The position numbers were made by a program, and so were the translations under genes. From contig NZ_JAUSZR010000001.1 in NCBI RefSeq assembly GCF_030817835.1, positions 1,674,001-1,738,000 of the forward strand: a stretch of 64,000 nucleotides of DNA. The letters run 5' to 3'. The notes under the pieces were generated by a model. It ran no database searches, was not told the origin of the DNA, and saw only the letters and a list, made by a program, of their open reading frames with translations. Source of the DNA: Pseudarthrobacter sp. W1I19. Lineage in GTDB: Bacteria > Actinomycetota > Actinomycetes > Actinomycetales > Micrococcaceae. Below, piece after piece: positions 1 to 64,000 of the stretch (position 1 is its first letter; each line of letters begins with the position of its first letter).

Positions 1-1
1 A

Positions 2-223
2 GAACCGCGCCAGGGCGGAGCCGAAGTCCAGGACGGGCTGACCCTCGAAGACCTGATCCTCCTGGATGCGCTTCCCCTGCGGTCCACCACGTCGGTCGAG
101 AAACTCTGTTCCGTGGCCGGACTCGGGCCGGAATCAGTGCGGGCGGGGCTCGGCCGGCTGGGGCTGCTCGGGCTGGCAGTGTCGGAGCGGGGCGGCTGGA
201 AACGTGGCAAGGCGTCAGTGTGA
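2..223 (+). CDS. dprA: DprA (DNA-processing protein A), C-terminal fragment
   Basis: Only the last 73 codons lie in the window; the gene enters from the left edge and stops at the TGA at 221-223. The frame opens with EPRQGGAEVQDGLTLEDLILL and contains a short winged-helix-like segment (VEKLCSVAGLGPESVRAGLGRL region) as found at the C-terminus of DprA/Smf, which loads RecA on incoming single-stranded DNA. The gene order dprA-xerC is common in actinobacteria and supports the call. The Rossmann-like catalytic core is outside the window, so the assignment rests on the tail and the neighbour. Confidence 0.7.
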   Translation, partial: EPRQGGAEVQDGLTLEDLILLDALPLRSTTSVEKLCSVAGLGPESVRAGLGRLGLLGLAVSERGGWKRGKASV

Positions 224-320
224 CGAGGGGGAGTTGCACCAAGGCGGCGGGGGTGGCGTGCTTGACGAAGTGGATCGTGTCCAGCACGCGGGTGGCGGCA
301 GCACCTGAGACAGTAGGAGG

Positions 321-1247
321 GTGGAGAACCAGGAACTGCCCCGGGAACTAGGCCGGGCGCTCGGCGCCTTCGTGACGTACCTGTCGGCGGAGCGGGCCGT
401 GTCCCGGCACACGTTGCGTGCCTATGAGGGCGACCTGCGGAGCCTGCTGACCCATGCGGCTTCCGAGGGCGCAACCACGCTTACAGACCTGGACCTCGGA
501 ACCCTTCGGCGGTGGCTGGGAGTGCAGAGCGAGTCCGGCGTCGCACGCTCCACTCTTGCACGCCGGGCCGCCACCGCCCGTGCCTTCACGGCATGGGCCC
601 TCAGGGACGAGCACATCACCGCCGATCCGGCGCTGAGGCTCAAAGCACCCAAACGCGAGCAGTCCCTGCCCGGCGTCCTGCAGTCCCAGCAACTGACCAG
701 GCTCCTGACCAGCCTGGAGGAAGCTGCCGCGGAGGGTGAACCCCTGCCAGTGCGCGACAGGGCGATCGTCGAACTGCTCTATGCCACGGGTGTCCGGGTC
801 GGGGAGCTCACAAGCCTGGACATCGATGACCTGGACCCGGACCGGCGGACACTGCGCGTCATCGGCAAAGGCAATAAGGAACGCACCGTCCCCTACGGCG
901 TTCCGGCGGCGGTGGCACTGGACGACTGGCTCCGGCGGGGCCGGCCAAAGTTCACCAGGGGCAACAGCGGCCCCGCCCTATTCCTGGGCCCCCGGGGAGG
1001 CCGGATCGACCAGCGGCAGGTCCGGTCGCTGGTCAATGCCCTGTTCGATGCCTTGGGTGACACTTCGGCCTCCGGCCCGCACGCCCTTCGCCACTCGGCA
1101 GCCACGCACTTGCTGGACGGCGGCGCGGACCTGCGCGCCGTCCAGGAGATCCTGGGGCACAGCAGCCTTGCCACCACCCAGATTTACACCCACGTCTCTG
1201 TGGACCGGCTGCGAAAAAGCTACCAGCAGGCACACCCCAGGGCATGA
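321..1247 (+). CDS. xerC: Site-specific tyrosine recombinase XerC
   Basis: A 308-residue tyrosine recombinase that resolves chromosome dimers at dif with XerD. An N-terminal SAM-like core-binding domain (about residues 12-95) precedes the catalytic domain with the full set of active-site residues: Arg159 (ATGVRVGELTSLD), Lys183 (GKGNKERTVP), His254 and Arg257 (HALRHSAATHLL), His280 (LGHSS) and nucleophile Tyr289 (IYTHV). The GTG at 321 directly abuts an AGGAGG (315-320), too close for normal initiation, and an in-frame stop at 306-308 excludes a longer protein, so translation may begin a few codons later. It follows dprA and is unrelated to the integrase of the 42-53 kb element. Confidence 0.92.
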   Translation: MENQELPRELGRALGAFVTYLSAERAVSRHTLRAYEGDLRSLLTHAASEGATTLTDLDLGTLRRWLGVQSESGVARSTLARRAATARAFTAWALRDEHITADPALRLKAPKREQSLPGVLQSQQLTRLLTSLEEAAAEGEPLPVRDRAIVELLYATGVRVGELTSLDIDDLDPDRRTLRVIGKGNKERTVPYGVPAAVALDDWLRRGRPKFTRGNSGPALFLGPRGGRIDQRQVRSLVNALFDALGDTSASGPHALRHSAATHLLDGGADLRAVQEILGHSSLATTQIYTHVSVDRLRKSYQQAHPRA

Positions 1248-1506
1248 TCCCGGACAGCATGGATCAGCCAGGAATCGCACTGGCGTAATTAGGCAGCGTA
1301 CGGCACAATAAGAGTCACGTCCGGCAACTTTCAAGTCCCGCTTGAAGCTCCATTGCTTGCTTCCAGTGGACCACCAGGTCCGGACACAGCTTTACCTGAA
1401 CAGTTGAATATCGAGGCAGGGAAACAGGACCGGCAGTGCAGGGCACGGCAGTTCCATCCAGGCAGAGGTCGTTGGGGAAGACGTACCTAGAGCTATGGAG
1501 GATGGA

Positions 1507-2010
1507 ATGTCTGTTGCAATGACCCGCGGTGTGCTGTTTGTTCACTCAGCCCCTACTGCTTTGTGCCCTCACGTTGAGTGGGCCATCGGCTCCGTCGTGG
1601 ACAAGCGGACGGATCTTGAGTGGACCCCTCAGCCTGCCGCGCCTGGAATGTTCCGGGCCGAGTTGTCCTGGACCGGCGCCCCCGGGACAGGATCGAAGCT
1701 TGCTTCGTCACTCCGCGGCTGGGCGCACCTCCGCTACGAGGTCACCGAGGAACCGAGCCAGGGTGTGGATGGCGGCCGGTGGTCGCATACCCCCGAGTTG
1801 GGAATCTTCCATGCCGTCACTGACGTGCACGGCAACATCATGGTGTCCGAAGACAGGATCCGCTACGCCTACGAATCCGGCGCCGGGGACCCTGCAGCTG
1901 TCTACCACGAGCTTTCGCTGGCACTTGGCGAGGCCTGGGACGAGGAACTCGAGCCCTTCCGGCACGCCGCCGAGGGCGCGCCCGTCCGCTGGCTGCACCA
2001 GGTGGGCTAA
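1507..2010 (+). CDS. DUF3145 family protein
   Basis: A 167-residue soluble protein of the actinobacteria-specific DUF3145 family, recognised from the opening MSVAMTRGVLFVHSAPTALC and the internal WAHLRYEVTEEPS and VSEDRIRY segments. No catalytic motif is evident and the family has no established function. The reading frame is open from 1495, but the ATG at 1507 is chosen because GGAGGA (1497-1502) sits five bases before it. It converges on fabF, with a strong hairpin between them. In other actinobacteria the family also lies near fatty acid synthesis genes (recollection, not checked). Confidence 0.85.
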   Translation: MSVAMTRGVLFVHSAPTALCPHVEWAIGSVVDKRTDLEWTPQPAAPGMFRAELSWTGAPGTGSKLASSLRGWAHLRYEVTEEPSQGVDGGRWSHTPELGIFHAVTDVHGNIMVSEDRIRYAYESGAGDPAAVYHELSLALGEAWDEELEPFRHAAEGAPVRWLHQVG

Positions 2011-2093
2011 CCGCCGCAGAACACAACGACGCCGCCTTCCGCCGTCGTGACAAAGACCTGACAGGCAGCAACTGAAAGCAATCTCCATAGCAA

Positions 2094-2129
2094 AACAGGA
2101 GGCCCCGCCAGCCGGCGGGGCCTCCTGTT
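2094..2129. terminator. Bidirectional intrinsic terminator between DUF3145 gene and fabF
   Basis: A perfect 16-bp GC-rich stem (2094-2109 with 2114-2129) closed by the loop AGCC. It starts with AA and ends with TT, so it can act in both directions between the convergent genes ending at 2010 and 2160. Confidence 0.85.
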
Positions 2130-2159
2130 GGTCTTTCGGCAATAAACGCCGGACTGCTG

Positions 2160-3395
2160 CTAGATGCTGCGGACAGCAACCACGGCGTTGTGCCCCCCGA
2201 AGCCGAAGGAGTTGCTCAGCGCCACGATGTTGCCGGCCGGCAGGTCCCTGGCCGAGGTGACCACGTCGAGCGGGATCTCCGGGTCCTGGTTCTCCAGGTT
2301 GATCGTCACCGGCGCCTTGCGCTCGTACACGGCCAGCACCGTGAGCACGGCCTCAACTGCGCCGGACGCACCCAGAAGATGGCCCATCTGGGACTTGGTG
2401 GCAGATACCGCCACGCTGTCCACATGGTTGCCCAGGGCGGCACGGAGTGCGGTGTACTCCGGCTTGTCACCTACGGGCGTGGAGGTGGCGTGCGCGTTGA
2501 CGTGCACCACGTCCTCGGCCTGGATCCGGCCGTCGAACATCGCAGCTTTCAGCGCGCGGGTTGCGCCAAGGCCCTGAGGGTCCGGGGCCGTGATGTGGTA
2601 GGCGTCCGCCGTGACGGATGTACCGGCGAGTTCGCCGTAGATCCGGGCTCCACGGGCCAGGGCGTGCTCCTCTGCCTCGAGGACCAGGGCGCCGGCGCCC
2701 TCGCCCATCACAAAGCCGTCACGGGCGGTATCGTACGGGCGTGAGGCGCCCTGCGGATCGTCATTGCGCCGGGAGAGGGCCTGCATGGAGGCGAACGCCG
2801 CAAGCGGCATCGGGTGGATGGCGGCCTCTGCGCCGCCGCACATCACCACGTCGGCCTTGCCGGAGCGGATAAGGTCCAGGCCCAGGTGCAGGGCCTCGGT
2901 GCCGGATGCGCATGCGGACACCGGGGTGTGGGCACCGGCGCGGGCGCCGAGGTCCAGGCTGACGGCTGCGGCAACGCCGTTGGGCATCAGCATGGGAACG
3001 GTCATGGGCAGGACGCGGCGGGGGCCTTTTTCCTTCAGCGTGTCCCAGGCGTCCAGGAGCGTCCACACGCCGCCAATGCCGGTGGCGAAGGCAACAGCGA
3101 GCCGGTCCTTGTCGAATTCGGTGATGCCGGAGTCAGCCCAGGCCTCGCGGGCCGCGATCACGCCGAACTGGGTGGAGGGGTCCATCCGCTTTGCCTCCAC
3201 ACGGCTCAGTACTTCCAGCGCGGGAGTACTGCAGCGGGCTGCGAAGTGGACGGGCAGTTCGTACTTGGCTACCCAGTCGTCCTCCAGGGTGCGGGCACCG
3301 GAGACCCCCTTGAGCGCGTTGTTCCACATCGTGGGTACATCGCCGCCGATGGGTGTGGTGGCACCCAGACCGGTAATGACTACTTTGCGTGTCAT
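2160..3395 (-). CDS. fabF: 3-oxoacyl-ACP synthase II (KASII)
   Basis: Elongating beta-ketoacyl-ACP synthase of type II fatty acid synthesis, 411 residues from the chosen start. The thiolase-fold active site is complete: nucleophilic Cys162 (VSACASGTEALHLG), the NAHATSTPVGD histidine, the second histidine in KSQMGHLLGASGAVEA, and the C-terminal NSFGFGGHNAV loop. The frame is open upstream to 3473, but the family start MTRKVVITGLGATTP corresponds to the ATG at 3395, preceded by GAAAGAG. It is the last gene of fasR-fabD-fabH-acpP-fabF and is separated from acpP by 161 bp containing a hairpin. Confidence 0.95.
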   Translation of the reverse strand: MTRKVVITGLGATTPIGGDVPTMWNNALKGVSGARTLEDDWVAKYELPVHFAARCSTPALEVLSRVEAKRMDPSTQFGVIAAREAWADSGITEFDKDRLAVAFATGIGGVWTLLDAWDTLKEKGPRRVLPMTVPMLMPNGVAAAVSLDLGARAGAHTPVSACASGTEALHLGLDLIRSGKADVVMCGGAEAAIHPMPLAAFASMQALSRRNDDPQGASRPYDTARDGFVMGEGAGALVLEAEEHALARGARIYGELAGTSVTADAYHITAPDPQGLGATRALKAAMFDGRIQAEDVVHVNAHATSTPVGDKPEYTALRAALGNHVDSVAVSATKSQMGHLLGASGAVEAVLTVLAVYERKAPVTINLENQDPEIPLDVVTSARDLPAGNIVALSNSFGFGGHNAVVAVRSI

Positions 3396-3491
3396 GGGAT
3401 CACTCTTTCGTCGGTGGGAATCCGTCTGCCGGAGGGTCCCGCGTTTTGATGGTCGGCACGCTTGCACGCGCAAGGTGCCGGAAAATGCGGC

Positions 3492-3525
3492 GGGCTGCCA
3501 GTCCGGTCATCCGGACCGGCAGCCC
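3492..3525 (-). terminator. Hairpin between acpP and fabF (attenuator or processing site)
   Basis: Read on the minus strand, an 8-bp stem, one A/C mismatch and a further 6-bp stem close a 4-nt loop, followed after CCGCA by TTTT. It lies inside the fab operon between acpP and fabF. A partial terminator here would give more acyl carrier protein than synthase; this is inference. Confidence 0.55.
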
Positions 3526-3556
3526 CGCCAAGCCGTAGTACGGCGAAAGCCTGGAA

Positions 3557-3802
3557 CTAGGCCTGTGCTCCAGCGATGAAGCTGACGGCGTCGCCGACGG
3601 TCTTGAGGTTCTTGACCTCTTCGTCCGGGATGCGCACACCGAACTTCTCTTCAGCGTTGACCACGATGGTCATCATGGAGATGGAGTCGATGTCCAGGTC
3701 CTCGGTGAAGGACTTGTCCAGCTCCACAGCCTCGGGGGCCAGGCCGGTTTCTTCGTTCACGATTTCAGCCAGTCCGGCCAGGATCTCTTCGTTGCTAGCC
3801 AT
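3557..3802 (-). CDS. acpP: Acyl carrier protein
   Basis: An 81-residue acidic four-helix carrier protein for fatty acid synthesis. The phosphopantetheine attachment site is Ser40 in EDLDIDSISMM. The ATG at 3802 is preceded by AAAAGGAGCC, a good ribosome binding site. It sits between fabH and fabF in the fab operon, as expected for the housekeeping ACP. The length fits AcpP rather than the longer mycobacterial AcpM. Confidence 0.95.
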   Translation of the reverse strand: MASNEEILAGLAEIVNEETGLAPEAVELDKSFTEDLDIDSISMMTIVVNAEEKFGVRIPDEEVKNLKTVGDAVSFIAGAQA

Positions 3803-3883
3803 GTGATGGCTCCTTTTCTTGTATTGCCGGCAAATGCTGCCGGAAATGGCTCAGGACGCGGTTGCGGCCTGTTGGGGGCGCTT

Positions 3884-4945
3884 CTAGGGAAGGACAACTA
3901 CCTGGGCGCCGAAGACCAGCCCGGCACCGAAACCGATCTGCAGTGCCAGACCGCCGCTCAGTTCCGGCTTTTCCGCCAGGAGGCGGTGGGTAGCCAGCGG
4001 GATGGACGCCGCAGAGGTGTTTCCTGCGTCGGCGATGTCCCGTGCCACTGTAACTGTCTCGGGCAGTTTCAGCTTCTTCACCATCTCGTCGATGATGCGC
4101 ATGTTGGCCTGGTGGGGGATAAAGGCCACCAGGTCCTCAGCGGTCACACCGGCGGCCTCGAGGGCCTGCTGGGCCACCTTCGCCATTTCCCAGACAGCCC
4201 AGCGGAATACGGTCTGGCCATCCTGGCGCAGCGTGGGGTAGAGCTCCTGGGCCTCTTCGAGCAGGGCAAGGTCGCCGGTGGAGTCGGACTGCCGGGCAGC
4301 CATGCCAAGGTCACGGACGTCCAGCATTGACCGGGTCATGCCGATGGCGTCCCATTTGCTGCCGTCCGAGCCCCACACAGAGGGCGCGATGCCGGGAGTT
4401 TCGGAGGGGCCAATGACGACGGCGCCTGCACCGTCCCCGAGCAGGAAGGAGATGGTGCGTTCCCGGTTGTCAATAACGTCGGAGAGCTTTTCGGCGCCGA
4501 CCACCAGCACATACTTCGCAGCTCCGGAACGCACCAGTGAGTCACCCTGCGCGATGCCGTAGCAGTAACCGGCGCAGGCAGCCGAGATGTCAAAGGCGGG
4601 GGCAGGGGTGGCGCCGAGTCGGTCCGCCAGGCTGGCAGCAGCCGACGGCGTGGCGTACGGATGGGTGACCGTGGAGACAATGACGGCGCCCAGGTCCGAG
4701 CCTTGGATGCCGGCCTTTTCCATCGCTTCGCGGGCAGCGCCCTCGGCCATGTCGATGACGCTGACGTCGGCAGGGGCGCGGTGCCGGGTGACAATCCCGG
4801 TGCGCTGGCGGATCCATTCGTCAGAAGAGTCGATCCACTGGCAGACGTCTTCATTGGTGACGATCACGTCGGGGCGGTAGGCGCCGAGACCCAGGATCCG
4901 GGTGTGCTCCTGAATGGGAGCCTGCTTCAGCGTGGGAACGCTCAT
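3884..4945 (-). CDS. fabH: 3-oxoacyl-ACP synthase III (KASIII)
   Basis: Initiating condensing enzyme that joins an acyl-CoA primer to malonyl-ACP; 353 residues. The Cys-His-Asn triad is visible: Cys124 (DISAACAGYCYG), His278 (FIPHQANMRIID) and Asn309 (DAGNTSAASIPL). In actinobacteria FabH usually prefers branched primers, giving iso and anteiso fatty acids; this is family knowledge. The ATG overlaps the fabD stop (ATGA at 4942-4945), indicating translational coupling. Confidence 0.94.
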   Translation of the reverse strand: MSVPTLKQAPIQEHTRILGLGAYRPDVIVTNEDVCQWIDSSDEWIRQRTGIVTRHRAPADVSVIDMAEGAAREAMEKAGIQGSDLGAVIVSTVTHPYATPSAAASLADRLGATPAPAFDISAACAGYCYGIAQGDSLVRSGAAKYVLVVGAEKLSDVIDNRERTISFLLGDGAGAVVIGPSETPGIAPSVWGSDGSKWDAIGMTRSMLDVRDLGMAARQSDSTGDLALLEEAQELYPTLRQDGQTVFRWAVWEMAKVAQQALEAAGVTAEDLVAFIPHQANMRIIDEMVKKLKLPETVTVARDIADAGNTSAASIPLATHRLLAEKPELSGGLALQIGFGAGLVFGAQVVVLP

Positions 4946-5871
4946 GCGTTGCCCTCCAGTTCTGCAAAAAGGGCCAGGGCGGCGGAAAGGTCATCGGGAG
5001 TCTTGACTGCAACGGTCTTGACGCCCGGCATGCCCCGCTTGGCAAGCCCGGCAAGCGTGCCTGCGGGAGCCAGTTCGATGACGCCGGTGACGCCGCGCTG
5101 GACCAGCGCCTCCATGCAGAGGTCCCACCGGACGGGCCGGGACACCTGGGCGATCAGGCTTTCGACGGCGGCACCGCCGTCGGTGACCTCCCCGCCGTCG
5201 TAATTCGACAGCAGGGGAACCTTCGGGGCTTGCGGCTTCAGCTGCGGCTCCAGTGCTTTGAGCGTGCTGACAGCCGGTGACATGTGGCTGGTGTGGAAGG
5301 CGCCGGCCACCTTCAATGGAATGACGCGCGCCTTGGCGGGCGGATTGTCCGCGAGAGCCTTAAGCTGTTCAAACGTCCCGGCTGCAACGGTCTGCCCGGC
5401 GCCGTTGACGTTGGCAGGGGTGGCGCCTGCTGCTTCGATCGCAGCCAGGACCTCTGCCGGGTCCCCGCCTACCACCGCGCTCATGCCGGTAGGCGTGACG
5501 GACGCGGCCGCGGCCATGCTGTTGGCACGCTCACGGACGAAGGTCATGGCTTCCTGCTCGGTGAGGACTCCGGCAAGCGCCGAGGCCGTGATTTCACCGA
5601 CGGAATGTCCGGCCAGGATGACCGGCAGGGAGTTCAGCTCGACGTCGAAAAGGGATGCGGCGGCGACGAGGCCGGCCGCAACGATCAGGGGCTGCGCTAC
5701 GGCAGTGTCCTTGATGGTTTCCTCGTCCGAGGTGGTCCCGTGCGCGATCAGGTCAATGCCTGCGATGTCGCTCAGGGCGGCCAGCTGGCCTGCCACCGGG
5801 GGCAGTTCAAGCCAAGGGGCCAGAAAACCCGGGGTTTGCGAGCCCTGTCCAGGGCAGACTATTGCAAGCAC
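4942..5871 (-). CDS. fabD: Malonyl-CoA:ACP transacylase
   Basis: Transfers malonyl from CoA to ACP to feed the condensing enzymes; 309 residues. The nucleophile is Ser90 in LAGHSVGEITASAL and the partner histidine is His193 in GAFHTSHM; the N-terminal PGQGSQTPG oxyanion loop is intact. The start is GTG (5871) with GGAAAG upstream. It is the first fab structural gene after the regulator fasR, with an 88-bp gap that holds an inverted repeat. Confidence 0.94.
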   Translation of the reverse strand: MLAIVCPGQGSQTPGFLAPWLELPPVAGQLAALSDIAGIDLIAHGTTSDEETIKDTAVAQPLIVAAGLVAAASLFDVELNSLPVILAGHSVGEITASALAGVLTEQEAMTFVRERANSMAAAASVTPTGMSAVVGGDPAEVLAAIEAAGATPANVNGAGQTVAAGTFEQLKALADNPPAKARVIPLKVAGAFHTSHMSPAVSTLKALEPQLKPQAPKVPLLSNYDGGEVTDGGAAVESLIAQVSRPVRWDLCMEALVQRGVTGVIELAPAGTLAGLAKRGMPGVKTVAVKTPDDLSAALALFAELEGNA

Positions 5872-5937
5872 GTAACCAGCTTTCCAAATTACTGTGTGGT
5901 GGAGCGGTGTTTGTCCGCACCAAGCTCACGGGGTCAG

Positions 5938-5956
5938 GTTGTAGGAAGTCTACAAC
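5938..5956. promoter_or_regulatory. Inverted repeat in the fasR-fabD gap, candidate operator
   Basis: GTTGTAG-GAAGT-CTACAAC, a perfect 7-bp inverted repeat with a 5-nt spacer. It starts three bases past the fasR stop and lies about 67 bp upstream of the fabD start. Its position suits control of a fabD promoter, possibly by FasR itself; no binding is shown by the sequence. Confidence 0.5.
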
Positions 5957-5959
5957 GCC

Positions 5960-7204
5960 TCAGGGCTGGTTCCGCGACGGATGGCGCTCCGCGGCAGCTT
6001 TGGGCGGGGCTGAAAGACGGCCCACCACGAGGGCAGCCTGGAGGACAAAAGCCTCGCGGGGCAGCAGCGGATCCCAGCCTGTGACGTCACAAACCCGCTT
6101 CAGCCGGTACCTGACAGTGTTCGCATGGACGAAGAGTTCGCGCGCCGTTGCCTCCAGGGAGTGGCCCAGCTCCAGGTAGGTTCCGAGCGTTTCCACCAGT
6201 CCGTTGGACGCTGCCAGGAGCGGCCGGTAAATGTTCTTGACCAGGGAGCGGCGGGCAGCATCATCACCGGAGATGACGCGCTCAGGAAGGAGATCATCGG
6301 CGGCAACAGGCCGCGGGGCGGCAGGCCAGGCGCGGGCAGCCGTGAGGCCGGCGAAGGCGGATTGGGCCGAGCTACTGGCCTCCAGCAGGGAACTGGCTTC
6401 GGGGCCATACACCACGGGTCCGGGAGCGAACATGTCGCTGAGCTTCACGTAGGCGGTTTCCCGGTCCTGCACACCGCCCAGGATCAGGATCAAACGGTCA
6501 CCCTGGATGCCAACCAGCGCGTCCTCCGCGTAGCGGCCAGCCATCCTGCGGAGTTCGCTGACATAACTGGCGCTCGGCTCCGAGGGGGAATTGCCCACCA
6601 TCACCGTGAAGCGTTCCTGAGCCTTCCAGCCCAGCGCGGCGATCCTTGACCGCAAAGCATCAGTGTTTTCGCCGCGCAGGATGGCATCCACAATCAGGGC
6701 TTCCAGCCGCGTGTCCCAGGAGCCGCGGGATTCAGCCGCCCGTGCGTAAACGTCCGCGGCGGCGAACGCCACCTCACGGGAGTAACGGAGCACGGCTTCG
6801 CGCAGGGATGGCTGGTCAGCCTCGGGCGCGATGACCGGAACCTGGTCTTCCACCACTTCCACCACAATCCGGATCAGCTGCAGCGCTTTCTGAAGGCTGA
6901 TGGACCGGGTCAGCTCCGTGGGCGCCGTGCCAAAAACATCCGTGAGGATCCATGAGGGTGAACTTGGGCGCTCGTACCAGGTGACAAATGCCGCGATGCC
7001 GTTTTGCGCCACCATCCCGAGGGCGGAACGCTCGTCGGAGCTGAGCCGGCTGTACCAGGGCAGGGATTTTTCCAGCTCACGCATGGTGGTGGTGGAAAGC
7101 TGGCCCACGTTTGCCCGCAGTTTCTTCAAGGTCTCGGATTTCTCCGGGGTCACCCTGGGGAGGGACTGTTTGCGCTTGGCGGACGGTGTGGCTGGTGCTG
7201 GCAT
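5960..7204 (-). CDS. fasR: FasR-like PucR-family regulator of fatty acid synthesis
   Basis: A 414-residue regulator with an uncharacterised central region and a C-terminal PucR-type helix-turn-helix (about residues 340-400, with SLEATARELFVHANTVRYRL and the downstream TGWDP segment). Its position immediately before fabD matches Streptomyces fasR and mycobacterial Rv2242, whose products control the fab/kas genes. The frame is open to 7240, but MPAPATPSAKRKQS at 7204 is the more usual N-terminus; neither start has a strong ribosome site. It probably controls the downstream fabD-fabH-acpP-fabF genes. Confidence 0.85.
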   Translation of the reverse strand: MPAPATPSAKRKQSLPRVTPEKSETLKKLRANVGQLSTTTMRELEKSLPWYSRLSSDERSALGMVAQNGIAAFVTWYERPSSPSWILTDVFGTAPTELTRSISLQKALQLIRIVVEVVEDQVPVIAPEADQPSLREAVLRYSREVAFAAADVYARAAESRGSWDTRLEALIVDAILRGENTDALRSRIAALGWKAQERFTVMVGNSPSEPSASYVSELRRMAGRYAEDALVGIQGDRLILILGGVQDRETAYVKLSDMFAPGPVVYGPEASSLLEASSSAQSAFAGLTAARAWPAAPRPVAADDLLPERVISGDDAARRSLVKNIYRPLLAASNGLVETLGTYLELGHSLEATARELFVHANTVRYRLKRVCDVTGWDPLLPREAFVLQAALVVGRLSAPPKAAAERHPSRNQP

Positions 7205-7300
7205 TCTTTGAGCATACGGCCACTGCCCTGCAAGCTCCATTTGTGCGAAGGCTACAATCCGGCTGGTTGTGCGTCACAGCCGGTTCACGCGCCGGACAGA

Positions 7301-7338
7301 CGACGGCGGCCCCCGCCTTTCGGTGGGAGCCGCCGTCG
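7301..7338 (-). terminator. Hairpin downstream of aceE
   Basis: A 10-bp stem (CGACGGCGGC with GCCGCCGTCG) plus an inner 6-bp stem closing a TTTC loop lies between the aceE stop and fasR. There is no clear T-run, so it could be a GC-rich terminator of the actinobacterial type or simply an RNA-stabilising hairpin. Confidence 0.6.
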
Positions 7339-7364
7339 CGTTGCTGGCTCTTCAGCGGGTGAGG

Positions 7365-10106
7365 CTAGGCCTCGCCTCCGGCGTTGCCGGTGGAACCTGC
7401 ATTCACGTTGTGCAGCCGGTACTTGTCGATGGCCTTGGCCGGTGCCTGCGGATCAACCTCACCGCGGCGTGCCAGCATCTCCAGCGACCGCACCACGATG
7501 GAGTGGATATCGATCTTGAAGAAGCGGCGGGCTGCGGCGCGGGTGTCGGAGAATCCGAAGCCGTCGGCGCCGAGGGTGGCGAATTCGTTGGGGACGAACT
7601 GGCGGATCTGGTCCGGGACGGCCTTCATGTAGTCGGACACTGCGACGACGGGGCCGGTGGCGCCTTCGAGCTGTTTGGTGACGAAGGGGACGCGGGCGGG
7701 CTGGCCGGGGTTGAGGAAGGCTTCCTCTTCGGCGGCGAGGCCGTCGCGGCGCAGTTCGTTCCAGGAGGTGACGGACCAGACGTCGGCGGAAACGCCCCAG
7801 TCATCGGCCAGGAGCTGCTGTGCCTCCAGGGCCCATGGCACCGACACGCCCGAGGCGAGGATCTGGGTTCGGGGACCGTCGATCTTTGCCGGGGCGAGCA
7901 GGTAGATGCCCTTGATGACGCCTTCGACGTCCAGCTCTTCGGGTTCGGCGGGCTGGGTGATCGGCTCGTTGTACACGGTGAGGTAGTACATGAGGTTGCG
8001 GTCGTCCGATTCAGGCCCGTACATGCGTTCGAGGCCGTTGCGGATGATGTGGCCCATTTCGTAGCCGTAGGCGGGGTCGTAGGTGACTACTGCCGGGTTG
8101 GTGGAGGCCAGGAGCGGTGAGTGGCCGTCGGCGTGCTGGAGGCCTTCGCCGGTGAGGGTGGTCCGTCCTGCGGTGGCGCCGATGATGAAACCGCGGGTCA
8201 TTTGGTCTGCTGCTGCCCAGAAGGCGTCGCCGGTGCGCTGGAAGCCGAACATGGAGTAGAACACGTAGACCGGGACCAGGGGCACGCCATGGGTGGCGTA
8301 CGCGGTGCCGGCGGCGGTGAACGCTGCCACGGCGCCGGCCTCGTTGATGCCTGGGTGGATCAGCTGGCCCTGGGCGGATTCTTTGTAGGCCAGGACCAGG
8401 TCCCGGTCCACGGACAGGTAGTTCTGCCCCTTGGGGTTGTAGATCTTGGCCGTCGGGAAGAACGCATCCATACCGAAGGTGCGCGCCTCATCCGGGATGA
8501 TCGGGGCGATGTGCTTGCCGAACTCCTTGTCCCGCATCAGGTCCTTCAGGAGCCGGACGAAGGCCATGGTGGTGGCGGCCTGCTGCTTGCCCGAGCCGCG
8601 CTTGGCCACCTCGTAGGACTTCGCGTCCGGCAGGGTGATCGCCGCGTGCTTGCTGCGGCGCTCGGGAACGGACCCGCCCAAAGCGGCACGGCGTTCCAGC
8701 ATGTACTGGATTTCCGGGGCGTCCGTACCGGGGTGGTAGTACGGCGGCTGGTACGGGTCTTTTTCGAGCTGCTCATCCGTGACGGGGATCCGCAGGTGGT
8801 CGCGGAACTTCTTGAGGTCGTCGAGGGTGAGTTTTTTCATTTGGTGGGTGGCGTTGCGGCCCTCGAAGTGGGGTCCGAGTCCGTAGCCCTTGACGGTTTT
8901 GGCCAGGATGACGGTGGGTTTGCCCTTGAATTCGGTGGCGGCCTTGTACGCGGCGTAGACCTTGCGGTAGTCGTGGCCGCCGCGTTTGAGGTTCCAGATC
9001 TGGTCATCGGTGAGGTCCGCGACGAGGTCTTTGGTGCGGGGGTCCTTGCCGAAGAAGTGTTCGCGGACGAACCCGCCGGATTCGGCCTTGTAGGTCTGGT
9101 AGTCCCCGTCGGGGGTTTCGTTCATGATTTTCACGAGTGAGCCGTCGGTGTCGCGGGCCAGCAGGTCATCCCATTCCCGGCCCCAGACCACCTTGATCAC
9201 GTTCCAGCCCGCGCCGCGGAAGAACGCTTCGAGTTCCTGCATGATCTTGCCGTTGCCGCGTACCGGCCCGTCCAGGCGCTGGAGGTTGCAGTTGATCACG
9301 AAGTTCAGGTTGTCCAGGTTCTCGTTCGCGGCGAGCTGGAGCAGGCCGCGGGATTCGGGCTCGTCCATTTCCCCGTCGCCCAGGAACGCCCAGACCTGCT
9401 GGTCCGAGGTGTCTTTCAGGCCCCGGTTGTGCAGGTACCGGTTGGACTGGGCCTGGTAGATCGCGTTCATCGGCCCGATGCCCATGGACACCGTGGGGAA
9501 CTCCCAGAACTGCGGCATCAACCTGGGGTGCGGGTAGGAAGACAGGGCGTGGCCGGCGCGGGATTTTTCCTGCCGGAACCCGTCCAGGTCCTGCTCGGAG
9601 AGCCGGCCTTCCATGAACGCCCTCGCGTACATGCCGGGGGAGGCGTGGCCCTGGAAGAAGACCTGGTCCCCGCCGCCGGGGTGGTCCTTGCCGCGGAAGA
9701 AGTGGTTGAAGCCCACCTCGTACAGGGTCGCGGCCCCGGCGTAGGTGGAGATGTGCCCGCCCACGCCGATGTTCGGGCGCTGGGACCGGTGGACCATCAC
9801 CGCGGCGTTCCACCGCATGTACGCACGGTACCGGCGCTCGTATTCCTCGTTGCCCGGGAACGCCGCTTCCTGGTCCGCCGGGATGGTGTTCACGTAATCG
9901 GTGGTGGTCACCATCGGCACGCCCACGCTCTGCGCCCCCGCGCGCTGCAACAGGCTCCGCATGATGTATTGGGCACGCTCGGTGCCCTGTTCCCTGATCA
10001 ACGAATCCAGGGACTCAACCCACTCGGCGGTCTCTTCCGGATCACGATCAGGCAGCTGGTTAGTCAACCCGCTGAGGATATGGGAGGTATCTTCTCCTGC
10101 AGCCAC
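7365..10106 (-). CDS. aceE: Pyruvate dehydrogenase E1 component, homodimeric type
   Basis: Thiamine-diphosphate E1 that decarboxylates pyruvate and acetylates E2; about 913 residues, the usual size for the homodimeric E1 of gammaproteobacteria and actinobacteria. The ThDP-Mg motif is clear: [12 protein letters not shown] followed about 25 residues later by NFVINCNLQ. The frame is open to 10139, but the GTG at 10106 ([13 protein letters not shown]) has GAGAGG upstream and matches the family N-terminus. It is transcribed away from the DUF3052 gene and ends about 160 bp before fasR, linking acetyl-CoA supply to fatty acid synthesis. Confidence 0.95.
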
Positions 10107-10162
10107 GTCCAACCTCTCTTTGCGCGCATAGAGGCGCACTCAGGCCGGGCAGGGTGACCGCC

Positions 10163-10178
10163 CGGCGTATATACGCCG
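10163..10178. promoter_or_regulatory. 16-bp perfect palindrome upstream of aceE
   Basis: CGGCGTATATACGCCG is a perfect palindrome centred about 64 bp upstream of the aceE GTG, inside the 425-bp divergent region between aceE and the DUF3052 gene. Its TATATA core could also serve as a -10 element, so a bound regulator would block the promoter. The rest of 10107-10531 holds no gene that I can support. Confidence 0.55.
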
Positions 10179-10531
10179 TGTGCGACGTATCGGTTACAAC
10201 AGCCCGGTCATGTGTGCCGGGCAGGGTCCTAGCATTCCTACGTCTGCATTGGAGTTACAGGGTTGTTGCCCCGCAGGCATAGTTGTCACCTGCCACTCTA
10301 ACTCTCACCCCAACGCGATGCGTAGCCGCGGGTTGGGCGGCTCTGTTGTATTTCGCCGTCATACTGGTTGTGTGACGAAAAGCCGCTGCGACGCGTGCTG
10401 CCTGTCCCGGTGTGACGCAGAATATGCCGGGCTCAGGGGGCTGCAGCTTGAAGCGCAGGCACAAAGGGTGTTGGCTTGGGAGTAATGGAAATCACTATGC
10501 GCACTGCATGTATGAGGCATTGGAGGAACAC

Positions 10532-10951
10532 GTGAGCGAGGCCGACGCCGCCACTTCGGTAAATGTGGCGGAAAAATTGGGTTTCAAGAACGGGGATCTG
10601 ATTCAGGAGTTCGGTTACGACGACGACGTCGATTTCGACTTGCGTGACGATATTGAGGACCTCACGGGTTCTGAGTTGCTCGATGAGGATGATCACGAGG
10701 TGGCGGATGCCGTCATCTTCTGGTGGCGCGACGGCGACGGGGACCTTGTGGACAGCCTGATGGATTCCCTGACCACCCTGGGTGAAAACGGCGTGGTCTG
10801 GGTCCTCACCCCGAAGTCAGGGCGGGACGGGTATGTCTCTCCCGCGGACATCCAGGAAGCTGCCCCGACAGCCGGCCTGCACGTAACAACCTCGGCAGGC
10901 GTCTCGAAGGACTGGAGCGCCGTCCGCCTGGTCAGCAGGAAAAACAAGTGA
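10532..10951 (+). CDS. DUF3052 family protein
   Basis: A 139-residue acidic protein of the actinobacterial DUF3052 family, identified by VAEKLGFKNGDLIQEFGYDDDVD and the ADAVIFWWRDGDGDLVDSL core. The function is not established. The frame is open from 10412, but GGAGGA at 10522-10527 selects the GTG at 10532. Its stop overlaps the GTG of the peroxiredoxin gene (GTGA), so the two are coupled. The pairing with an AhpE-like peroxiredoxin near aceE matches Mycobacterium (Rv2239c-Rv2238c). Confidence 0.88.
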   Translation: MSEADAATSVNVAEKLGFKNGDLIQEFGYDDDVDFDLRDDIEDLTGSELLDEDDHEVADAVIFWWRDGDGDLVDSLMDSLTTLGENGVVWVLTPKSGRDGYVSPADIQEAAPTAGLHVTTSAGVSKDWSAVRLVSRKNK

Positions 10952-11442
10952 CGGCAGCGCTTGACGCTGCCCCTGTAGCTGTGCCCGCCGTCGGCGGGCA
11001 AGCACCTGACTTCGAACTCGCCAACCAGTACGGCGAGCCGGTCCGGTTGTCATCCCTCCGGGGCGGGAATGTGGTCCTGGTCTTTTATCCGTTCGCGTTT
11101 TCGGGCATCTGCACCGGGGAGCTGTGCGAGATACGGGACAACCTGGCCATATTCGAGGCAGCCGACGCCACGGTCCTGGCCGTCTCCGTTGACAGCAAGT
11201 TCAGCCTGCGGGCTTATGCAGCCCAGGAACGGTACACCTTCGATCTGCTGGCAGATTTCTGGCCGCACGGTGAAGTGGCCCGGGCTTATGGCGTTTTTGA
11301 CGCGGACAGCGGCATGGCGCAACGCGGTACCTTCATCATCGACGCGGCCGGAACAATCCGGTATTCGGTAGTGAATCCCCGCGGCCAGGCCCGCGACTTC
11401 CAGGAATACCGTGCCGCGTTGGCAGGCCTGGGGCAGGACTGA
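10948..11442 (+). CDS. AhpE-like peroxiredoxin with an added CX4C cysteine
   Basis: A 164-residue thioredoxin-fold peroxidase that reduces hydroperoxides. The peroxidatic site is Cys55 in YPFAFSGICTGELCEI, and the rest (DFWPHGEVARAYGVFD, QRGTFIIDAAGTIRY) follows mycobacterial AhpE closely. Unlike the one-Cys M. tuberculosis enzyme it has a second cysteine at 60, the CX4C spacing of the Bcp/PrxQ group, so it may resolve by an intramolecular disulfide. Translation starts at GTG 10948, overlapping the DUF3052 stop; a sirtuin gene follows after 6 bp. Confidence 0.88.
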   Translation: MTAALDAAPVAVPAVGGQAPDFELANQYGEPVRLSSLRGGNVVLVFYPFAFSGICTGELCEIRDNLAIFEAADATVLAVSVDSKFSLRAYAAQERYTFDLLADFWPHGEVARAYGVFDADSGMAQRGTFIIDAAGTIRYSVVNPRGQARDFQEYRAALAGLGQD

Positions 11443-11448
11443 GGATCC

Positions 11449-12369
11449 ATGGCGCAGCAGCGGGCGGGGGTAGGGCTGACAGGTTTTGCCAGCATGCCGC
11501 CCGTGGCTGCGGCCGCTCCCTCTGACGGGGAGCGGGAGATTCTGCTCAAGATCCGTGAGGTCCTTGCGGGCAAGCGGTTTGTCCTGGTCACCGGGGCGGG
11601 ACTAAGCACAGACTCCGGAATCCCGGACTACCGCGGGCCGGGTTCGCCGCCGCGTTCACCCATGACGTACCAGGAGTTCCTCAAGGACCAGGCCAACCGG
11701 CAACGCTACTGGGCCCGGAACCACATCGGCTGGTCCCATCTGCGCCACGCCGATCCGAACCAGGGCCATTACGCGGCTGCCGAACTCGAGCGGCGCGGAT
11801 ACCTCACCGGACTGATCACCCAGAACGTCGACCGGCTGCATGAAGACGCAGGCAGTGTCAACGTGGTGGACCTCCATGGCAGGTATGACCAGGTGGTGTG
11901 CCTGGCATGCCACCGCACGTACTCGAGGCGCCTCCTGGCCGGAGTGCTGGAGGAGCTTAACCCGGGCTTCCTGTCCCGCGCGGCGGAAACAGGCCTGGTG
12001 GAGATGGCTCCGGACGCTGATGCCACTGTGGAGGACCAGGCGCTGATCAGCAGTTTTGTTGTTGCCGTTTGCTTTGCCTGCGGCGGGACACTCAAGCCTG
12101 ACTTTGTCTACTTTGGCGAGAATGTGCCCAAGGACCGGGTTGAGCGGTCGTACCGGATGGTTGACGAGGCCGATGCCCTGGTAGCCGCCGGATCTTCACT
12201 GACGGTGATGAGCGGGCTGCGCTTCGTCCGGCATGCGGCCAAGGACGGAAAGCCCGTCGTCATCATCAACCGTGGAACCACCCGTGGTGATGACAAAGCG
12301 AACATCAAACTGGAGGCTGGCGTCAGCGAATCCCTGGCCTGGCTGGCAGCCGCTCTCCCGCCCCTCTAG
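11449..12369 (+). CDS. Sir2-family NAD-dependent protein deacylase
   Basis: A 306-residue sirtuin that removes acyl groups from lysine using NAD. The motifs are complete: NAD-binding GAGLSTDSGIPDYR (from residue 49), TQNVDRLH, catalytic His143 in DLHGRYD, and four zinc cysteines as CLAC (151, 154) and CFAC (208, 211). A roughly 50-residue insert separates the Cys pairs, as in many actinobacterial class II sirtuins. The N-terminal 30 residues are low-complexity and the start could be later. It lies 6 bp after the peroxiredoxin gene and is probably cotranscribed. Confidence 0.93.
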   Translation: MAQQRAGVGLTGFASMPPVAAAAPSDGEREILLKIREVLAGKRFVLVTGAGLSTDSGIPDYRGPGSPPRSPMTYQEFLKDQANRQRYWARNHIGWSHLRHADPNQGHYAAAELERRGYLTGLITQNVDRLHEDAGSVNVVDLHGRYDQVVCLACHRTYSRRLLAGVLEELNPGFLSRAAETGLVEMAPDADATVEDQALISSFVVAVCFACGGTLKPDFVYFGENVPKDRVERSYRMVDEADALVAAGSSLTVMSGLRFVRHAAKDGKPVVIINRGTTRGDDKANIKLEAGVSESLAWLAAALPPL

Positions 12370-12477
12370 GGAAGCCAAGCACCGTCATTGGTGGGCCGAT
12401 TCGCGTTTGGAGGCATGCGTCGGGTAGAGTCTATGTTCGTTGGTTGCGGCGCTGAAGCGCCGGATTCAGCAGTTTTT

Positions 12478-12553
12478 GGGTCTTTAGCTCAGCTGGTAGA
12501 GCGCCACGTTTACACCGTGGATGTCATCGGTTCGATCCCGGTAGGACCCACCA
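12478..12553 (+). tRNA. tRNA-Val (TAC)
   Basis: The cloverleaf is complete: acceptor GGGTCTT paired with AGGACCC, D-loop TAGCTCAGCTGGTAGAGC, anticodon stem CCACG/CGTGG around the loop TTTACAC (anticodon TAC, reads GUA), and T-arm CGGTTCGATCCCG. The 3' CCA is encoded (12551-12553). A terminator follows directly. Confidence 0.95.
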
Positions 12554-12557
12554 CGGA

Positions 12558-12601
12558 AACCCTGTTGTTTGCGCCCCACGGCGGAAACAGCAGGGTTTTT
12601 T
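12558..12601 (+). terminator. Intrinsic terminator of tRNA-Val
   Basis: A 10-bp stem (AACCCTGTTG with CAGCAGGGTT, one G-T pair) enclosing a 20-nt loop and followed by a run of six Ts ending at 12601. Confidence 0.85.
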
Positions 12602-12654
12602 CGTTCCCGCCTGGCCGCCCCGAAAATGTCGGTGCCCGGCCGTAGCTTTCACCT

Positions 12655-12945
12655 ATGGAACATGTGATGGTGCGGACGGGAACCAATGGAATGCCGACGG
12701 CGGTCATCAGCAACGGCAGGGAATGGGCGCTCGGTGCCGAGCCAGTGCGCTGGTTCGAGCGCGTCAGCTGGTGGGAACTCAACCGAAGGATGCCCAGGGG
12801 GCTGGGGCGCGTGGATGTGGAGGTCCTCCAGGTCCAGGTGAGGCTTGGAGGAAACAGCAACTCGGCGCTGACCACCATGGTGCTGGAGCGGGACGGCCTC
12901 GGCGGCGGATGGCGGCTGCGTCAGGCCGTGGCGGACGCAGCCTGA
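12655..12945 (+). CDS. Small conserved hypothetical protein, possibly DUF6504-like
   Basis: A 96-residue basic protein with a WALGAEPVRWFERVSWWELN region that resembles small actinobacterial proteins of the DUF6504 type (VRWFERxxWW); this is weak recollection and the function is unknown. No Shine-Dalgarno precedes the ATG, but TAGCTT lies six bases upstream (12643-12648), so the message may be leaderless. It stands alone between the tRNA-Val terminator and a 12-bp hairpin. Confidence 0.6.
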   Translation: MEHVMVRTGTNGMPTAVISNGREWALGAEPVRWFERVSWWELNRRMPRGLGRVDVEVLQVQVRLGGNSNSALTTMVLERDGLGGGWRLRQAVADAA

Positions 12946-13013
12946 GGGCGGGTCCGCGCCCGGCTCGACTGCCAGGACCTCGGATGCCCATGCAGGGTCC
13001 GGGCATTGGAAAA

Positions 13014-13052
13014 CCCTCCACCGCGACTATTGGGGGATGCCGCGGTGGAGGG
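13014..13052 (+). terminator. Hairpin after the 96-residue ORF
   Basis: A perfect 12-bp stem (CCCTCCACCGCG at 13014-13025 with its complement at 13041-13052) with a 15-nt loop lies 68 bp past the stop. There is no T-run on the plus strand; it is probably a terminator of the GC-rich type. Confidence 0.65.
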
Positions 13053-13173
13053 CCTGAAATGAATATACCGTGAACTGCCGGAAACATGAAGTCATCCCGG
13101 AAGTGTGTCCGGTGCACCGGAAAGCCCGTAGAAGCCAACGCTCGAGCACTGCGCCAACCATTATGATGATTGG

Positions 13174-13191
13174 TGTTCAACTGAATGAACA
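13174..13191. promoter_or_regulatory. IclR-type operator 1, upstream of the iclR-family gene
   Basis: TGTTCAACTGAATGAACA: 6-bp inverted repeat TGTTCA/TGAACA with a 6-nt spacer, ending 35 bp before the regulator start. The same 18-bp architecture recurs at 14073-14090 and 16649-16666. It suggests autoregulation. Confidence 0.7.
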
Positions 13192-13226
13192 GCATGACCA
13201 GCGCAGGCGCCTATATAAGGAGAATC

Positions 13227-14024
13227 ATGGCCGATTCCCGCAACTCCCGATCATCCGACGGCCTGGGAAGCGCCTCGCCGGCGCCCGCCGTTACCCGTGC
13301 AGCCGCGGTGCTCGATGCCCTCGCCGCGTCGGCAACCGGAAGACTGACCCTCAGCGACCTCGCCCGCGAGCTCGGCATCCCCAAGTCCTCCACATCCAAC
13401 CTCCTGCTGGCCCTCGAAGAAGCGCGCCTGATCAGCAGGCAGGGAGCGGAGTTCACCCTGGGCCGCAAGCTCGTGGAACTCGGTGCCGCCTACCTGAGCC
13501 GGCTGGATGAGGTGCAGGAGTTCTACCGGTACTGCGAACAGGCTCCCACGCTGTCCAGGGAGACGGTACGGATTGCCATGCTGGATGGAACGAACGTCAT
13601 CTACCTTGCCCGCTATGAAGGCCACCCCGCTGTCAGGCTGACCTCCAACATCGGCGACAAAATGCCGGTCTCGCTGTGTGCGGTGGGCAAGGCGCTGATG
13701 GCGCGCCTGAACGTACACGACATTGAGGAAATGTTCCCTGACGACGCCGAGCTGCCCGTTATGACGCCCAAGTCCCTCAGGACCGGGGCAGAGCTCAAAG
13801 CCCAGCTCCGGACCATCCGCGAGCAGGGCTACGCCTTTGAAGACGAGGAGTCCACCACCGGGGTGGTGTGCCTTGCGGTATCGGTACCCACCAGGGGTGC
13901 CCACGGTCCCAGCCTGGGACTATCCGTCACGGCCCTCAAGGCCACCTACACGGAGGAGCAGGGATCCCAGATGGTCAAGGAGCTCCGGGAGCTGGCCCGT
14001 TCCCTCGGAAACCCGATGGGCTAG
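13227..14024 (+). CDS. IclR-family transcriptional regulator
   Basis: A 265-residue regulator with an N-terminal winged helix-turn-helix (about residues 20-80, LTLSDLARELGIPKSSTSNL) and a C-terminal IclR effector domain (IAMLDGTNVIYLARYEG, KMPVSLCAVGKALMA, GVVCLAVSVP). The start is the ATG at 13227 behind AAGGAG (13219-13224); an in-frame ATG at 13185 lies inside the operator and is unlikely. The same operator-like motif stands before this gene, the next transporter gene and the convergent dehydrogenase gene, so these are its likely targets. The ligand is unknown. Confidence 0.92.
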   Translation: MADSRNSRSSDGLGSASPAPAVTRAAAVLDALAASATGRLTLSDLARELGIPKSSTSNLLLALEEARLISRQGAEFTLGRKLVELGAAYLSRLDEVQEFYRYCEQAPTLSRETVRIAMLDGTNVIYLARYEGHPAVRLTSNIGDKMPVSLCAVGKALMARLNVHDIEEMFPDDAELPVMTPKSLRTGAELKAQLRTIREQGYAFEDEESTTGVVCLAVSVPTRGAHGPSLGLSVTALKATYTEEQGSQMVKELRELARSLGNPMG

Positions 14025-14072
14025 CGGCGAAACCAAAGCCAACAGAATTATTCGGGCAAGGCGTTTGCCAGT

Positions 14073-14090
14073 TGTTCAACTTACTGTACG
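14073..14090. promoter_or_regulatory. IclR-type operator 2, upstream of the MFS transporter
   Basis: TGTTCAACTTACTGTACG matches the 18-bp motif of the other two sites: the left half is identical, and four of six right-half bases agree with TGAACA. It lies 86 bp before the transporter start, and another TGTTCA half site follows at 14092-14097. Confidence 0.65.
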
Positions 14091-14175
14091 CTGTTCAGCA
14101 TAGTGACGGGCACAACATGTGGCGTCACTGACCCACCAGGCCAACGGGGGCCTGGAGTGTGATGAGGGAGTTCTT

Positions 14176-15522
14176 GTGACAACTCGTACTAAAGCACCGC
14201 AGGCCGCGGACGGCGCCGTCGTCGAACCGGACCAGCTGCGAAGGGCAACTCTTGCCAGTTCCGTCGGCTCCGCACTGGAGTACTACGACTTTTACATCTA
14301 CGGCCTGGCTTCGGCGCTGATCTTCGGACCGCTGTTTTTTGCCCCGCTCGGGGAAAGCGGGGCAGTCATTGCCTCCTTTGCCACGTACGGCGTCGGCTTT
14401 GCGGCCCGCCCGTTTGGCGGCGTCGTCTTCGGCTACATCGGTGACCGGTTCGGCCGCAAAATGGTCCTGATTCTCACCATTGGGCTGATGGGCATGGCCA
14501 GCTTCGCCATCGGCCTGCTGCCCACCTTTGAACAGGCGGGCATGCTTGGCGCAGTCCTCCTGGTGACCCTGCGCATCATCCAGGGCCTGGGTGCGGGGGC
14601 TGAGCAGGCCGGTGCCACCACGCTTATCTCGGAAGTGGCCCCGCGCCGCCGTCGAGGTTTCTTCGCCTCGCTGCCGTTCGTCGGCATCCAGTTGGGCACC
14701 CTCCTGGGGGCCGGAACCTTTGCCCTGATGGCGCTGGCTGACAAGGAAGTCCTGCAGGGCTGGCTGTGGCGGGTGCCGTTCCTGGCCAGCTTCATCCTTA
14801 TTGTTATTGCCGTCTTCATCCGCCTCCGCCTGAAGGAAACCCCGGTTTTCCAGGAGCTCGAGAAGCACAAGGCCGTGGTGAAGAACCCCGTGGGCCAGAT
14901 CTGGAAACACTCCAAAAAGAACGTCCTGGTGGGCATCGGCCTGCGGATGGGCGAGAACGGCAACTCCTCCATCTACTCCGCGCTCCTGGTGTCGTTCATC
15001 AGCATGCCCGCCGGTGTGTTTGCCGGCGACAAGTTCATCGGCCCCACCGGTCTGCTGATCGCTGCCGGGTTCGCCGCTGTGATGGTGGTGACGTTCGGCG
15101 CCCTCTCCGACCGTTTTGGCCGCGTCCCCGTCTACAGGTACGGCGCCCTGTTCCAGGCAGTCATTGCCCTCCCGGCGTTCTACCTGGTGACCCTTGGAAA
15201 CGTCACGCTGGTCTGGGCGGTTATGGTGGTGGGCATCGCCCTGGGCGTGCAGTCCATGCTTGGCCCGCAGTGCGCGCTGCTGCCGGAACTGTTCGGCTCC
15301 CAGCACCGCTTCACGGGCGTTGCATTGAGCCGGGAACTGTCCGCCGTACTCGCCGGAGGCTTTGCCCCCATGATCGGCGTCGCCCTTCTGGCCGCGACCA
15401 ACCACTCGTGGCTGGTTCCCGCCATCTACTCACTGGTCCTGGCATCGATCTCGTTTGTGGCCACGTTCTTCACGCCTGAAACCGTGGGCCGGGACCTGGT
15501 CCTGGTGGAGGACGCCAGCTAG
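14176..15522 (+). CDS. MFS transporter, metabolite:H+ symporter (MHS) family
   Basis: A 448-residue, 12-helix permease of the ShiA/ProP/KgtP group that imports organic acids or related metabolites with protons. Diagnostic segments are ALEYYDFYIYGLAS in helix 1, the loop signature GYIGDRFGRKMVLI between helices 2 and 3, IIQGLGAGAEQAGA in helix 4, and the second loop GALSDRFGRVPVY. The GTG at 14176 is selected by GAGGGAG (14164-14170). It follows the IclR gene with its own operator and converges on a D-2-hydroxyacid dehydrogenase. The substrate cannot be read from sequence; a carboxylate is likely. Confidence 0.9.
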   Translation: MTTRTKAPQAADGAVVEPDQLRRATLASSVGSALEYYDFYIYGLASALIFGPLFFAPLGESGAVIASFATYGVGFAARPFGGVVFGYIGDRFGRKMVLILTIGLMGMASFAIGLLPTFEQAGMLGAVLLVTLRIIQGLGAGAEQAGATTLISEVAPRRRRGFFASLPFVGIQLGTLLGAGTFALMALADKEVLQGWLWRVPFLASFILIVIAVFIRLRLKETPVFQELEKHKAVVKNPVGQIWKHSKKNVLVGIGLRMGENGNSSIYSALLVSFISMPAGVFAGDKFIGPTGLLIAAGFAAVMVVTFGALSDRFGRVPVYRYGALFQAVIALPAFYLVTLGNVTLVWAVMVVGIALGVQSMLGPQCALLPELFGSQHRFTGVALSRELSAVLAGGFAPMIGVALLAATNHSWLVPAIYSLVLASISFVATFFTPETVGRDLVLVEDAS

Positions 15523-15541
15523 GTACTCGTTGGCCAACGCC

Positions 15542-15577
15542 AAAGGGCGGCTTCCCTGGTGGGGAAGCCGCCCTTTT
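15542..15577. terminator. Bidirectional terminator between transporter and dehydrogenase
   Basis: A 15-bp stem (AAAGGGCGGCTTCCC with its complement) closing a short loop and flanked by AAA and TTTT, between the convergent genes ending at 15522 and 15594. Confidence 0.88.
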
Positions 15578-15593
15578 GTGTGTCCGGTCAGGT

Positions 15594-16646
15594 TCAGTAG
15601 AAATGCACAGTGTCCACGAGGTGGGTGAGTTCCCCGCCGTCCAGGAAGATCCGGAGGTTTCCGCAGAAGCGCTCGGTGATCAGGCGGTTTTCCGCTGCGC
15701 TGAGGGCGGAGGTGTGGGGCGAGACCAGTACGTTCGGGTGGCTCCACAGCGGGCTGTCCTGCGGGAGGGGCTCCACCGCGAAAACGTCCAGGCATGCGTA
15801 GGAGACCTGCCCGTTGTCCAGCGCCTCGAGGAGCGCTTCCTCGTCCACCACGGTTCCCCTGCCCACATTGACGAAGACCGTGCCCGGCTTCATCGCAGCG
15901 AACACGTCGCGGTCAAAGAGCTTTTCCGTGTACGGCGTTCCCGGCAGTGTGTTGACCACGGCATCTGCCGCGGCCAGGAGGGCCGGAAGGCCATCGTTGG
16001 TGGCAACCTCCTCGATGCCTTCCAGCGGTCCCACCGTTCGTTTGGTGCCGCTGACCTTCATGCCCAGGGCGCGGGCAAGGCGTGATGTTTCCAGTCCGAT
16101 CTCACCCAGGCCGGCAACAACAAGCGTGGAACCGCTCACCAGCCGGGTGGGGGTACGCAGCTCTGGCCAGACCTTGGCTTCCTGGTCGCGGACCAGCTCC
16201 GCGGTGCGCTTGAAGCCGTTGAGGATTCCCATGGTGGCGAACTCGGCCAACGGCAGGGCATGGACTCCTGCGGAGGTTGTCACCTTGAACTTCTGCAGCG
16301 TTTCCTGATCCAGGCCGGAGGCCTTGACCGCCCCGCCGGCTCCCGCCGCCATGGCGTGCACCCACTGGAGGTGCGGGTTTTCGCGTGCGACGCGGGCAAG
16401 GCCTGCAGGGCTTTCGTTGGGCAATCCGTAGAGGACCTGTGCTTGGTTGACCATGGCCCAGTACCGTTCCTCCTGGTCCGGCGATCGCTGGAAAGCAGGA
16501 TCACCGGCATGGTCGGCCGGATACCGCTCCGGCGGCAGGAGTTCGGGCTCGTACAGCACGGTGACGGACGGGTCAACGGCGCGGATGCGGTCCACTAGCT
16601 CAGCTTCGAGGGGGACGGCAATGGCCACAGTAAGAGGAGAGGTCAT
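15594..16646 (-). CDS. D-isomer-specific 2-hydroxyacid dehydrogenase
   Basis: A 350-residue NAD(P)-dependent dehydrogenase interconverting 2-oxoacids and D-2-hydroxyacids. The Rossmann motif is VVAGLGEIGLETSRLA, and the catalytic Arg, Glu and His can be placed in NVGRGTVVDEEAL, the CLDVFAVEPLP region and VSPHTSALS. The frame is open to 16892, but MTSPLTVAIAVPLEAELV at 16646 is a natural N-terminus; no Shine-Dalgarno is present and TATGAT lies exactly seven bases upstream, pointing to a leaderless message. The -10 box lies within an IclR-type operator. Substrate unknown; glyoxylate/hydroxypyruvate-like acids are possible. Confidence 0.88.
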   Translation of the reverse strand: MTSPLTVAIAVPLEAELVDRIRAVDPSVTVLYEPELLPPERYPADHAGDPAFQRSPDQEERYWAMVNQAQVLYGLPNESPAGLARVARENPHLQWVHAMAAGAGGAVKASGLDQETLQKFKVTTSAGVHALPLAEFATMGILNGFKRTAELVRDQEAKVWPELRTPTRLVSGSTLVVAGLGEIGLETSRLARALGMKVSGTKRTVGPLEGIEEVATNDGLPALLAAADAVVNTLPGTPYTEKLFDRDVFAAMKPGTVFVNVGRGTVVDEEALLEALDNGQVSYACLDVFAVEPLPQDSPLWSHPNVLVSPHTSALSAAENRLITERFCGNLRIFLDGGELTHLVDTVHFY

Positions 16647-16648
16647 GC

Positions 16649-16666
16649 TGTTCATCATACTGAATA
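16649..16666. promoter_or_regulatory. IclR-type operator 3 over the dehydrogenase promoter
   Basis: TGTTCATCATACTGAATA on the plus strand: same TGTTCA-N6-TGAAYA form as the sites at 13174 and 14073. On the minus strand it contains the TATGAT -10 box (16659-16654) of the dehydrogenase gene, so binding would block transcription directly. Confidence 0.7.
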
Positions 16667-16779
16667 GAGGCAAGGATAGTGAACAACCCTTGGCCCAATC
16701 CCGGAGTCCGACGCATGCGGAAACAAGACTGAAGGCTTCGCTGGCCTGGGGCTGATGGACCCGCGCCGCTCCCGCAGCG

Positions 16780-17505
16780 TCATCGCCTAACGGGGATGAA
16801 TACCCGCGGTTGCTCCGTCCACGTATCCGACATCTGGGACATGGTCCGGCGCATGATCCGGTCCGAGGCGTCCCGCGCCGCGGCGCTGTCACCCCTGGAA
16901 ATGGCCTCCGCTACATCCACGTGCCATTGCAGGGCGGCCTCGTGCGGGTGGTCGGGCATGAGGCCATGAACGGTGCGTCCGGTCAACGTCTCGGCCACCT
17001 GGCCCATCAGGTTGGCAAACATCTCATTGCCGGAGCCGGAGAGCAGCAGCGAATGGAACTGGATATCCAGCTCCAGGAAGCGTGGCACCTCACCGTTGTG
17101 CCCGGCGTCGCGCATTGCATAGGCAACGTCCACCAGCTCGAGGCGCAGCGGCGCCGGTGCGTTCTGGGCGGCAAGCTCTGCCGCCGCGGGTTCGACGGCG
17201 GCGCGCAGCTCCGCCAGTGAGCGCAGCTGGGCTCCCCGGGCGTCGCTGGCCAGGCGCCACCGGATGACTTGCGGGTCAAAGGGATTCCAGCGGCTGGGCG
17301 GCAGCACCCTGATGCCCACGCGCTTGGTGGTTTCCACCAGGCCAAGGGACTGCAGGACGCGCACCGCCTCGCGGATGACCGACCGCGAAACCTTCAGTTC
17401 AACCTCCAGCTGCTCGGCCAGCATCACGTGTCCGGCGGGCAGGTTGCCCGAGACAATACGGGTGCCAAGATTCTCGATGGCACGGTGGTGCAGGCTGGTG
17501 GTCAT
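16780..17505 (-). CDS. GntR-family (FadR subfamily, FCD domain) regulator
   Basis: A 241-residue regulator with an N-terminal GntR winged helix (LGTRIVSGNLPAGHVMLAEQ, VSRSVIREAVRVLQSLGLVE) and a C-terminal all-helical FCD ligand domain containing metal-site type residues (ELDIQFHSLLL, HVDVAEAISRGD). It is divergent from gnd, and similar regulators control gluconate use, so gluconate or 6-phosphogluconate is a reasonable ligand (inference). The frame is open to 17532; the ATG at 17505 is preferred by family alignment, though its ribosome site is weak. Confidence 0.88.
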   Translation of the reverse strand: MTTSLHHRAIENLGTRIVSGNLPAGHVMLAEQLEVELKVSRSVIREAVRVLQSLGLVETTKRVGIRVLPPSRWNPFDPQVIRWRLASDARGAQLRSLAELRAAVEPAAAELAAQNAPAPLRLELVDVAYAMRDAGHNGEVPRFLELDIQFHSLLLSGSGNEMFANLMGQVAETLTGRTVHGLMPDHPHEAALQWHVDVAEAISRGDSAAARDASDRIMRRTMSQMSDTWTEQPRVFIPVRR

Positions 17506-17627
17506 GGAGTCAAGCCTAGTGGGACCGCCCACCCGGACTGCCTTTCGCGGTGGACGGCCGGAGACACAAAACGTTCCAATAGGTGGGCGTTACTTTTTTG
17601 TGACCGCGCGAATATATATGCTTTATT

Positions 17628-17642
17628 CAGACCCCCGGTCTG
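17628..17642. promoter_or_regulatory. Inverted repeat in the gntR-gnd divergent region, candidate operator
   Basis: CAGACC-CCC-GGTCTG, a perfect 6-bp inverted repeat with a 3-nt spacer. It lies 63 bp before gnd, just past a possible promoter (TTGTGA near 17598 and TTTATT near 17622). FadR-subfamily sites have this compact form, so it may bind the neighbouring GntR regulator. Confidence 0.5.
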
Positions 17643-17704
17643 CAACTGGGCTTCCGCCAAGGGAGCCCCTGCACATCCATCGCACAGTATGAATTGGAGT
17701 TTTG

Positions 17705-19141
17705 ATGTCTGCACACATCGGTGTCACCGGCCTTGCGGTCATGGGTGCCAACCTGGCCCGCAACCTCGCGCGGAACGGCTTCACCGTCGCGCTGCACAAC
17801 AGGTCTCTCGAGAAAACCGACGCCCTGCTCGAACGGTACGGCTCCGAGGGTGACTTCGTCCGGACGGAAACCCTGCAGGAGCTGGTGGACTCCCTGGAGA
17901 AGCCCCGCCGTGTGCTGATCATGGTCAAGGCCGGCAAGCCCGTTGACTCCGTCATCGAACAGCTGGAGCCGTTGCTGGAAGCCGGTGACATCATCATCGA
18001 TGCCGGCAACTCCCACTACGAGGACACCCGCCGCCGCGAAGCCGCGCTGGCCAAGAAGGACCTGCACTTCGTGGGCGTCGGCGTATCCGGCGGCGAGGAA
18101 GGCGCCCTCAACGGCCCGTCCATCATGCCCGGCGGTTCCAAGGAGTCCTACAAGGCCCTCGGCCCGCTGTTGGAAAAGATCTCCGCCAAGGTGGACGGCG
18201 AACCGTGCTGTGCCTGGGTGGGAACCGACGGCGCCGGCCACTTCGTCAAGATGGTCCACAACGGCATTGAATACGCCGACATGCAGGTCATCGGCGAAGC
18301 CTTCGACCTGCTGCGTTCCGGTGCCGGTATCGAACCGGCCGAGCAGTCCAAGATCTTCTCCGAGTGGAACAAGGGCGAACTGTCCTCCTTCCTGATCGAA
18401 ATCTCCGCCGAGGTCCTGGGCCACGTTGACGCCAAGACCGGCAAGCCGTTCGTGGACGTCGTGGTGGACGCCGCGGGCCAGAAGGGAACCGGCCGCTGGA
18501 CGGTCATCTCCGCACTTGAACTGGGCTCCCCGGTCTCCGGCATCGCCGAATCCGTGTTCGCCCGCGCCCTGTCCTCCCAGGCGGGCCAGCGCAAGCTCGG
18601 CCAGGAACTGCTGGCCGGCAACGAAGCATCCGTTGAAATCCCGGAGACCTTCGTTGAGGACGTCCGGCAGGCACTCTACGCCTCCAAGCTGGTCTCCTAC
18701 GCCCAGGGCCTGGACATGCTCACCTCAGCCGCCAAGGAATACGGCTGGGACCTGAAGCTGGACGAGATCGCCTCCCTGTGGCGCGCCGGCTGCATCATCC
18801 GCGCCGAACTGCTCAAGGACATCACCAAGGCCTACGCTGCCGACGAGAAGCCCGCGAACCTGCTCTTTGCCCCGGCCTTCACCAAGGCCATCGCCGACGC
18901 ACTGCCCGCCTGGCGCCGTGTTGTTGCCACCGCCGTCCAGCTGGGTATTCCGGTTCCGGTGTTCTCCTCCTCGCTGGCCTACTACGACGGCCTGCGACGC
19001 AAGCGCGTTGCTGCCGCCCTGATCCAGGGCCAGCGCGACCTGTTCGGCGCCCACACCTACGGCCGCGTCGACGCCGAAGGCACGTTCCACACCCTTTGGG
19101 GCGAGGACAAGTCCGAGATCGAAGCAGTGGACACGCACTAG
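17705..19141 (+). CDS. gnd: 6-phosphogluconate dehydrogenase, decarboxylating
   Basis: Oxidative pentose phosphate enzyme converting 6-phosphogluconate to ribulose 5-phosphate, CO2 and NADPH; 478 residues, the full-length dimeric form. Visible are the nucleotide fold GVTGLAVMGANLARN with HNRSLEKTD (Arg after beta-2 favours NADP), substrate motif GVSGGEEGALNGPSIMPGG, catalytic Lys and Asn in GHFVKMVHNGIEYADMQ, and the C-terminal GRVDAEGTFHTLW tail. The ATG at 17705 follows GGAG at 17696-17699. It is transcribed away from a GntR-family regulator that probably controls it. Confidence 0.96.
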   Translation: MSAHIGVTGLAVMGANLARNLARNGFTVALHNRSLEKTDALLERYGSEGDFVRTETLQELVDSLEKPRRVLIMVKAGKPVDSVIEQLEPLLEAGDIIIDAGNSHYEDTRRREAALAKKDLHFVGVGVSGGEEGALNGPSIMPGGSKESYKALGPLLEKISAKVDGEPCCAWVGTDGAGHFVKMVHNGIEYADMQVIGEAFDLLRSGAGIEPAEQSKIFSEWNKGELSSFLIEISAEVLGHVDAKTGKPFVDVVVDAAGQKGTGRWTVISALELGSPVSGIAESVFARALSSQAGQRKLGQELLAGNEASVEIPETFVEDVRQALYASKLVSYAQGLDMLTSAAKEYGWDLKLDEIASLWRAGCIIRAELLKDITKAYAADEKPANLLFAPAFTKAIADALPAWRRVVATAVQLGIPVPVFSSSLAYYDGLRRKRVAAALIQGQRDLFGAHTYGRVDAEGTFHTLWGEDKSEIEAVDTH

Positions 19142-19161
19142 CGTCCACTCCGCGGCAGGCG

Positions 19162-19208
19162 AACGGCCGGCAGTTCCTGGATTCTCTTCCAGGAACCGCC
19201 GGCCGTTT
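19162..19208. terminator. Terminator downstream of gnd
   Basis: A long stem (AACGGCCGGC plus GTTCCTGG with their complements, one A/C bulge) with an 8-nt loop, followed by TTTCTC. It lies 20 bp past the gnd stop. Confidence 0.85.
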
Positions 19209-19228
19209 CTCATTTACCGATTTAACAG

Positions 19229-19275
19229 AGAAGGCCCGGGACTGCTGCCACATGGGCAGCAATCCCGGGCCTTCT
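19229..19275. terminator. Second hairpin between gnd and cysE
   Basis: A stem of AGAAGGCCCGGGA with its complement, extended after one mismatch by TGCTGCC/GGCAGCA. It is placed to terminate cysE transcripts coming from the right. Confidence 0.75.
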
Positions 19276-19293
19276 GCAACCGGAAGCTAAAGC

Positions 19294-19878
19294 CTAGATC
19301 CGGTATTCGATGTCATATTCGGCCGGGTCCACGGCGGGCTTGGTTTCCCGCTGCGCGTCCCGGTGCCGCCATTTGGCGGGAACACCAGTGACGATGGATT
19401 CGGGCGGCGCGTCCTTGACTACTACGGCGTTGGCACCCACGGCACTGTCCCGGCCGATGGTGATCGGCCCCAGGATCTTGGCGCCGGCGCCGATGGTGAC
19501 GCGGTCCCCGATGGTGGGGTGCCGTTTGATCCTGGCCAGGGAACGTCCACCCAGCGTGACGCCGTGGTAGATCATCACGTCCTCGCCGATCTCTGCGGTC
19601 TCCCCGATCACCACACCCATGCCGTGGTCGATGAAGAACCTCCGGCCGATGGTGGCACCGGGATGGATCTCAATTCCGGTCCAGGACCGGCCCAGCTGGG
19701 ACAGGAGGCGCGCCGGAAACCGGAGCGCCGGGTTTTGCCACATGCGGTGCGTCAGCCGGTGGATCCAGATGGCGTGCAGGCCGGAATAAGCGAAAAAGTT
19801 CTCGAAAGAACCTCGAGCCGCCGGGTCGTGGGACCGGGCGGCGTCGAGGTCTTCCTTTAGTCTTGCGAAAAAGCCCAC
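19294..19878 (-). CDS. cysE: Serine O-acetyltransferase
   Basis: Acetylates serine for cysteine synthesis; 194 residues, the short EpsC/CysE form. The C-terminal two-thirds is a left-handed beta-helix of hexapeptide repeats ([49 protein letters not shown]), with catalytic His in [10 protein letters not shown]. The start is GTG at 19878 behind AGAAAG. It lies 40 bp after cysK in the same direction, so the two genes form a cysteine synthesis operon. Confidence 0.94.
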
Positions 19879-19918
19879 AAAGTTCTTTCTACAGGAAACG
19901 GGCGGACGGCGGTTCTAA

Positions 19919-20854
19919 TCAGCCGCGGATGTCGTCATAGAGCACCGTGGAGATGTAACGCTCGCCAAAGTCGCAGACCACGGCAACAATCAGCTTGCCC
20001 GCGTTCTCCGGGCGCTTGGCCAGCTCCAGTGCGCCCCAGACGATGGCGCCGGAGGAAATGCCGCCCAGGATGCCTTCTTTGACACCAAGCTCACGGGCCA
20101 CGCGGACAGAGTCCTCGAGGGTGGCGTCCAGGACTTCGTCGTAGACGTTGGTGTCCAGGATTTCCGGCACGAAGTTGGCGCCGATGCCCTGGATCTTGTG
20201 GGGGCCCGGTGCCCCGCCGTTGAGGATGGCGGAGTCCTTGGGCTCCACGGCCACGATCTGCACGCCGGGCTTGCGTTCCTTCAGGACCTGGCCGACGCCG
20301 GTGACGGTTCCGCCGGTGCCGATGCCGGCGACGAAGATGTCCACCTGGCCTTCGGTGTCAGCCCAGATTTCCTCGGCCGTGGTGGTGCGGTGGATCTCCG
20401 GGTTGGCCTCGTTGGCGAACTGCTGGGCCCAGATGGAGTTCTCGGTGTTGGCAACAATCTCCTGGGCCTTCTCCACGGCGCCGCGCATGCCCTCCGAGCC
20501 GGGGGTCAGGACAATCTCGGCACCAAAGGCGCGCAGCATCACGCGGCGCTCGGTGGACATGGTCTCCGGCATGGTGAGGATGACCTTGTAACCGCGGGCA
20601 GCACCCACCATGGCCAGGGCGATGCCGGTGTTGCCGGAGGTGCCTTCCACGATGGTTCCGCCGGGCTTCAGGGCGCCGGACTTCTCTGCGGCGTCCACGA
20701 TGGCCACACCGATGCGGTCCTTCACGCTGTTGGCCGGGTTGTAGAACTCCAGCTTGACGGCAACAGTGGCGTTCAGCCCCTCGCTGAGCCGGTTGAGCTT
20801 GACCAGCGGGGTGCCGCCCACCAGCTGGGTCACATCGTCATAAATCCGTGCCAT
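19919..20854 (-). CDS. cysK: Cysteine synthase A (O-acetylserine sulfhydrylase)
   Basis: PLP enzyme making cysteine from O-acetylserine and sulfide; 311 residues. The PLP lysine is in [11 protein letters not shown], the substrate loop is [12 protein letters not shown], the phosphate-binding loop is [12 protein letters not shown], and the C-terminal [13 protein letters not shown] segment is typical. Two ATGs are possible (20860 and 20854); [17 protein letters not shown] at 20854 matches the family and has GAGATAGG about ten bases upstream. It precedes cysE, whose C-terminus normally docks into this enzyme. Confidence 0.95.
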
Positions 20855-20919
20855 GTGCATACGCCTATCTCGTGAGGGGTGAATACTGAGGTCAGCCTAA
20901 CGAGGCCGCGTAACACCCG

Positions 20920-21444
20920 CTAAGCGTTAAGCCATGCAGAGTAATATTTCCTGGCTTTTGCAAGCTTCGGGTTGATGATCACCTGGCAGTATCCCTGCTC
21001 CGGATGCTTGGCGTAGTAGTTCTGGTGGAATTCCTCGGCGACATAGAACCGGGGGAGGCGGCTGACTTCGGTGACGATGGGATGCGCCCACAGAGCCTGG
21101 TTCCGTTCGATGGCTTCCTCGAACAGGATCTTCTCTTCAGTGGTTTCGTAGAACATGGACGAGCGGTACTGCGTCCCCACGTCGTACCCCTGGCGGTTGA
21201 GGGTGGTGGGGTCGTGCAGGGCGAAGAACATGTCCAGGATCACCTCGGCGGGGATGACATCCTCGTCGAATGTCACCGCCACCACCTCGGCATGTCCCGT
21301 GGTGCCGTTGCAGACCGAGTAGTAGTCCGGATTCGGATCGTGTCCGCCGGTGTATCCGGACACGACGGAGCTGACGCCCCTGGTCTTCTGGTAAACGGCG
21401 TCAAGGCACCAGAAGCAGCCTCCGCCTAAAACAAAAGTTTTCAT
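20920..21444 (-). CDS. msrA: Peptide methionine sulfoxide reductase A
   Basis: Repairs methionine-S-sulfoxide in proteins; 174 residues. The catalytic cysteine lies in GGGCFWCLDAVYQKTRG (GCFWC motif), followed by SGYTGG and the FYETTEEK and EFHQNYYAKHP segments. No extra MsrB domain is fused. It is divergent from the Nif3-like gene and upstream of cysK in the same direction; the 65-bp gap leaves room for a separate cysK promoter. Confidence 0.95.
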   Translation of the reverse strand: MKTFVLGGGCFWCLDAVYQKTRGVSSVVSGYTGGHDPNPDYYSVCNGTTGHAEVVAVTFDEDVIPAEVILDMFFALHDPTTLNRQGYDVGTQYRSSMFYETTEEKILFEEAIERNQALWAHPIVTEVSRLPRFYVAEEFHQNYYAKHPEQGYCQVIINPKLAKARKYYSAWLNA

Positions 21445-21545
21445 GACCTCTTCAATGGTTGGCGGAGCCGGATGATTCCCCTGTTGCCCGGGGGTGGGGC
21501 AGCAAAGGCGCTGCCCGGGCCGTGCAATGGGGTAAAACTAAGACT

Positions 21546-22481
21546 ATGGAACCTGTGGACACCGACGTTACCGGACCGGAGAAACACGACGGCGAACATC
21601 ACGACGGCGAGGCCCCTTCCGGCGGGGAGTCGGTTGAGCAGCCCCAGGCTCCCACACTGGGCGAGCTGCTCCTGGCAGTGGAGGAACTGTGGCCGGAGTC
21701 CCTGGCAGAGAACTGGGACGAGGTGGGACTGGTGGCAGGACATCCCTCCGCGCCGGTCACGCGGGTGATGTTTGCAGTGGATCCCACACTGGAGGTTATT
21801 GACGAGGCAGTGGCCTGGGGCGCCGAGCTCCTGATCACCCACCATCCGCTGCTGCTCAAGGGTGTCACCACGGTTGCCGCCACCACTGCCAAAGGAAGGG
21901 CCGTCCACCGGCTCATCGAGTCGGGCACCGCCCTGCTGACAGTCCACACCAACGGTGATTCCGCCGTCGGAGGCGTTTCCGATGTCCTGGCCGACGCCCT
22001 CGGCCTGCAGGACGTCGCCCCGCTCACTGTTGCCGCGAACGGCCTTCCGGAAGAAGGGATCGGCCGGGTGGGGGACCTGGCGGACGCCATGACACTGGGT
22101 GATTTCGCGGCCCGGGTTTTCGGCATCCTGCCTTCCGTCGCCGGGGGAGTGCGTGTCTCCGGGGACAAGGACGGCCTGGTCCGCAGGATTGCCGTGTGCG
22201 GCGGCGCCGGGGACTCCCTGTTCAACGAGGTGCGCGCCAGCAATGCAGACGTTTACGTCACCGCGGACCTGCGCCACCACCCCGCCTCCGAGGCCAGGGA
22301 AGCTGCATTGAACGGCCGCCCGTATCTGGTGGACGTCTCGCACTTCGCCAGCGAGTGGCTGTGGCTGCCTGCCGCGGCTGCAGCCTTGGGCAACGTCCTC
22401 GCAGACCAGGGCCATGAGGTGGAAATCCAGGTCAGCACCACCAACAGCGATCCCTGGGACTTCATCCTCACTCCGGGCTAA
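21546..22481 (+). CDS. Nif3-like dinuclear metal-centre protein (YbgI/DUF34 family)
   Basis: A 311-residue member of the Nif3/DUF34 family, a toroidal metal-binding hydrolase-like protein often labelled GTP cyclohydrolase I type 2. Metal-ligand segments are ELLITHHPLLLKGV, TVHTNGDSAVGGV and the C-terminal LVDVSHFASEW. The first 40 residues are acidic and His-rich (EKHDGEHHDGE), a lineage-specific extension. The ATG at 21546 lacks a Shine-Dalgarno; TAAAAC seven bases upstream suggests a leaderless message. As in Mycobacterium (Rv2230c-Rv2229c) a coiled-coil zinc-ribbon gene follows. Confidence 0.9.
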   Translation: MEPVDTDVTGPEKHDGEHHDGEAPSGGESVEQPQAPTLGELLLAVEELWPESLAENWDEVGLVAGHPSAPVTRVMFAVDPTLEVIDEAVAWGAELLITHHPLLLKGVTTVAATTAKGRAVHRLIESGTALLTVHTNGDSAVGGVSDVLADALGLQDVAPLTVAANGLPEEGIGRVGDLADAMTLGDFAARVFGILPSVAGGVRVSGDKDGLVRRIAVCGGAGDSLFNEVRASNADVYVTADLRHHPASEAREAALNGRPYLVDVSHFASEWLWLPAAAAALGNVLADQGHEVEIQVSTTNSDPWDFILTPG

Positions 22482-22580
22482 GCCTGCCGTTCGAGGCAGG
22501 GGAGCAGGCCAGGCGCTAGAGTCTAGGAAGCGCCGGTACGGTGCCCGGCTTCGGCCGGCAGGAAGCAAGCGGAGGTAACA

Positions 22581-23318
22581 GTGGCGAAGGCAGCACCGGC
22601 AGAACAGTTGAAGTTGCTTGAGCTGCAGGGGCTGGACGCCAGGCTGAAGTCGCTTGCAAACCGCCGCCGCTCGCTCGAGAACGACCCCCGGATCAAGGAC
22701 CTCGAAGCTGCCCTCTCCGTGGCCAACGGTGAGCTCGGCGCCGCCAAAGTTGCTGTGCACGACGCCGAAACCGAACTGAAGCGCGCCGAGGCGGATGTGG
22801 AGCAGGTTGCCACCCGCATCGAACGGGACGAGGCCCGGCTGAACAGCGGCACCGGCCTCTCCAAGGACCTCGTGGCACTGCAGAAGGACATCGCCTCCCT
22901 TAACAAGCGCCGCTCGGACCTTGAGGACGTGGAGCTCGAAGTCCTTGAGCGGCTTGACTCGCTGCGCGCCAAACAGGCGGCACAGCAGGCCATCGTGGAC
23001 GACATCCAGGGATCCTTTGGCGGCATCCGGGCCGAACTGGATGCTGAGCTGGCCGGGGTGGAGGCCGAAGCTGCCGGCCTGCGCACCCGGCGGGCCGAAT
23101 TCGCGGCCGGGCTTGATGCCGGAATGCTTGCTGTTTACGAAAAGACCCTGGCAAAGCGCGGGGTGGGCGCGGCGCGGCTCTTCCACGGCACCTCCGAGGC
23201 TTCAGGAATGAAGCTGAGCCCCGGCGACCTCGCAGAAATCAAGGCGGCGGCAGCCGACGACATCGTGTTCTGCCCTGACTCCGGCGCCATCCTGGTCCGC
23301 TCGGAGGAGTGGGCCTGA
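22581..23318 (+). CDS. Coiled-coil protein with degenerate C-terminal zinc ribbon (CT398-like)
   Basis: A 245-residue protein with a long antiparallel coiled coil (about residues 5-180, rich in Glu, Ala, Leu and Arg) and the C-terminal region that in relatives is a C4 zinc ribbon (zf-RING_7). Here the first pair reads SEASGMKLSP and the second CPDSGAILVR, so only one of the usual four cysteines remains and zinc binding is unlikely. The start is GTG at 22581 behind GGAGG. It follows the Nif3-like gene, the conserved actinobacterial order. The function is unknown. Confidence 0.88.
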   Translation: MAKAAPAEQLKLLELQGLDARLKSLANRRRSLENDPRIKDLEAALSVANGELGAAKVAVHDAETELKRAEADVEQVATRIERDEARLNSGTGLSKDLVALQKDIASLNKRRSDLEDVELEVLERLDSLRAKQAAQQAIVDDIQGSFGGIRAELDAELAGVEAEAAGLRTRRAEFAAGLDAGMLAVYEKTLAKRGVGAARLFHGTSEASGMKLSPGDLAEIKAAAADDIVFCPDSGAILVRSEEWA

Positions 23319-23399
23319 CCCAACTGACTGGCAGTTAACGTCGCCAAAACCGATTTTCGCTGCGTTTGCTGCCGGTCAGATGCCGGAGGGGCGGGGGAG

Positions 23400-24164
23400 T
23401 CAGCCCGGCAGGATGATGTTCAGGGCGTGGGGCTTCCGGGCCGAGCCCGCCAGGAGTTCAGCCTCCCACTTTTCGCGCGCAGCCTTCAGGAGGTCCGACG
23501 GCGTCGCGGGCGCCTTGCCCCGCCTCGCCAGCAGGTGCCGGGCCAGCTCGCCCCGGGTGTGCTTGGCAAAGTGGCTGACCACCTTGCGGACTCCGTTGAC
23601 CTCGGTGAAGACGTTGACGGTGACGGTGTGTGCCGCCGGGGGAGCCCAGGCCGCCGCATAAGTGCTCGAACGGCAGTCCACCAGCAAATGCCCGGAAGCG
23701 GCTTCGGCAAGCACATCGGAGAGCTGCGGTTTCCAGAAGGAGGCGAGGCGGCCGACGTCGGGCAGGGCCGTGCCCATGGACAGCCGGTAGGCCGGAACAC
23801 TGTCGGCGAAACGGATGGCGCCCCAGAGCGCCGAAACCACCAGCACCGACTCATCCGCCTTGCGCCGTTGCGCCGGGGTCAGCGTCTTATAGCCGAGCGC
23901 GTCATAGAGCACGCCGGAATAGATTTGGTGGGCCGGAGCAGCAGGTTCCGCGTGCAGCCGCGTGTTCCGCTCGACGTCGTCCTTCAGGGACGCTCCCACA
24001 CCGAGCAGGGCCAGGGCGTCCTCATGGGCGCTCACCGTTCCCAGCGCGTCCAGCACTTTGGCCCGGTACGTGTTCAACTGCGGGAAGCTGAGGGAAGGCC
24101 AGTCGACGGCGGATCCGCGGACCGCGGGTGTCTTGCCTTCGGAGGGGGGAAGGAGAATCAGCAC
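23400..24164 (-). CDS. yaaA: Peroxide stress protein YaaA (DUF328/UPF0246)
   Basis: A 254-residue YaaA-family protein; E. coli YaaA limits free iron and oxidative DNA damage under peroxide stress. The N-terminal MLILLPPSEGKTPAVRG and internal YSGVLYDALGY and SALWGAIRFADSVPAYRLSM segments identify it, and KVVSHFAKHTRGELARHLL is the conserved C-terminal element. Translation starts at GTG (24164). It is convergent with the zinc-ribbon gene and divergent from the RNase P RNA gene. Confidence 0.9.
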   Translation of the reverse strand: MLILLPPSEGKTPAVRGSAVDWPSLSFPQLNTYRAKVLDALGTVSAHEDALALLGVGASLKDDVERNTRLHAEPAAPAHQIYSGVLYDALGYKTLTPAQRRKADESVLVVSALWGAIRFADSVPAYRLSMGTALPDVGRLASFWKPQLSDVLAEAASGHLLVDCRSSTYAAAWAPPAAHTVTVNVFTEVNGVRKVVSHFAKHTRGELARHLLARRGKAPATPSDLLKAAREKWEAELLAGSARKPHALNIILPG

Positions 24165-24216
24165 CGTCTGATCCTACCGGCGCAGGAATACGAGCCGCCG
24201 CCGGTAGACTGGAACC

Positions 24217-24610
24217 GGATGGGTTGACCAGGCGGCCGCGCGTCACGCAAGTGGCTCGAGGAACGTCCGGGCTCCATAGAGCAGGGTGGTGGGTAACGCC
24301 CACTCGGGGTAACCCGCAGGCCAGTGCCACAGAAAACAGACCGCCTGGGTCGTGCCGGTTTGAAAGCGGCACGAAACAGGTAAGGGTGAAACGGTGGTGT
24401 AAGAGACCACCAGCTTCCCGGGTGACCGGGAAGGCTAGGTAAACCCCACCCGGAGCAAGGCCAGACAGGGCACGCTCGAGGGCTGCTCGCCCGAGTGCCC
24501 GGGTAGGCCGCTGGAGGGCGCCGGCAACGGCGTTCGTAGATGGATGGCCGCTACTCCCGCACCGGCAACGGGGCGGGAGCACAGAACCCGGCGTATCGGT
24601 CAACCCATCC
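24217..24610 (+). ncRNA. rnpB: RNase P RNA, bacterial type A
   Basis: The ends pair as helix P1 (GGATGGGTTGACC at the start with GGTCAACCCATCC at the end). The conserved core is visible: GAGGAACGTCCGGGCTCC near the 5' end, ACAGAAAACAGACCGCC and AGGTAAGGGTGAAACGG in the middle, and CAGAACCCGGCGTATCGG just before the end. The total is about 394 nt, right for a high-GC actinobacterium. This covers a stretch with no protein gene. Confidence 0.95.
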
Positions 24611-24656
24611 ACCCAGTCCGGTTTGACCTTCGAAGCTGTGTTGGGGATGCTGAACC

Positions 24657-25199
24657 GTGCCCGCGAATACTGATGGACAATCTACCCCCGGAACCTCATG
24701 GCGGCGCGTCCCCTCGACGGGCCGCCAGGTGGCCGCCCTGGTCGGATTTCTGGCTCTCTCCTATGCCGTCTGTATCCTGGCGTCCATCCCGATCATCCTG
24801 CACTCCAACGGCTGGTTCGCCAGCTCAACACAGGCACCATGGATGCCCGCCGGGTGGATGTTCCGTACAGTGTGGATCGGGCTCTATGCCTGCATCGGCC
24901 TGTCCGGATGGCTGGTGTGGCGCGGGGGAGCGCTGGCGGGCCGTGTTCTTGGTTACTACGGTCTGCAGCTGGTGCTGAACCTGGCGTGGCCGTTGATGTT
25001 CTTTGCCATGTTCCCCATGCTCGGTTCCGCTGCCCTGTGGCTGGCTTTCGCCATCATCTGCGCCTTGGCGTGTGTCCTGGTCCTGTTGATTCTGGAAGCA
25101 GGCCCGGTCCACAACTGGGCAGGACTGCTGGTTCTGCCCTACTTTTCGTGGGTAGTGTTCTCGGCCAGCCTCAATCTCTACTCGGCCCTCCACAACTAA
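24657..25199 (+). CDS. tspO: TspO/MBR family protein
   Basis: A 180-residue integral membrane protein with five predicted helices, homologous to the tryptophan-rich sensory protein/translocator protein that binds tetrapyrroles. Characteristic parts are APWMPAGWMFRTVWIGLYAC, YGLQLVLNLAWPLMFF and LPYFSWVVFSASLNLYSALHN. The start is GTG at 24657, some 46 bp after rnpB, with GGGGATG about eight bases upstream. Bacterial TspO acts in porphyrin or stress responses; nothing nearby defines its role here. Confidence 0.88.
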   Translation: MPANTDGQSTPGTSWRRVPSTGRQVAALVGFLALSYAVCILASIPIILHSNGWFASSTQAPWMPAGWMFRTVWIGLYACIGLSGWLVWRGGALAGRVLGYYGLQLVLNLAWPLMFFAMFPMLGSAALWLAFAIICALACVLVLLILEAGPVHNWAGLLVLPYFSWVVFSASLNLYSALHN

Positions 25200-25450
25200 G
25201 CGGCACACCGGTCCTGTGTGAGTGATTTCACGCGCCTCGGGCCGTCCCAGGGCAGTCTGCCAAATTAGAATGGATACCGGACGCAGGAGTTCTTCCGCCG
25301 AAAGTTGCGTTTGCAGCCGGCGGTTTTCTTTTGCATACGATCCAGGTGCCTGGGGAACAATCCCCGCAGGTGCCGGTGCCCCTGGACACCATCAGGTGGC
25401 CGACATCCGTGTACGAGGACGTACGCGGCTGAACCGAGGAAGGTATTTCT

Positions 25451-26929
25451 GTGAGCCAGACGTCAGATTCTTGTCTTGATACGTGGATGGGCCGCGAGGC
25501 CCTCGCCGAGGCCATGATTCCGGTGATCGGCCGGCTGTACCGCGAAAACAACGTGGTCACCAGCATCCATGGCCGGAGCCTGATCAACAAGTCCACCATG
25601 AACATCCTCAAGGCGCACCGCTTCGCCCGCAGGATGAGCAAGGACGAACTGCTGCTGGAGGAAACCGCTCCGCTGCTGAACACCCTGGCCGGGCTGGAGC
25701 TCGGTGCCGCAGCGATCGATATCGCCCGGCTGAACCAGAAGTTCAAGGAGGAGGGCGGCGACGCTACCCTGGAGGAGTTCCTCCGCGAAGAGCTGGCTGA
25801 GATCGTGGGCAAGCATGGCGGCGACGACCGCACCAGCACCGACGTGGTGCTTTACGGCTTTGGCCGCATCGGCCGCCTTCTGGCGCGCCTCCTGATCGAA
25901 AAGGCAGGCGGCGGGCACGGCCTGCGGCTGCGCGCCATCGTGGTCCGCAGGGGCTCCGACAACGACCTGTCCAAGCGCGCCAGCCTGTTGCGCCGCGACT
26001 CGGTCCACGGCTCCTTCGAAGGCACCATCCGCGTGGACGAGGCGGCCAATACCATCACCGCCAACGGCGTCCAGGTACAGGTCATCTACTCGGACAACCC
26101 CGCCACCATCGACTACACCGCTTACGGCATCAACAATGCACTCGTTGTGGACAACACCGGACGCTGGCGTGACGCCGAGGGCCTTTCCCAGCACCTGCAG
26201 AGCAAGGGCGTGGCACGGGTGCTGCTGACTGCCCCGGGCAAGGGTGAGCTGAAGAACATCGTTCATGGCATCAACCACCGCACCATCGAGGACACGGACC
26301 AGATTGTGTCCGCGGCTTCATGCACCACGAACGCCATCACCCCGGTCCTGAAGGCCATCAACGACAAGTTCGGCGTGGTCCACGGCCATGTCGAGACGGT
26401 CCACTCCTTCACCAATGACCAGAACCTCATCGACAACTTCCACAAGGGTGACCGGCGCGGGCGCTCGGCCGCGCTGAACATGGTGATCACCGAGACCGGA
26501 GCAGCCAAGGCTGTGGCCAAGGCCCTGCCCGAACTGCTGGGCAAGCTCACCGGCAGCTCCATCCGCGTCCCCACCCCGGACGTTTCCCTGGCCATCCTGA
26601 ACCTGAGCCTGGAAAACGGGACCACCAAGGACGAGGTCAACGAATACCTCCGGGAGATGTCGCTGCACTCTGACCTGCGCAAGCAGATCGACTACATCGA
26701 CTCGCCTGAGGTTGTTTCCACGGACTTCGTCGGTTCCCGGCGTGCGGGCATCGTGGACGGCCTTGCCACGATCTCGAACGAGAAGAACCTGGTGCTCTAT
26801 GTCTGGTACGACAACGAGTTCGGTTACAGCTGCCAGGTGGTCCGCGTGATGGAAGAGATGGCCGGAGTCAACCCGCCGTCCTTCCCCGCCAAGGAGACGG
26901 CCTCGGCCCTGGCCGCTATCGCCGTCTGA
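25451..26929 (+). CDS. Glyceraldehyde-3-phosphate dehydrogenase, long GapB/GapX type
   Basis: A 492-residue GAPDH. The NAD(P) motif GFGRIGR begins only at residue 136 and catalytic Cys291 is in SAASCTTNAITP, so about 130 helical residues precede the canonical enzyme. That architecture matches Corynebacterium glutamicum GapB, a second GAPDH that prefers gluconeogenic flux; glycolytic GapA is about 335 residues and is not in this window. Translation starts at GTG 25451 after GAGGAAGG. The 250-bp upstream region holds only a small inverted repeat (25411-25424). A 14-bp hairpin follows. Confidence 0.9.
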   Translation: MSQTSDSCLDTWMGREALAEAMIPVIGRLYRENNVVTSIHGRSLINKSTMNILKAHRFARRMSKDELLLEETAPLLNTLAGLELGAAAIDIARLNQKFKEEGGDATLEEFLREELAEIVGKHGGDDRTSTDVVLYGFGRIGRLLARLLIEKAGGGHGLRLRAIVVRRGSDNDLSKRASLLRRDSVHGSFEGTIRVDEAANTITANGVQVQVIYSDNPATIDYTAYGINNALVVDNTGRWRDAEGLSQHLQSKGVARVLLTAPGKGELKNIVHGINHRTIEDTDQIVSAASCTTNAITPVLKAINDKFGVVHGHVETVHSFTNDQNLIDNFHKGDRRGRSAALNMVITETGAAKAVAKALPELLGKLTGSSIRVPTPDVSLAILNLSLENGTTKDEVNEYLREMSLHSDLRKQIDYIDSPEVVSTDFVGSRRAGIVDGLATISNEKNLVLYVWYDNEFGYSCQVVRVMEEMAGVNPPSFPAKETASALAAIAV

Positions 26930-26953
26930 TCCGCTCCACGCCGGCCTCAGGGA

Positions 26954-26987
26954 TTTCCCGGCTGATTCGCTGGAATCAGCCGGGAAA
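26954..26987 (+). terminator. Terminator hairpin after the GAPDH gene
   Basis: A perfect 14-bp stem, TTTCCCGGCTGATT with its complement, around the loop CGCTGG. There is no T-run; it begins 25 bp past the stop. Confidence 0.75.
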
Positions 26988-27005
26988 CGGGACCACACTG
27001 GTGCC

Positions 27006-27215
27006 ATGGATAAAGATTCGACGCTTGAGCACGAGACCACCCTTGAACACGCATTGGACGTGGCCAAGGCCAATCACAAAGAAGCCGTGCGGCTGCTCGA
27101 AGGTGCCCGCGCCGGGCATGCGACCGGCGACGTCAGCGCCGAGCGTGTACGGCAGCTTGAGGGACTCCTGGCCATTGCCGAGGAGGACCTCCGGCGCGTG
27201 ATGCGGGAGCAATAG
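27006..27215 (+). CDS. Small helical hypothetical protein
   Basis: A 69-residue charged, probably all-helical protein (LEHALDVAKANHKEAVRLLE, VRQLEGLLAIAEEDLRRVM). No family is recognised. Codon use matches its neighbours and there is no competing frame on either strand, which supports a real gene. The ATG at 27006 has no good ribosome site. Confidence 0.5.
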   Translation: MDKDSTLEHETTLEHALDVAKANHKEAVRLLEGARAGHATGDVSAERVRQLEGLLAIAEEDLRRVMREQ

Positions 27216-27327
27216 CCGCCCGGTATGACCTCTCACTCGCCCTCCACAGTGTGGATATCTGCAAGGTTGATGGGCGGGTGTCCTAGGCTCGTCTGGTGCA
27301 TAACAGTACTGGACGGGCCGAAGCCCC

Positions 27328-28125
27328 ATGACCGTGAGCTGGTCCGCCTACCGGCGTGCCCGCCGTCGTTCCCGGCAGGCGTGGGCAGTACTGGCCGTGG
27401 CTGCGGTTTCAGCTCTCGCAGCCCTGATCTGGTTCTTTAGCGCAGGCCAGTTCGCCGCAGCCGAGCCGGCCGCGTCCGGGCCCACGGAGGCGCCGGTGTT
27501 TGATCCGGCCTGGATGAAACCCGTAGTACCGGTGCATGCCGTGCCCCGGGGCACCGCACTCTCCGCGCTGGACGGCCTTGCCGTTAAAGGCCGCGCCGCC
27601 AAGGACTCGTACAACCGCGAAGCGTTCGGCCAGGCCTGGCAGGACGTTGACCGGAACGGCTGCGATACACGCAACGACATCCTGCGGCGGGACCTTGCCG
27701 GCGTGCTGTTCGTCGCAGGCTCGAAGTGCCGGGTTGCGGCCGGCTCCTTCCATGAACCCTATACCGGCCAGTTTGTGGACTTCCGGCGCGGCTCGGACAG
27801 CAGCCGTGCAGTCCAGATCGACCACGTGGTCGCTCTGGGGGACGCCTGGCAGAAGGGTGCCCAAGGACTGACTGCGGCGCAGCGGCAGAGCCTGGCCAAC
27901 GATCCGCTGAACCTCATCGCCGCGGACGGCCCGGCGAACCAGCAGAAGAGCGCCGGCGACGCCGCTACCTGGCTGCCGAAAAACACTTCGATCCGCTGCC
28001 ACTACGTGGCGCGCCAGATTTCCGTGAAGGCAGCCTACGGCCTGTGGGTCACGGAAGCGGAAAAGGAAGCCATGAAGCGCGTCCTCGGGTCCTGTCCGGG
28101 CCAGCGGACCGTATCAGCCCGCTAA
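27328..28125 (+). CDS. Membrane-anchored or secreted HNH nuclease, DUF1524 family
   Basis: A 265-residue protein: basic N-terminus (RRARRRSRQ), a transmembrane or signal segment (about residues 18-40), then an extracytoplasmic HNH/DUF1524 domain. The metal-finger elements are QIDHVVALGDAWQKGA (DH plus downstream acid) and NDPLNLIAADGPANQQK; paired cysteines (DRNGCDTRND, GSKCRVAAG and two near the C-terminus) fit an exported protein. Similar secreted nucleases are common in actinobacteria and may serve nutrient scavenging; the role here is inferred. It is convergent with def. Confidence 0.85.
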   Translation: MTVSWSAYRRARRRSRQAWAVLAVAAVSALAALIWFFSAGQFAAAEPAASGPTEAPVFDPAWMKPVVPVHAVPRGTALSALDGLAVKGRAAKDSYNREAFGQAWQDVDRNGCDTRNDILRRDLAGVLFVAGSKCRVAAGSFHEPYTGQFVDFRRGSDSSRAVQIDHVVALGDAWQKGAQGLTAAQRQSLANDPLNLIAADGPANQQKSAGDAATWLPKNTSIRCHYVARQISVKAAYGLWVTEAEKEAMKRVLGSCPGQRTVSAR

Positions 28126-28195
28126 ACCCGGGGCCGCTTTCCTGACCATGTGCCGCGGCGGGCAAAGGCAGCCAGGCGCCGTCCCGCCGTCGGGC

Positions 28196-28768
28196 CTAAT
28201 GTCCGAAGGGGTCCGGGTCCACGCCCGGCATCCACGTCAGCCCGGGAACGCCCCAGCCGCTCTTTTTGGCCTGCTTCAGCGCTTTGCGCGCATAGCGGTC
28301 CATGAGTCGGTTGACGTACAGCTTCCCGTCCAGGTGATCGTACTCATGCTGGATGACCCGGGCGAACCAGCCTGTGGCCTCGAACTTCACCGGCTCGCCG
28401 AAGCCGTCAAAACCCTCTACCCGCGCCCACTCGGCACGCTTGAGCGGATACGCGCCGCCGGGGAAGGACAGGCAGCCCTCTTCCTCCTCGTCGGGATCGG
28501 GGACGGCGCCCGAGATCTTCGACAGCGTGAGCACGGGGTTCACCAGCACCCCGGTGGGAGGAGCGCCGTCGTCGTTGGCGTACTTGTAGACGAAAATCCG
28601 TTTGCCGACCCCCACCTGGGGGGCAGCAAGGCCCACGCCGTTGGCGGCGTCATTTGTTTCGAACATGTCCGCGATCAGGGTGCGCAGTTCGTCGTCGAAG
28701 ACGTCAACTTCGACCGCCCTGCGGTGCAGGACGGGCTCTCCCCAGATGGTGATTGGCAGAACAGTCAT
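28196..28768 (-). CDS. def: Peptide deformylase
   Basis: Metalloenzyme that removes the formyl group from nascent proteins; 190 residues from the chosen start. All three motifs are present: GVGLAAPQVG (from residue 44), EGCLSFP with the metal Cys99, and QHEYDHLDG with metal His141 and His145. The frame is open to 28813, but the ATG at 28768 has GGAGG eight bases upstream and begins MTVLPITIWGEPVLH as usual. A terminator separates it from tRNA-His. Confidence 0.95.
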   Translation of the reverse strand: MTVLPITIWGEPVLHRRAVEVDVFDDELRTLIADMFETNDAANGVGLAAPQVGVGKRIFVYKYANDDGAPPTGVLVNPVLTLSKISGAVPDPDEEEEGCLSFPGGAYPLKRAEWARVEGFDGFGEPVKFEATGWFARVIQHEYDHLDGKLYVNRLMDRYARKALKQAKKSGWGVPGLTWMPGVDPDPFGH

Positions 28769-28817
28769 CTCGCGGTCCTCCGGCGGTATCCAGTGCAGAA
28801 GCAATTGATGCAAAACA

Positions 28818-28853
28818 AAGGAGGCCGCACCGGATATCCGGTGCGGCCTCCTT
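28818..28853 (-). terminator. Intrinsic terminator of tRNA-His
   Basis: A perfect 36-nt palindrome (16-bp stem, 4-nt loop) starting AAGGAGGCCGCACCGG. On the minus strand it is followed by TGTTTTGC and lies 30 nt past the tRNA-His 3' end, before def. Confidence 0.88.
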
Positions 28854-28882
28854 GCTGGACGGCTGCAATACCATCCTGTGAG

Positions 28883-28956
28883 GGTGAGCTACGGGGGTTG
28901 AACCCGCGACCTCCTGGACCACAACCAGGCGCTCTGCCAACTGAGCTAAGCCCACC
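28883..28956 (-). tRNA. tRNA-His (GTG)
   Basis: The minus strand reads a full cloverleaf with acceptor GTGGGCT/AGCTCAC (one G-T pair), anticodon stem CTGG/CCAG around TTGTGGT (anticodon GTG), and T-arm GCGGGTTCAACCCCCGT. The extra G at -1 (28956) opposite discriminator C (28883) is the histidine identity feature. CCA is not encoded. It lies downstream of orn, a common actinobacterial arrangement. Confidence 0.95.
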
Positions 28957-29084
28957 ATGCGCCCTGCAGATCTACCGGCTGACCGGCTCCCTGGGAAGGC
29001 AACTCAAATAGCTTACCTGCTCTTCAGGGGTGCTTCGTCCACTTTTGCCGATTTCACCGAAATTTCCCGTAAACGTGGCGCAGA

Positions 29085-29714
29085 TTACGCTTCCTGCTGC
29101 TGCCCGTCCGGGGAACCGGCAATGCGCTTGGCGATCCGCTGGGCCGTGGCGCTGTCCGGTCCAGGCGCCGGCACGAACACCGCTTCCCGGTAGTAGCGCA
29201 GTTCGTCGATGGAATCTTTGATGTCCCCCAGGGCGCGGTGGCCGCCCTTTTTCGCCGGCGACTGGAAGTAGGCCCTGGCGAACCAGCGGCGGGAGAGTTC
29301 CTTGATGGTGCTGACGTCGATCACGCGGTAGTGCAGGTGTTCCACGACGGCCGGCATGTCGCGGGACAGGAAGACGCGGTCCGTTCCCACCGAGTTTCCG
29401 CCCAGTGGAGCCTTGCGGGGATCCGGCACCCACTTTGAGATGTATTCCATCACTGCCGCTTCGGCCGCGGCCATGGTGGTTCCGTAGGGGAGTTCCTGGA
29501 GCAGGCCGGATTTGGTGTGCATGTCCCGGACGAAATCGTTCATCTGGGCCAGGGCGGCGTCGTCCGGTTTGATCACGACGTCCACGCCGTCGCCGAGGAT
29601 GTTCAGTTCCGAGTCGGTGACCAGTGCGGCAACCTCGATCAGGGCATCGTTTTTGATGTCCAGGCCGGTCATTTCGCAGTCGATCCAGACGATTCGTTCG
29701 TTAGATATAGGCAC
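29085..29714 (-). CDS. orn: Oligoribonuclease
   Basis: DEDDh 3'-5' exoribonuclease that degrades 2-5 nt RNAs and pGpG; 209 residues. Exo I is IVWIDCEMTGLD, Exo II lies around PLGGNSVGTDRVFLSRDMP, and Exo III is KKGGHRALGDIKDSIDEL with the catalytic His and Asp. Translation begins at GTG (29714). tRNA-His lies immediately downstream on the same strand. Confidence 0.95.
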   Translation of the reverse strand: MPISNERIVWIDCEMTGLDIKNDALIEVAALVTDSELNILGDGVDVVIKPDDAALAQMNDFVRDMHTKSGLLQELPYGTTMAAAEAAVMEYISKWVPDPRKAPLGGNSVGTDRVFLSRDMPAVVEHLHYRVIDVSTIKELSRRWFARAYFQSPAKKGGHRALGDIKDSIDELRYYREAVFVPAPGPDSATAQRIAKRIAGSPDGQQQEA

Positions 29715-29868
29715 CGGACCAGCCTACCGTTACACCTCCGGACTGCCTGCCGGTGCTAGGATTTCCGGTACGCGGCGGGACCATTTGCTGTCGTTGTCAC
29801 CCGCCTGTGCCGGCCATGCAGCCCGCTGGGCAGAATCGCGCAAACGCAAGAGATTGGACCATCCTGAG

Positions 29869-31425
29869 ATGACGGCGCCTGTGCCTGCAGCGGGGGAACT
29901 GGCGGCCGCGGACTCTGCTGCAGCAGACGGGGCCGACGTCGATAATCCCCGCTCTCCGCTCCTGGCCGGATTTGTGGGCTCCATGTTTATGCTGATCGGG
30001 TCCCTGGGAGTGGGCTGGCTGGCCCCCGTTTCGGAACTCCGCAGGGTGCCGCTGTTCATCTGGATGCGGGCCGAAGCGGCCGGAGTTGCGCTCTCCATCG
30101 TCCTGCTCGCAGTGGGCGGGATGCTCCTGGTCCGCGCCTGGCTGCGGCTTGGCCAGCGCATCCAGGTCTGGGGAGACCAGGCCCGGCAGGCGACGCTGAT
30201 GGCCGTGGTGGCCTGGGGGCTGCCCATGATGTTCAGCGTCCCGCTGTTCAGCCGGGACGTTTACGCGTACATCGGGCAGGGCCGCCTGATGGTGGAGGGA
30301 TTCAACCCCTACGAGAACGGGATTTCGGCGCTGTCCAACTACTTCCAGTTGGGTGCCGACAAAATGTGGACCGAGGCCCCGGTTCCGTATGGCCAGCTGT
30401 TCCTGTGGATCGAACAGTTTGTGGTGTGGTCCACTAATGTCCAGCCAGAGGCCAGCGTGATGATGTTCCGGCTGGTGTCGCTCGCAGGGGTGGTTCTGTG
30501 CGTGGTCTACGTGCCCAAGCTCGCCGGACTGCACGGAGTGAACCCGAACCGGGCGCTGTGGCTGACGGCTGCCAATCCACTGTTCCTGACCAACTTCATC
30601 GCCAGCGTCCACAACGATGCCCTCATGATCGGGCTGGCGCTGGCCGGCCTTTATTACTCCGCCACCCGCCGTGTTGTCCGTGGCATCGTCCTGGTGACTC
30701 TGTCCATCGCCGTCAAACCCATCACCATAGTGTTCCTGCCCTTCATTGGCCTCCTCTGGGCAGGGAAAAACGCCGGCTGGCTGCGGAAGTTCGCTTATTG
30801 GGGCCTGACGGCAGGACTGAGCCTGGGCATCCTGGTGCTGATGAGCCTGGTCAATGGGTTCGGGTTCGGCTGGATCAACGGGCTTTCCGCCCCGGGCAGC
30901 ATCTTCATCTGGTACGCGCCGGTAGGGCTGATCGGCATGGTGGTGGCTTCGGTGGCCAATGCATTCGGACTGGACGGGTGGGTCCTCGCCGATTGGGTGT
31001 TCGACGCCGGGAAGCTGCTGGCGGTGGGTATCCTGGCCTGGCAGATTTTCCGGGGTGAGCATGACCGCCTCATCCGCCGCCTTACCCTTGGGTTTGCGGC
31101 GATCGTTGTGCTGGCCCCCATGATCCAGTCCTGGTATGTGGTGTGGCTTATTCCGCTGTTCGCCGTGACCGGCATCCGGAACGACTGGCAGGTCAAGGCG
31201 CTGTACTTCGTGGTCTCGTTCTTTATGATCTATGCCATTTCGGACCAGCTGGAGGTCTTCCCGTACCTCCAGACGGCGGACCTGGGGCTGGCTCTTGCCT
31301 TGGCCCGTGTGGCTGCTGCCGTCACTGGACTGCTGTTTGGCCTGTACCTGATTTTCTGGGACCCCCGCACCCGCAGCCTGTTCCGGAAGACCGGCGAACC
31401 GGTCCTCGAGCGTCCGGTCATTTAG
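29869..31425 (+). CDS. Polyprenol-phosphate-mannose-dependent alpha-mannosyltransferase, MptA/MptB-like
   Basis: A 518-residue GT-C glycosyltransferase with about 12 membrane helices. The catalytic-loop acid is in VPLFSRDVYAYIGQGRLMVEG, and NPYENG, the periplasmic APVPYGQLFLWIE and SVHNDALMIGLALAGL segments match MptB, which builds the alpha-1,6-mannan backbone of lipomannan or lipoarabinomannan-type glycolipids. The frame is open far upstream across orn, but that part is shadow; the ATG at 29869 is the first sensible start, with only a weak ribosome site. The stop overlaps that of the convergent AlkD-like gene by 8 bp. Confidence 0.85.
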   Translation: MTAPVPAAGELAAADSAAADGADVDNPRSPLLAGFVGSMFMLIGSLGVGWLAPVSELRRVPLFIWMRAEAAGVALSIVLLAVGGMLLVRAWLRLGQRIQVWGDQARQATLMAVVAWGLPMMFSVPLFSRDVYAYIGQGRLMVEGFNPYENGISALSNYFQLGADKMWTEAPVPYGQLFLWIEQFVVWSTNVQPEASVMMFRLVSLAGVVLCVVYVPKLAGLHGVNPNRALWLTAANPLFLTNFIASVHNDALMIGLALAGLYYSATRRVVRGIVLVTLSIAVKPITIVFLPFIGLLWAGKNAGWLRKFAYWGLTAGLSLGILVLMSLVNGFGFGWINGLSAPGSIFIWYAPVGLIGMVVASVANAFGLDGWVLADWVFDAGKLLAVGILAWQIFRGEHDRLIRRLTLGFAAIVVLAPMIQSWYVVWLIPLFAVTGIRNDWQVKALYFVVSFFMIYAISDQLEVFPYLQTADLGLALALARVAAAVTGLLFGLYLIFWDPRTRSLFRKTGEPVLERPVI

Positions 31426-32101
31426 CCAGGTTCTTCAGCGCTTCCCGGCGGGACAACGGGCTGATGCTGCCTTTGCGGGCTGCCACAAACTCCGCTACCC
31501 AGCCAGGTGCTGTTTTCGCATACTCCCGCAGCGCCCAGCCAATAGCCTTCCGGATAAAGAATTCGGGGTCAGTCAGGTTCACTTCAATGACACGGCGGAG
31601 GAGTTCGGAATCGGTGTTGGCCTTGGCCTTGAGCTGCGCGGTGAGGGAAGCGCGCCTGATCCACAAATCCGGATCGGTGCTCCAGCCCAGGATCACGGCA
31701 GTCAATTCCTGCCGGTGAGCCTGCAGCAGCGTACAAATACGGCCGGCAACACCGTCGGCAAAATCCCACCACGCGCCCTGGCGGATGATTTCCTCGTAGA
31801 CCGGAAGCATCTGCAGATCCGTGGCCACCAGCCTGCCGGCGGTCAGATCGATCGCGGCATACCGTTCCTCACGGAAGGTGGCGGTGCGCCAGAGCTCCAG
31901 GACGGTGGCGCGGACCTGCTCCGCGGAGTCGAAGGGATAGCGGGCGACTGCCCCGGCAGCCAGCCGGCGCACCTCGGGCACCCGGACTCCGAGCGAGGGG
32001 ATGGCGGATTTCATGTATGCCTGCGCCCCGGCCGCCCGGACCGGATCAGCCGTGTCCCGGAGCTGGCTGCGGACAGCCTCAAGGAGATCCCGGTTCACCA
32101 T
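31418..32101 (-). CDS. AlkD-like DNA alkylation repair protein
   Basis: A 227-residue all-helical HEAT-like repeat protein of the AlkC/AlkD family, which excises N3- and N7-alkylpurines. Recognisable segments are YMKSAIPSLGVRVPEVR, FREERYAAIDL, WWDFADGVAGRI, LWIRRASLTAQLK and FIRKAIGWALREYAK. The Asp in WWDFAD is the residue that positions the flipped base in AlkD. It overlaps the end of the mptB-like gene tail to tail and has no operon partner. Confidence 0.88.
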   Translation of the reverse strand: MVNRDLLEAVRSQLRDTADPVRAAGAQAYMKSAIPSLGVRVPEVRRLAAGAVARYPFDSAEQVRATVLELWRTATFREERYAAIDLTAGRLVATDLQMLPVYEEIIRQGAWWDFADGVAGRICTLLQAHRQELTAVILGWSTDPDLWIRRASLTAQLKAKANTDSELLRRVIEVNLTDPEFFIRKAIGWALREYAKTAPGWVAEFVAARKGSISPLSRREALKNLAK

Positions 32102-32176
32102 CCTGCAACTCTAGCCATCGTTTCTGCCGGCGGCGGGCTGTCCTCCGCCCGCAAGGGCAACTTTTCGATACGACGT

Positions 32177-32186
32177 TTAGCGCTAA
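32177..32186. promoter_or_regulatory. LacI-family operator upstream of the aldose epimerase gene
   Basis: TTAGCGCTAA is a perfect palindrome with the central CG typical of LacI-family sites in actinobacteria, 30 bp before the epimerase start. The neighbouring LacI gene (33853-34980) is a candidate, but its own promoter region carries different sequences, so another LacI protein is equally possible. Confidence 0.65.
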
Positions 32187-32215
32187 CAAATGCGACTATT
32201 CGATGGAGGACTCCC

Positions 32216-33118
32216 ATGCCGGGCACCGAGTACAGCATCGCCGGCGGCGACTACACTGCGGTGGTCACCGCGCGGGGAGGAGCCCTTCGGGAACTCCGCC
32301 ACAAGGGGAGGGGCCTGGTGGTGGACTTCGGTGCGGACGGGAAGATTCCCGACTATCGCGGCGTCATCTGCGCGCCATGGCCCAACCGCCTTGCGGACGG
32401 CGCCTACACCTACGCAGGCAAGACGTTCGAGGCAGCCATCAATGAACCTGAGCGGGGTTCTGCCCTGCACGGACTGGCAACGGGCCGCCTCTGGGACGTG
32501 CGGCAAACTTCCCGGGAGGAGGTTGTGCTGGAGTGCCGGGTTGCCGCAGGCGCGGCCTATCCCGGGGAGTTGGACCTTTCCGTCACGTACAAGTTGACTG
32601 ATGACGGGCTGGTCAGCACGGTGCGGGCGGCAAACGTCGGAACCGTACCGGCGCCGTACGGTGTCTGTCCCCACCCCTACCTGGTGGCGGGCCCGTCCGG
32701 ACTGGACGAATGGTTGCTGGAGCTGCCCGCTGCGGAATTCCTTGAAGTGACGGAGGACCGGTTGCTTCCCGTAGGGATGCGCAGCGTTGACGGGCATGAG
32801 TTCGACTTCAGGGCCGCCCGCCGCCTGGGTCCGGTCAAGATCGACCACGCCTTCACCGGCATCAACCGCGGGGCTGACGGGCGGGCACGCGTCCGCGTCC
32901 AGGATCCTGCGGGAACCGGCGTCGAGCTGGAATGGGGCGCCGAATGGCCCTGGGTCCAGATCCACACGGCGGACAAGCCGGGGGGACCGGACCGCCTCGG
33001 CCTGGCGGTAGAGCCGATGACCTGTCCGCCGGACGCGTTCAACTCAGGAACCGACGTGGTCCATCTGCAGCCCGGCCAGGCGCACTGCGCTGAATGGACC
33101 ATCCGGGCCCTTGGCTAG
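32216..33118 (+). CDS. Aldose 1-epimerase family protein
   Basis: A 300-residue galactose-mutarotase-fold protein that interconverts alpha and beta anomers or a related sugar. Substrate and catalytic segments are APWPNRLADGAYTYAG, SALHGLATGRLWDV (catalytic-type His), YGVCPHPYLVAG (second His) and LAVEPMTCPPDAFNSG with the conserved Glu. The ATG at 32216 is behind GGAGG (32205-32209), and a LacI-type operator lies just upstream. Its stop abuts the convergent esterase gene, leaving no room for a terminator. Confidence 0.9.
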   Translation: MPGTEYSIAGGDYTAVVTARGGALRELRHKGRGLVVDFGADGKIPDYRGVICAPWPNRLADGAYTYAGKTFEAAINEPERGSALHGLATGRLWDVRQTSREEVVLECRVAAGAAYPGELDLSVTYKLTDDGLVSTVRAANVGTVPAPYGVCPHPYLVAGPSGLDEWLLELPAAEFLEVTEDRLLPVGMRSVDGHEFDFRAARRLGPVKIDHAFTGINRGADGRARVRVQDPAGTGVELEWGAEWPWVQIHTADKPGGPDRLGLAVEPMTCPPDAFNSGTDVVHLQPGQAHCAEWTIRALG

Positions 33119-33850
33119 CTAGGAAAGCGTCCAGCCTGCGCGCTCCAGCCAGTCGGCGCATAGGGCGGGCCACTGGTCCGCGCCGGCTTGCCCGTCCGCC
33201 AGGCCCAACCCGTGGCGGCCCTCGGGAAAGACGTGGAGTTCGGCGGGCACACCGGCGCTGAGCAGGGCCGCGGTGTAGCCCAGGCTGTGGCTGACTGGCA
33301 CTGCGGCATCGTCCGCCGTATGCCAGACGAATGCGGGCGGCGTTTCCGCGGTCACCTGCTGCTCGGCGGACAGTTCGGCAAGGAGGTCCGCCGACGGCGA
33401 CTCGCCAAGGAGGTTGTCCACCGAACCCTGGTGCACTGCCTGGGTATAGGACACCACCGGATAGCAGAGCACCGTCAGGTCCGGGACTGCCGACGGAACG
33501 TCCAGGTCCGCGCTTCCGGTGGCCACCGCGGTGGAGAGCGTCGCCGCGAGGTGTCCGCCCGCGGAAAACCCGAGTACGCCCACGCGCCGGGGATCCACCG
33601 CCAGTCCGTGCGCACCGCCGCGGATCTGGAGCATTGCCTGCTTTGCATCCTCCAGCGGTGCGGGGTGCCGGTCCGGGGCAACCCGGTAGCGCAGGACGAA
33701 ACCGTGGATGCCCAGGCCGGCCAGCCATTCGGCCACGGGCTCCGCCTCATGGTCTGCCTGGCGGCCATAGCCGCCACCGGGAAGCACCAGGACGGCGGGA
33801 CGCTCTCCCGAGCCCACGCGGGACGGCACCGCTGTCAGTTGCAACGCCAC
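33119..33850 (-). CDS. Alpha/beta hydrolase, BD-FAE/acetylxylan-esterase-like
   Basis: A 243-residue esterase-fold hydrolase: oxyanion loop AVLVLPGGGYGRQADHE, nucleophile Ser in GVLGFSAGGHLAA, acid in FVWHTADDAAVP and base His in FPEGRHGLGLADG. The closest recalled relatives are small carbohydrate esterases. The GTG start (33850) lies 2 bp past the stop of the LacI regulator, so both are cotranscribed. A role in deacylating plant-derived sugars fits the xylose and sugar genes around it but is inference. Confidence 0.85.
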   Translation of the reverse strand: MALQLTAVPSRVGSGERPAVLVLPGGGYGRQADHEAEPVAEWLAGLGIHGFVLRYRVAPDRHPAPLEDAKQAMLQIRGGAHGLAVDPRRVGVLGFSAGGHLAATLSTAVATGSADLDVPSAVPDLTVLCYPVVSYTQAVHQGSVDNLLGESPSADLLAELSAEQQVTAETPPAFVWHTADDAAVPVSHSLGYTAALLSAGVPAELHVFPEGRHGLGLADGQAGADQWPALCADWLERAGWTLS

Positions 33851-33852
33851 GG

Positions 33853-34980
33853 TCAGGCTGCCGTTTCCGTGCTGCGCCGGAGGGTGACTTCACCGGTAAT
33901 GGGCTGCTGCCGCCCGCCGTCGTGCCCTGCCTCAGTTGGGCCGGAACCGTTTTCGTCGGTCTCGTGGGCACCGGCTCCACCGGGCGCCGTGGCACGGGTG
34001 GCCAGGCGCCCGATTTCTTCCAGCGGCAGGTGCACCGTGGAGAGGGCGGGGCGGAAGTCCCTGAGTGTTTCGATGTCGTCGAAGCCTGCGATGGTGGCGT
34101 CCCGCGGAATCCGCAGCCCCTGTTCGCGGAGGGCGGCGGTTGCGCCGATGGCCATAACGTCGTTGACGGCGAAGATACACAGCTTCCCGCCGCCGGCTCC
34201 TTTCCCGGACCCTGCCTGGCGGGCCTTGATCATGTCAGCGAGCTTGAGGCCGGCCTCGTAGCCGCCGGCGCGGTTGAAGCCTGTGCGCAGGACTTCGGCG
34301 GGTTTGCGTCCGGCGGCCGCCAGGCCTTCCTGAAACCCGCGGATCCGGTCGTCAGAGGTGAAGAGCCCAACCGGACCGCCGATGATCACAAAATCACCAT
34401 CCCGGCCGGAAGCGAGTTTTCCGGCCAATGCCGCTGCGAGTTCCTGGTTGGGCACGGCCACCACGTGGTAGCCCTCCGGAGCTGTCGCGCCGACCACAGG
34501 GTGGCCCACCACCGCTACCCGGCCGCCATTGCGGCAATACCGGTCCAGTTCCGCCGCCAGTTCAGCGTTGCCTTCCTGGTTTTCCGGCTGGGATGAGCGG
34601 GAGCCGGCGATCACGATCGAATCAGCGCGGCGGGCGGCGAAAGCTGCAACGGCTTCCCTTTCTTCCGCCGGAGCACCGCCCGTGGTGGCCAGCAGCACCA
34701 TCTTGCGCTGCTCGCGGGCCGCCTCCTGCACGCCCCTGGCGATGGCGGCGAAGTAGGGGTCGGCGATGTCGTGGACGATCAGGCCGATCAGTCCCGAACT
34801 GGACTTCGCGAGCCCCTGGGCCTGGGCGTTGGGGATGTAACCGAGCGAGTCGGCGGCCTGGCGGACGCGGTCCGCGATGTCCTGTCCCGGCTTGCGCGCA
34901 GAACCATTGAGGACCCGGCTGGCAGTGGCCGGTGATACCCCGGCCAGCCGCGCAACCTCGGTAAGGGTACTTGCAGCCAC
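33853..34980 (-). CDS. LacI-family transcriptional regulator
   Basis: A 375-residue regulator: N-terminal LacI helix-turn-helix and hinge (STLTEVARLAGVSPATASRV, then a hinge helix at LGYIPNAQAQGLA), followed by a periplasmic-binding-protein-like sugar-sensing domain (IGLIVHDIADPYFAAIARGV, FAVNDVMAIGA, TIAGFDDIE). The frame is open to 35064, but AGGAGA just before the GTG at 34980 selects that start. It is divergent from the Gfo/Idh-DUF993-TIM-barrel operon, whose promoter region holds two LacI-type palindromes. Confidence 0.92.
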   Translation of the reverse strand: MAASTLTEVARLAGVSPATASRVLNGSARKPGQDIADRVRQAADSLGYIPNAQAQGLAKSSSGLIGLIVHDIADPYFAAIARGVQEAAREQRKMVLLATTGGAPAEEREAVAAFAARRADSIVIAGSRSSQPENQEGNAELAAELDRYCRNGGRVAVVGHPVVGATAPEGYHVVAVPNQELAAALAGKLASGRDGDFVIIGGPVGLFTSDDRIRGFQEGLAAAGRKPAEVLRTGFNRAGGYEAGLKLADMIKARQAGSGKGAGGGKLCIFAVNDVMAIGATAALREQGLRIPRDATIAGFDDIETLRDFRPALSTVHLPLEEIGRLATRATAPGGAGAHETDENGSGPTEAGHDGGRQQPITGEVTLRRSTETAA

Positions 34981-35048
34981 AGCGTCTCCTGATCGGCTTT
35001 GTAGGGTCATTAAGCGTAACCACATTATGGCAGTTTCAACCCGCTGCT

Positions 35049-35062
35049 GGAAAGCGCTTGCC
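35049..35062. promoter_or_regulatory. LacI-type operator A before the Gfo/Idh operon
   Basis: GGAAAGCGCTTGCC, centred on the palindrome AAGCGCTT, lies between the divergent LacI gene and the Gfo/Idh gene, about 90 bp before the latter. It is related in form to the site at 35096-35111, 47 bp away. Confidence 0.6.
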
Positions 35063-35095
35063 AATAAGTCCTGCCGGGTGCATTATTGAAGAAGT

Positions 35096-35111
35096 GGGAA
35101 TGCGCTTTCCC
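35096..35111. promoter_or_regulatory. LacI-type operator B before the Gfo/Idh operon
   Basis: GGGAATGCGCTTTCCC, an imperfect palindrome with GCGC at its core, starts 57 bp before the Gfo/Idh ATG. Two spaced sites allow looping or cooperative repression by the divergently encoded LacI protein. Confidence 0.6.
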
Positions 35112-35152
35112 GATCAGCTTGAGTAAAACTGCTCACTCACCGTGGAGGACCT

Positions 35153-36322
35153 ATGGGCTTCGAGACAAAAACAATCCGCATCGCCATGAACGGCATCACC
35201 GGCCGGATGGGTTACCGCCAGCACCTGCTGCGTTCCATCCTCCCCATCCGTGATGCCGGCGGCTTCACCCTGGAAGACGGCACCCGCATCCAGGTTGAGC
35301 CCATCCTGGTGGGCCGCAACGAAGCCAAGATCCGCGAACTGGCCGAAAAGCACAAGGTCTCGGAGTGGAGCACCGACCTGGATGCGGTGATCAACGATCC
35401 CACCGTCGACGTCGTGTTTGATGCCTCCATGACCAGTCTCCGCGCGGCCACCCTGAAGAAGGCCATGCAGGCCGGCAAGCACATCTTCACTGAGAAGCCC
35501 ACGGCCGAGACCCTTGAGGAAGCCATTGAGCTGGCCCGGATCGGCAAGGAAGCCGGCGTCACCGCGGGCGTTGTCCACGACAAGCTGTACCTGCCGGGCC
35601 TGGTCAAGCTCCGCCGCCTGGTGGACGAGGGCTTCTTCGGACGTATCCTCTCCATCCGCGGTGAGTTCGGCTACTGGGTCTTCGAAGGTGACATCCAGGC
35701 AGCCCAGCGTCCGTCCTGGAACTACCGCAAGGAAGACGGCGGCGGAATGACCACGGACATGTTCTGCCACTGGAACTACGTCCTCGAAGGCATCATCGGC
35801 AAGGTCAAGAGCGTCAACGCCAAGACCGCAACCCACATCCCCGCCCGCTGGGACGAGGCCGGCAAGGAGTACAAGGCCACGGCCGACGACGCCTCCTATG
35901 GCATCTTCGAACTCGAGACTCCGGGTGGAGATGACGTTGTTGGCCAGATCAACTCCTCCTGGGCCGTGCGCGTCTACCGCGACGAACTCGTGGAATTCCA
36001 GGTGGACGGCACGCACGGTTCCGCCGTCGCCGGACTGAACAAGTGTGTCGCCCAACAGCGCGCCCACACCCCCAAGCCCGTCTGGAACCCGGACCTGCCC
36101 GTCACGGAGTCCTTCCGCGACCAGTGGCAGGAAGTCCCGGCCAACGCTGAGCTGGACAACGGCTTCAAGCTGCAGTGGGAAGAGTTCCTCCGTGACGTTG
36201 TGGCCGGCCGCGAGCACCGCTTCGGCCTGCTCTCCGCGGCCCGGGGCGTCCAGCTCGCCGAGCTTGGCCTGCAGTCCAACGACGAACGCCGCACCATCGA
36301 CATCCCGGAGATCACCCTCTAA
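35153..36322 (+). CDS. Gfo/Idh/MocA-family oxidoreductase of unknown substrate
   Basis: A 389-residue NAD(P)-dependent dehydrogenase: N-terminal Rossmann fold with IAMNGITGRMGYRQHLL, the family signature HIFTEKPTAETLEEA, and a C-terminal Gfo/Idh substrate domain (GEFGYWVFEGD, GGGMTTDMFCHWNYV with the active-site His). The dinucleotide loop GXXGRMG is unusual for Gfo/Idh and reads like that of dihydrodipicolinate reductase. The ATG follows GGAGG. The next gene starts on its stop (TAATG), so three genes form one coupled operon. It probably oxidises a sugar or sugar acid. Confidence 0.85.
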   Translation: MGFETKTIRIAMNGITGRMGYRQHLLRSILPIRDAGGFTLEDGTRIQVEPILVGRNEAKIRELAEKHKVSEWSTDLDAVINDPTVDVVFDASMTSLRAATLKKAMQAGKHIFTEKPTAETLEEAIELARIGKEAGVTAGVVHDKLYLPGLVKLRRLVDEGFFGRILSIRGEFGYWVFEGDIQAAQRPSWNYRKEDGGGMTTDMFCHWNYVLEGIIGKVKSVNAKTATHIPARWDEAGKEYKATADDASYGIFELETPGGDDVVGQINSSWAVRVYRDELVEFQVDGTHGSAVAGLNKCVAQQRAHTPKPVWNPDLPVTESFRDQWQEVPANAELDNGFKLQWEEFLRDVVAGREHRFGLLSAARGVQLAELGLQSNDERRTIDIPEITL

Positions 36323-37536
36323 TGACCTCACTCATCCTTCCTTCCCACGACGGCGGCACCCGCGAATACCGGCTCCAGGGCGGCACGTCCTGGGCCCGCC
36401 CCACCGCCCCTCTCTCGGCGCGCCGCGCGTATGCCGCAGCCCACGTGATCCCCGAGGTCCTGGCAGACAACACCCCTGGCGCGCCTGCGCGGCTCGACTG
36501 GGAAGCCACCATGGGCTACCGCCACGAGCTGTGGTCCTACGGCCTTGGCGTCGCTGATGCCATGGACACCGCCCAGCGCGGCATGGGCCTGGACTGGGCA
36601 GCCACCCAGCAGCTCATCAAGCGCACCGGCATAGAGGCGGCCTCGGTGGTTTCGTCCGGCAATGCGGCGACGGCCGGCAAATCGGTCCGCGACCTCGTAT
36701 CCTGCGGCGCCGGCACCGACCAGCTGGACATCGACTCCCTGCCCGTCGGCGAAGCCGGACTCAAGGCTGTCCTCGAGGCATACCGCGAGCAGATCGCCGT
36801 CATCACCGAGGCCGGTCCGAAGGTCATCATTATGGCCTCGCGCGCCCTGGCCAAGGTGGCCCGCGGCCCGGAAGACTACCTGTCGGTCTACTCCACCCTG
36901 CTGCAGGAAGTGGACCAGCCCGTGATCCTCCACTGGCTGGGCACCATGTTCGATCCCGCCCTCGCCGGCTACTGGGGTTCGGACCACGTCGCAACCGCCA
37001 CCGAAACCTTCCTTGGGCTGATCAAGGACAACGCGGCCAAGGTGGATGGCGTCAAGGTCTCGCTGCTGGATGCAAGCCACGAGGTTGCCCTGCGCGCTGC
37101 CCTGCCCGAAGGGGTCCGCCTCTACACCGGGGACGACTTCAACTACCCGGAACTGATCGACGGCGACGGCAGCCACCACTCCGATGCCCTGCTGGGCATC
37201 TTCGCGGCGATCTATCCCGCAGCTTCGGTGGCACTGCAGAACTACGACGCCGGCAACCCTGCCAAGGCGCGCAAAATCCTGGACTCCACGCGGGAACTGG
37301 GCAAGCACATCTTCAGCGCCCCCACGTTCTACTACAAGACCGGGATCGCCTTTATGTCCTGGCTCAACGGCAAGCAGCCCGGCTTCCAGATGGTGGGCGG
37401 CCTGCACTCCGGCCGCTCGGTCTGCCACCTGGCCAAGACCTTCGAACTGGCGGACCAGGCCGGCCTCCTGCGGGACCCGGCACTGGCTGCCTTCCGGATG
37501 TCCGATTACTTGCGGATCAACGGGGTGGGCGTGTGA
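36322..37536 (+). CDS. DUF993 family protein, dihydrodipicolinate-synthase-like
   Basis: A 404-residue protein usually annotated as a dihydrodipicolinate synthase family protein (DUF993); a TIM-barrel lyase or aldolase fold is expected. Notable segments are DWEATMGYRHELWSYGLGVA, VILHWLGTMFDPALAGYWG, LYTGDDFNYPELIDGDG and the late FYYKTGIAFMSWLNGK. The usual DapA active-site signature is not obvious, so the reaction is uncertain. Its ATG overlaps the previous stop by one base and its stop overlaps the next GTG (GTGA), showing tight coupling. In an oxidise-then-cleave pathway it would be the C-C lyase (inference). Confidence 0.8.
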   Translation: MTSLILPSHDGGTREYRLQGGTSWARPTAPLSARRAYAAAHVIPEVLADNTPGAPARLDWEATMGYRHELWSYGLGVADAMDTAQRGMGLDWAATQQLIKRTGIEAASVVSSGNAATAGKSVRDLVSCGAGTDQLDIDSLPVGEAGLKAVLEAYREQIAVITEAGPKVIIMASRALAKVARGPEDYLSVYSTLLQEVDQPVILHWLGTMFDPALAGYWGSDHVATATETFLGLIKDNAAKVDGVKVSLLDASHEVALRAALPEGVRLYTGDDFNYPELIDGDGSHHSDALLGIFAAIYPAASVALQNYDAGNPAKARKILDSTRELGKHIFSAPTFYYKTGIAFMSWLNGKQPGFQMVGGLHSGRSVCHLAKTFELADQAGLLRDPALAAFRMSDYLRINGVGV

Positions 37537-38372
37537 GCGACTTCTCGCGCCTGTCCATCAACAGCGCCACCACCAAGAAATGGACCCTCGCCCAGGTGGT
37601 TGACGGCTGCGTCAACGCCGGAATCCCTTCCATCGGGCCCTGGCGGGACCGCGTGGAGGAAGCCGGGCTGGACAAGGCTGCGCGCCTGATCAAGGACGCC
37701 GGCCTCCGGGTTTCATCCCTGTGCCGCGGCGGGTTCCTCACCGCACCCGACGCCGAAGGGCAGGCCGCCGCGCTCGCTGACAACCGCGCCGCCATCCTCG
37801 AAGCCGTTGCACTGGACACCAGGGAACTGTTTCTGGTGGTGGGCGGCCTGGCACCGGAGGAGAAGGACGTGATGGCGGCACGCCAGCGCGTTGCAGACCG
37901 CCTCGCGGACCTGGTTCCCTTCGCAGAGGAACACGGCGTCCGCCTGGTCCTGGAGCCCCTGCACCCGATGTATGCGGCAGACCGTGCCCTGATCTCCACC
38001 CTGGGACAGGCGCTGGACCTCGCAGCGCCGTTCGACGCCTCAACGGTGGGCGTCGCCGTGGACACCTTCCATGTCTGGTGGGATCCCGAGCTCAAGACGC
38101 AGATTGAGCGCGCGGGCCGCGAAAACCGCATCGCCAGCTACCAAGTGTGCGACTTCAACATGCCCATCGCGGCCGATCCGCTGCTGTCCCGCGGCTACAT
38201 GGGCGACGGCGTGGTGGACTTCGCCACCATCGGCACCTGGGTGCGCGACGCCGGCTACACGGGCGACATCGAAGTCGAAATCTTCAATCAGGACATCTGG
38301 GACACGGACGGCAACACCGTCCTGGCCACAGTCAAGGAGCGCTACGCGGAGCTTGTCCTCCCGTACGCCTGA
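37533..38372 (+). CDS. Sugar phosphate isomerase/epimerase-like TIM-barrel protein
   Basis: A 279-residue xylose-isomerase-like TIM barrel (AP endonuclease 2 superfamily). Metal-ligand positions are suggested by VRLVLEPLHPMY (Glu, His), GVAVDTFHVWWDPEL (Asp, His), YQVCDFNMPI and DIEVEIFNQDIW (final Glu). Starting at GTG 37533 it overlaps the DUF993 stop and ends the operon. Enzymes of this fold act on 3-keto sugars, inosose and related metabolites; with the Gfo/Idh dehydrogenase upstream a keto-sugar substrate is plausible but unproven. Confidence 0.85.
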   Translation: MSDFSRLSINSATTKKWTLAQVVDGCVNAGIPSIGPWRDRVEEAGLDKAARLIKDAGLRVSSLCRGGFLTAPDAEGQAAALADNRAAILEAVALDTRELFLVVGGLAPEEKDVMAARQRVADRLADLVPFAEEHGVRLVLEPLHPMYAADRALISTLGQALDLAAPFDASTVGVAVDTFHVWWDPELKTQIERAGRENRIASYQVCDFNMPIAADPLLSRGYMGDGVVDFATIGTWVRDAGYTGDIEVEIFNQDIWDTDGNTVLATVKERYAELVLPYA

Positions 38373-38432
38373 CCTGATCCAGACCGCGGGCTCCTGCCGT
38401 GCTTCCCAACATGGCCGGCAGGAGCCTGCGCC

Positions 38433-38482
38433 CCACCACAAAAGACCCGGACCGCACTCGCGGTCCGGGTCTTTTGTGGTGG
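38433..38482. terminator. Bidirectional terminator between the TIM-barrel gene and xylB
   Basis: A perfect 23-bp stem starting CCACCACAAAAGACCCGGAC around the loop ACTC. AAAA and TTTT within the stem make it work both ways between the convergent genes. Confidence 0.9.
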
Positions 38483-38488
38483 AAACCG

Positions 38489-39907
38489 TCAGGCGTACAT
38501 GCGGGCGTACCGGCGGTAACGTGCCAGCACCCCGCCGTCGTCCTTCCCGGCCGGAAGGTCGACGGCGTCCAGCGCCCACTGCGGAAATTCTCCCGCAAGT
38601 GCCGCCGCGGCCTGCCGGGCTGCGCCGTCTGCCACGTATTCGCCCGGCCGTGGCACGGTGACGTTGACTCCCAACAGCTGCACCGCCGCCGACTGGACCG
38701 CAGTGGACTGCGCCCCGCCACCCACCAGGATGATGCGCCGGGCCTGGACTCCCTGCTCCTGCAGGGCGGCCAGGCCGTCTGCCAGCGAGCAGACCACGCC
38801 TTCGACGGCGGCACGCGCCAGGTTCGCCGGCGTGTAGTTGGTGCGTGTGATGCCATGCAGTGAACCGGTGGCGTCCGGCAGGTTGGGCGTGCGTTCGCCG
38901 TCGAAATAGGGCACGAGCGTGAGGCCCCCGGCTCCGGGTCCAGCGCTCAGAGCCAGGTCGTTGAACTCCTCGATGCTGACGCCCAGCAGGGCCGCGGTGG
39001 CGTCAAAAACGCGCGTGGCATTCAACGTGCACACCAGCGGCAGGTAATGTCCGGAAGCATCGGCAAACCCTGCCACCAGCCCCGACTGATCGGCGGCGGG
39101 GGTGTCGGAGACGGCAAAGACCGTTCCGGAGGTGCCCAGGGACATCACCACATCCCCGACGCCCGCTCCCACCCCCAGCGCCGCTGCCGCATTGTCCCCG
39201 GCGCCGGCGCCCAGGAGGGCGCCGTCCGGAGTCTTGCCGGCGACGTCCAGGGGACCCAGCACCTCAGGCAGCAGCGGGACATGGCCCAGCGAAGATTCCA
39301 GGACGTCGGGCAAGTACGTGCCGGCAGCCGTGGAAAAGTAGCCTGTGCCGGAAGCATCGGAACGGTCGGTGGCCAGGGCCTCAAGATTGCCCGGGCCACT
39401 CTCCGGGCCATGTCCCATCAGCCGCCACGTCAGCCAGTCATGCGGCAGGCACACTGCCGCCACCTTCGCCGCGTTCTCCGGCTCATTGGCGGCCAGCCAG
39501 CGCAGCTTGGTCAGTGTCAGCGAGGCCACCGGGACGGTGCCCGTGGCACCGGCCCAGTAGCGGGCGCCGGCAGCAGTGTCGCCGTCGCCCGCGGTCCTGA
39601 TGAGCTCTTCGGCGGCGCCGGCACTGCGGGTGTCGTTCCACAGCAGTGCGGGACGGATCACCGTGCCATCGCTGTCGAGGCACACCATACCGTGCTGCTG
39701 CCCGCCCACCGAGACAGCTGCAACGTCGGTCAGCCCGCCGGCCTGTTGCAGTGCTTCCTGCAGTGCGTCCCACCAATGGTCGGGGTGGATTTCGGAGCCG
39801 TCGGGGTGGCTGGCCCGGCCCTGGCGGACCAGTGCGCCGGTGTCCGCATCGCGGATCACCACTTTGCAGGATTGGGTGGAGCTGTCGATGCCTGCTACGA
39901 GCGCCAT
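38489..39907 (-). CDS. xylB: Xylulokinase
   Basis: FGGY-family kinase phosphorylating D-xylulose; 472 residues. The N-terminal [18 protein letters not shown] phosphate loop, [12 protein letters not shown] substrate segment, [14 protein letters not shown] second phosphate loop and [14 protein letters not shown] adenosine region are all present. The open frame continues upstream through xylA to 40690, but that part is an out-of-frame shadow; the ATG at 39907 lies 2 bp after the xylA stop. It forms the xylA-xylB operon and feeds the pentose phosphate pathway. Confidence 0.93.
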
Positions 39908-39909
39908 GG

Positions 39910-41097
39910 TCAGCGGGCGTTGAGGAGGTGTTCGATGGCGAGCTGGTTGAGGCGGACGAACGCGAAGGAGCGTTCTGCGGCCTTGTCGGCGTCGAAGTCC
40001 TCGAATGCTGCGGCGTCGTTGAGCAGGTCGGCGGTGGTTTCGCCGGCTGCGAGGGTGGGTTCGGCTAGTTCGCCGACGCCGGAGGCGGCGAGGGCGGCCT
40101 GGACTTCGGGGTCGGCGCGGAAGGCCAGGGCGCGTTCCTTCAGGAGCAGGTAGGTGGCCATGTTGGCTTTGGCGGATTCCCAGACGCCGTCGTAGCCGTC
40201 GGTGCGGGAGGGCTTGTAGTCGAAGTGGCGCGGTCCCTCGTAGCGGGGGCCGCCGTTGGGGAAGCCGTTTGCGAGCAGGTCCACGGTGAAGAACGCGCTG
40301 GTCAGGTCGCCATGGCCGAAGACGAGGTCCTGGTCGTACTTGATCCCGCGCTGGCCGTTGAGGTCGATGTGGAAGAGCTTGCCGGCCCAGAGGGCCTGGG
40401 CGATGCCGTGGGTGAAGTTCAGCCCGGCCATCTGCTCGTGTCCGGTTTCGGGGTTCAGGCCCACGATGTCGCCGTGTTCGAGCTGGGCGATGAAGGCCAG
40501 GCCGTGGCCCACGGTGGGCAGGAAGATGTCGCCGCGGGGTTCGTTCGGCTTGGGCTCGAGTGCGATGCGCAGGTTGTAGCCCTTGTCCTTGATGTAGGCG
40601 GCAGCGGTGTCCACGCCTTCCTTCATCCGGTCCAGTGCAGCGGCGAGGTCCTTGGAGCCGTCGTATTCGCTGCCTTCGCGTCCGCCCCACATCACAAAGG
40701 TTTCGGCGCCGAACTCGGCGGCGGAATCGATATTGCGCAGCACCTTTGAGAGGGCGAAGCGGCGGATGGAGCGGTCGTTGGAGGTGAAGCCGCCGTCTTT
40801 GAAGACGGGGTGGCTGAACAGGTTGGTGGTGACCATGGGCACCTTCAGGCCGGTCTCGGCCAACGCTGCCTTGAAGTTTTTCAGGATCAGTTCCCGCTCC
40901 GACGCGGTGGCATCAAACGGGACCAGGTCGTTGTCGTGGAAGGTGATGCCGTACGCGCCAAGTTCGGCCAGCCGGTGCACCGCCTCCACCGGATCCAGGG
41001 CGGCACGGGTGGCGACGCCGAACGGGTCGGCACCGGTCCAGCCCACGGTCCAGAGGCCAAAAGTGAACTTATCTGCGGGAGTGGGGGAAAGAGTCAT
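39910..41097 (-). CDS. xylA: Xylose isomerase
   Basis: Converts D-xylose to D-xylulose; 395 residues, the short actinobacterial class I type. Catalytic His54 and Asp57 are in [13 protein letters not shown]; metal-site residues lie in [32 protein letters not shown] and the DFDAD region near the end; the [15 protein letters not shown] signature is intact. The ATG (41097) follows AAGGACGC. The promoter region toward the ROK repressor carries a xyl-type operator at 41135-41153, so xylose induction is expected. Confidence 0.95.
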
Positions 41098-41134
41098 GAT
41101 GCGTCCTTGCAGCCAGTGCCCCTTGTGGGCGAGT

Positions 41135-41153
41135 TAGTTTATCGCTTGAACTA
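41135..41153. promoter_or_regulatory. xyl operator between xylA and the ROK repressor gene
   Basis: TAGTTTA-TCGCT-TGAACTA, inverted repeat matching at six of seven positions, 38 bp before xylA. It is immediately followed by TATAAT (41154-41159), a -10 box for the repressor gene, and by TAATCGTGATTA, a second small palindrome. ROK-type XylR proteins bind TTAGTTT-type repeats, so it fits self- and xyl-regulation. Confidence 0.7.
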
Positions 41154-41226
41154 TATAATCGTGATTACGTTAGGGTCAATAGCCACGGGCATGTTGGGAT
41201 GGCCCGGCTTATCTAAGGAGGCCGCC

Positions 41227-42456
41227 ATGGCGAACACGGCACCAGCACCTGCCCTGTCCGACGCCGGGTCGCCCGGAAGCATGGGCGACGTCCGCAGGAG
41301 CAACCTCGCGCTGGTCCTGGGCAGGGTTGCACAGTCCCCGTCAGGGTCCCACCTGACGCGCGCGCAGATCGCGGCGTCCACGGGGCTCACCAAGGCTTCG
41401 GTATCGAGCATCGTCCTGGACCTTCTCGAGACCGGCATCCTGCGGGAAATAGGGCTAAACCCCCAGGGGGAGCGCGGCCGGCCCGGAGTAGGCCTGGAGT
41501 TGAACCCGGCCCGCGGGGTAATAGGCATGGAAATCAATGTCGACTACATTGCCGCCGGCGTGACGGACCTGTCCGGAGCGGTGGTGGTGCAGGAGATCCG
41601 CGAGCGGGATAACCGTGGGAGTGAAAGCGCTCCAGTTCTGGCGGCCCTGGCCGCCCTTGCGGTGGAGGTGCGGACGGCTGCCCTGGACAAGGGTGTGGAA
41701 GTCCTAGGCGGAGGACTGGCCGTTCCCGGGCTCGTGGATGCCGGCAGCGCCACTGTCCTCGCGGCCCCCAACCTCGGCTGGCTGGACGTCGAACTCGACC
41801 TTGACCGGCTGCTGCCGGGCCTGCCGTTGGGTGTAACCCTCTTTAATGAGGCCAACGCTGCTGCCCTTGCGGAACTGGCGCGCGGACCCGCCGGCAGGCA
41901 CGACTTCCTGTACGTGTCCGGCGAGGTGGGTGTCGGTGGCGGACTGGTCATCAGGTCGGAGCTTTTTACCGGTCCGGAAGGTCATGCCGGGGAAGTGGGC
42001 CATGTTGTGGTGGACCCCGGGGGCAGCCGCTGCTCCTGTGGGGGCACGGGCTGCCTGGAGACCGTTGCGGGGCAGGACGCCATCTTCTCGGCTGCGGGTA
42101 TCGCCGGCAAAGGGAAGTCGAGGTCGGAGAGCATGTCCGCCCTGGTGGCCGCGCTCGCGGAGGATCAGCCGGGCGCACTGCGGGCCGTTGAACGTGCCGG
42201 GACGTCACTGGGGGTGGCGGTGGCATCCACAGCCCGTGTGCTGAACATCGGGGCGGTGGTGCTCGGCGGGCACTTCGCTGTCCTGGAACGGTGGCTGCGC
42301 CCTTCCCTGGCCGCAAGCCTGGCACGGTACGCGCCCGGCAAGGTTTTTCCGGAACACATCACCATTGCAGCGGTGGAGGAGGGCGGAGCGCTGCTGGGTG
42401 CCGCCGGCAGTGTGGTCCGTTCCCTGGTAGAAGCGCCGCACCGACTGCAGTCGTAG
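41227..42456 (+). CDS. xylR: ROK-family transcriptional repressor, XylR-like
   Basis: A 409-residue regulator with an N-terminal helix-turn-helix (HLTRAQIAASTGLTKASVSS) and a ROK sugar-kinase-like domain (GMEINVDYIAAGVTDLSGAV, GGGLAVPGLVDAG, VSGEVGVGGGLVI) with the zinc-binding motif CSCGGTGCLETVAG. The ATG at 41227 has AAGGAGG (41215-41221). Divergence from xylA and the operator between them indicate control of xylose use. The symbol is by analogy; the inducer is inferred to be D-xylose. Confidence 0.88.
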   Translation: MANTAPAPALSDAGSPGSMGDVRRSNLALVLGRVAQSPSGSHLTRAQIAASTGLTKASVSSIVLDLLETGILREIGLNPQGERGRPGVGLELNPARGVIGMEINVDYIAAGVTDLSGAVVVQEIRERDNRGSESAPVLAALAALAVEVRTAALDKGVEVLGGGLAVPGLVDAGSATVLAAPNLGWLDVELDLDRLLPGLPLGVTLFNEANAAALAELARGPAGRHDFLYVSGEVGVGGGLVIRSELFTGPEGHAGEVGHVVVDPGGSRCSCGGTGCLETVAGQDAIFSAAGIAGKGKSRSESMSALVAALAEDQPGALRAVERAGTSLGVAVASTARVLNIGAVVLGGHFAVLERWLRPSLAASLARYAPGKVFPEHITIAAVEEGGALLGAAGSVVRSLVEAPHRLQS

Positions 42457-42548
42457 AGCCCGCAACCCGCGGTTGCGCCATCATTTGGGGCTGCTGTGCC
42501 GCCGCTTGAAGATCTTGGCTTGTGTCCCTGGCCTTTAGACTTGGCGCC

Positions 42549-42671
42549 ATGTCTGCTGATGACGAGAAGGATCCGCCTGTTCCCGCCGACGTTGAGGGCA
42601 AGATCCCGAGAAAGGTCCACGACGACCCAGGCGACGAAGATGAGGACGAACCTGCCACTCAACAGGATTGA
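42549..42671 (+). CDS. Small acidic hypothetical protein (40 residues)
   Basis: ATG at 42549 to TGA at 42671 encodes a 40-residue, strongly acidic, proline-containing peptide (MSADDEKDPPVPADVEGKIP at the start, DDPGDEDEDEP near the end). It has no Shine-Dalgarno, but TAGACT stands exactly seven bases before the ATG, matching other leaderless starts in this window. It is disordered by composition and has no recognised family. Confidence 0.5.
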   Translation: MSADDEKDPPVPADVEGKIPRKVHDDPGDEDEDEPATQQD

Positions 42672-42742
42672 GTCCGCCGCCGCATCCGGACATAATTCCG
42701 GCGGTACATGGTGAACCGGCTGGGCCGAATGCAAAACAAAGA

Positions 42743-42776
42743 CGGCCCTGATCAGCTTTTAGGCTGGTCAGGGCCG
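42743..42776 (-). terminator. Ancestral tRNA-Arg terminator, now left of the element
   Basis: A stem of CGGCCCTGATCAGC with its near-complement (one G-T pair). On the minus strand it is followed by TCTTTGTTTTG. It lies just outside the left repeat and is the position where the tRNA-Arg transcript would have ended before integration. Confidence 0.75.
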
Positions 42777-42783
42777 CTCTTCT

Positions 42784-42825
42784 GTGTGCCCCAGGAGGGA
42801 ATCGAACCCCCGACCGGCGGATTAG
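42784..42825 (-). repeat. attL: left 42-bp direct repeat (tRNA-Arg 3' fragment)
   Basis: Identical to 53551-53592. It contains the T-arm, variable region and 3' half of the anticodon stem of tRNA-Arg and ends at GGATTAG beside the anticodon, the typical crossover region for tyrosine integrases in tRNA genes. The 5' half is missing, so it is not a functional tRNA. Confidence 0.92.
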
Positions 42826-43078
42826 CGGATGTTGGTTATGGACATCTTTGTACGTTCATGATTGTCCGCATGATCTGGCGGTTTCGGGGGACTGCCGAGT
42901 GGCATTCTCAGGAACGTTCATGGTTGATAATTGTTGTTTCCGGTGGGTAAGCGGTGGGCGACCTACCATCACATGCACTGCTGAAGTGTCTTGATCCCAA
43001 CATGTGCCTGATCCGCCGCCTATGATTGTTCTCGTGCCCAGGAGCATGAGGTGAGATCGTGACAGGGGGAAGCGTGGC
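42826..43078. promoter_or_regulatory. attL arm region with short repeats, no gene
   Basis: The gap from 42672 to 43078 holds no protein gene I can support. Besides the hairpin and attL it carries two near-identical 13-mers, ACGTTCATGATTG (42852-42864) and ACGTTCATGGTTG (42914-42926), 62 bp apart, and a 16-bp repeat GGTGGGTAAGCGGTGG (42942-42957) also found near the right end. These resemble arm-type sites for integrase or excisionase. Confidence 0.5.
42942..42957 (+). repeat. 16-bp repeat, copy 1 of 3 (candidate integrase arm site)
   Basis: GGTGGGTAAGCGGTGG, 117 bp inside the left repeat. Exact copies are at 52588-52603 and 53465-53480, all in the same orientation and none seen outside the element. 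Confidence 0.6.
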
Positions 43079-43345
43079 GTGGGAAGCAGTGACTATCCGT
43101 CTATGGACGTAAAAAAGCTTCGGCGCCTCCTTGAGAAGCTTGGTTACTCCGCCACTGGTAACGGCAAGGGCAGCCATGAGACACTGGAACATGAAAAGTA
43201 CCCGCCCCTGACGTTCTCCGGACATACGTCCAAGGAGATTTCCGGGGGACTGGTGAAGAAAATTCTGCGCAAAGATGTAGGGTTGAGCGACGAGCAGGCA
43301 AAGGAGGTTCTCCGTGGCAAATTCCGCCCAGATGATCATCACTAG
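43079..43345 (+). CDS. HicA-family toxin (type II toxin-antitoxin mRNA interferase)
   Basis: An 88-residue protein with the HicA double-stranded-RNA-binding-like fold: KKLRRLLEKLGYSATGNGKG, then the catalytic GSH (GKGSHETLEHEKYP) and the C-terminal helix GGLVKKILRKDVGLS. HicA toxins cut mRNA in the ribosome. GTG at 43079 follows AGGGGGA about nine bases upstream. It overlaps the next gene by 32 bp, the usual hicAB arrangement, but the partner is larger than normal HicB. Confidence 0.75.
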   Translation: MGSSDYPSMDVKKLRRLLEKLGYSATGNGKGSHETLEHEKYPPLTFSGHTSKEISGGLVKKILRKDVGLSDEQAKEVLRGKFRPDDHH

Positions 43346-43913
43346 GTGGGGCGAAGCACAATCTGTTTCTTTGTCGAGTCCTGACTTGCCCGGCATAGTG
43401 GCCGCCTTCGATCGGGATCCCAGCCCGTCTGAAATTATGCAAATAGCCATTGCGGCAGGTCTTTCAGAAGACGGTGAATTCCAGGTCCATATTGAGGAGA
43501 CGCTCACCGTGGAGGACGTGCAGTACTTTGTCCGAGCGCGTCACGACTTCCGGGCTGATTCTCGCCTAGCAGTGGTTGACCGCGTCCTTCATGAAATCAG
43601 CACCAATAAAGAATTCCGAGATCATGCCACCAAGGACAACTTGGACGATGTGATCATCATCGCGGCCCTCCCCGCTGACACGATTGCCGCGACTATCCAG
43701 AGCGCTAGCCCCAGGCAGCCGGTAAACGTCGCGTCGGTCAGCCCGGTAACAGAACACCTTTCCTGCGTAGCTATCGTCCGAGATGCAGCGGAAGTATCAG
43801 GGCCTTCCCTTGATGAACTTGGGCTTGGCCCCGATTCCCCAGTTGAAAAGCTTTTGCAGATGGAGCACGAGATCCGTCTGTCCCACGATCATGAACTGAT
43901 CCAATACTGCTAG
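43314..43913 (+). CDS. Putative antitoxin partner, HicB-like at the N-terminus
   Basis: A 199-residue protein starting at GTG 43314 with AAGGAGG at 43301-43307, overlapping hicA. Residues 15-50 (VSLSSPDLPGIVAAFDRDPS, then EIMQIAIAAGL) resemble the HicB partial RNase-H fold motif PDLPGV followed by a helix. The remaining 150 residues match no family I recognise and no C-terminal DNA-binding domain is evident, although HicB antitoxins usually carry one. Position argues for the antitoxin role; sequence support is weak. Confidence 0.5.
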   Translation: MANSAQMIITRWGEAQSVSLSSPDLPGIVAAFDRDPSPSEIMQIAIAAGLSEDGEFQVHIEETLTVEDVQYFVRARHDFRADSRLAVVDRVLHEISTNKEFRDHATKDNLDDVIIIAALPADTIAATIQSASPRQPVNVASVSPVTEHLSCVAIVRDAAEVSGPSLDELGLGPDSPVEKLLQMEHEIRLSHDHELIQYC

Positions 43914-43949
43914 TCACCACTGTTTCAGCTTTCCGGTCTAAACAGCTAT

Positions 43950-44426
43950 TCACCTTTGTATTAGAGCCTGGTCAACCCAGCTCCTAGTGGTGACGATCTG
44001 CCCATGCTGGGGGTAGACGTGCCAGGTCATCCACTCCAGGCGGGCTGCTGTCGCTGCAGCAGTCATTGCCGTGAGGGCCAGGTCATCGCCCTTGAACGCC
44101 ACTGCAAGGCCGTTGGGGTCGTCCTCGACGCGAGCCTTGAGGTCCTGCACGCCGGCCGCGAGCTCGTGCTTCTCATAGGTGTGGACGCTTGAGGCGAACG
44201 TGTAGCCGGGCCCGGCGATGGTCGCTGGCAGGTGGCCGGGGCGGCCGGGCAGGCAGGCAACTGTCTCGCTCCAGTCACCTACCCGCACCTGGTGCGACGC
44301 GCCCAAGACGTGGAGCTCCATGTCACCAACTTGAAGCGATGCCAGGGCCGGAATCTTGTCTAGCCCGAGCCTGTGCGTCAGGTCTGCGGCGGATGTATCT
44401 ATGAAAGGCGCGTCAGTGGCGAACAA
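43950..44426 (-). CDS. DUF2617 family protein
   Basis: A 158-residue protein resembling the actinobacterial DUF2617 family: PFIDTSAADLTHRLGLDKIP, MELHVLGASHQVRVG, ETVACLPGRPG and WMTWHVYPQHGQIVTTRS. Function is unknown. The start is probably TTG at 44426 with AAGGAA just upstream, only six bases past the stop of the DUF6283-like gene, so both are cotranscribed. Such genes are usually chromosomal; presence inside the element suggests capture. Confidence 0.7.
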   Translation of the reverse strand: MFATDAPFIDTSAADLTHRLGLDKIPALASLQVGDMELHVLGASHQVRVGDWSETVACLPGRPGHLPATIAGPGYTFASSVHTYEKHELAAGVQDLKARVEDDPNGLAVAFKGDDLALTAMTAAATAARLEWMTWHVYPQHGQIVTTRSWVDQALIQR

Positions 44427-44432
44427 GATTCC

Positions 44433-45449
44433 TTACCGGCCAGCCACGCCAACTGCGGCAGCTATGAGGACGACTTCGCCCACGCGCTCGATCGGGAAGG
44501 TTATCTGGCCTACCAAGTGCCCTGCCTCCAGAAATATCCAGCCGTGCTTCCTAAGTAGCTCCATAAAGCGCCGTTCCGCATCGTTTTCCACCTTGAACCT
44601 GACGACTGCGTTTCGACGCTTGACGGCCTCAGCGCAGGACACGGCCCGTGGGTTCTGTAGTGCATCTTGCAGCACGGTCGGGATCTGGTGCGGCGCCAGC
44701 CGTTCAATGGCATCACGGAGGTCCTGGCACGATTCGGTTGTCCGGATGCCGTTTTCCGCCATGATGGACAGCGCTTTGTGCAGAGCCTTGTCGACGGATA
44801 CCTCGTGGCCGTCCGCCGTGATCAGCATGGCCTGTTCATGGACAGTCCCGTGGTTCTCGCATACGGGGCAGGAGCAGGACGGGCCGATCCCGAAGTTCTG
44901 CAGCACGCTCGTCAAGGTCGCCAGGAGTGAGTCAGCGCCTCCCGCCCCCAGCCGCCACGCCTCGGACGTCACATCCACTCTTTCTGCGGGGTCCAGGACG
45001 TCGTCCAGGTCGGGGTTGGCCGGGACCGTCAGGGTAGGCCGCGCCTCGCCGCGAAGCCTCCTGATGGTGTACCGGAATGGGGCGAGTTGCAGGCCGGCAG
45101 GACGCGCCACAATGTACTCGCGCCAGGAGGGGTCCTCCATGGCGGTCTTCACCTCGTTGTGGATCATCGCTGTAATGCCGGCGCATTCCCGCGGCCTATC
45201 CAGGATTACCGGCTTCTGCAGGCCCATCTGCTCGCTGCGGGAGTCGTAGCCCGTGTTCTCTTCGCTGTCGAACATGTGGCATGGCAGCAGCCTGGATTCA
45301 CGGGTGATGCCTGCCCATATGCGTTCGAAGTTGTCCTTGTCGTACCAGCCTTGCGGCGCTTCGGTGTCTGCGTTCGACTTCCGGAAGGGGCATTCCTTGC
45401 ACGGTTGCTTAGCGGAGGGTGCGAGGTCTACACGTTGTGTGTTGGTCAT
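44433..45449 (-). CDS. DUF6283-like cysteine-motif protein of unknown function
   Basis: A 338-residue protein. The N-terminus has a cysteine cluster, KQPCKECPFRKSN then LLPCHMFD and RECAG, as in the phage-associated DUF6283 family, which may bind zinc or an iron-sulfur cluster. A middle segment has a second Cys cluster (PSCSCPVCENHG). The C-terminal part is helical with no recognised domain. The ATG at 45449 heads a two-gene unit with the DUF2617 gene. Function unknown. Confidence 0.65.
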   Translation of the reverse strand: MTNTQRVDLAPSAKQPCKECPFRKSNADTEAPQGWYDKDNFERIWAGITRESRLLPCHMFDSEENTGYDSRSEQMGLQKPVILDRPRECAGITAMIHNEVKTAMEDPSWREYIVARPAGLQLAPFRYTIRRLRGEARPTLTVPANPDLDDVLDPAERVDVTSEAWRLGAGGADSLLATLTSVLQNFGIGPSCSCPVCENHGTVHEQAMLITADGHEVSVDKALHKALSIMAENGIRTTESCQDLRDAIERLAPHQIPTVLQDALQNPRAVSCAEAVKRRNAVVRFKVENDAERRFMELLRKHGWIFLEAGHLVGQITFPIERVGEVVLIAAAVGVAGR

Positions 45450-45524
45450 GGCAACAGTCTGTTGCCTCGGCGAATTCCGCCCCTTCCTCGTTTCCGCGTC
45501 CGGAAATGACCGTAGGATGCAGGG

Positions 45525-46229
45525 ATGTTCTGGGGACTTTCTGAAACTTGGTGGATGCAGTTATGGAGCGGCGTCGTGGGTGCTTCCATCGCGGCCGGCG
45601 TTAGCATCTATGTCGCCTTGATCGTCGTCCAGCGCACTAACGCTCACCAGTCTGTGCTGTCAGGCAGGGCTCTGGCGGAGCAGCGCAAACGCGACGCTGA
45701 GGCGCTGGAGGAGCAGCGGGCCAGAGATGCTACTGCTTTGGAAGTTCAGCGTGCCGCGCTGAAGGAACAACTGGACGAGCAGCGGGAAGAAACAGCAAGG
45801 CTCCGGATGATGGACATCCGCGCCGATGTTGTCGCGGATGCAAACCATATCCTCGACATGGCCTTGCAGAACATGGAAGCAGTGGAGCGGGCAATCCCGC
45901 CGCTTTCGCGATCGATCACGCGCTGGCGCATAGAGAGCACTGACAAGGATCTCGTAGATGAACTGATGAACTGGCCGCCGTTTGTAGGCTGGCTGGCACG
46001 AGACTACCGAACAAAGACGGACCGGAAAAGCGTGCCACTGACGGAGCAGAACGCTGCCTTCCATCGGCTAAACAACGCCGTAAGCCTCCTAGGTGTCGTG
46101 GGAATCCACACGCCGACTGAGGACAACCACCTGATTGCGGGGCTGGATGTGGTCCTGCGGAAGATGCGGGTTGCCATAAATAATGGCGGCACTGGTGATC
46201 CCATGCCGAGCTCTGGCGACGAGGACTAA
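45525..46229 (+). CDS. Single-pass membrane protein with coiled coil, unknown function
   Basis: A 234-residue protein: one membrane helix (about residues 12-35, LWSGVVGASIAAGVSIYVAL), a charged coiled coil (about 50-95, LEEQRARDATALEVQRAALK) and a C-terminal soluble domain of about 130 residues with no recognised family. ATG at 45525 has TAGGAT six bases upstream (45513-45518) and GCAGGG next to it, so the message is leaderless or weakly led. Predicted topology puts the coiled coil in the cytoplasm. Confidence 0.6.
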   Translation: MFWGLSETWWMQLWSGVVGASIAAGVSIYVALIVVQRTNAHQSVLSGRALAEQRKRDAEALEEQRARDATALEVQRAALKEQLDEQREETARLRMMDIRADVVADANHILDMALQNMEAVERAIPPLSRSITRWRIESTDKDLVDELMNWPPFVGWLARDYRTKTDRKSVPLTEQNAAFHRLNNAVSLLGVVGIHTPTEDNHLIAGLDVVLRKMRVAINNGGTGDPMPSSGDED

Positions 46230-46390
46230 ATAGCCCGGGAGACGTCGAGCATCTTGACGATCTCAGGGACGGCAACGCCCTTGGCCGCACGACGGCGGTG
46301 TCTGTTTTGCGGGGGTGGCCGGCCGTGGCGGCTGTTCTGCGCGGCGACGGCCAGGCGGGCCTCACTGACCTCTACGAATCTGAGTGGACG
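46226..46390 (-). pseudogene. Possible remnant of a serine resolvase C-terminal HTH
   Basis: The minus frame ending at 46226 reads GRPPPQNRHRRRAAKG and VAVPEIVKMLDVSRAI, which resembles the GRPP linker and final helix-turn-helix of Hin-type serine recombinases. No suitable start exists before the frame runs into the excisionase-like gene, and no catalytic domain is present. It may be a fragment left by recombination or a chance match. Confidence 0.25.
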
Positions 46391-46401
46391 GACGTAGAGG
46401 G

Positions 46402-46617
46402 TCAGTTGGCAACCCTCGGCTGCAGCGCCCGGTACCGGTCCACGTCCGCCCACGGGATGCGCAACGGGCTGTTGGTGCGGGCTCGGCCGGTTTTGTAGGC
46501 GTTCGGGAAGTCCCCGGATCTCGCCATAATTCGAACGGTTTCCGGGTGCAGGCTCAAGTACTCCGCTACCTGCTGCACTGTGGCATCTCCTACAGGCGTG
46601 GCTCGGCTATTAGTCAT
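46402..46617 (-). CDS. Excisionase-like helix-turn-helix protein
   Basis: A 71-residue MerR/Xis-type winged-helix protein: TVQQVAEYLSLHPETVRIMA is the helix-turn-helix, followed by a wing-like NSPLRIPWADVDRYRAL. Such proteins act as recombination directionality factors or small regulators in integrated elements. The ATG (46617) has a weak ribosome site. Location inside the tRNA-Arg element supports an Xis role, although it is not next to the integrase. Confidence 0.65.
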   Translation of the reverse strand: MTNSRATPVGDATVQQVAEYLSLHPETVRIMARSGDFPNAYKTGRARTNSPLRIPWADVDRYRALQPRVAN

Positions 46618-46711
46618 GGTCAGAACCTATGGCCAGAGACGGCGCCGGAGCACCATTCCCTAACCTTGGCCGTGTCTCAGCAGGTTTCCCCAGCCATGGT
46701 TGAATCATTGG

Positions 46712-47269
46712 ATGCCATTGGACGTAATACAGGTCGAGCTAGTCGGAACTGACTGGTGGGAGAAAGCACTCCCAATTCTGGCCATCCTGATTTCAATAGG
46801 GACTCTCGCATGGACAATGGTGGCCCGCCAGCGTGACCAGGCGAGGCTCAAGGTAATCGCGACTTCCTTTACCCTCATCGGGGAAGGTCCTTGGGGACCA
46901 CGGCAGGGCGCCGACGAATGGCACGTGGCCGTCGATGTCACCAACGTTGGAAGGACGGGTTCAACCGTTGTGAGCAGCGTGAAGTTCAAACTGCCCAGCG
47001 GCGTACATCTCCAGAGCTTTGAGAGCTACCGATACCCCCAGCCTCTCCCCAAGACCCTCGCGCCGGGGGAGAGCCTGATGTATGTGTTCAACGTCGACGC
47101 CATGGCGGAGGAGCTCTCCAAGCACAGCTACAGGCCGGAGCAGCTTGTTCCGCTCGTTGTCTCTGGACATGGGCCGGCGACGGGGAAATGGGCCAAAGCC
47201 GGTCTGGACATCCTCAAGCGGCGAGTGGAAGCCAAGAGCGCTGCGGCGTCGGCACACACGTCCCGCTAA
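46712..47269 (+). CDS. Membrane-anchored hypothetical protein
   Basis: A 185-residue protein (TTG at 46700 would add four residues) with an N-terminal membrane helix (about residues 17-38, ALPILAILISIGTLAWTMV) and a beta-rich domain (DEWHVAVDVTNVGRTGSTVV, KTLAPGESLMYVFNVD) that looks Ig-like. No Shine-Dalgarno is visible. No family is recognised. With the 45525 gene it is one of two single-helix anchored orphans in the element. Confidence 0.5.
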   Translation: MPLDVIQVELVGTDWWEKALPILAILISIGTLAWTMVARQRDQARLKVIATSFTLIGEGPWGPRQGADEWHVAVDVTNVGRTGSTVVSSVKFKLPSGVHLQSFESYRYPQPLPKTLAPGESLMYVFNVDAMAEELSKHSYRPEQLVPLVVSGHGPATGKWAKAGLDILKRRVEAKSAAASAHTSR

Positions 47270-47340
47270 CAGGACACGTCCTATAGCGTGGGTGACGCCG
47301 GTCATCGTCCGGCGCGAGACAAACTACTGGGGAGTGCAAC

Positions 47341-47619
47341 ATGAGCAATGACTATTCGACCGCGTGGAACGCCCTGACTGAGGCAATCGGCGCAGCCAGG
47401 GGGCAAAGCGCGGGCAGCATCACGGATCAGGAGCATCTGACGGTGGACCAGCGACTCAAGGTTGCAGAAGTCGCCGCTCTCCTGTCCATCGCTCAGGAGC
47501 TGTCCGCCCTTAACCCGCAAAACACAAGCTCCCGGGATGACGACGGCAACACCGTCAACGGCTGGGGCGTCGTCACAAAGAAGGCCAAGCCAAAGCCAGG
47601 AAAACTCTCGGTGTCGTAA
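47341..47619 (+). CDS. Hypothetical protein, 92 residues
   Basis: A soluble, probably helical protein (WNALTEAIGAARGQSAG, QRLKVAEVAALLSIAQELSA) with a basic disordered tail (KKAKPKPGK). ATG at 47341 is preceded by GGGGAG, a good ribosome site. It resembles short phage-encoded proteins of unknown function. A strong hairpin follows at once. Confidence 0.6.
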   Translation: MSNDYSTAWNALTEAIGAARGQSAGSITDQEHLTVDQRLKVAEVAALLSIAQELSALNPQNTSSRDDDGNTVNGWGVVTKKAKPKPGKLSVS

Positions 47620-47623
47620 CACC

Positions 47624-47659
47624 CAGGGCGCCCCATGTCCGGGAAGATGGGGCGCCCTG
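47624..47659 (+). terminator. Hairpin after the 92-residue ORF
   Basis: A perfect 13-bp stem, CAGGGCGCCCCAT with its complement, and a 10-nt loop, starting 5 bp past the stop. It has no T-run. Confidence 0.7.
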
Positions 47660-47679
47660 CTCCAACTAGGATCGTAATC

Positions 47680-48075
47680 GTGACCAGGATGACCAAGCCC
47701 CAGAAATTGCTGCTCCTCGCTAACGGCTTCCTAGCCGGCCTGGCTGACCTGGGCGTTCAGGACCTTCCCTCGTCGAATATGGCGTTTGAACTCCCATTCA
47801 TGCAGGCTTGGCGCCGGTGGTACCACAGCACAAATGCGGTTATGCCGCCCGTGGGGTACGGAACTACCTGCCAACCGCGGGACATCCTCCACCGAGTCAG
47901 GCGTTCCACATCTCCGTTCAAGGACTTTGTCAACGAGGGGATCACGGACAGTCCATATGGTCTGACACCGCGGGAGTTCCTCGAGATCCACTGTGACGAG
48001 TTACCGGCCGACGCCTGGGTTGATCTGGCCAGCCTCTTCCTAAACGCTCTTAAAGGTGAGGCGCGGATACCGTAA
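47680..48075 (+). CDS. Hypothetical protein, 131 residues
   Basis: The frame is open from 47635, but GTG at 47680 has TAGGAT exactly seven bases upstream (47667-47672) directly after a terminator, arguing for a leaderless message starting there. The product is soluble (LLLLANGFLAGLADLGVQDL near the start, DELPADAWVDLASLFLNALK near the end) and matches no family I recognise. Confidence 0.55.
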   Translation: MTRMTKPQKLLLLANGFLAGLADLGVQDLPSSNMAFELPFMQAWRRWYHSTNAVMPPVGYGTTCQPRDILHRVRRSTSPFKDFVNEGITDSPYGLTPREFLEIHCDELPADAWVDLASLFLNALKGEARIP

Positions 48076-48171
48076 AACAGTGTTGCCTTTGTCGGCCAGA
48101 GAGCTGACGAGGGCAACACATGTTGGGGGACTTAACCGAGTCTTTTGTTGCTCGGGGGCGTGATCACAGCA

Positions 48172-48208
48172 GAAGACCCCGTGTGCGTTGCTGGCACGCG
48201 GGGTCTTC
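48172..48208. terminator. Bidirectional terminator between the 131-residue ORF and the protease gene
   Basis: Stem GAAGACCCCG with its complement, extended by GTGC/GCAC around a 7-nt loop. It lies between convergent genes ending at 48075 and 48233. Confidence 0.8.
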
Positions 48209-48232
48209 CTTAGCGTTCAGGAATTGGAGTGG

Positions 48233-49102
48233 TTACAGGTATTCGTCTAGCCAGTCCTGCACCACGGGGATGTCCACGCGCTGGTATCCGCCTAGGTAGC
48301 GGCAATTCGGCGTAAGGGTGTAGCTCGTGACAGCGACTAGGTATCCGTTGAGGAAGACGGGGCCGCCGGAGTCTCCGAAGCAGGTTCCGCCACCTCCTCG
48401 GTTATCGTTGGGGTTGCCTTGAAGCTGCAGGATCTGCGGGGTGAGCTTCTGGCCTGGCGCTGTTGTGTATCGGCGGAAGTTTGGGTAAAGCATGGGTTGC
48501 GGCTTCTGAGGTCCGCTTTCCGGCTTGCGCACTACGGTGCCATACCCGACGAGTTCAAAAATGGTGTGATTTAGCACTGACGGCTCGAATTGGTCGAGGT
48601 AATTCTCAGGAGCGAGCGTCGCAGGGGTAATGTCGGTGACCGGCTCGTTGAGGACAATAATTCCCACGTCGTTCCAGTTGTCGATGTCGGTGAAGTTGGA
48701 GTAGTCCGGGTGGGCTAACGGCGTTCCCCACAGGAAGCCGGCAGCTTCGAGCTCTTCGGGGGTGTAGCCGATGTCGGGATCAGTAGCGTCGGGAATGATG
48801 TCGTTGGCGTGATTCTCTGCGATGAAGGATTCAAAGGTGACAAGTACTGCTCCAGTTGTTCCTGTGGCGCAATGCGCCGCCGTGAGCAGAATTGTTGGTG
48901 AGATCAGCGTCGCCGAGCAGGAAGCCAGCCCGCCTCCCAATGGGTCGTCGGGCGAAAAGTAGAACGCGATCATGCCGACGTTGGGGTGGCGGTTGCCATC
49001 GGGTTCCCCGCCCGTTATCGCTGTGGCTGGCAAGGCGCCGGTGATGGTGAGAGCGAGCATTGCGGCTAGCAGGAGAGCCAGCCTCCGAAGTGGACGTTTC
49101 AC
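48233..49102 (-). CDS. Secreted trypsin-like serine protease (S1 family)
   Basis: A 289-residue chymotrypsin-fold protease with a Sec signal peptide (VKRPLRRLALLLAAMLALTI, cleavage near ALPATA). The triad is visible: His in LLTAAHCATG, Asp in DNWNDVGIIVL and Ser in CFGDSGGPVF. GTG at 49102 with AAGGGG upstream is preferred to the TTG at 49120. There is no long propeptide: ITGGEPDGNRHP follows the signal closely and resembles the IVGG N-terminus of activated S1 enzymes. It is cargo of the element. Confidence 0.85.
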   Translation of the reverse strand: MKRPLRRLALLLAAMLALTITGALPATAITGGEPDGNRHPNVGMIAFYFSPDDPLGGGLASCSATLISPTILLTAAHCATGTTGAVLVTFESFIAENHANDIIPDATDPDIGYTPEELEAAGFLWGTPLAHPDYSNFTDIDNWNDVGIIVLNEPVTDITPATLAPENYLDQFEPSVLNHTIFELVGYGTVVRKPESGPQKPQPMLYPNFRRYTTAPGQKLTPQILQLQGNPNDNRGGGGTCFGDSGGPVFLNGYLVAVTSYTLTPNCRYLGGYQRVDIPVVQDWLDEYL

Positions 49103-49120
49103 TGACCATGCCCCTTTCAA

Positions 49121-49442
49121 TCGGTGGTTCGTGCCCGCAACTTTAGTCCTCGCGGTTCCCCTCGCCTCTACCTAATCTTGAGTAGGGTAGGGGCGAGGGG
49201 AAAGCCTCCCGCACGGCCTGATTCAGCCTCAGCAGGCATCGCATAACCGGTCGATCTTTCCGTGGGCGCTCGGGCAGCAAGAGACCCCCGCGTCCGTTGA
49301 CTCGATCCGCAGGGGTCTCTCTATGGCTGCTCCGCACATGGGGGACGTGCATGGTCGCTGCAGCAAAAGTAGTGCACGAGATGCCATATTTCCAAAATCG
49401 TTACCGACTACAGTTGGGGAACTCGACCGGTCTTGTGTAGCC
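49121..49442. other. Non-coding stretch in the element
   Basis: No gene is supported in this interval. It contains a C/G-rich hairpin near 49158-49200 (CCCTCGCC with GGCGAGGG at the ends) and the hairpin at 49280-49320 that can end the deacetylase transcript. Confidence 0.5.
49280..49320 (-). terminator. Hairpin downstream of the broken deacetylase gene
   Basis: Stem AGAGACCCC (49280-49288) with GGGGTCTCT (49312-49320) and a 23-nt loop, 120 bp past the deacetylase stop on the minus strand. Confidence 0.6.
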
Positions 49443-50820
49443 CTAAAGCGTCATGCGTCCCAGGGCCTCTTGCATGGTCACGACTTCACAGCCGGACGCT
49501 GCGATGGCATCGAGAACCGCGGTTAGCACTGTTGGGGTGATCGCGTTTGCGTCACCACCTGAGGGGACGATGGCGTGAAGCATGACAAAGAGGACGCCCT
49601 TGTCGTTGTGGGCTTTCGTGGCCGCTGCTCCGATAGCCGTTGCGCCTTGGGTGATGTTTTCTGCGAGCAGGGAGTACCGGCGGGCGGGGGTGGTTGTCTC
49701 ATTGAATCCGTGCGAGGACGCCAGGCGGGACGCGCTCCAGTACTTGGCTACGTCCGCTTCGGTGGCCACGTCATGTGTTCCGAGCGGGTAGGCGTGCGAG
49801 GGGGAACTAAACCCTAGCGCCTTCTGCCAGGCCTTGACCGCTTCAAATTCCGCGATCCGCTGCTCCGGCGTGAGGTCAGGTAGTCCCTTGGCGTGCGAGG
49901 ATGCGTCGTAGCAGTGAGCCCCTACTTCCCAGCCGTAGGTGTCGTGCAGTTCGATCACCTGCGCGTCCGTCAGGAAGATATTGGAGTCCGTACCGTGGGC
50001 GCCCGGTATCGGCATCAGTGTTGCCCTCCAGCCACGCGCAGACAGTGCTGGGCGGAGCGCGGTGTACTGAGTGACTGGGAATCGTCGGCAGTGATAACCA
50101 CTAGGCCGTTCGGGTTTTTCCCAAAGGTGTCCCTCTTGACGAAATCCAAGCTGTGCAGTCGGATCTCCGTTGGGTTTCCGGTGGTGTTAGAGATTCCGAT
50201 GCGGACGAACTGGAGGGCGGACCACGGCGCGTTGCCGCGAACTTGGATTGCGGGATGTCCAGGACGATCCAGCGGTCTTTCTGGAGGGCGTATGACGCTG
50301 CTGAGGCGCCGCCTGCGGTGAAGCCGATGGTGGCGGATGATGTCAGGGTTGCGGAGCTGTTGCCTACCACCACCTGGATGGCGGTGAAGTCGTAGTCGGT
50401 CACCTTGATAGTGATCCGGACGTTGCAGTCGGTCGCGTCGAATGTGGTGTCCATTGTTCGGGTTGCGTAGACGTGAGCGGCTGTGCCGGTGGTGATAAGC
50501 CGGAGGCACCTGTCGCCGAAGTATGCATCGGCGGTGTAGTCGGGGGTGCTTGCCGCGTCCTTGTTCGCTTGGGCCGGGATCGTCCATCCACTGGATGCCC
50601 TGTTCGCTGGTGCACGGCGCAGTACGCGGGCCGCTGATTCGCTGCGGGGGATGTAGGTTGTTGCGGCTTCGGACTTGTCGAGCTTCGGTGCAGCCGCCCC
50701 CTTGGATTCATAAGTGGCATTTAGTGCCCCTCGAGTCGCGCTGGCGGGGTCCGCGATTTTGTCGGCCGCAGCAGAGTCCAGGCCGTGCAGGGTGAGTGGT
50801 TTCGGATCAAGAAAGCCCAT
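49443..50820 (-). pseudogene. Phage-tail-type polysaccharide deacetylase, broken by two frameshifts
   Basis: Three minus-strand frames join into one protein. The first (from 50820) begins MGFLDPKPLTLHGLDSAAAD, an N-terminus typical of Arthrobacter phage minor tail proteins, then a beta-rich module ending IVLDIPQSKF near 50243. The second reads GNAPWSALQFVRIGISNTTG to VVITADDSQS near 50070, containing the NodB motif 1 (TADD). The third runs from ALRPALSARGWRATLMPIPG through VGAHCYDASSHAKG (motif 2 histidines) to the stop. Each junction needs one missing base. The N-terminus overlaps the preceding gene by 14 bp. Confidence 0.75.
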
Positions 50821-51115
50821 TGTGGTTCTCCAAAATATCGGCGGTTACGTGGTCTGCTAAGCCGGTGTTCTGAGGCCGTCCGTCATCGGTCCTTTGGATC
50901 TGCGCGGCTTCAGGTGCATCTGCCGGGTCCGCGTCGGTGCTATCCACCGGATACCCACCGCTTTCCGCTGTCTTCTGCCGCAGCAGGGCGTTCTTTGCAC
51001 CCATCAGGAATGCCCGCTGCTCCGGGGTGGCGTGCAGCTCGCCGGCGTCCATCTTCCGGATGTCTTCCTCGAGGACCAGGCCCGCGGCATGAAGCCCTTC
51101 CGCCGTCCCGGTCAC
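50807..51115 (-). CDS. Hypothetical phage-type protein, 102 residues
   Basis: A soluble acidic protein: helical N-terminus (AAGLVLEEDIRKMDAGELHA, EQRAFLMGAKNALLRQK) and a disordered acidic middle (DSTDADPADAPEAAQ). GTG at 51115 overlaps the previous stop (GTGA), and its own end overlaps the tail-deacetylase start, so it belongs to one minus-strand transcription unit running from 52405. No family is recognised. Confidence 0.6.
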   Translation of the reverse strand: MTGTAEGLHAAGLVLEEDIRKMDAGELHATPEQRAFLMGAKNALLRQKTAESGGYPVDSTDADPADAPEAAQIQRTDDGRPQNTGLADHVTADILENHNGLS

Positions 51116-51789
51116 TTCCTTGCCCCTGCGAAGTTGAGGCCGGCGTCTCGGGCCGCGTACAGGGACTTGGAGATGTAATCGCCCTGGACCCAGCTCGTCC
51201 CGGCGTCGGCGTTGAGTTTGGTGCCCAGCTCGTTGTCGATCAAGGAGAAGTCGTGAGGGATGGTGCCGGTGGCGAGGAAGTAACGGATGGTGGCGGCCCG
51301 CGTTTCGTGCCGGTGCGCCTTATGGTCGAGCTGCCATGCTTTGCCTACCTGCTGCCCGGAGGGGCGCCCCGTCAAAACGTCGATACCGGCAGCCCGGTCC
51401 CAGCCGCATTCGTCCAGGTCCTCGAGCTGGCACTTCAGGTCAGCTACTTTTCCTGCATGCGAGGTGGATTCCTTGCGGGCGCTCGCCGCCAGCTTGTCCT
51501 CTTCCCGGGCCTCCATCTCCAGCGCTTCCCGCTGTGCGTCATGGAGCTTTTTCCGGGCCTCGGCTGCGGCCTGGTCATAGGCGCGGGCTCGGCGCTCGTG
51601 CGCCTGAATGTTGAGGGTGATGCGCTCTGCTGCTGATTCGTCCAAGAGGATCGCGGCACCTGACTCTGCGTCGAGGCGGGCGGCTTCTTCGCGGGCGGCA
51701 GAGGCTTTGCCTTTCCATTCGGTGACTACGGATTCGGCCTTGGTGACCGCGGCCTGAGCCTGTTCAAGGCCCTTGCTGAAAATTCCCAT
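51112..51789 (-). CDS. Coiled-coil hypothetical protein, phage-type
   Basis: A 225-residue protein with a long coiled coil (about residues 5-125: EQAQAAVTKAESVVTEWKGK, AYDQAAAEARKKLHDAQREA) and a smaller C-terminal domain (HRHETRAATIRYFLATGTIP, GTSWVQGDYISKSLYAARDA). It is the second gene of the minus-strand unit with the deacetylase. No family is recognised; a structural or scaffolding role is a guess. Confidence 0.65.
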   Translation of the reverse strand: MGIFSKGLEQAQAAVTKAESVVTEWKGKASAAREEAARLDAESGAAILLDESAAERITLNIQAHERRARAYDQAAAEARKKLHDAQREALEMEAREEDKLAASARKESTSHAGKVADLKCQLEDLDECGWDRAAGIDVLTGRPSGQQVGKAWQLDHKAHRHETRAATIRYFLATGTIPHDFSLIDNELGTKLNADAGTSWVQGDYISKSLYAARDAGLNFAGARK

Positions 51790-51817
51790 GCTGGTGTGCT
51801 CCTAATGCCGGGGTGGC

Positions 51818-52405
51818 TTAGCTGTAAGAGATGATGGTGTGGTTGCTATTGGTGGCGCTGCGGCTTTCCCTCTTCTTGAGGGGTTTACCGGAGGGGGCCT
51901 GCTGCTCGGCTGCGGCAGCCCGCGGCGCTTTGGATTCTGGGGTGAGGGTGCGGGCGAGTTTTTCTGCCAGCTTGGTTAGGAAGCGTGAGACGGATTCCTG
52001 GCGCTTGTCCTCGTAAGGAGTGGTCTTGGCGGCTTCGGTATACGCCTCGACGGCGATCTGGTGGGCTTCCGATTCGGCGAGGTAGATACCCTTGGATCCG
52101 TCGGTGCGCATGATCGCTTCAGCGAGTGCCTTGGTTGCGGCATCTGCTGATTCCCGGGCCGCCCAAATGGCTACCGCTTCGAGACCGTCGCCACGACGCT
52201 GCAGCGGAACTTCTCCCTCGGTAGCGGCTCGCTGTGGTTCGCGTCCGAAGGCCTTGGCTATCGCGTCCTGATTGGCGCGTTCCTGGGCTGAGGGGCGGCC
52301 GTTGAGGGCGTCTGAAACCTCGCGTGCGGACCTGCCCGCCTGTTCGGTAGAACGGCCCTTGAGCGCCGCCAGGATGTCCTGGTCCGTGATGTTCTTGCCT
52401 GCCAT
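51818..52405 (-). CDS. Helical hypothetical protein, phage-type
   Basis: A 195-residue, Ala/Glu/Arg-rich protein (MAGKNITDQDILAALKGRST at the start; ESVSRFLTKLAEKLARTLTP; basic tail PSGKPLKKRES). It is first in the minus-strand unit 52405-49443, and GAGGAGCC precedes its ATG. No family is recognised. The region upstream carries a GC hairpin (52444-52478). Confidence 0.6.
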   Translation of the reverse strand: MAGKNITDQDILAALKGRSTEQAGRSAREVSDALNGRPSAQERANQDAIAKAFGREPQRAATEGEVPLQRRGDGLEAVAIWAARESADAATKALAEAIMRTDGSKGIYLAESEAHQIAVEAYTEAAKTTPYEDKRQESVSRFLTKLAEKLARTLTPESKAPRAAAAEQQAPSGKPLKKRESRSATNSNHTIISYS

Positions 52406-52587
52406 GTTGGCTCCTCGTACTGAGATTCTGTGTGGTCCGGTGGCGCCCCGATCCGCCTTCCACGAGCGGTCCGGGGCGTTTCCACTAACCCGGCGAGGTT
52501 CCCGGAGGAACTTCCAACATCAGTCTCTGTCGGAGTGCGATTTCAGGGCTTCCGCGCTTCCGGAGACGGAAACGCGGGGGAGTAAAT

Positions 52588-52603
52588 GGTGGGTAAGCGG
52601 TGG
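52588..52603 (+). repeat. 16-bp repeat, copy 2 of 3
   Basis: GGTGGGTAAGCGGTGG, identical to copies at 42942 and 53465. It lies in the otherwise gene-poor stretch 52406-52742 upstream of the integrase fragment. Confidence 0.6.
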
Positions 52604-52742
52604 ATCGAGCACGCCATGAATGCAGAAAGGCGGGCTGTCCGCCTGCGCTCACGGGATAGTCCTCCTTCGGAACCTGCGATCGGACTGTTAGCGGACCGGC
52701 TAAGCGGCGACGTCCTTGGCCAGAACATAGTCCTCCCGCCAG

Positions 52743-53042
52743 GTGCAGCAGCTCGTGGCTAACCCTTGGGACGTGGTCTTCCCGTCCTCCACCGGCACGC
52801 TGCGGGATCCGGGGAACTTTCGGAAGCAGTGGCGCTCCGCCCGGGATGACATCGGCTTCCAGTGGGTCACTCTGCATACGTTCCGGAAGTCCGTGGGGAC
52901 GCTTCTGGCCAAGTCTGAGGGCATGGCCTCGGCCTCCGCCCAGTTGGGTCACTCCAGCGAGCAGATCACCAGCCGGCACTACGTCCAGAAAACTCACGAG
53001 GCTCCGGACATGACTAGCCTGCTGCAGGCGTTCGGGGCATGA
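52743..53042 (+). pseudogene. Tyrosine integrase, C-terminal fragment
   Basis: About 99 residues covering the end of a phage-type tyrosine recombinase catalytic domain: VTLHTFRKSVGTLLA (H-x-x-R), SAQLGHSSEQITSRHYVQ (second His and nucleophile Tyr). The core-binding domain, first Arg and catalytic Lys are absent, and a TAG stop is in frame just upstream (52728-52730), so it cannot be active. It faces the right repeat, the normal position of an integrase. The next gene starts on its stop (ATGA). Confidence 0.8.
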
Positions 53043-53473
53043 ACGGTGGGCGCGAGGCGCGGGTGCGTGAGCTGGTGGAAAGATTTCGTGCGGCTGCTCT
53101 ACACCCAGACATGAGGCGACATGCGGGCTTCTATTCCTTCCCGTGGGGGTCGTGCACGTGGGCCTCGTTCGCGCTGGGTCACCTGCTTGCTGAGGTGGAG
53201 CCGGAAGTGGATTGGCACATGGTGAATGCGGCGGGACCGTCAGCAATCCAAGGTCATGACTGGCTGGAGGGCGAGGGGCTGGTAGTGGATGTGACAGCCG
53301 ACCAGTTCCCTGGCTTCACTGCCTACGTTGGACCTGGTCCCGTTCCGCTTCCGCCGGCATACCAGCGCAAGCAGCGCATCGAACTGACGGAATGGGATCC
53401 TCCACATGCCGAGGCTCTGACGACGCTTCGCCAACTCATGGCAGAACTTGGGGAAAAGCAAAGCGGTGGGTAA
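53039..53473 (+). CDS. Small protein with candidate Cys-His-Asp (papain/transglutaminase-like) triad
   Basis: A 144-residue protein with FPWGSCTWASFALGHLLAEV (Cys at the start of a helix), GHDWLEGEGL (His) and VVDVTADQFPG (Asp), spaced as in papain-like or transglutaminase-like domains; the VDxTADQF phrase recurs in small bacterial proteins of this sort (recollection). Reaction and target are unknown. ATG at 53039 overlaps the integrase stop, and the gene ends in the third 16-bp repeat near the right junction. Confidence 0.6.
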   Translation: MNGGREARVRELVERFRAAALHPDMRRHAGFYSFPWGSCTWASFALGHLLAEVEPEVDWHMVNAAGPSAIQGHDWLEGEGLVVDVTADQFPGFTAYVGPGPVPLPPAYQRKQRIELTEWDPPHAEALTTLRQLMAELGEKQSGG

Positions 53474-53480
53474 GCGGTGG
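53465..53480 (+). repeat. 16-bp repeat, copy 3 of 3
   Basis: GGTGGGTAAGCGGTGG, 71 bp inside the right repeat; it includes the stop codon of the preceding gene. Confidence 0.6.
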
Positions 53481-53508
53481 ATTGTCTGAATCTCAAACGA
53501 AAAATGAA

Positions 53509-53544
53509 GCGGCTCTGATCTACGTTTCCTCAGGTCAGAGCCGC
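53509..53544 (-). terminator. Element-borne replacement terminator for tRNA-Arg
   Basis: Stem GCGGCTCTGATC with near-complement; on the minus strand it follows the tRNA-Arg 3' end by 10 nt and is followed by TTCATTTTTCG. The hairpin resembles in position, not in sequence, the one at 42743-42776. Confidence 0.75.
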
Positions 53545-53550
53545 TTTTCG

Positions 53551-53592
53551 GTGTGCCCCAGGAGGGAATCGAACCCCCGACCGGCGGATTAG
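53551..53592 (-). repeat. attR: right 42-bp direct repeat within tRNA-Arg
   Basis: Identical to 42784-42825; it forms the 3' part of the intact tRNA-Arg. The right copy therefore restored the tRNA on integration. Confidence 0.92.
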
Positions 53593-53626
53593 AAGGCCGC
53601 TGCTCTATCCCCTGAGCTACTGAGGC
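53554..53626 (-). tRNA. tRNA-Arg (TCT)
   Basis: The minus strand gives acceptor GCCTCAG with CTGGGGC (one G-T pair), D-arm GCTCAGGGGATAGAGC, anticodon arm with loop CTTCTAA (anticodon TCT, reads AGA) and T-arm GGGGGTTCGATTCCCTC. Discriminator A at 53554; CCA is not encoded. It is the integration target of the element to its left. Confidence 0.95.
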
Positions 53627-53837
53627 AGTTCCGGAGGTGAATTCCGGCGCCTCAAAAAGTTTACATTGCCCGCCGTCCCGGCGCCGTCATTGTTGTGCGT
53701 GGCAGCACTGCTCCTCCACAGGCAGCCTCCTAGTCGGGGTTTTGCACATAGGCGGGCTCCTGCCTCCCTGGCAGCTTGCGCCTGGCCCATGCTGGTTTTG
53801 CCTGCTAGGGCAGAACCAATGGAGACAGGACGTAGAG

Positions 53838-54395
53838 ATGAACGACACCATAACCATCAAGGGCTTCGTTGCCACCGACATCACCAGCGGCACAACACCG
53901 GGGGGAGTGGCCACCGCCGAATTCCGGATCGCTTCCAACTCGCGTCGGCGTGATAAGGACGGCCAGTGGGTGGATGGCCACACCAACTGGTTCACGGTCC
54001 AGGGTTACCGCCATCTGGCCGGCAACATGGGCTGCAGCATCCGGAAGGGCCAGCCCGTCATCGTGGTGGGCACGCTAAGGATCCGCAGCTGGGAGAGGGA
54101 CGGCAGGGTTTATTACTCGCACACCATCGATGCTGACGCCGTTGGGCATGACCTCACGTTGGGGACGGCCAACTTCACCCGGTCCTCCAAGAAACCGCTC
54201 CTCTCGCTGGTGGAACCGGAGCCACCCCTTGACACCAGCAGCCAGGCCGGGCCGGGAGGCCCTTTCGACGAACCCGAAGACAACGATGACCCCGGTGACG
54301 GCGGAGATCCGGCTGCCGCCTATGTCGAGGACGCCAACGGCGACCTGCTGGCCCTCGACCTGGAAACGGGGGAGCTCGCCGACTCCCCAGTTTGA
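53838..54395 (+). CDS. Single-stranded DNA-binding protein paralogue
   Basis: A 185-residue SSB: OB-fold with MNDTITIKGFVATDITSGTT, HTNWFTVQGYRHLAGNMG and GQPVIVVGTLRIRSWERDGR (about residues 1-105), then an acidic disordered tail (FDEPEDNDDPGDGGDPAAAY). It lacks the DDDIPF-type C-terminal tip of replicative SSB, ending ELADSPV, so it is probably an accessory SsbB-like protein. ATG at 53838; the frame upstream to 53637 is shadow. It is the first chromosomal gene right of the element. Confidence 0.88.
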   Translation: MNDTITIKGFVATDITSGTTPGGVATAEFRIASNSRRRDKDGQWVDGHTNWFTVQGYRHLAGNMGCSIRKGQPVIVVGTLRIRSWERDGRVYYSHTIDADAVGHDLTLGTANFTRSSKKPLLSLVEPEPPLDTSSQAGPGGPFDEPEDNDDPGDGGDPAAAYVEDANGDLLALDLETGELADSPV

Positions 54396-54535
54396 GGATG
54401 CCCTTGTCAACGCCTCTCGGCCCTCTTGGTTCCTTGGCGGGCAGGGTCGCAGCACCCCCGGCTGCACCCCTGTCCGCCAAGGTCATGAAGCCCAGGGCGG
54501 AAAGCTGGCTCTCGGAGGCGTGGCAGAATGGCACC

Positions 54536-55207
54536 ATGCGGCTTACCCCTGACCACCGGCAGAACACCACAGCCGGTGCAGTATCGGCCGCCCCCGCAGC
54601 TTCAGTCCAGGCAGCTTCAGTCCAGGCAGCTCCAGCACCGGCAGCTCCAGCCTACGCAGTTGTCGCACGTACAGCTATCGCTCCCACAGCTGTTTGGCCC
54701 CCCGCCGCACGCTGCTTGGTCGTGGCAACCGCCGCCGCCGCGCTGGTGGCGGGTTTATCCGGCTGTGTTGGCGGAACGCCGCAAGTCCAGCCCGGTGCAT
54801 CGGAGCAGGCTGCCGCGGCAACATCAGCCGGTTCGGCGCGTGCAGCAACGGAAACAGCGGCCCCCGAACCGCTGGCCGGGACCTCCGGGGCGCCGTCGGC
54901 CACCGCAGCGGACGCCGTTGCCACCGCAACGGTGACACAGACCGTCACGGATGCGCTGGGACGCCTGGCGGCGGGATCCCCGAAACCGGCCACCGCCCAG
55001 GTAACAGATGCACTGACCGGGGCGGGAATCGCGCCGGAAGCATTGCAGGTATCGCAAAGCCGTACCCCCACCGGCCTTGAAGCGGATGCCATCGAAGCGG
55101 CAGTGCTGCAAGGAAAGGACTGCGTCATCGGCCAGGTCCGGGACGGTGCAGTCACGGTAACGGTCCTGCCCGTGCTGGCCAGCGGCAAGTGCTTTGTAGG
55201 CTCCTGA
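54536..55207 (+). CDS. DUF6993-type lipoprotein
   Basis: About 223 residues from this ATG. A hydrophobic stretch ends in the lipobox LVAGLSGC (about residue 75), then a low-complexity Ala/Ser/Thr spacer and a C-terminal DUF6993-like domain (VSQSRTPTGLEADAIEAAVL, GKDCVIGQVRDGAVTVTVLP, GKCFVG with paired Cys). The start is uncertain: candidates from 54392 onward leave a long N-terminal region built of four 15-bp repeats before the signal sequence, unusual for a lipoprotein, so translation may begin further down. Confidence 0.65.
   Translation: MRLTPDHRQNTTAGAVSAAPAASVQAASVQAAPAPAAPAYAVVARTAIAPTAVWPPAARCLVVATAAAALVAGLSGCVGGTPQVQPGASEQAAAATSAGSARAATETAAPEPLAGTSGAPSATAADAVATATVTQTVTDALGRLAAGSPKPATAQVTDALTGAGIAPEALQVSQSRTPTGLEADAIEAAVLQGKDCVIGQVRDGAVTVTVLPVLASGKCFVGS
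54596..54655 (+). repeat. Four tandem 15-bp repeats in the lipoprotein gene
   Basis: Units starting GCAGCTTCAGTCCAG (two exact copies, 54596-54625) followed by two diverged copies with GCAGCTCCAG (54626-54655), coding for AASVQ/AAPAP-like pentapeptides. Confidence 0.8.
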
Positions 55208-55259
55208 CCTTGCCGTACCGAATGTGAGATATGCCCGCCGACCCATTAGATTTGGAACC

Positions 55260-56942
55260 ATGGCGGAATTTATCTACACAATGACCAAGGCCCGAAAAGC
55301 CGTTGGCGAAAAACTCATTCTTGACGACGTAAGCATGTCCTTCTTTCCCGGCGCCAAGATCGGTGTTGTGGGCCCGAACGGTGCCGGTAAGTCCACCATC
55401 CTGAAGATCATGGCCGGACTGGACACCCCCTCCAACGGTGAGGCCCGGCTCAGCCCCGGCTACACCGTGGGCATCCTGCTCCAGGAACCACCCCTGAACG
55501 AAGAAAAAACTGTCCTGGGCAACGTCCAGGAAGGCGTCGGCGAGATCTACGGCAAGATCCAGCGCTTCAACGAAATCTCGGAGGAGATGGCCAGCCCCGA
55601 TGCTGACTACGACACCCTCCTTGAGGAGATGGGGCATCTGCAGGAAGCCATCGACGCTGCAGACGCCTGGGACCTGGACTCACAGCTGGAACAGGCCATG
55701 GACGCCCTCCGCTGCCCGCCGGCGGACGCCGACGTCACCAACCTCTCCGGAGGTGAGCGCCGCCGCGTAGCCCTGTGCAAGCTGCTCCTGCAGAAGCCGG
55801 ACCTGCTGCTTCTCGACGAGCCCACCAACCACCTGGACGCTGAAAGCGTGCTGTGGCTCGAACAGCACCTCTCCTCCTACGCCGGCGCCGTCCTGGCCGT
55901 CACCCACGACCGGTACTTCCTGGACCACGTGGCTGAATGGATCGCCGAAGTGGACCGCGGCCACCTCTACCCGTACGAGGGCAACTACTCCACGTACCTC
56001 GAAAAGAAGCGCGCCCGCCTGGAGATCCAGGGCAAGAAGGACGCCAAGCAGGCCAAGCGTCTTTCCGAGGAACTTGAGTGGGTGCGGTCCAACGCGAAGG
56101 GCCGCCAGACCAAGTCAAAGGCCCGCCTGGCCCGCTACGAGGAGATGGCTGCCGAAGCAGACCGGACCCGCAAGCTGGACTTCGAAGAAATCCAGATCCC
56201 GCCGGGACCACGTCTGGGCGGCCTGGTCCTCGAAGCCAAGAACCTGCAGAAGGGCTTCGAAGACCGGACCCTGATCGACGGCCTGTCCTTCAGCCTGCCC
56301 CGCAACGGCATCGTAGGCGTCATCGGCCCCAACGGTGTCGGCAAGACCACGCTTTTCAAGACCATCGTGGGACTGGAACCGCTCGACGGCGGGGACCTGA
56401 AGATCGGCGATTCGGTCAAGATCTCGTACGCTGACCAGAGCCGCGGCGGCATCGACCCCAACAAGACGCTGTGGGAAGTTGTCTCGGACGGCCTGGACTT
56501 CATCCAGGTGGGCCACGTCGAAATGCCCTCGCGCGCTTATGTTGCCGCCTTCGGCTTCAAGGGCCCGGACCAGCAGAAGAAGGCCGGCGTGCTCTCCGGC
56601 GGTGAGCGCAACCGCCTGAACCTCGCCCTCACCCTTAAGCAGGGCGGAAACCTGCTGCTCCTGGATGAGCCCACCAACGACCTCGACGTCGAAACCCTCA
56701 GCAGCCTCGAAAACGCCCTGCTGGAATTCCCGGGCTGCGCCGTGGTGGTCTCGCACGACCGCTGGTTCCTGGACCGGGTGGCCACCCACATCCTCGCGTA
56801 CGAAGGTGACGAGGAGAACCCCTCCAAGTGGTACTGGTTCGAGGGCAATTTCGAATCCTACGAGGAGAACAAGGTGGAGCGGCTCGGCCCGGATGCGGCC
56901 AAACCGCACCGCGTCACGCACCGCCGCCTCACCCGCGACTGA
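55260..56942 (+). CDS. ettA: Energy-dependent translational throttle protein EttA (ABC-F)
   Basis: A 560-residue soluble ABC-F ATPase that binds the ribosomal E site and gates elongation by ATP/ADP ratio. Two ABC domains: Walker A GPNGAGKST and signature LSGGERRRVAL with LLLLDEPTNHLD, then GPNGVGKTT and LSGGERNRLNLAL with LLLLDEPTNDLD; between them the EttA-type interdomain linker (YLEKKRARLEIQGKKDAKQA). ATG at 55260 lacks a Shine-Dalgarno and has TAGATT exactly seven bases upstream, so the mRNA is probably leaderless. A terminator follows. Confidence 0.95.
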   Translation: MAEFIYTMTKARKAVGEKLILDDVSMSFFPGAKIGVVGPNGAGKSTILKIMAGLDTPSNGEARLSPGYTVGILLQEPPLNEEKTVLGNVQEGVGEIYGKIQRFNEISEEMASPDADYDTLLEEMGHLQEAIDAADAWDLDSQLEQAMDALRCPPADADVTNLSGGERRRVALCKLLLQKPDLLLLDEPTNHLDAESVLWLEQHLSSYAGAVLAVTHDRYFLDHVAEWIAEVDRGHLYPYEGNYSTYLEKKRARLEIQGKKDAKQAKRLSEELEWVRSNAKGRQTKSKARLARYEEMAAEADRTRKLDFEEIQIPPGPRLGGLVLEAKNLQKGFEDRTLIDGLSFSLPRNGIVGVIGPNGVGKTTLFKTIVGLEPLDGGDLKIGDSVKISYADQSRGGIDPNKTLWEVVSDGLDFIQVGHVEMPSRAYVAAFGFKGPDQQKKAGVLSGGERNRLNLALTLKQGGNLLLLDEPTNDLDVETLSSLENALLEFPGCAVVVSHDRWFLDRVATHILAYEGDEENPSKWYWFEGNFESYEENKVERLGPDAAKPHRVTHRRLTRD

Positions 56943-56964
56943 TAAGCGGGGCAAAAGCGAAAAA

Positions 56965-56999
56965 CAACAGGCCGGCCCCTCAAGGGTGCCGGCCTGTTG
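56965..56999. terminator. Bidirectional terminator between ettA and the thioesterase gene
   Basis: A perfect 12-bp stem, CAACAGGCCGGC with GCCGGCCTGTTG, and an 11-nt loop between convergent genes ending at 56942 and 57027. Confidence 0.85.
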
Positions 57000-57026
57000 G
57001 CGTTTCCGGGTGCGTTGAACCTGCAG

Positions 57027-58007
57027 CTAGTCCTTGGCTGCCTTGCGGATCTGGTGCTCCATGACTTTGGACTGGAAGGCGCCCACCACTTTGTTCTTCA
57101 GGTCGGTGGGCACGCGGACCATCCCTTCCTGGGCCACCGACGCCACGTGCTGGCCCGCCCGGTTGAAGATCTTGCCGGTGGCGAGTCCGCGGGCACCCTG
57201 CGCGCTGGGGGATTCCTGCACATAAAGCAGCCATTCGTCCACCCGTGCCGGGCGGTGCCACCACATGGCGTGGTCGAGGCTGGCGACGTTCATCCCCGGG
57301 GTGATCCAGCTCAGGCCGTGCCGCCGCAGGATGGACTCCAGCAGGGTGTAGTCGCTCGCGTAGGCCAGTGCCGCACGGTGCAGGTTCGGGTTGTCCGGCA
57401 TGGGGCCGAAGGTCTTCATCCACACGGCGTTGCGTGCTTCCCGCTCGCCCTTCGCCGACACATACAGCGGCGGATCAACGTGCCGGATGTCGAAGGGCCG
57501 TTCATAGGCCCAGTGCCGCGCCACCGGGTGATCAAACTTGCCCAGCAGGTCAGCTGTGCTGGGCAGCGACTCGGGATCGGGAATCCCGCTGGGCATCACG
57601 GATTCGTGCTCGATGCCTTCGTCCTCGCCCTGGAAGGAAGCAATCATCGACAGGATGGGCACGCCCTCCTGGTAGGCGTGGACGCGGCGGGCCGAAAAGG
57701 ACCTGCCGTCCCTGAGGCGCTGCACGCCGAACGTGATCGGCTTGTTCGCATCCCCCGGGCGCAGGAAGTAGCCGTGCATCGAATGCACAAAACGGTCCGG
57801 GGCCACGGTCCTGAAGGAAGCGATGAGCGACTGTGCCAGTACCTGACCGCCAAACACCCGATGGTGGGGCTGCTGCTGCGACGGGCCAAGGAAGATGTCC
57901 TCATCTGTCCGGGCCCCCTCGAGCTCACCAAGGTCCAGAAGATTGATGAGCGATAAGGTGGGATCTTCGCTGGGGAGCGCCAGGAGTCCGGCGTCGGCTT
58001 CAGTCAT
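57027..58007 (-). CDS. Acyl-CoA thioesterase II (TesB family)
   Basis: A 326-residue double-hotdog thioesterase that hydrolyses acyl-CoA. N-terminal domain: HHRVFGGQVLAQSLIASFRT, FVHSMHGYFLRPGD; C-terminal domain: LASLDHAMWWHRPARVDEWL with the catalytic Asp, and GARGLATGKIFNRAGQHVAS. The ATG at 58007 has no ribosome site, but TAGAGT lies six bases upstream on the minus strand (58019-58014), suggesting a leaderless message. It is divergent from the 58071 gene. Confidence 0.93.
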   Translation of the reverse strand: MTEADAGLLALPSEDPTLSLINLLDLGELEGARTDEDIFLGPSQQQPHHRVFGGQVLAQSLIASFRTVAPDRFVHSMHGYFLRPGDANKPITFGVQRLRDGRSFSARRVHAYQEGVPILSMIASFQGEDEGIEHESVMPSGIPDPESLPSTADLLGKFDHPVARHWAYERPFDIRHVDPPLYVSAKGEREARNAVWMKTFGPMPDNPNLHRAALAYASDYTLLESILRRHGLSWITPGMNVASLDHAMWWHRPARVDEWLLYVQESPSAQGARGLATGKIFNRAGQHVASVAQEGMVRVPTDLKNKVVGAFQSKVMEHQIRKAAKD

Positions 58008-58070
58008 AGTTTGACTCTAGACGGCACCAAGGCACTGCTCAACAAAGGTCGACCCGGTAGTGTTCTTGGT

Positions 58071-58730
58071 GTGTCTGATCTCCTCACCTCGTCCTTCCGT
58101 TTCGCCGATCCCCGCGACCTCGCTGATTTGAAGACCTTCGCCACGCGGGCAAAAGCAATCGACGACGGCGCCATCCGGCTTCAGGCGGCAGGTTCCGTTC
58201 TCGCCGCGTACGTGTGCGTGCTGCGCCCGCGTGTGCTCGGTGAATCGACTCCCACCATCCTGGGTCTGCGCACCATGGCGTTGGCCGAGCCGTCCGGAAC
58301 GGACGTCACCGTTCCCCTGGCCGCAGTGCTGGACCGCCTTGCCAGGGCGGGGGAGGACGACGTCGAGCTGCCGGTTCCGCCGTCCACCGTCACCGAGTCC
58401 TGGACCGGGGTGGGCGCTCCCAGGAGCGGATGGGAGCTGATGGGCCCGCGCAGCGACGCTGCCCTTCGCGAGGCCGCTGAAGCGGGCATTGCGGAAGTGG
58501 CAGGCATTGTGCCGGACAAACCGGGCGCGCTGATCGTCAACAACGCCAGGGCCGCCGTCTGGGGCAGGGAACTCGATGAAACCGGACTGCCGGCAGGGGC
58601 CGCCTTCGCCGCCCTGGCCCTTGGTTTCCTGGGTGACGGCGACCAGAAGCTCTACCGTACGGGGCGCTGGTTCCGGTTGACTGGACCGCGCGGGCACGTC
58701 CTGGCACGCACGGGTAGCGGGCTGCTCTAG
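58071..58730 (+). CDS. Conserved actinobacterial hypothetical protein
   Basis: A 219-residue soluble protein with no domain I can name (RFADPRDLADLKTFATRAKA, LRTMALAEPSGTDVTVPLAA, EAGIAEVAGIVPDKPGALIV). It looks like a conserved Micrococcaceae protein of unknown function. GTG at 58071 has TAGTGT exactly seven bases upstream (58058-58063) and no Shine-Dalgarno, a leaderless start; the longer frame from 58011 is rejected. The stop codon lies in a 20-bp tandem duplication (58724-58763). Confidence 0.75.
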   Translation: MSDLLTSSFRFADPRDLADLKTFATRAKAIDDGAIRLQAAGSVLAAYVCVLRPRVLGESTPTILGLRTMALAEPSGTDVTVPLAAVLDRLARAGEDDVELPVPPSTVTESWTGVGAPRSGWELMGPRSDAALREAAEAGIAEVAGIVPDKPGALIVNNARAAVWGRELDETGLPAGAAFAALALGFLGDGDQKLYRTGRWFRLTGPRGHVLARTGSGLL

Positions 58731-58742
58731 GCGCAAGAACCC

Positions 58743-58772
58743 TGCTCTAAACGCAAAAACCCTGTTTGAGCA
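58743..58772. terminator. Weak terminator between the 58071 gene and the globin gene
   Basis: TGCTCTAAAC pairs with GTTTGAGCA (one bulged T) around an 11-nt loop containing AAAAA, between convergent genes. Confidence 0.5.
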
Positions 58773-58781
58773 GCCGCCGCT

Positions 58782-59234
58782 TCACTGCCCGGCCGGGCTG
58801 TTCACCATCGACAGGGCGGCGCGCTCCATGTAATCCCACAGGGTGCCCTCGTACAGCGGCGGCAGCTCCAGCGCATCCACGGCCTTGCGCATGTGGAACA
58901 GCCAGCGGTCCTTGGCTTCCGGCGTCACCTGGAACGGCATGTGGCGCATGCGTAGCCGGGGATGGCCGCGTTCCTCGCCGTATGTGGTGGGACCGCCCCA
59001 ATACTGTTCCAGGAACATCAGGAACCGGCGCTTGGCCGGTGCCAGGTCCTCTTCCGGGTACATGGGCCGCAGCAGCGGATCCGCGGCCACGCCGTCGTAA
59101 AAGACATCGATCAGCTTCACGAACGCTTCGTGGCCGCCCACAGCGTCGTAGAAGTTATCGGTGTAGCCGGGCTGGCTGAAGGGATCGTTCTGCATCAGCT
59201 GGCGTGGCCGCTGCGGTTCGATGGGGATGGTCAT
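58782..59234 (-). CDS. Group II truncated haemoglobin (TrHbO-like)
   Basis: A 150-residue 2-on-2 globin binding haem. Proximal His98 is in HPRLRMRHMPFQVT; FYDAVGGHEAFVKLIDVFYD is the N-terminal signature, and WDYMERAALSMVN ends the fold with the group II Trp. Such proteins bind oxygen or detoxify NO and peroxide. The start lies 2 bp after the mscS stop, so both are cotranscribed. Confidence 0.93.
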   Translation of the reverse strand: MTIPIEPQRPRQLMQNDPFSQPGYTDNFYDAVGGHEAFVKLIDVFYDGVAADPLLRPMYPEEDLAPAKRRFLMFLEQYWGGPTTYGEERGHPRLRMRHMPFQVTPEAKDRWLFHMRKAVDALELPPLYEGTLWDYMERAALSMVNSPAGQ

Positions 59235-59236
59235 CG

Positions 59237-59926
59237 CTAGTCTCCGGCTTTCTGGTCAGTCTTTTTTGTCTCGACGGCGCCGTGGTCGCTGCCTTGGTCC
59301 GTGGTCCCGTCCGGTGACTCGTGCAGGGGCACGTAGTTGCCCTGGGACCGGTTGCCGACGCGGAGGATCTCACCGTTGCGGAGGTACCAGATGGCGCCAT
59401 CGTCCGAGCGTACCCGGGTGATGCGCAGGCCCATGGACTCCACCACACCTACAACCTCACTGGTCTCGATCACGTCGCCGATGCCGTACTGGTCTTCAAT
59501 GGTAATAAAAATTCCGGCGAGGAAGTCCCGGATCAGCTGCTGGGCACCGAAGCCGATGGCCACACCCAGGATGCCGACGCTGGTGAGCAGCGGGGCGATG
59601 TTGATGTCCAGGTTCTGCAGCACGTACATGCCGGTGATGATCACTACCAGCACGCCCACCACGCTGTTCAGCAGCGAGCCGATGGTTTCAGCGCGCTGTA
59701 CGCGCCGTTCGTGGTCCAAAGCCCGTAGTGCCGGAGCTACCCATTTGAAGGTGGGCTTCTTGAAAAGGCTGCTGCCGGAAGCCACCTGCCGGGTGATGCG
59801 GGAAATGACGAAGGTGGCAACCAGCCACACCGTGACGCCCACGCCGAGGCTAATCACGATGCCTGTGATGTTGATACCGTCCGGATCACTGGCGGCGGGG
59901 GGAAGGATCGACAACGTGCTGACCAT
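59237..59926 (-). CDS. Small-conductance mechanosensitive channel family protein (MscS)
   Basis: About 229 residues from MVSTLSILPP (59926); the frame is open to 60022. Three membrane helices, then the MscS pore-lining helix and beta domain: GILGVAIGFGAQQLIRDFLA, GIFITIEDQYGIGDVIETSE and GLRITRVRSDDGAIWYLRNG. The C-terminal cytoplasmic cage domain is short, ending in a charged tail, so it is a minimal family member. It releases solutes on hypo-osmotic shock. The ribosome site is poorly placed and the start is uncertain. Confidence 0.88.
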   Translation of the reverse strand: MVSTLSILPPAASDPDGINITGIVISLGVGVTVWLVATFVISRITRQVASGSSLFKKPTFKWVAPALRALDHERRVQRAETIGSLLNSVVGVLVVIITGMYVLQNLDINIAPLLTSVGILGVAIGFGAQQLIRDFLAGIFITIEDQYGIGDVIETSEVVGVVESMGLRITRVRSDDGAIWYLRNGEILRVGNRSQGNYVPLHESPDGTTDQGSDHGAVETKKTDQKAGD

Positions 59927-60045
59927 TTGGGGGAAGTACTCCTGGGGGTTCCCCGGCTGCAGCCGGGATGCGGACGCCGTGCACCGGTTAAGCCCGGCGC
60001 GGAAGGCTCTGTTCTCCTTCAACCCTAGCGCCGTAGCGTGGCCGC

Positions 60046-61038
60046 ATGCGCATTCTTGTCCTTGGCGGAACCGCCTTCCTGTCCGCAGAAATCGCCCGCC
60101 AGGCAGTGGCCACCGGGCATCGCGTCACGTGCCTGGCCCGAGGCTCCGCAGCAGAACCGCCTCAGGGAGCGGCATGGTTGAAAGCCGACCGTTCAGCGGG
60201 CGGTCAGGCTTATGCCGGAGCCACAGGCGACTGGGACGCCGTGATCGAGGTCGCCCGGGACCCGGTGCCGGCATCGGAAGCGTTGCGCGTCCTCGCGCAC
60301 CGGGCAGCGCATTGGACGTTCGTCTCCAGTTGCTCGGTGTACGCCGACGCTTCGATTCCCGGTGCCGGGGAGGATGCCGCCCTGCTTCCTGCGCTTGACC
60401 CGGGTACGCCGTCGACGCCGGAAAACTACGGCGAGTCGAAAGTTGCCATCGAGGAGGCAACGCTTCAGGCCGTGGGCGGCAAAGCCCATCTGTGCCGTGC
60501 CGGCCTGATCGGCGGTCCGGGGGACGGCTCGGACCGGTATGGCTACTGGCCCGCCCGCTTTGCCCGGGACACAAGGCCCGTTCTGGCGCCGACGATCGAC
60601 GACGCCCCCACGCAGGTGATCGACGTCCGGGACCTGGCCGCATGGATCCTGCTGGCCGCGGAGCGGGGCATCACCGGCGCAATGAACGCACTGGGAGACC
60701 AAGTCCGGTTCGGTAACTACCTCGACGCAGCCGGGAGGGCGGCGGGTCACAGCGGCGCGGTGGTGCCTGCGGCGGAGACCTGGCTTGCGGAGCAGGGTGT
60801 GGGCTACTGGGCCGGCCAGGATTCCCTGCCACTCTGGCTCCCGCCCGCGCATGAGGGTTTTATGGCCCGGAGCAACCAGGCGGCGGTCGACGCCGGCCTG
60901 CGGCTCCGGCCCTGGCAGGAGACACTGGCGGACGCGTTGGCCGACGAACGCCAACGGGGGCTGGACCGCGCCAGGAAGGCCGGGCTGTCACAGGAAACAG
61001 AGGGGCGCCTGCTCGCCGCCCTGCAGGAGACTGCCTAA
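60046..61038 (+). CDS. NAD-dependent epimerase/dehydratase (extended SDR) family protein
   Basis: A 330-residue extended SDR. The dinucleotide motif is ILVLGGTAFLSAEIARQAVA, the Ser/Tyr/Lys active site is FVSSCSVYAD and ENYGESKVAIEEA, and DVRDLAAWILLAAERGITGA is the cofactor-domain segment found in reductases of this type. The substrate is unknown. No Shine-Dalgarno precedes the ATG; TAGCGT lies six bases upstream (60034-60039). It is divergent from the mscS-globin pair. Confidence 0.85.
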   Translation: MRILVLGGTAFLSAEIARQAVATGHRVTCLARGSAAEPPQGAAWLKADRSAGGQAYAGATGDWDAVIEVARDPVPASEALRVLAHRAAHWTFVSSCSVYADASIPGAGEDAALLPALDPGTPSTPENYGESKVAIEEATLQAVGGKAHLCRAGLIGGPGDGSDRYGYWPARFARDTRPVLAPTIDDAPTQVIDVRDLAAWILLAAERGITGAMNALGDQVRFGNYLDAAGRAAGHSGAVVPAAETWLAEQGVGYWAGQDSLPLWLPPAHEGFMARSNQAAVDAGLRLRPWQETLADALADERQRGLDRARKAGLSQETEGRLLAALQETA

Positions 61039-61071
61039 GCGAGGAGACCGCCTAGCCACCGGACCGTACGG

Positions 61072-61545
61072 TCAGCCAACCACCGTCTCGGGCTCGTGGT
61101 CCACCGGAAAGTTCACGCTCCGGGCGATGAAGCAGACCTGGTTCGCCTCGTGGTGCAGCCGGGCCGCAAGGTCCGCCTGGCCCGCGTCCGCAACCGTCAC
61201 GCGCGGGTGCAGGGTGACGCTTTCGAACTGGCCGCTGCCGTCCCGGTTCAGGCGCATCAGCCCGCTGGCGTCGTCGCGGTAGCCGGTCACCACCACACCG
61301 TGTTTCACCGCTACGTGGAGGTAGGAGAGCATATGGCACTGGGCCAGGGCGGCCAGGAGCAGCTGCTCGGGGTTGTAGCGCTCCCGGTCTCCATGGAAGG
61401 TGGGATCCGCCGAGCCCTTAATGACCGGCAGGCCCGGGATGAGCACGTCGTGGTCGCGCGAGTAGCCGCGGTAGGACGACGTCCCCTCGCCCAGGTTGCC
61501 GGTCCACTGGACAGTCAGCGCATAGCTGTGTTCGTGCAGGCTCAT
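61072..61545 (-). CDS. OsmC family protein
   Basis: A 157-residue OsmC/Ohr-type thiol peroxidase. The two redox cysteines are Cys70 (LLLAALAQCHMLSYL) and Cys138 (HHEANQVCFIARS). The spacing and sequence suit the broader OsmC group rather than Ohr. The ATG overlaps the pepN stop (ATGA), so it is translated from the pepN message. Confidence 0.9.
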   Translation of the reverse strand: MSLHEHSYALTVQWTGNLGEGTSSYRGYSRDHDVLIPGLPVIKGSADPTFHGDRERYNPEQLLLAALAQCHMLSYLHVAVKHGVVVTGYRDDASGLMRLNRDGSGQFESVTLHPRVTVADAGQADLAARLHHEANQVCFIARSVNFPVDHEPETVVG

Positions 61546-64000
61546 ACCGCGGGAACTGCTTCGCCGGGAAGGACGTCAGCCGCGCGGGCGCGCAAGGCCC
61601 GCGCCACGCCGTCGCGGTTTTCCAGCATGAGCCGGCGCAGCGCGGCGCTTTCGGGGGGAAGCGACGCCAGGAAGCCATCCGTCCGGTCCACGATGGCCTG
61701 GGTGGTCAGCAGGGAGGGGTAGAGCCCGACGACGATCTGCTGGGCAAGTGCGTGCGTCCGGGTCTCCATGATCCCCGGCACCGCCTCGAAATACTTCTCG
61801 GCGTACGGTTCCAGCAGTGACCGGTCCAGGACCCGCATGAAGCCGTTGACCGCCGAGCCCTGAAGGGCGTTGGACAGCTCGCCCTTGACCACGATCGATT
61901 CCCAGGCCGCGGCTTTGGCCTCCGGCGCGGGGATGGCGGCCTTGGCCTGGGCCGCGGCATTTTGTCCGCTCGAGGTGTTGTCTCGCTCCAGCTCGGCGTC
62001 GATGCCGTCCTGGCCCAGTCGGCCGCCTGCCACGAGGGACGTGACCAGCTCCCACCGCAGGTCATGGTCAACAGCAAGTCCGTCGAGGACGAGCGATCCG
62101 TCGAGAAGCCCCGCAACCCGGTCCAGCTGGCTTTCACTGCCTGCCAGCAGGGCAAAGGACTTCACGAACTGCAGCTGGGCGTCCGAGCCGCCCGGCACCT
62201 CGGACGCCAGCTCCCACAGCTTGTCCGCGGCCGCCACGGCCGTCGCCTGCCGGTGCTCTTCGGCCACATAGAAGTTCAGCGTGGTGGCCAGCTGGCGGAG
62301 CTGGACCAGGATCACCGAGGAATCTGTCTCGGCAGCCACGTTGGCCAGGATCAGTTCCACATAGCGCCGCGCCGGGGTCTCACCGTCGCGCGCAGCGTCC
62401 CAGGCAGAATTCCACACGAGTGTCCGCGGCAGGCTTTGAGTGAAGTCCTTCAGGTGCGCGGTGGCGGTGGCCAGGGACTTTTCATCCAGCCGCACTTTGG
62501 CGTAGGCGAGGTCATCATCATTAACGAGGATGAGGTCAGGCTGGACCAGGCCGGCCAGCGCGGGCACTTCGGTACGTTCGCCGTCGACGTCCAGCTCCTC
62601 GCGGTGAACCCGCTCCAGCTTGCCGGCGTCATTGAGGTTGTAGAACCCCACCGCGAGCCGGTGTGGACGGATGGTGGGCCACTCTTCGACGGCCGACTGC
62701 ACAATGGCGAACGATGTGAGCTTGCCGTCGCCGTCCACCTCCACCTCGGGCTTGAGGGTGTTGACGCCGGCCGTTTCAAGCCATTGCCGTCCCCACACAT
62801 CGAGGTCGCGGCCGCTGGCCTTCTCCAGTTCCACCAGGAGGTCCCGCAGCTCCGTGTTCTGCCAGGAATGCTTGGCAAAGTACTCCCGCACGCCGGCCAT
62901 AAACTGCTCCGGTCCCACCCACGCCACCAGCTGGCGGAGGACGGACGCGCCCTTCGCGTAGGTGATGCCGTCGAAGTTCACCTCGACATCCTGGAGGTCG
63001 TTGATCTCGGCGAAGATCGGATGCGTGGTGGGCAGCTGGTCCTGGCGGTAGGCCCAGGACTTCTCCACCGAGGCGAAGGTGGTCCAGGCACTGGTGAACG
63101 AGGTGGCCTCAACAGCTGCAAGGTGGGACATGTACTCGGCGAAGGACTCGTTCAGCCACAGGTCGTTCCACCAGCGCATGGTCACGAGGTCGCCGAACCA
63201 CATGTGGGCGAGCTCGTGGAGCACGGTGATGGCGCGGCGTTCAATCTGGGCGCCGGTGACCTTGCTGCGGAAAACGTAGCCTTCGAGGATGGTCACCGCG
63301 CCGGCGTTCTCCATGGCGCCTGCGTTGAACTCCGGCACGAACAGCTGGTCATACTTCTCGAACGGGTAGGGGCAGCCGAACTGCGCCTCAAAAAAGGCGA
63401 AGCCCTGCCGGGTCAGCTTAAAAATATTCTCTGCATCCAGGTACTGCATCAGCGACTTCCGGGCAAAAACCCCCAGCGGGATCACCCGCCCGTCCGAGCT
63501 GGTGACCTCGCTGCGCACCGACTGGTACGGGCCGGCGATCAGCGCCGTGACATACGAGGACAACCGCGGGGTGGGGGAGAAGGACCAGACGGACCGGGCG
63601 CCGCCGTCCTCGCCGGGCGTGGTCTCCACCGGGGCGGGGGTGGGGGAGTTGGAGATGACGTCCCAGTGCGAGGGGGCAGTGACAGTGAAAGTGAAGGTGG
63701 CCTTCAGGTCCGGCTGCTCGAACACGGCGAACATCCGCCGTGAGTCCGGAACTTCGAACTGCGTGTACAGGTAGACCTCGTTGTCCACCGGGTCCACGAA
63801 ACGGTGCAGGCCTTCGCCGGTGTTCATGTACGGCGCGTCCGCCACAACGGTGAGCTCGTTGTGTTCCGCGAGCTCCGGCAACTGGATGCGCACGCCGTCG
63901 GACACTGTGGCCGGGTCAAGGCTGCGGCCGTTCAGGGTAACGCTGTGCACGGCCGAGGTAACCGCATCAATAAAGCTGGCTGACCCGGACTTGGCGCTGA
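61542..64000 (-). CDS. pepN: Aminopeptidase N (M1 family), 5' end outside the window
   Basis: The frame is open to the right edge; about 818 residues are visible and roughly 40 N-terminal residues are missing. M1 zinc metallopeptidase removing N-terminal amino acids: substrate motif GAMENAGAVTI and zinc site VLHELAHMWFGDLVTMRWWN followed by NESFAEYMSH. A C-terminal ERAP1-like helical domain follows. The in-frame Met near 63950 is internal: the frame continues as AKSGSASFIDAVTSAVHSV to the edge, as expected for the family. osmC follows with an ATGA overlap. Confidence 0.95.
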   Translation of the reverse strand, partial: SAKSGSASFIDAVTSAVHSVTLNGRSLDPATVSDGVRIQLPELAEHNELTVVADAPYMNTGEGLHRFVDPVDNEVYLYTQFEVPDSRRMFAVFEQPDLKATFTFTVTAPSHWDVISNSPTPAPVETTPGEDGGARSVWSFSPTPRLSSYVTALIAGPYQSVRSEVTSSDGRVIPLGVFARKSLMQYLDAENIFKLTRQGFAFFEAQFGCPYPFEKYDQLFVPEFNAGAMENAGAVTILEGYVFRSKVTGAQIERRAITVLHELAHMWFGDLVTMRWWNDLWLNESFAEYMSHLAAVEATSFTSAWTTFASVEKSWAYRQDQLPTTHPIFAEINDLQDVEVNFDGITYAKGASVLRQLVAWVGPEQFMAGVREYFAKHSWQNTELRDLLVELEKASGRDLDVWGRQWLETAGVNTLKPEVEVDGDGKLTSFAIVQSAVEEWPTIRPHRLAVGFYNLNDAGKLERVHREELDVDGERTEVPALAGLVQPDLILVNDDDLAYAKVRLDEKSLATATAHLKDFTQSLPRTLVWNSAWDAARDGETPARRYVELILANVAAETDSSVILVQLRQLATTLNFYVAEEHRQATAVAAADKLWELASEVPGGSDAQLQFVKSFALLAGSESQLDRVAGLLDGSLVLDGLAVDHDLRWELVTSLVAGGRLGQDGIDAELERDNTSSGQNAAAQAKAAIPAPEAKAAAWESIVVKGELSNALQGSAVNGFMRVLDRSLLEPYAEKYFEAVPGIMETRTHALAQQIVVGLYPSLLTTQAIVDRTDGFLASLPPESAALRRLMLENRDGVARALRARAADVLPGEAVPAV

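Follow-up and report, generated by a model that had tools for sequence, protein, structure and literature searches.

A tRNA-Arg(TCT)-borne element of Pseudarthrobacter sp. W1I19 as a probable relic of a compact phage satellite family

The window, a stretch of 64,000 nucleotides from Pseudarthrobacter sp. W1I19, contains a 10.8-kb element whose insertion as a discrete unit in tRNA-Arg(TCT) is supported by repeats, empty sites and related elements. Comparison with its kin suggests that this element has decayed and probably belongs to a family of compact Arthrobacter-group phage satellites not described before, which would be packaged via a helper and would build chimeric virions. A preceding sequence-only reading had recognised an integrated element, and the element type, a probable satellite relic, is an addition to that reading.

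Integration in tRNA-Arg(TCT)

The two copies of the 42-bp repeat that delimit the element are identical at 42/42 positions, without one further matching base on either side, and lie 10,767 bp apart from repeat to repeat (Table 1). An 83-nt pair at 87% identity contains this repeat together with a terminator-like hairpin. ARAGORN and Rfam find a single tRNA-Arg(TCT), on the minus strand at the right-hand end, and neither finds a tRNA at 42784. When 110 bases centred on the tRNA region are searched against the same genome, four places match, namely the query itself, the left repeat (95%), and two sites at 81% and 77%. The sequence-only reading had placed an element in this tRNA between direct repeats, which is borne out by the exact repeats, by nine empty sites and by homologous elements in the same tRNA elsewhere; it had also called the boundaries visible to the base, which is too precise, as the crossover can be placed only within the 42 bp.

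The flanks had been predicted to be adjacent in relatives without the element, and comparison agrees. Among the matches listed, 15 of 58 relatives have both flanks on a single contig with their order kept, and nine of these 15 have an empty site, with a flank gap of 39–118 bp (G021, 80 bp; G025, 118; G009, 56; G017, 55; G029, 45; G007, 56; G003, 56; G026, 57; G001, 39). The gap is 328 bp to 34 kb in the other six (G004, G016, G011, G006, G020, and G035), and other DNA therefore occupies the site there. Local duplication is able to produce tRNA fragments, so that the 42-bp repeat might be put down to chance or to a duplication internal to the tRNA with no integration; this account is already contradicted by the empty sites in nine of the 15 informative relatives among the matches listed and by the same architecture in other genomes, and we give it practically no credence.

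G+C is lower in the element (60.8%) than in the flanks (67.1 and 65.7%). The left flank outside the repeat also deviates from relatives, over ~279 bp (42505–42783). The genes had further been tied to a tRNA context, and one cassette, hicA-hicB-DUF2617-DUF6283-alpA, was also found outside it, on contig 6 of G009, where it adjoins, but does not lie at, a tRNA-Leu element. This does not undo the integration reading, which stands.

Gene content and related elements

The gene types that had been listed for the interior are all present, comprising a HicA toxin, an HTH_17/excisionase-like protein, a trypsin, a C-terminal piece of an integrase, and a tail gene with two frame changes (Table 1). A complete set of head, tail, packaging, and lysis genes is absent from the element by Pfam/PHROG-type scans and tblastn, and a search for phage matches with the N-terminal part of the tail gene (239 aa) returned none. 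PADLOC, run on 10 window proteins, gave as its sole match a weak one (17 bits) of o225 to PDC-S06, which was taken as coiled-coil noise.

Table 1. Features of the integrated element and its tRNA target, in window positions
Feature	Position	Strand	Basis or remark
Left 42-bp att repeat copy (tRNA 3' part without 5' half)	42784..42825	.	sequence repeat
End motif GGTGGGTAAGCGGTGG, 156 bp from start of left tRNA 3' copy	42942..42957	+	proposed arm-type site
HicA-family toxin gene	43079..43345	+	Pfam HicA_toxin 1.6e-11; 94% in G009
199-aa protein in HicB position	43314..43913	+	without Pfam or PHROG match; 87% in G009
DUF2617 protein	43950..44426	-	Pfam 2.6e-45; present in G009, G144
338-aa protein	44433..45449	-	DUF6283 match, sub-threshold
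234-aa protein, N-terminus hydrophobic	45525..46229	+	without family match
AlpA/Xis-like HTH_17 protein	46402..46617	-	Pfam 5.3e-8, phrog_66 4.7e-6; 73-75% in G131, G009, G177
189-aa cargo protein	46700..47269	+	61% in G177
92-aa cargo protein	47341..47619	+	85% in G177
146-aa cargo protein	47635..48075	+	69% in G144, 57% in SF27 element
Trypsin-like protease	48233..49120	-	Pfam Trypsin 1.3e-13; second copy, 70%, elsewhere in own genome
Tail-fibre/deacetylase gene, two frame changes	49443..50820	-	N-terminus like TripleJ gp30; C-part like Gordonia phage minor tail proteins
o102, module gene	50807..51115	-	sequence comparison with kin
Internal motif GGTGGGTATCCGGTGG within o102	50944..50959	-	motif search
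o225, module gene	51112..51789	-	long antiparallel coiled coil (predicted)
o195, module gene	51818..52405	-	sequence comparison with kin
Internal motif upstream of o195	52588..52603	+	motif search
Deletion junction, 116 bp without similarity; G131 has ~5.9 kb here	52615..52730	.	comparison with G131
Integrase fragment, begins at residue 293 of ~398	52737..53042	+	domain searches, comparison with G131
144-aa protein adjoining int	53039..53473	+	61% relative beside int fragment of G114
End motif, 88 bp from tRNA 3' end	53465..53480	+	proposed arm-type site
Right 42-bp att repeat copy, within intact tRNA	53551..53592	.	sequence repeat
tRNA-Arg(TCT), intact	53553..53626	-	ARAGORN, Rfam

The module o195-o225-o102, the integrase fragment, and a 16-bp motif are found together in five tRNA-borne elements of Arthrobacter-group genomes (G065, 14.6 kb; G131, 15.8 kb; G137, 13.0 kb; G144, 14.3 kb; G177, 16.3 kb), and the same combination occurs on one IMG/VR contig. 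These kin, each from a different genome, sit in tRNA-Arg(TCT) or tRNA-Met(CAT) between direct repeats of 39–66 bp, and they keep the compact order and the module at o225 identities of ~55–76%. They carry an integrase, an HTH regulator, a Xis-like HTH protein, and a replication initiator, together with between one and three virion genes whose relatives are in the Arthrobacter phages TripleJ and Kukla. Functions assigned among the kin genes are tape measure (phrog_1533, 1.4e-84), Neck1, Phage_Mu_F, antirepressor, and replication initiation. The virion genes encode shortened tape-measure, neck, or MuF proteins. In the tape measures, which are intact, the shortening is internal, and they have 1027–1110 aa against 1351 in Kukla and 1461 in TripleJ. 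The five kin have 122 predicted ORFs between them, of which PHROGs scans covered 20 and Pfam a few more; the 20 ORFs of at least 250 aa were all checked for large terminase (TerL), portal, and major capsid protein (MCP), and one of them (251 aa, in G144) is without assignment. For o225, 53 relatives were found in the protein database, the named ones being hypothetical proteins of the Arthrobacter group, and no fold match was found in PDB or BFVD at E 0.001 or better; distant relatives in G375, G410, and G278 were screened by tblastn and motif.

Measured against its nearest kin (G131), the window copy is short by ~5.9 kb, having lost integrase residues 1–292, the regulator, and replication genes. 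The replication initiator, regulator, phrog_3678, and 147-aa HTH protein that kin carry between the integrase and the module are deleted, and no complete integrase is found in the window copy, which retains residues 293 onward only. The idea that another locus of this genome supplies a functional integrase was rejected, the best of three other integrases being 21–27% identical. Judged by this comparison, the window copy is a relic, a broken member of its family. Its att and motif sites are intact, but without an integrase supplied in trans it would be stranded. Among the kin, the integrase gene has an uninterrupted frame in G065, G131, and G144 and a broken one in G137 and G177, so the latter two elements may also be in decay.

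TripleJ and Kukla are the nearest phage relatives of the kin MuF (67%), Neck1 (51%), tape measure (50–56%), and phrog_3678 (45–48%) proteins, as well as of an HTH protein (85%). These phages themselves carry lysogeny genes, but unlike the elements they are 45–47 kb long, have a complete virion gene set, and lack both a motif copy and an o225 homologue. When TripleJ proteins were searched against eight sequences by tblastn, eight of the 32 tried matched at least one; no homologue of the large terminase, portal, or MCP was found, and the major tail protein and tail chaperone likewise had zero matches.

A rival reading is an ordinary decayed prophage: a TripleJ-like or related temperate phage in tRNA-Arg would have shed its genes for capsid, packaging, and lysis, and the kin would represent parallel decay of one phage lineage. 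The kin virion genes derive from phage, the same integrase family serves the 37-kb prophage that G002 has in this tRNA, the integrase is broken in the window copy and several kin, and the tail gene of the window copy is frame-broken. However, the five kin share the compact order and the module and by tblastn none has TerL, portal, or MCP, o225 matches zero of 50,697 phage records by tblastn, and the tape measures are intact yet internally shortened. Random decay would not be expected to converge on this shared order, module, set of missing genes, and shortened tape measures, and we consider the decayed-prophage account improbable. Still less probable, and in our view very unlikely, is a non-phage genomic island or mobilizable element that merely has a tyrosine integrase in common with phages and ICEs and bears phage genes as hitch-hiking cargo. 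The HicA, DUF2617, and trypsin cargo resembles that of islands, and in G073 and G022 the same integrase family adjoins a very large protein with a putative relaxase-like N-terminus; yet the element showed neither a relaxase nor a conjugation gene, and what the kin carry for replication initiation, antirepression, and virion parts is of phage type.

Known satellites and a proposed life cycle

Satellites of the PICI/SaPI type share with our elements a size of 10–16 kb, a site-specific tyrosine integrase, an AlpA-like regulator, a replication initiator, and the lack of capsid genes, but our elements have no identified small terminase, rpp, or cpm homologue and carry tail and head-connector genes instead (PMC11389934, PMC10690885). 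The cf-PICIs and candidate Mycobacterium PICIs are likewise actinobacterial, tRNA-integrated, and equipped with partial virion gene sets, but they carry a major capsid gene, by which they were searched for, and the elements here show none (PMC10654092); nor did tblastn find an own capsid-forming set of the cf-PICI type (MCP, portal, TerL). MulchRoom and MiniFlayer (Streptomyces phages) are also satellites in Actinomycetota, but encode terminase, portal, and capsid and lack a recognised primase, which is the reverse of the elements here (PMC10690885). A precedent is PLE of Vibrio cholerae, for which satellite-encoded tape measures and chimeric tails were reported in 2026 as a new mechanism, with putative tmp genes in other satellites, including cf-PICIs, in the extended data (PMC12987554). 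PLE is also a small integrated phage-dependent element with its own tape measure used in chimeric tails (PMC12987554); it differs in hosts and helper, and the elements here lie in tRNA genes, have a tyrosine integrase, and carry MuF or neck genes as well as tmp. No Arthrobacter or actinobacterial satellites of this sort were found in the open-access, non-preprint literature searched.

From this gene content we infer satellite function and helper dependence for the family. In a cell infected by a TripleJ-like helper, the satellite would excise and replicate from its own initiator. The tyrosine integrase would recombine at the anticodon-loop end of the tRNA and would bind the motif as arm sites. 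The satellite would then be packaged in helper particles containing its own tape measure, neck, or MuF protein, and o195-o225-o102 may help redirect particle assembly. Since the satellite tape measures are shorter than those of Kukla and TripleJ, shorter tails are predicted. A TripleJ-type capsid gene is present in six of 206 genus genomes and in none of the six satellite genomes, so co-residence lends no support to the helper reading. A small-terminase reading found no support for two kin proteins: phrog_3678 differs from the LuckyBarnes gene annotated with that function, and the 147-aa HTH protein leaves TripleJ gp82 unmatched (hhalign probability 1%), its fold being of winged-helix type with phage Xis nearest at a weak E of 0.03. 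Thus no packaging-redirecting protein was identified. If the satellite reading is true, the family would form an actinobacterial lineage apart from PLE, one that has neck and MuF genes beside internally shortened tape measures and for which candidate helpers can be named. As these TripleJ/Kukla-like candidates grow on a standard host, tail length set by a satellite would be directly testable.

The 16-bp motif

The motif GGTGGGTWWNCGGTGG has four copies in the 4.81-Mb genome under a strict match, 4/4 of them inside the element, and its reversed control has 0. Seven elements together hold 31 copies, against a mean of 0.0015 and a maximum of 1 for 2000 permuted motifs, and the spacing of the end motifs is 156–159 bp and 86–88 bp in 7/7 elements measured, including the 37-kb G002 prophage. 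The exact motif was also found in 13 IMG/VR stretches, of which the analysis covered one contig (L141/L158). We propose the motif as an arm-type site of the integrase. A role as att arm alone is not sufficient, because internal copies exist in 7/7 elements with this integrase and the module; such copies occur in 0/4 elements with the integrase only and 0/1 with the module and a serine integrase. Membership of the satellite core is not favoured either, because the SF27 element has the core and zero copies.

We tentatively hypothesize, as a possibility rather than an expectation, that the satellite lineage assembles chimeric virions by combining a helper capsid with two or three parts of its own (shortened tape measure, neck, MuF, tail fibre). 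The integrase arm-site motif would also be planted inside the element around o195-o225-o102, and the integrase, or else its Xis partner, would thereby serve in addition as the module's switch or packaging mark. Comparison of the tyrosine-integrase elements with the one serine-integrase element that shares their module allows a DNA code linked to the integrase to be told apart from the satellite core.

Integration at tRNA-Arg(TCT)

The sequence-only reading had placed the element between exact direct repeats, and this holds: 42 bases, comprising the 3' part of the tRNA and two further bases, are identical between the copies, with a sharp limit on either side. An imperfect extension of the repeat covers 83 nt (87%), and a terminator-like hairpin lies behind both copies. 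The empty site that the same reading had expected in related genomes was also recovered. Both flanks were present on one contig and in order in 15 of 58 relatives; they lie 39-118 bp apart in nine of these 15 and are separated by other DNA of 0.33-34 kb in the remaining six, indicating that tRNA-Arg(TCT) is a repeatedly used integration site.

The left flank itself (window 42505-42783) is unlike the sequence of relatives. Its first part, about 240 bp long, holds a 49-aa ORF, the DNA of which recurs elsewhere in relatives (88% in G021); a terminator of the element's own type comes next, where three empty-site relatives instead show one of CCCCGG type. An earlier occupant may have left this stretch as a scar.

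Related elements and their gene content

Five genus genomes (the kin) carry related elements that share the ORFs o195, o225, and o102 (the module).

Window features and related elements
Feature	Location or length	Site or strand	Content
Intact tRNA-Arg(TCT)	window 53553-53626	minus strand	
Integrase fragment, 99-aa ORF	window 52743-53042		C-terminal part of tyrosine integrase
G065, Arthrobacter sp. efr-133-R2A-120	14.6 kb	tRNA-Met	both repeats
G144, Arthrobacter sp. FB24	14.3 kb	tRNA-Met	both repeats
G177, Arthrobacter sp. StoSoilB22	16.3 kb	tRNA-Met	both repeats
G131, Pseudarthrobacter oxydans USM2	15.8 kb	tRNA-Arg(TCT)	both repeats
G137, P. psychrotolerans	13.0 kb	tRNA-Arg(TCT)	both repeats
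Sixth relative (L158), IMG/VR contig UViG_2667527555_000001			integrase, module, four strict motif copies
Crystallibacter degradans SF27 element	L157, about 2490-15540	cpaF-like gene, a part on each side (by eye)	

In the SF27 element the module is accompanied by a serine recombinase (Resolvase family in Pfam, 1.4e-28). Of 206 genus genomes, 6 carry o225; among 395 sampled family genomes 7 do, some with distant matches only. It also matches 53 database proteins, of which those named are hypothetical proteins from bacteria of the Arthrobacter group. Three compact elements, in G203 (L134 and L174), G215 (L135 and L175), and G141 (L133 and L173), have this integrase without o195-o225-o102, and two of them carry tape measure and replication genes.

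Kin ORFs were called by a custom script, and part of them were scanned with HMMs. Inward from the integrase, the kin encode an HTH regulator, an Xis-like HTH protein or antirepressor, a replication initiator (O-like/DnaD-like), phrog_3678, a 147-aa winged-helix protein, the module, and a variable virion and cargo region. Tape measure genes are found in G065, G131, G137, G177, and L158, as well as in G203 and G215; a MuF minor head gene is found in G144, G177, and L158. Neck1 is encoded by G137; in G065 it was matched by tblastn. The virion part of the window copy is a tail-fibre N-terminus resembling gp30 of the Arthrobacter phage TripleJ. When 32 TripleJ proteins were screened for matches in the window, the five kin, L158, and L157 (eight sequences), 8 matched and 24 did not; TerL, portal, MCP, tail terminator, major tail protein, and chaperone had no match in any of the eight, and the head protease and gp82 matched in L158 alone. 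Six of the 206 genus genomes have a TripleJ-type capsid gene; no genome with a satellite element is among them.

The tape measures span 1027-1039 aa in G065, G131, G137, and G177, 1110 aa in G215, and at most 1034 and 1038 aa in G203 and L158, versus 1461 aa in TripleJ and 1351 aa in the Arthrobacter phage Kukla. In G065, G137, and G177, the alignment passes directly from residue 46-48 to residue 130, and the G131 protein keeps both ends of the TripleJ protein and lacks about 290 middle residues. Because tape-measure length sets tail length, tails built with these proteins are predicted to be shorter.

We infer that members of the family would behave as phage satellites do, in the manner of PLEs or PICIs. 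The family is not assigned to the PLEs, nor, as no PICI packaging gene was found, to the PICIs. Unlike cf-PICIs, it lacks a capsid set of its own. The predicted o225 fold (pLDDT 90.8), two long antiparallel helices with a small C-terminal domain, gave no significant match in a structure search; it is reminiscent of scaffolds, and a role in assembly would be a guess.

A 16-bp motif at the ends and inside the elements

A direct-repeat search of the window picked up a 16-mer, with three copies close to the two ends of the element and in its interior. Allowing up to two mismatches, the window genome has seven matches, four within the element; the strict motif GGTGGGTWWNCGGTGG has four in 4.81 Mb, all in the element, and its reversed control none. 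The exact 16-mer occurs in 12 of 206 genus genomes (reversed control, 2 of 206), all 12 of which were inspected. The window genome and the five kin carry module elements; G203 (11.9 kb), G215 (12.1 kb), and G141 (9.6 kb) carry elements without the module; and the remainder are G002 with a prophage, G114 with a truncated integrase and one end site, and G009 with a cassette.

In 7/7 elements measured, one end copy is 156-159 bp and the other 86-88 bp away from the tRNA 3' sequence, a geometry common to satellites and one prophage with the same integrase. Arm-type sites in the attP of tyrosine integrases show fixed geometry of this kind, and by this analogy the end copies look like putative arm-type sites. 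Internal strict copies number two in the window, G131, and G137, three in G065, G144, and L158, and four in G177, with none in the elements that have the integrase without the module (G002, G203, G215, and G141). Among the elements compared, the motif is thus inside only where the module is present. Internal copies appear only beside integrase and module together, and the SF27 element, with module and serine recombinase, has no copy; the motif therefore follows the integrase. Internal positions are o102 itself, the region upstream of o195, and the gaps between cargo genes, and the orientation + (left end), -, -, +, + (right end) recurs across elements.

The window copy, its integrase, and cargo

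Similarity to G131 covers window 52345-52614 and then 52731-53037, two blocks that are 5.9 kb apart in G131. Relative to G131, the window copy has lost integrase residues 1-292, the regulator, antirepressor, replication initiator, phrog_3678, and the 147-aa gene, and its tail gene is spread over three frames; its att repeats are intact, as are the motif sites. As judged from these sequences, the window element is a relic. Elsewhere in the same genome, a 70% trypsin-like paralogue (G000:C1:1059581-1060470; L106 6589-7461) adjoins a tail-fibre-like ORF and an integrase near tRNA-Tyr.

The integrase piece shares 94% identity (98 aa) with integrases of G131 and of G002, whose 37.3-kb prophage-like element occupies the same tRNA with both repeats; among phages, the best listed of 106 matching records are Arthrobacter phages at 51-54%. 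The window genome holds no other close integrase, its three other Phage_integrase matches being at best 21-27% identical. The integrase frame is interrupted in two of the five kin (G137 and G177), open in three, and interrupted also in G141, which could reflect decay or assembly errors. The same integrase family is found in tRNA-Met of G022 (L102, L103) and G073 (L104, L105), adjoining 1189-1230-aa proteins that are relaxase-like by eye, with a matching left-type motif about 78-147 kb distant; these elements are possibly ICEs with the satellites' integrase and att code.

DUF2617 beside a DUF6283-like protein is recurrent cargo in three elements (window 43950-45449, G144, and G009), and the pair had no PADLOC match. 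In G009, the cassette alpA-DUF6283-DUF2617-hicB-hicA (contig 6; L100 6762-10395) has motif copies on both sides and occurs without this integrase. An att-like stretch is joined there to non-tRNA sequence, and the cassette lies about 2.5 kb from a tRNA-Leu with a different integrase.
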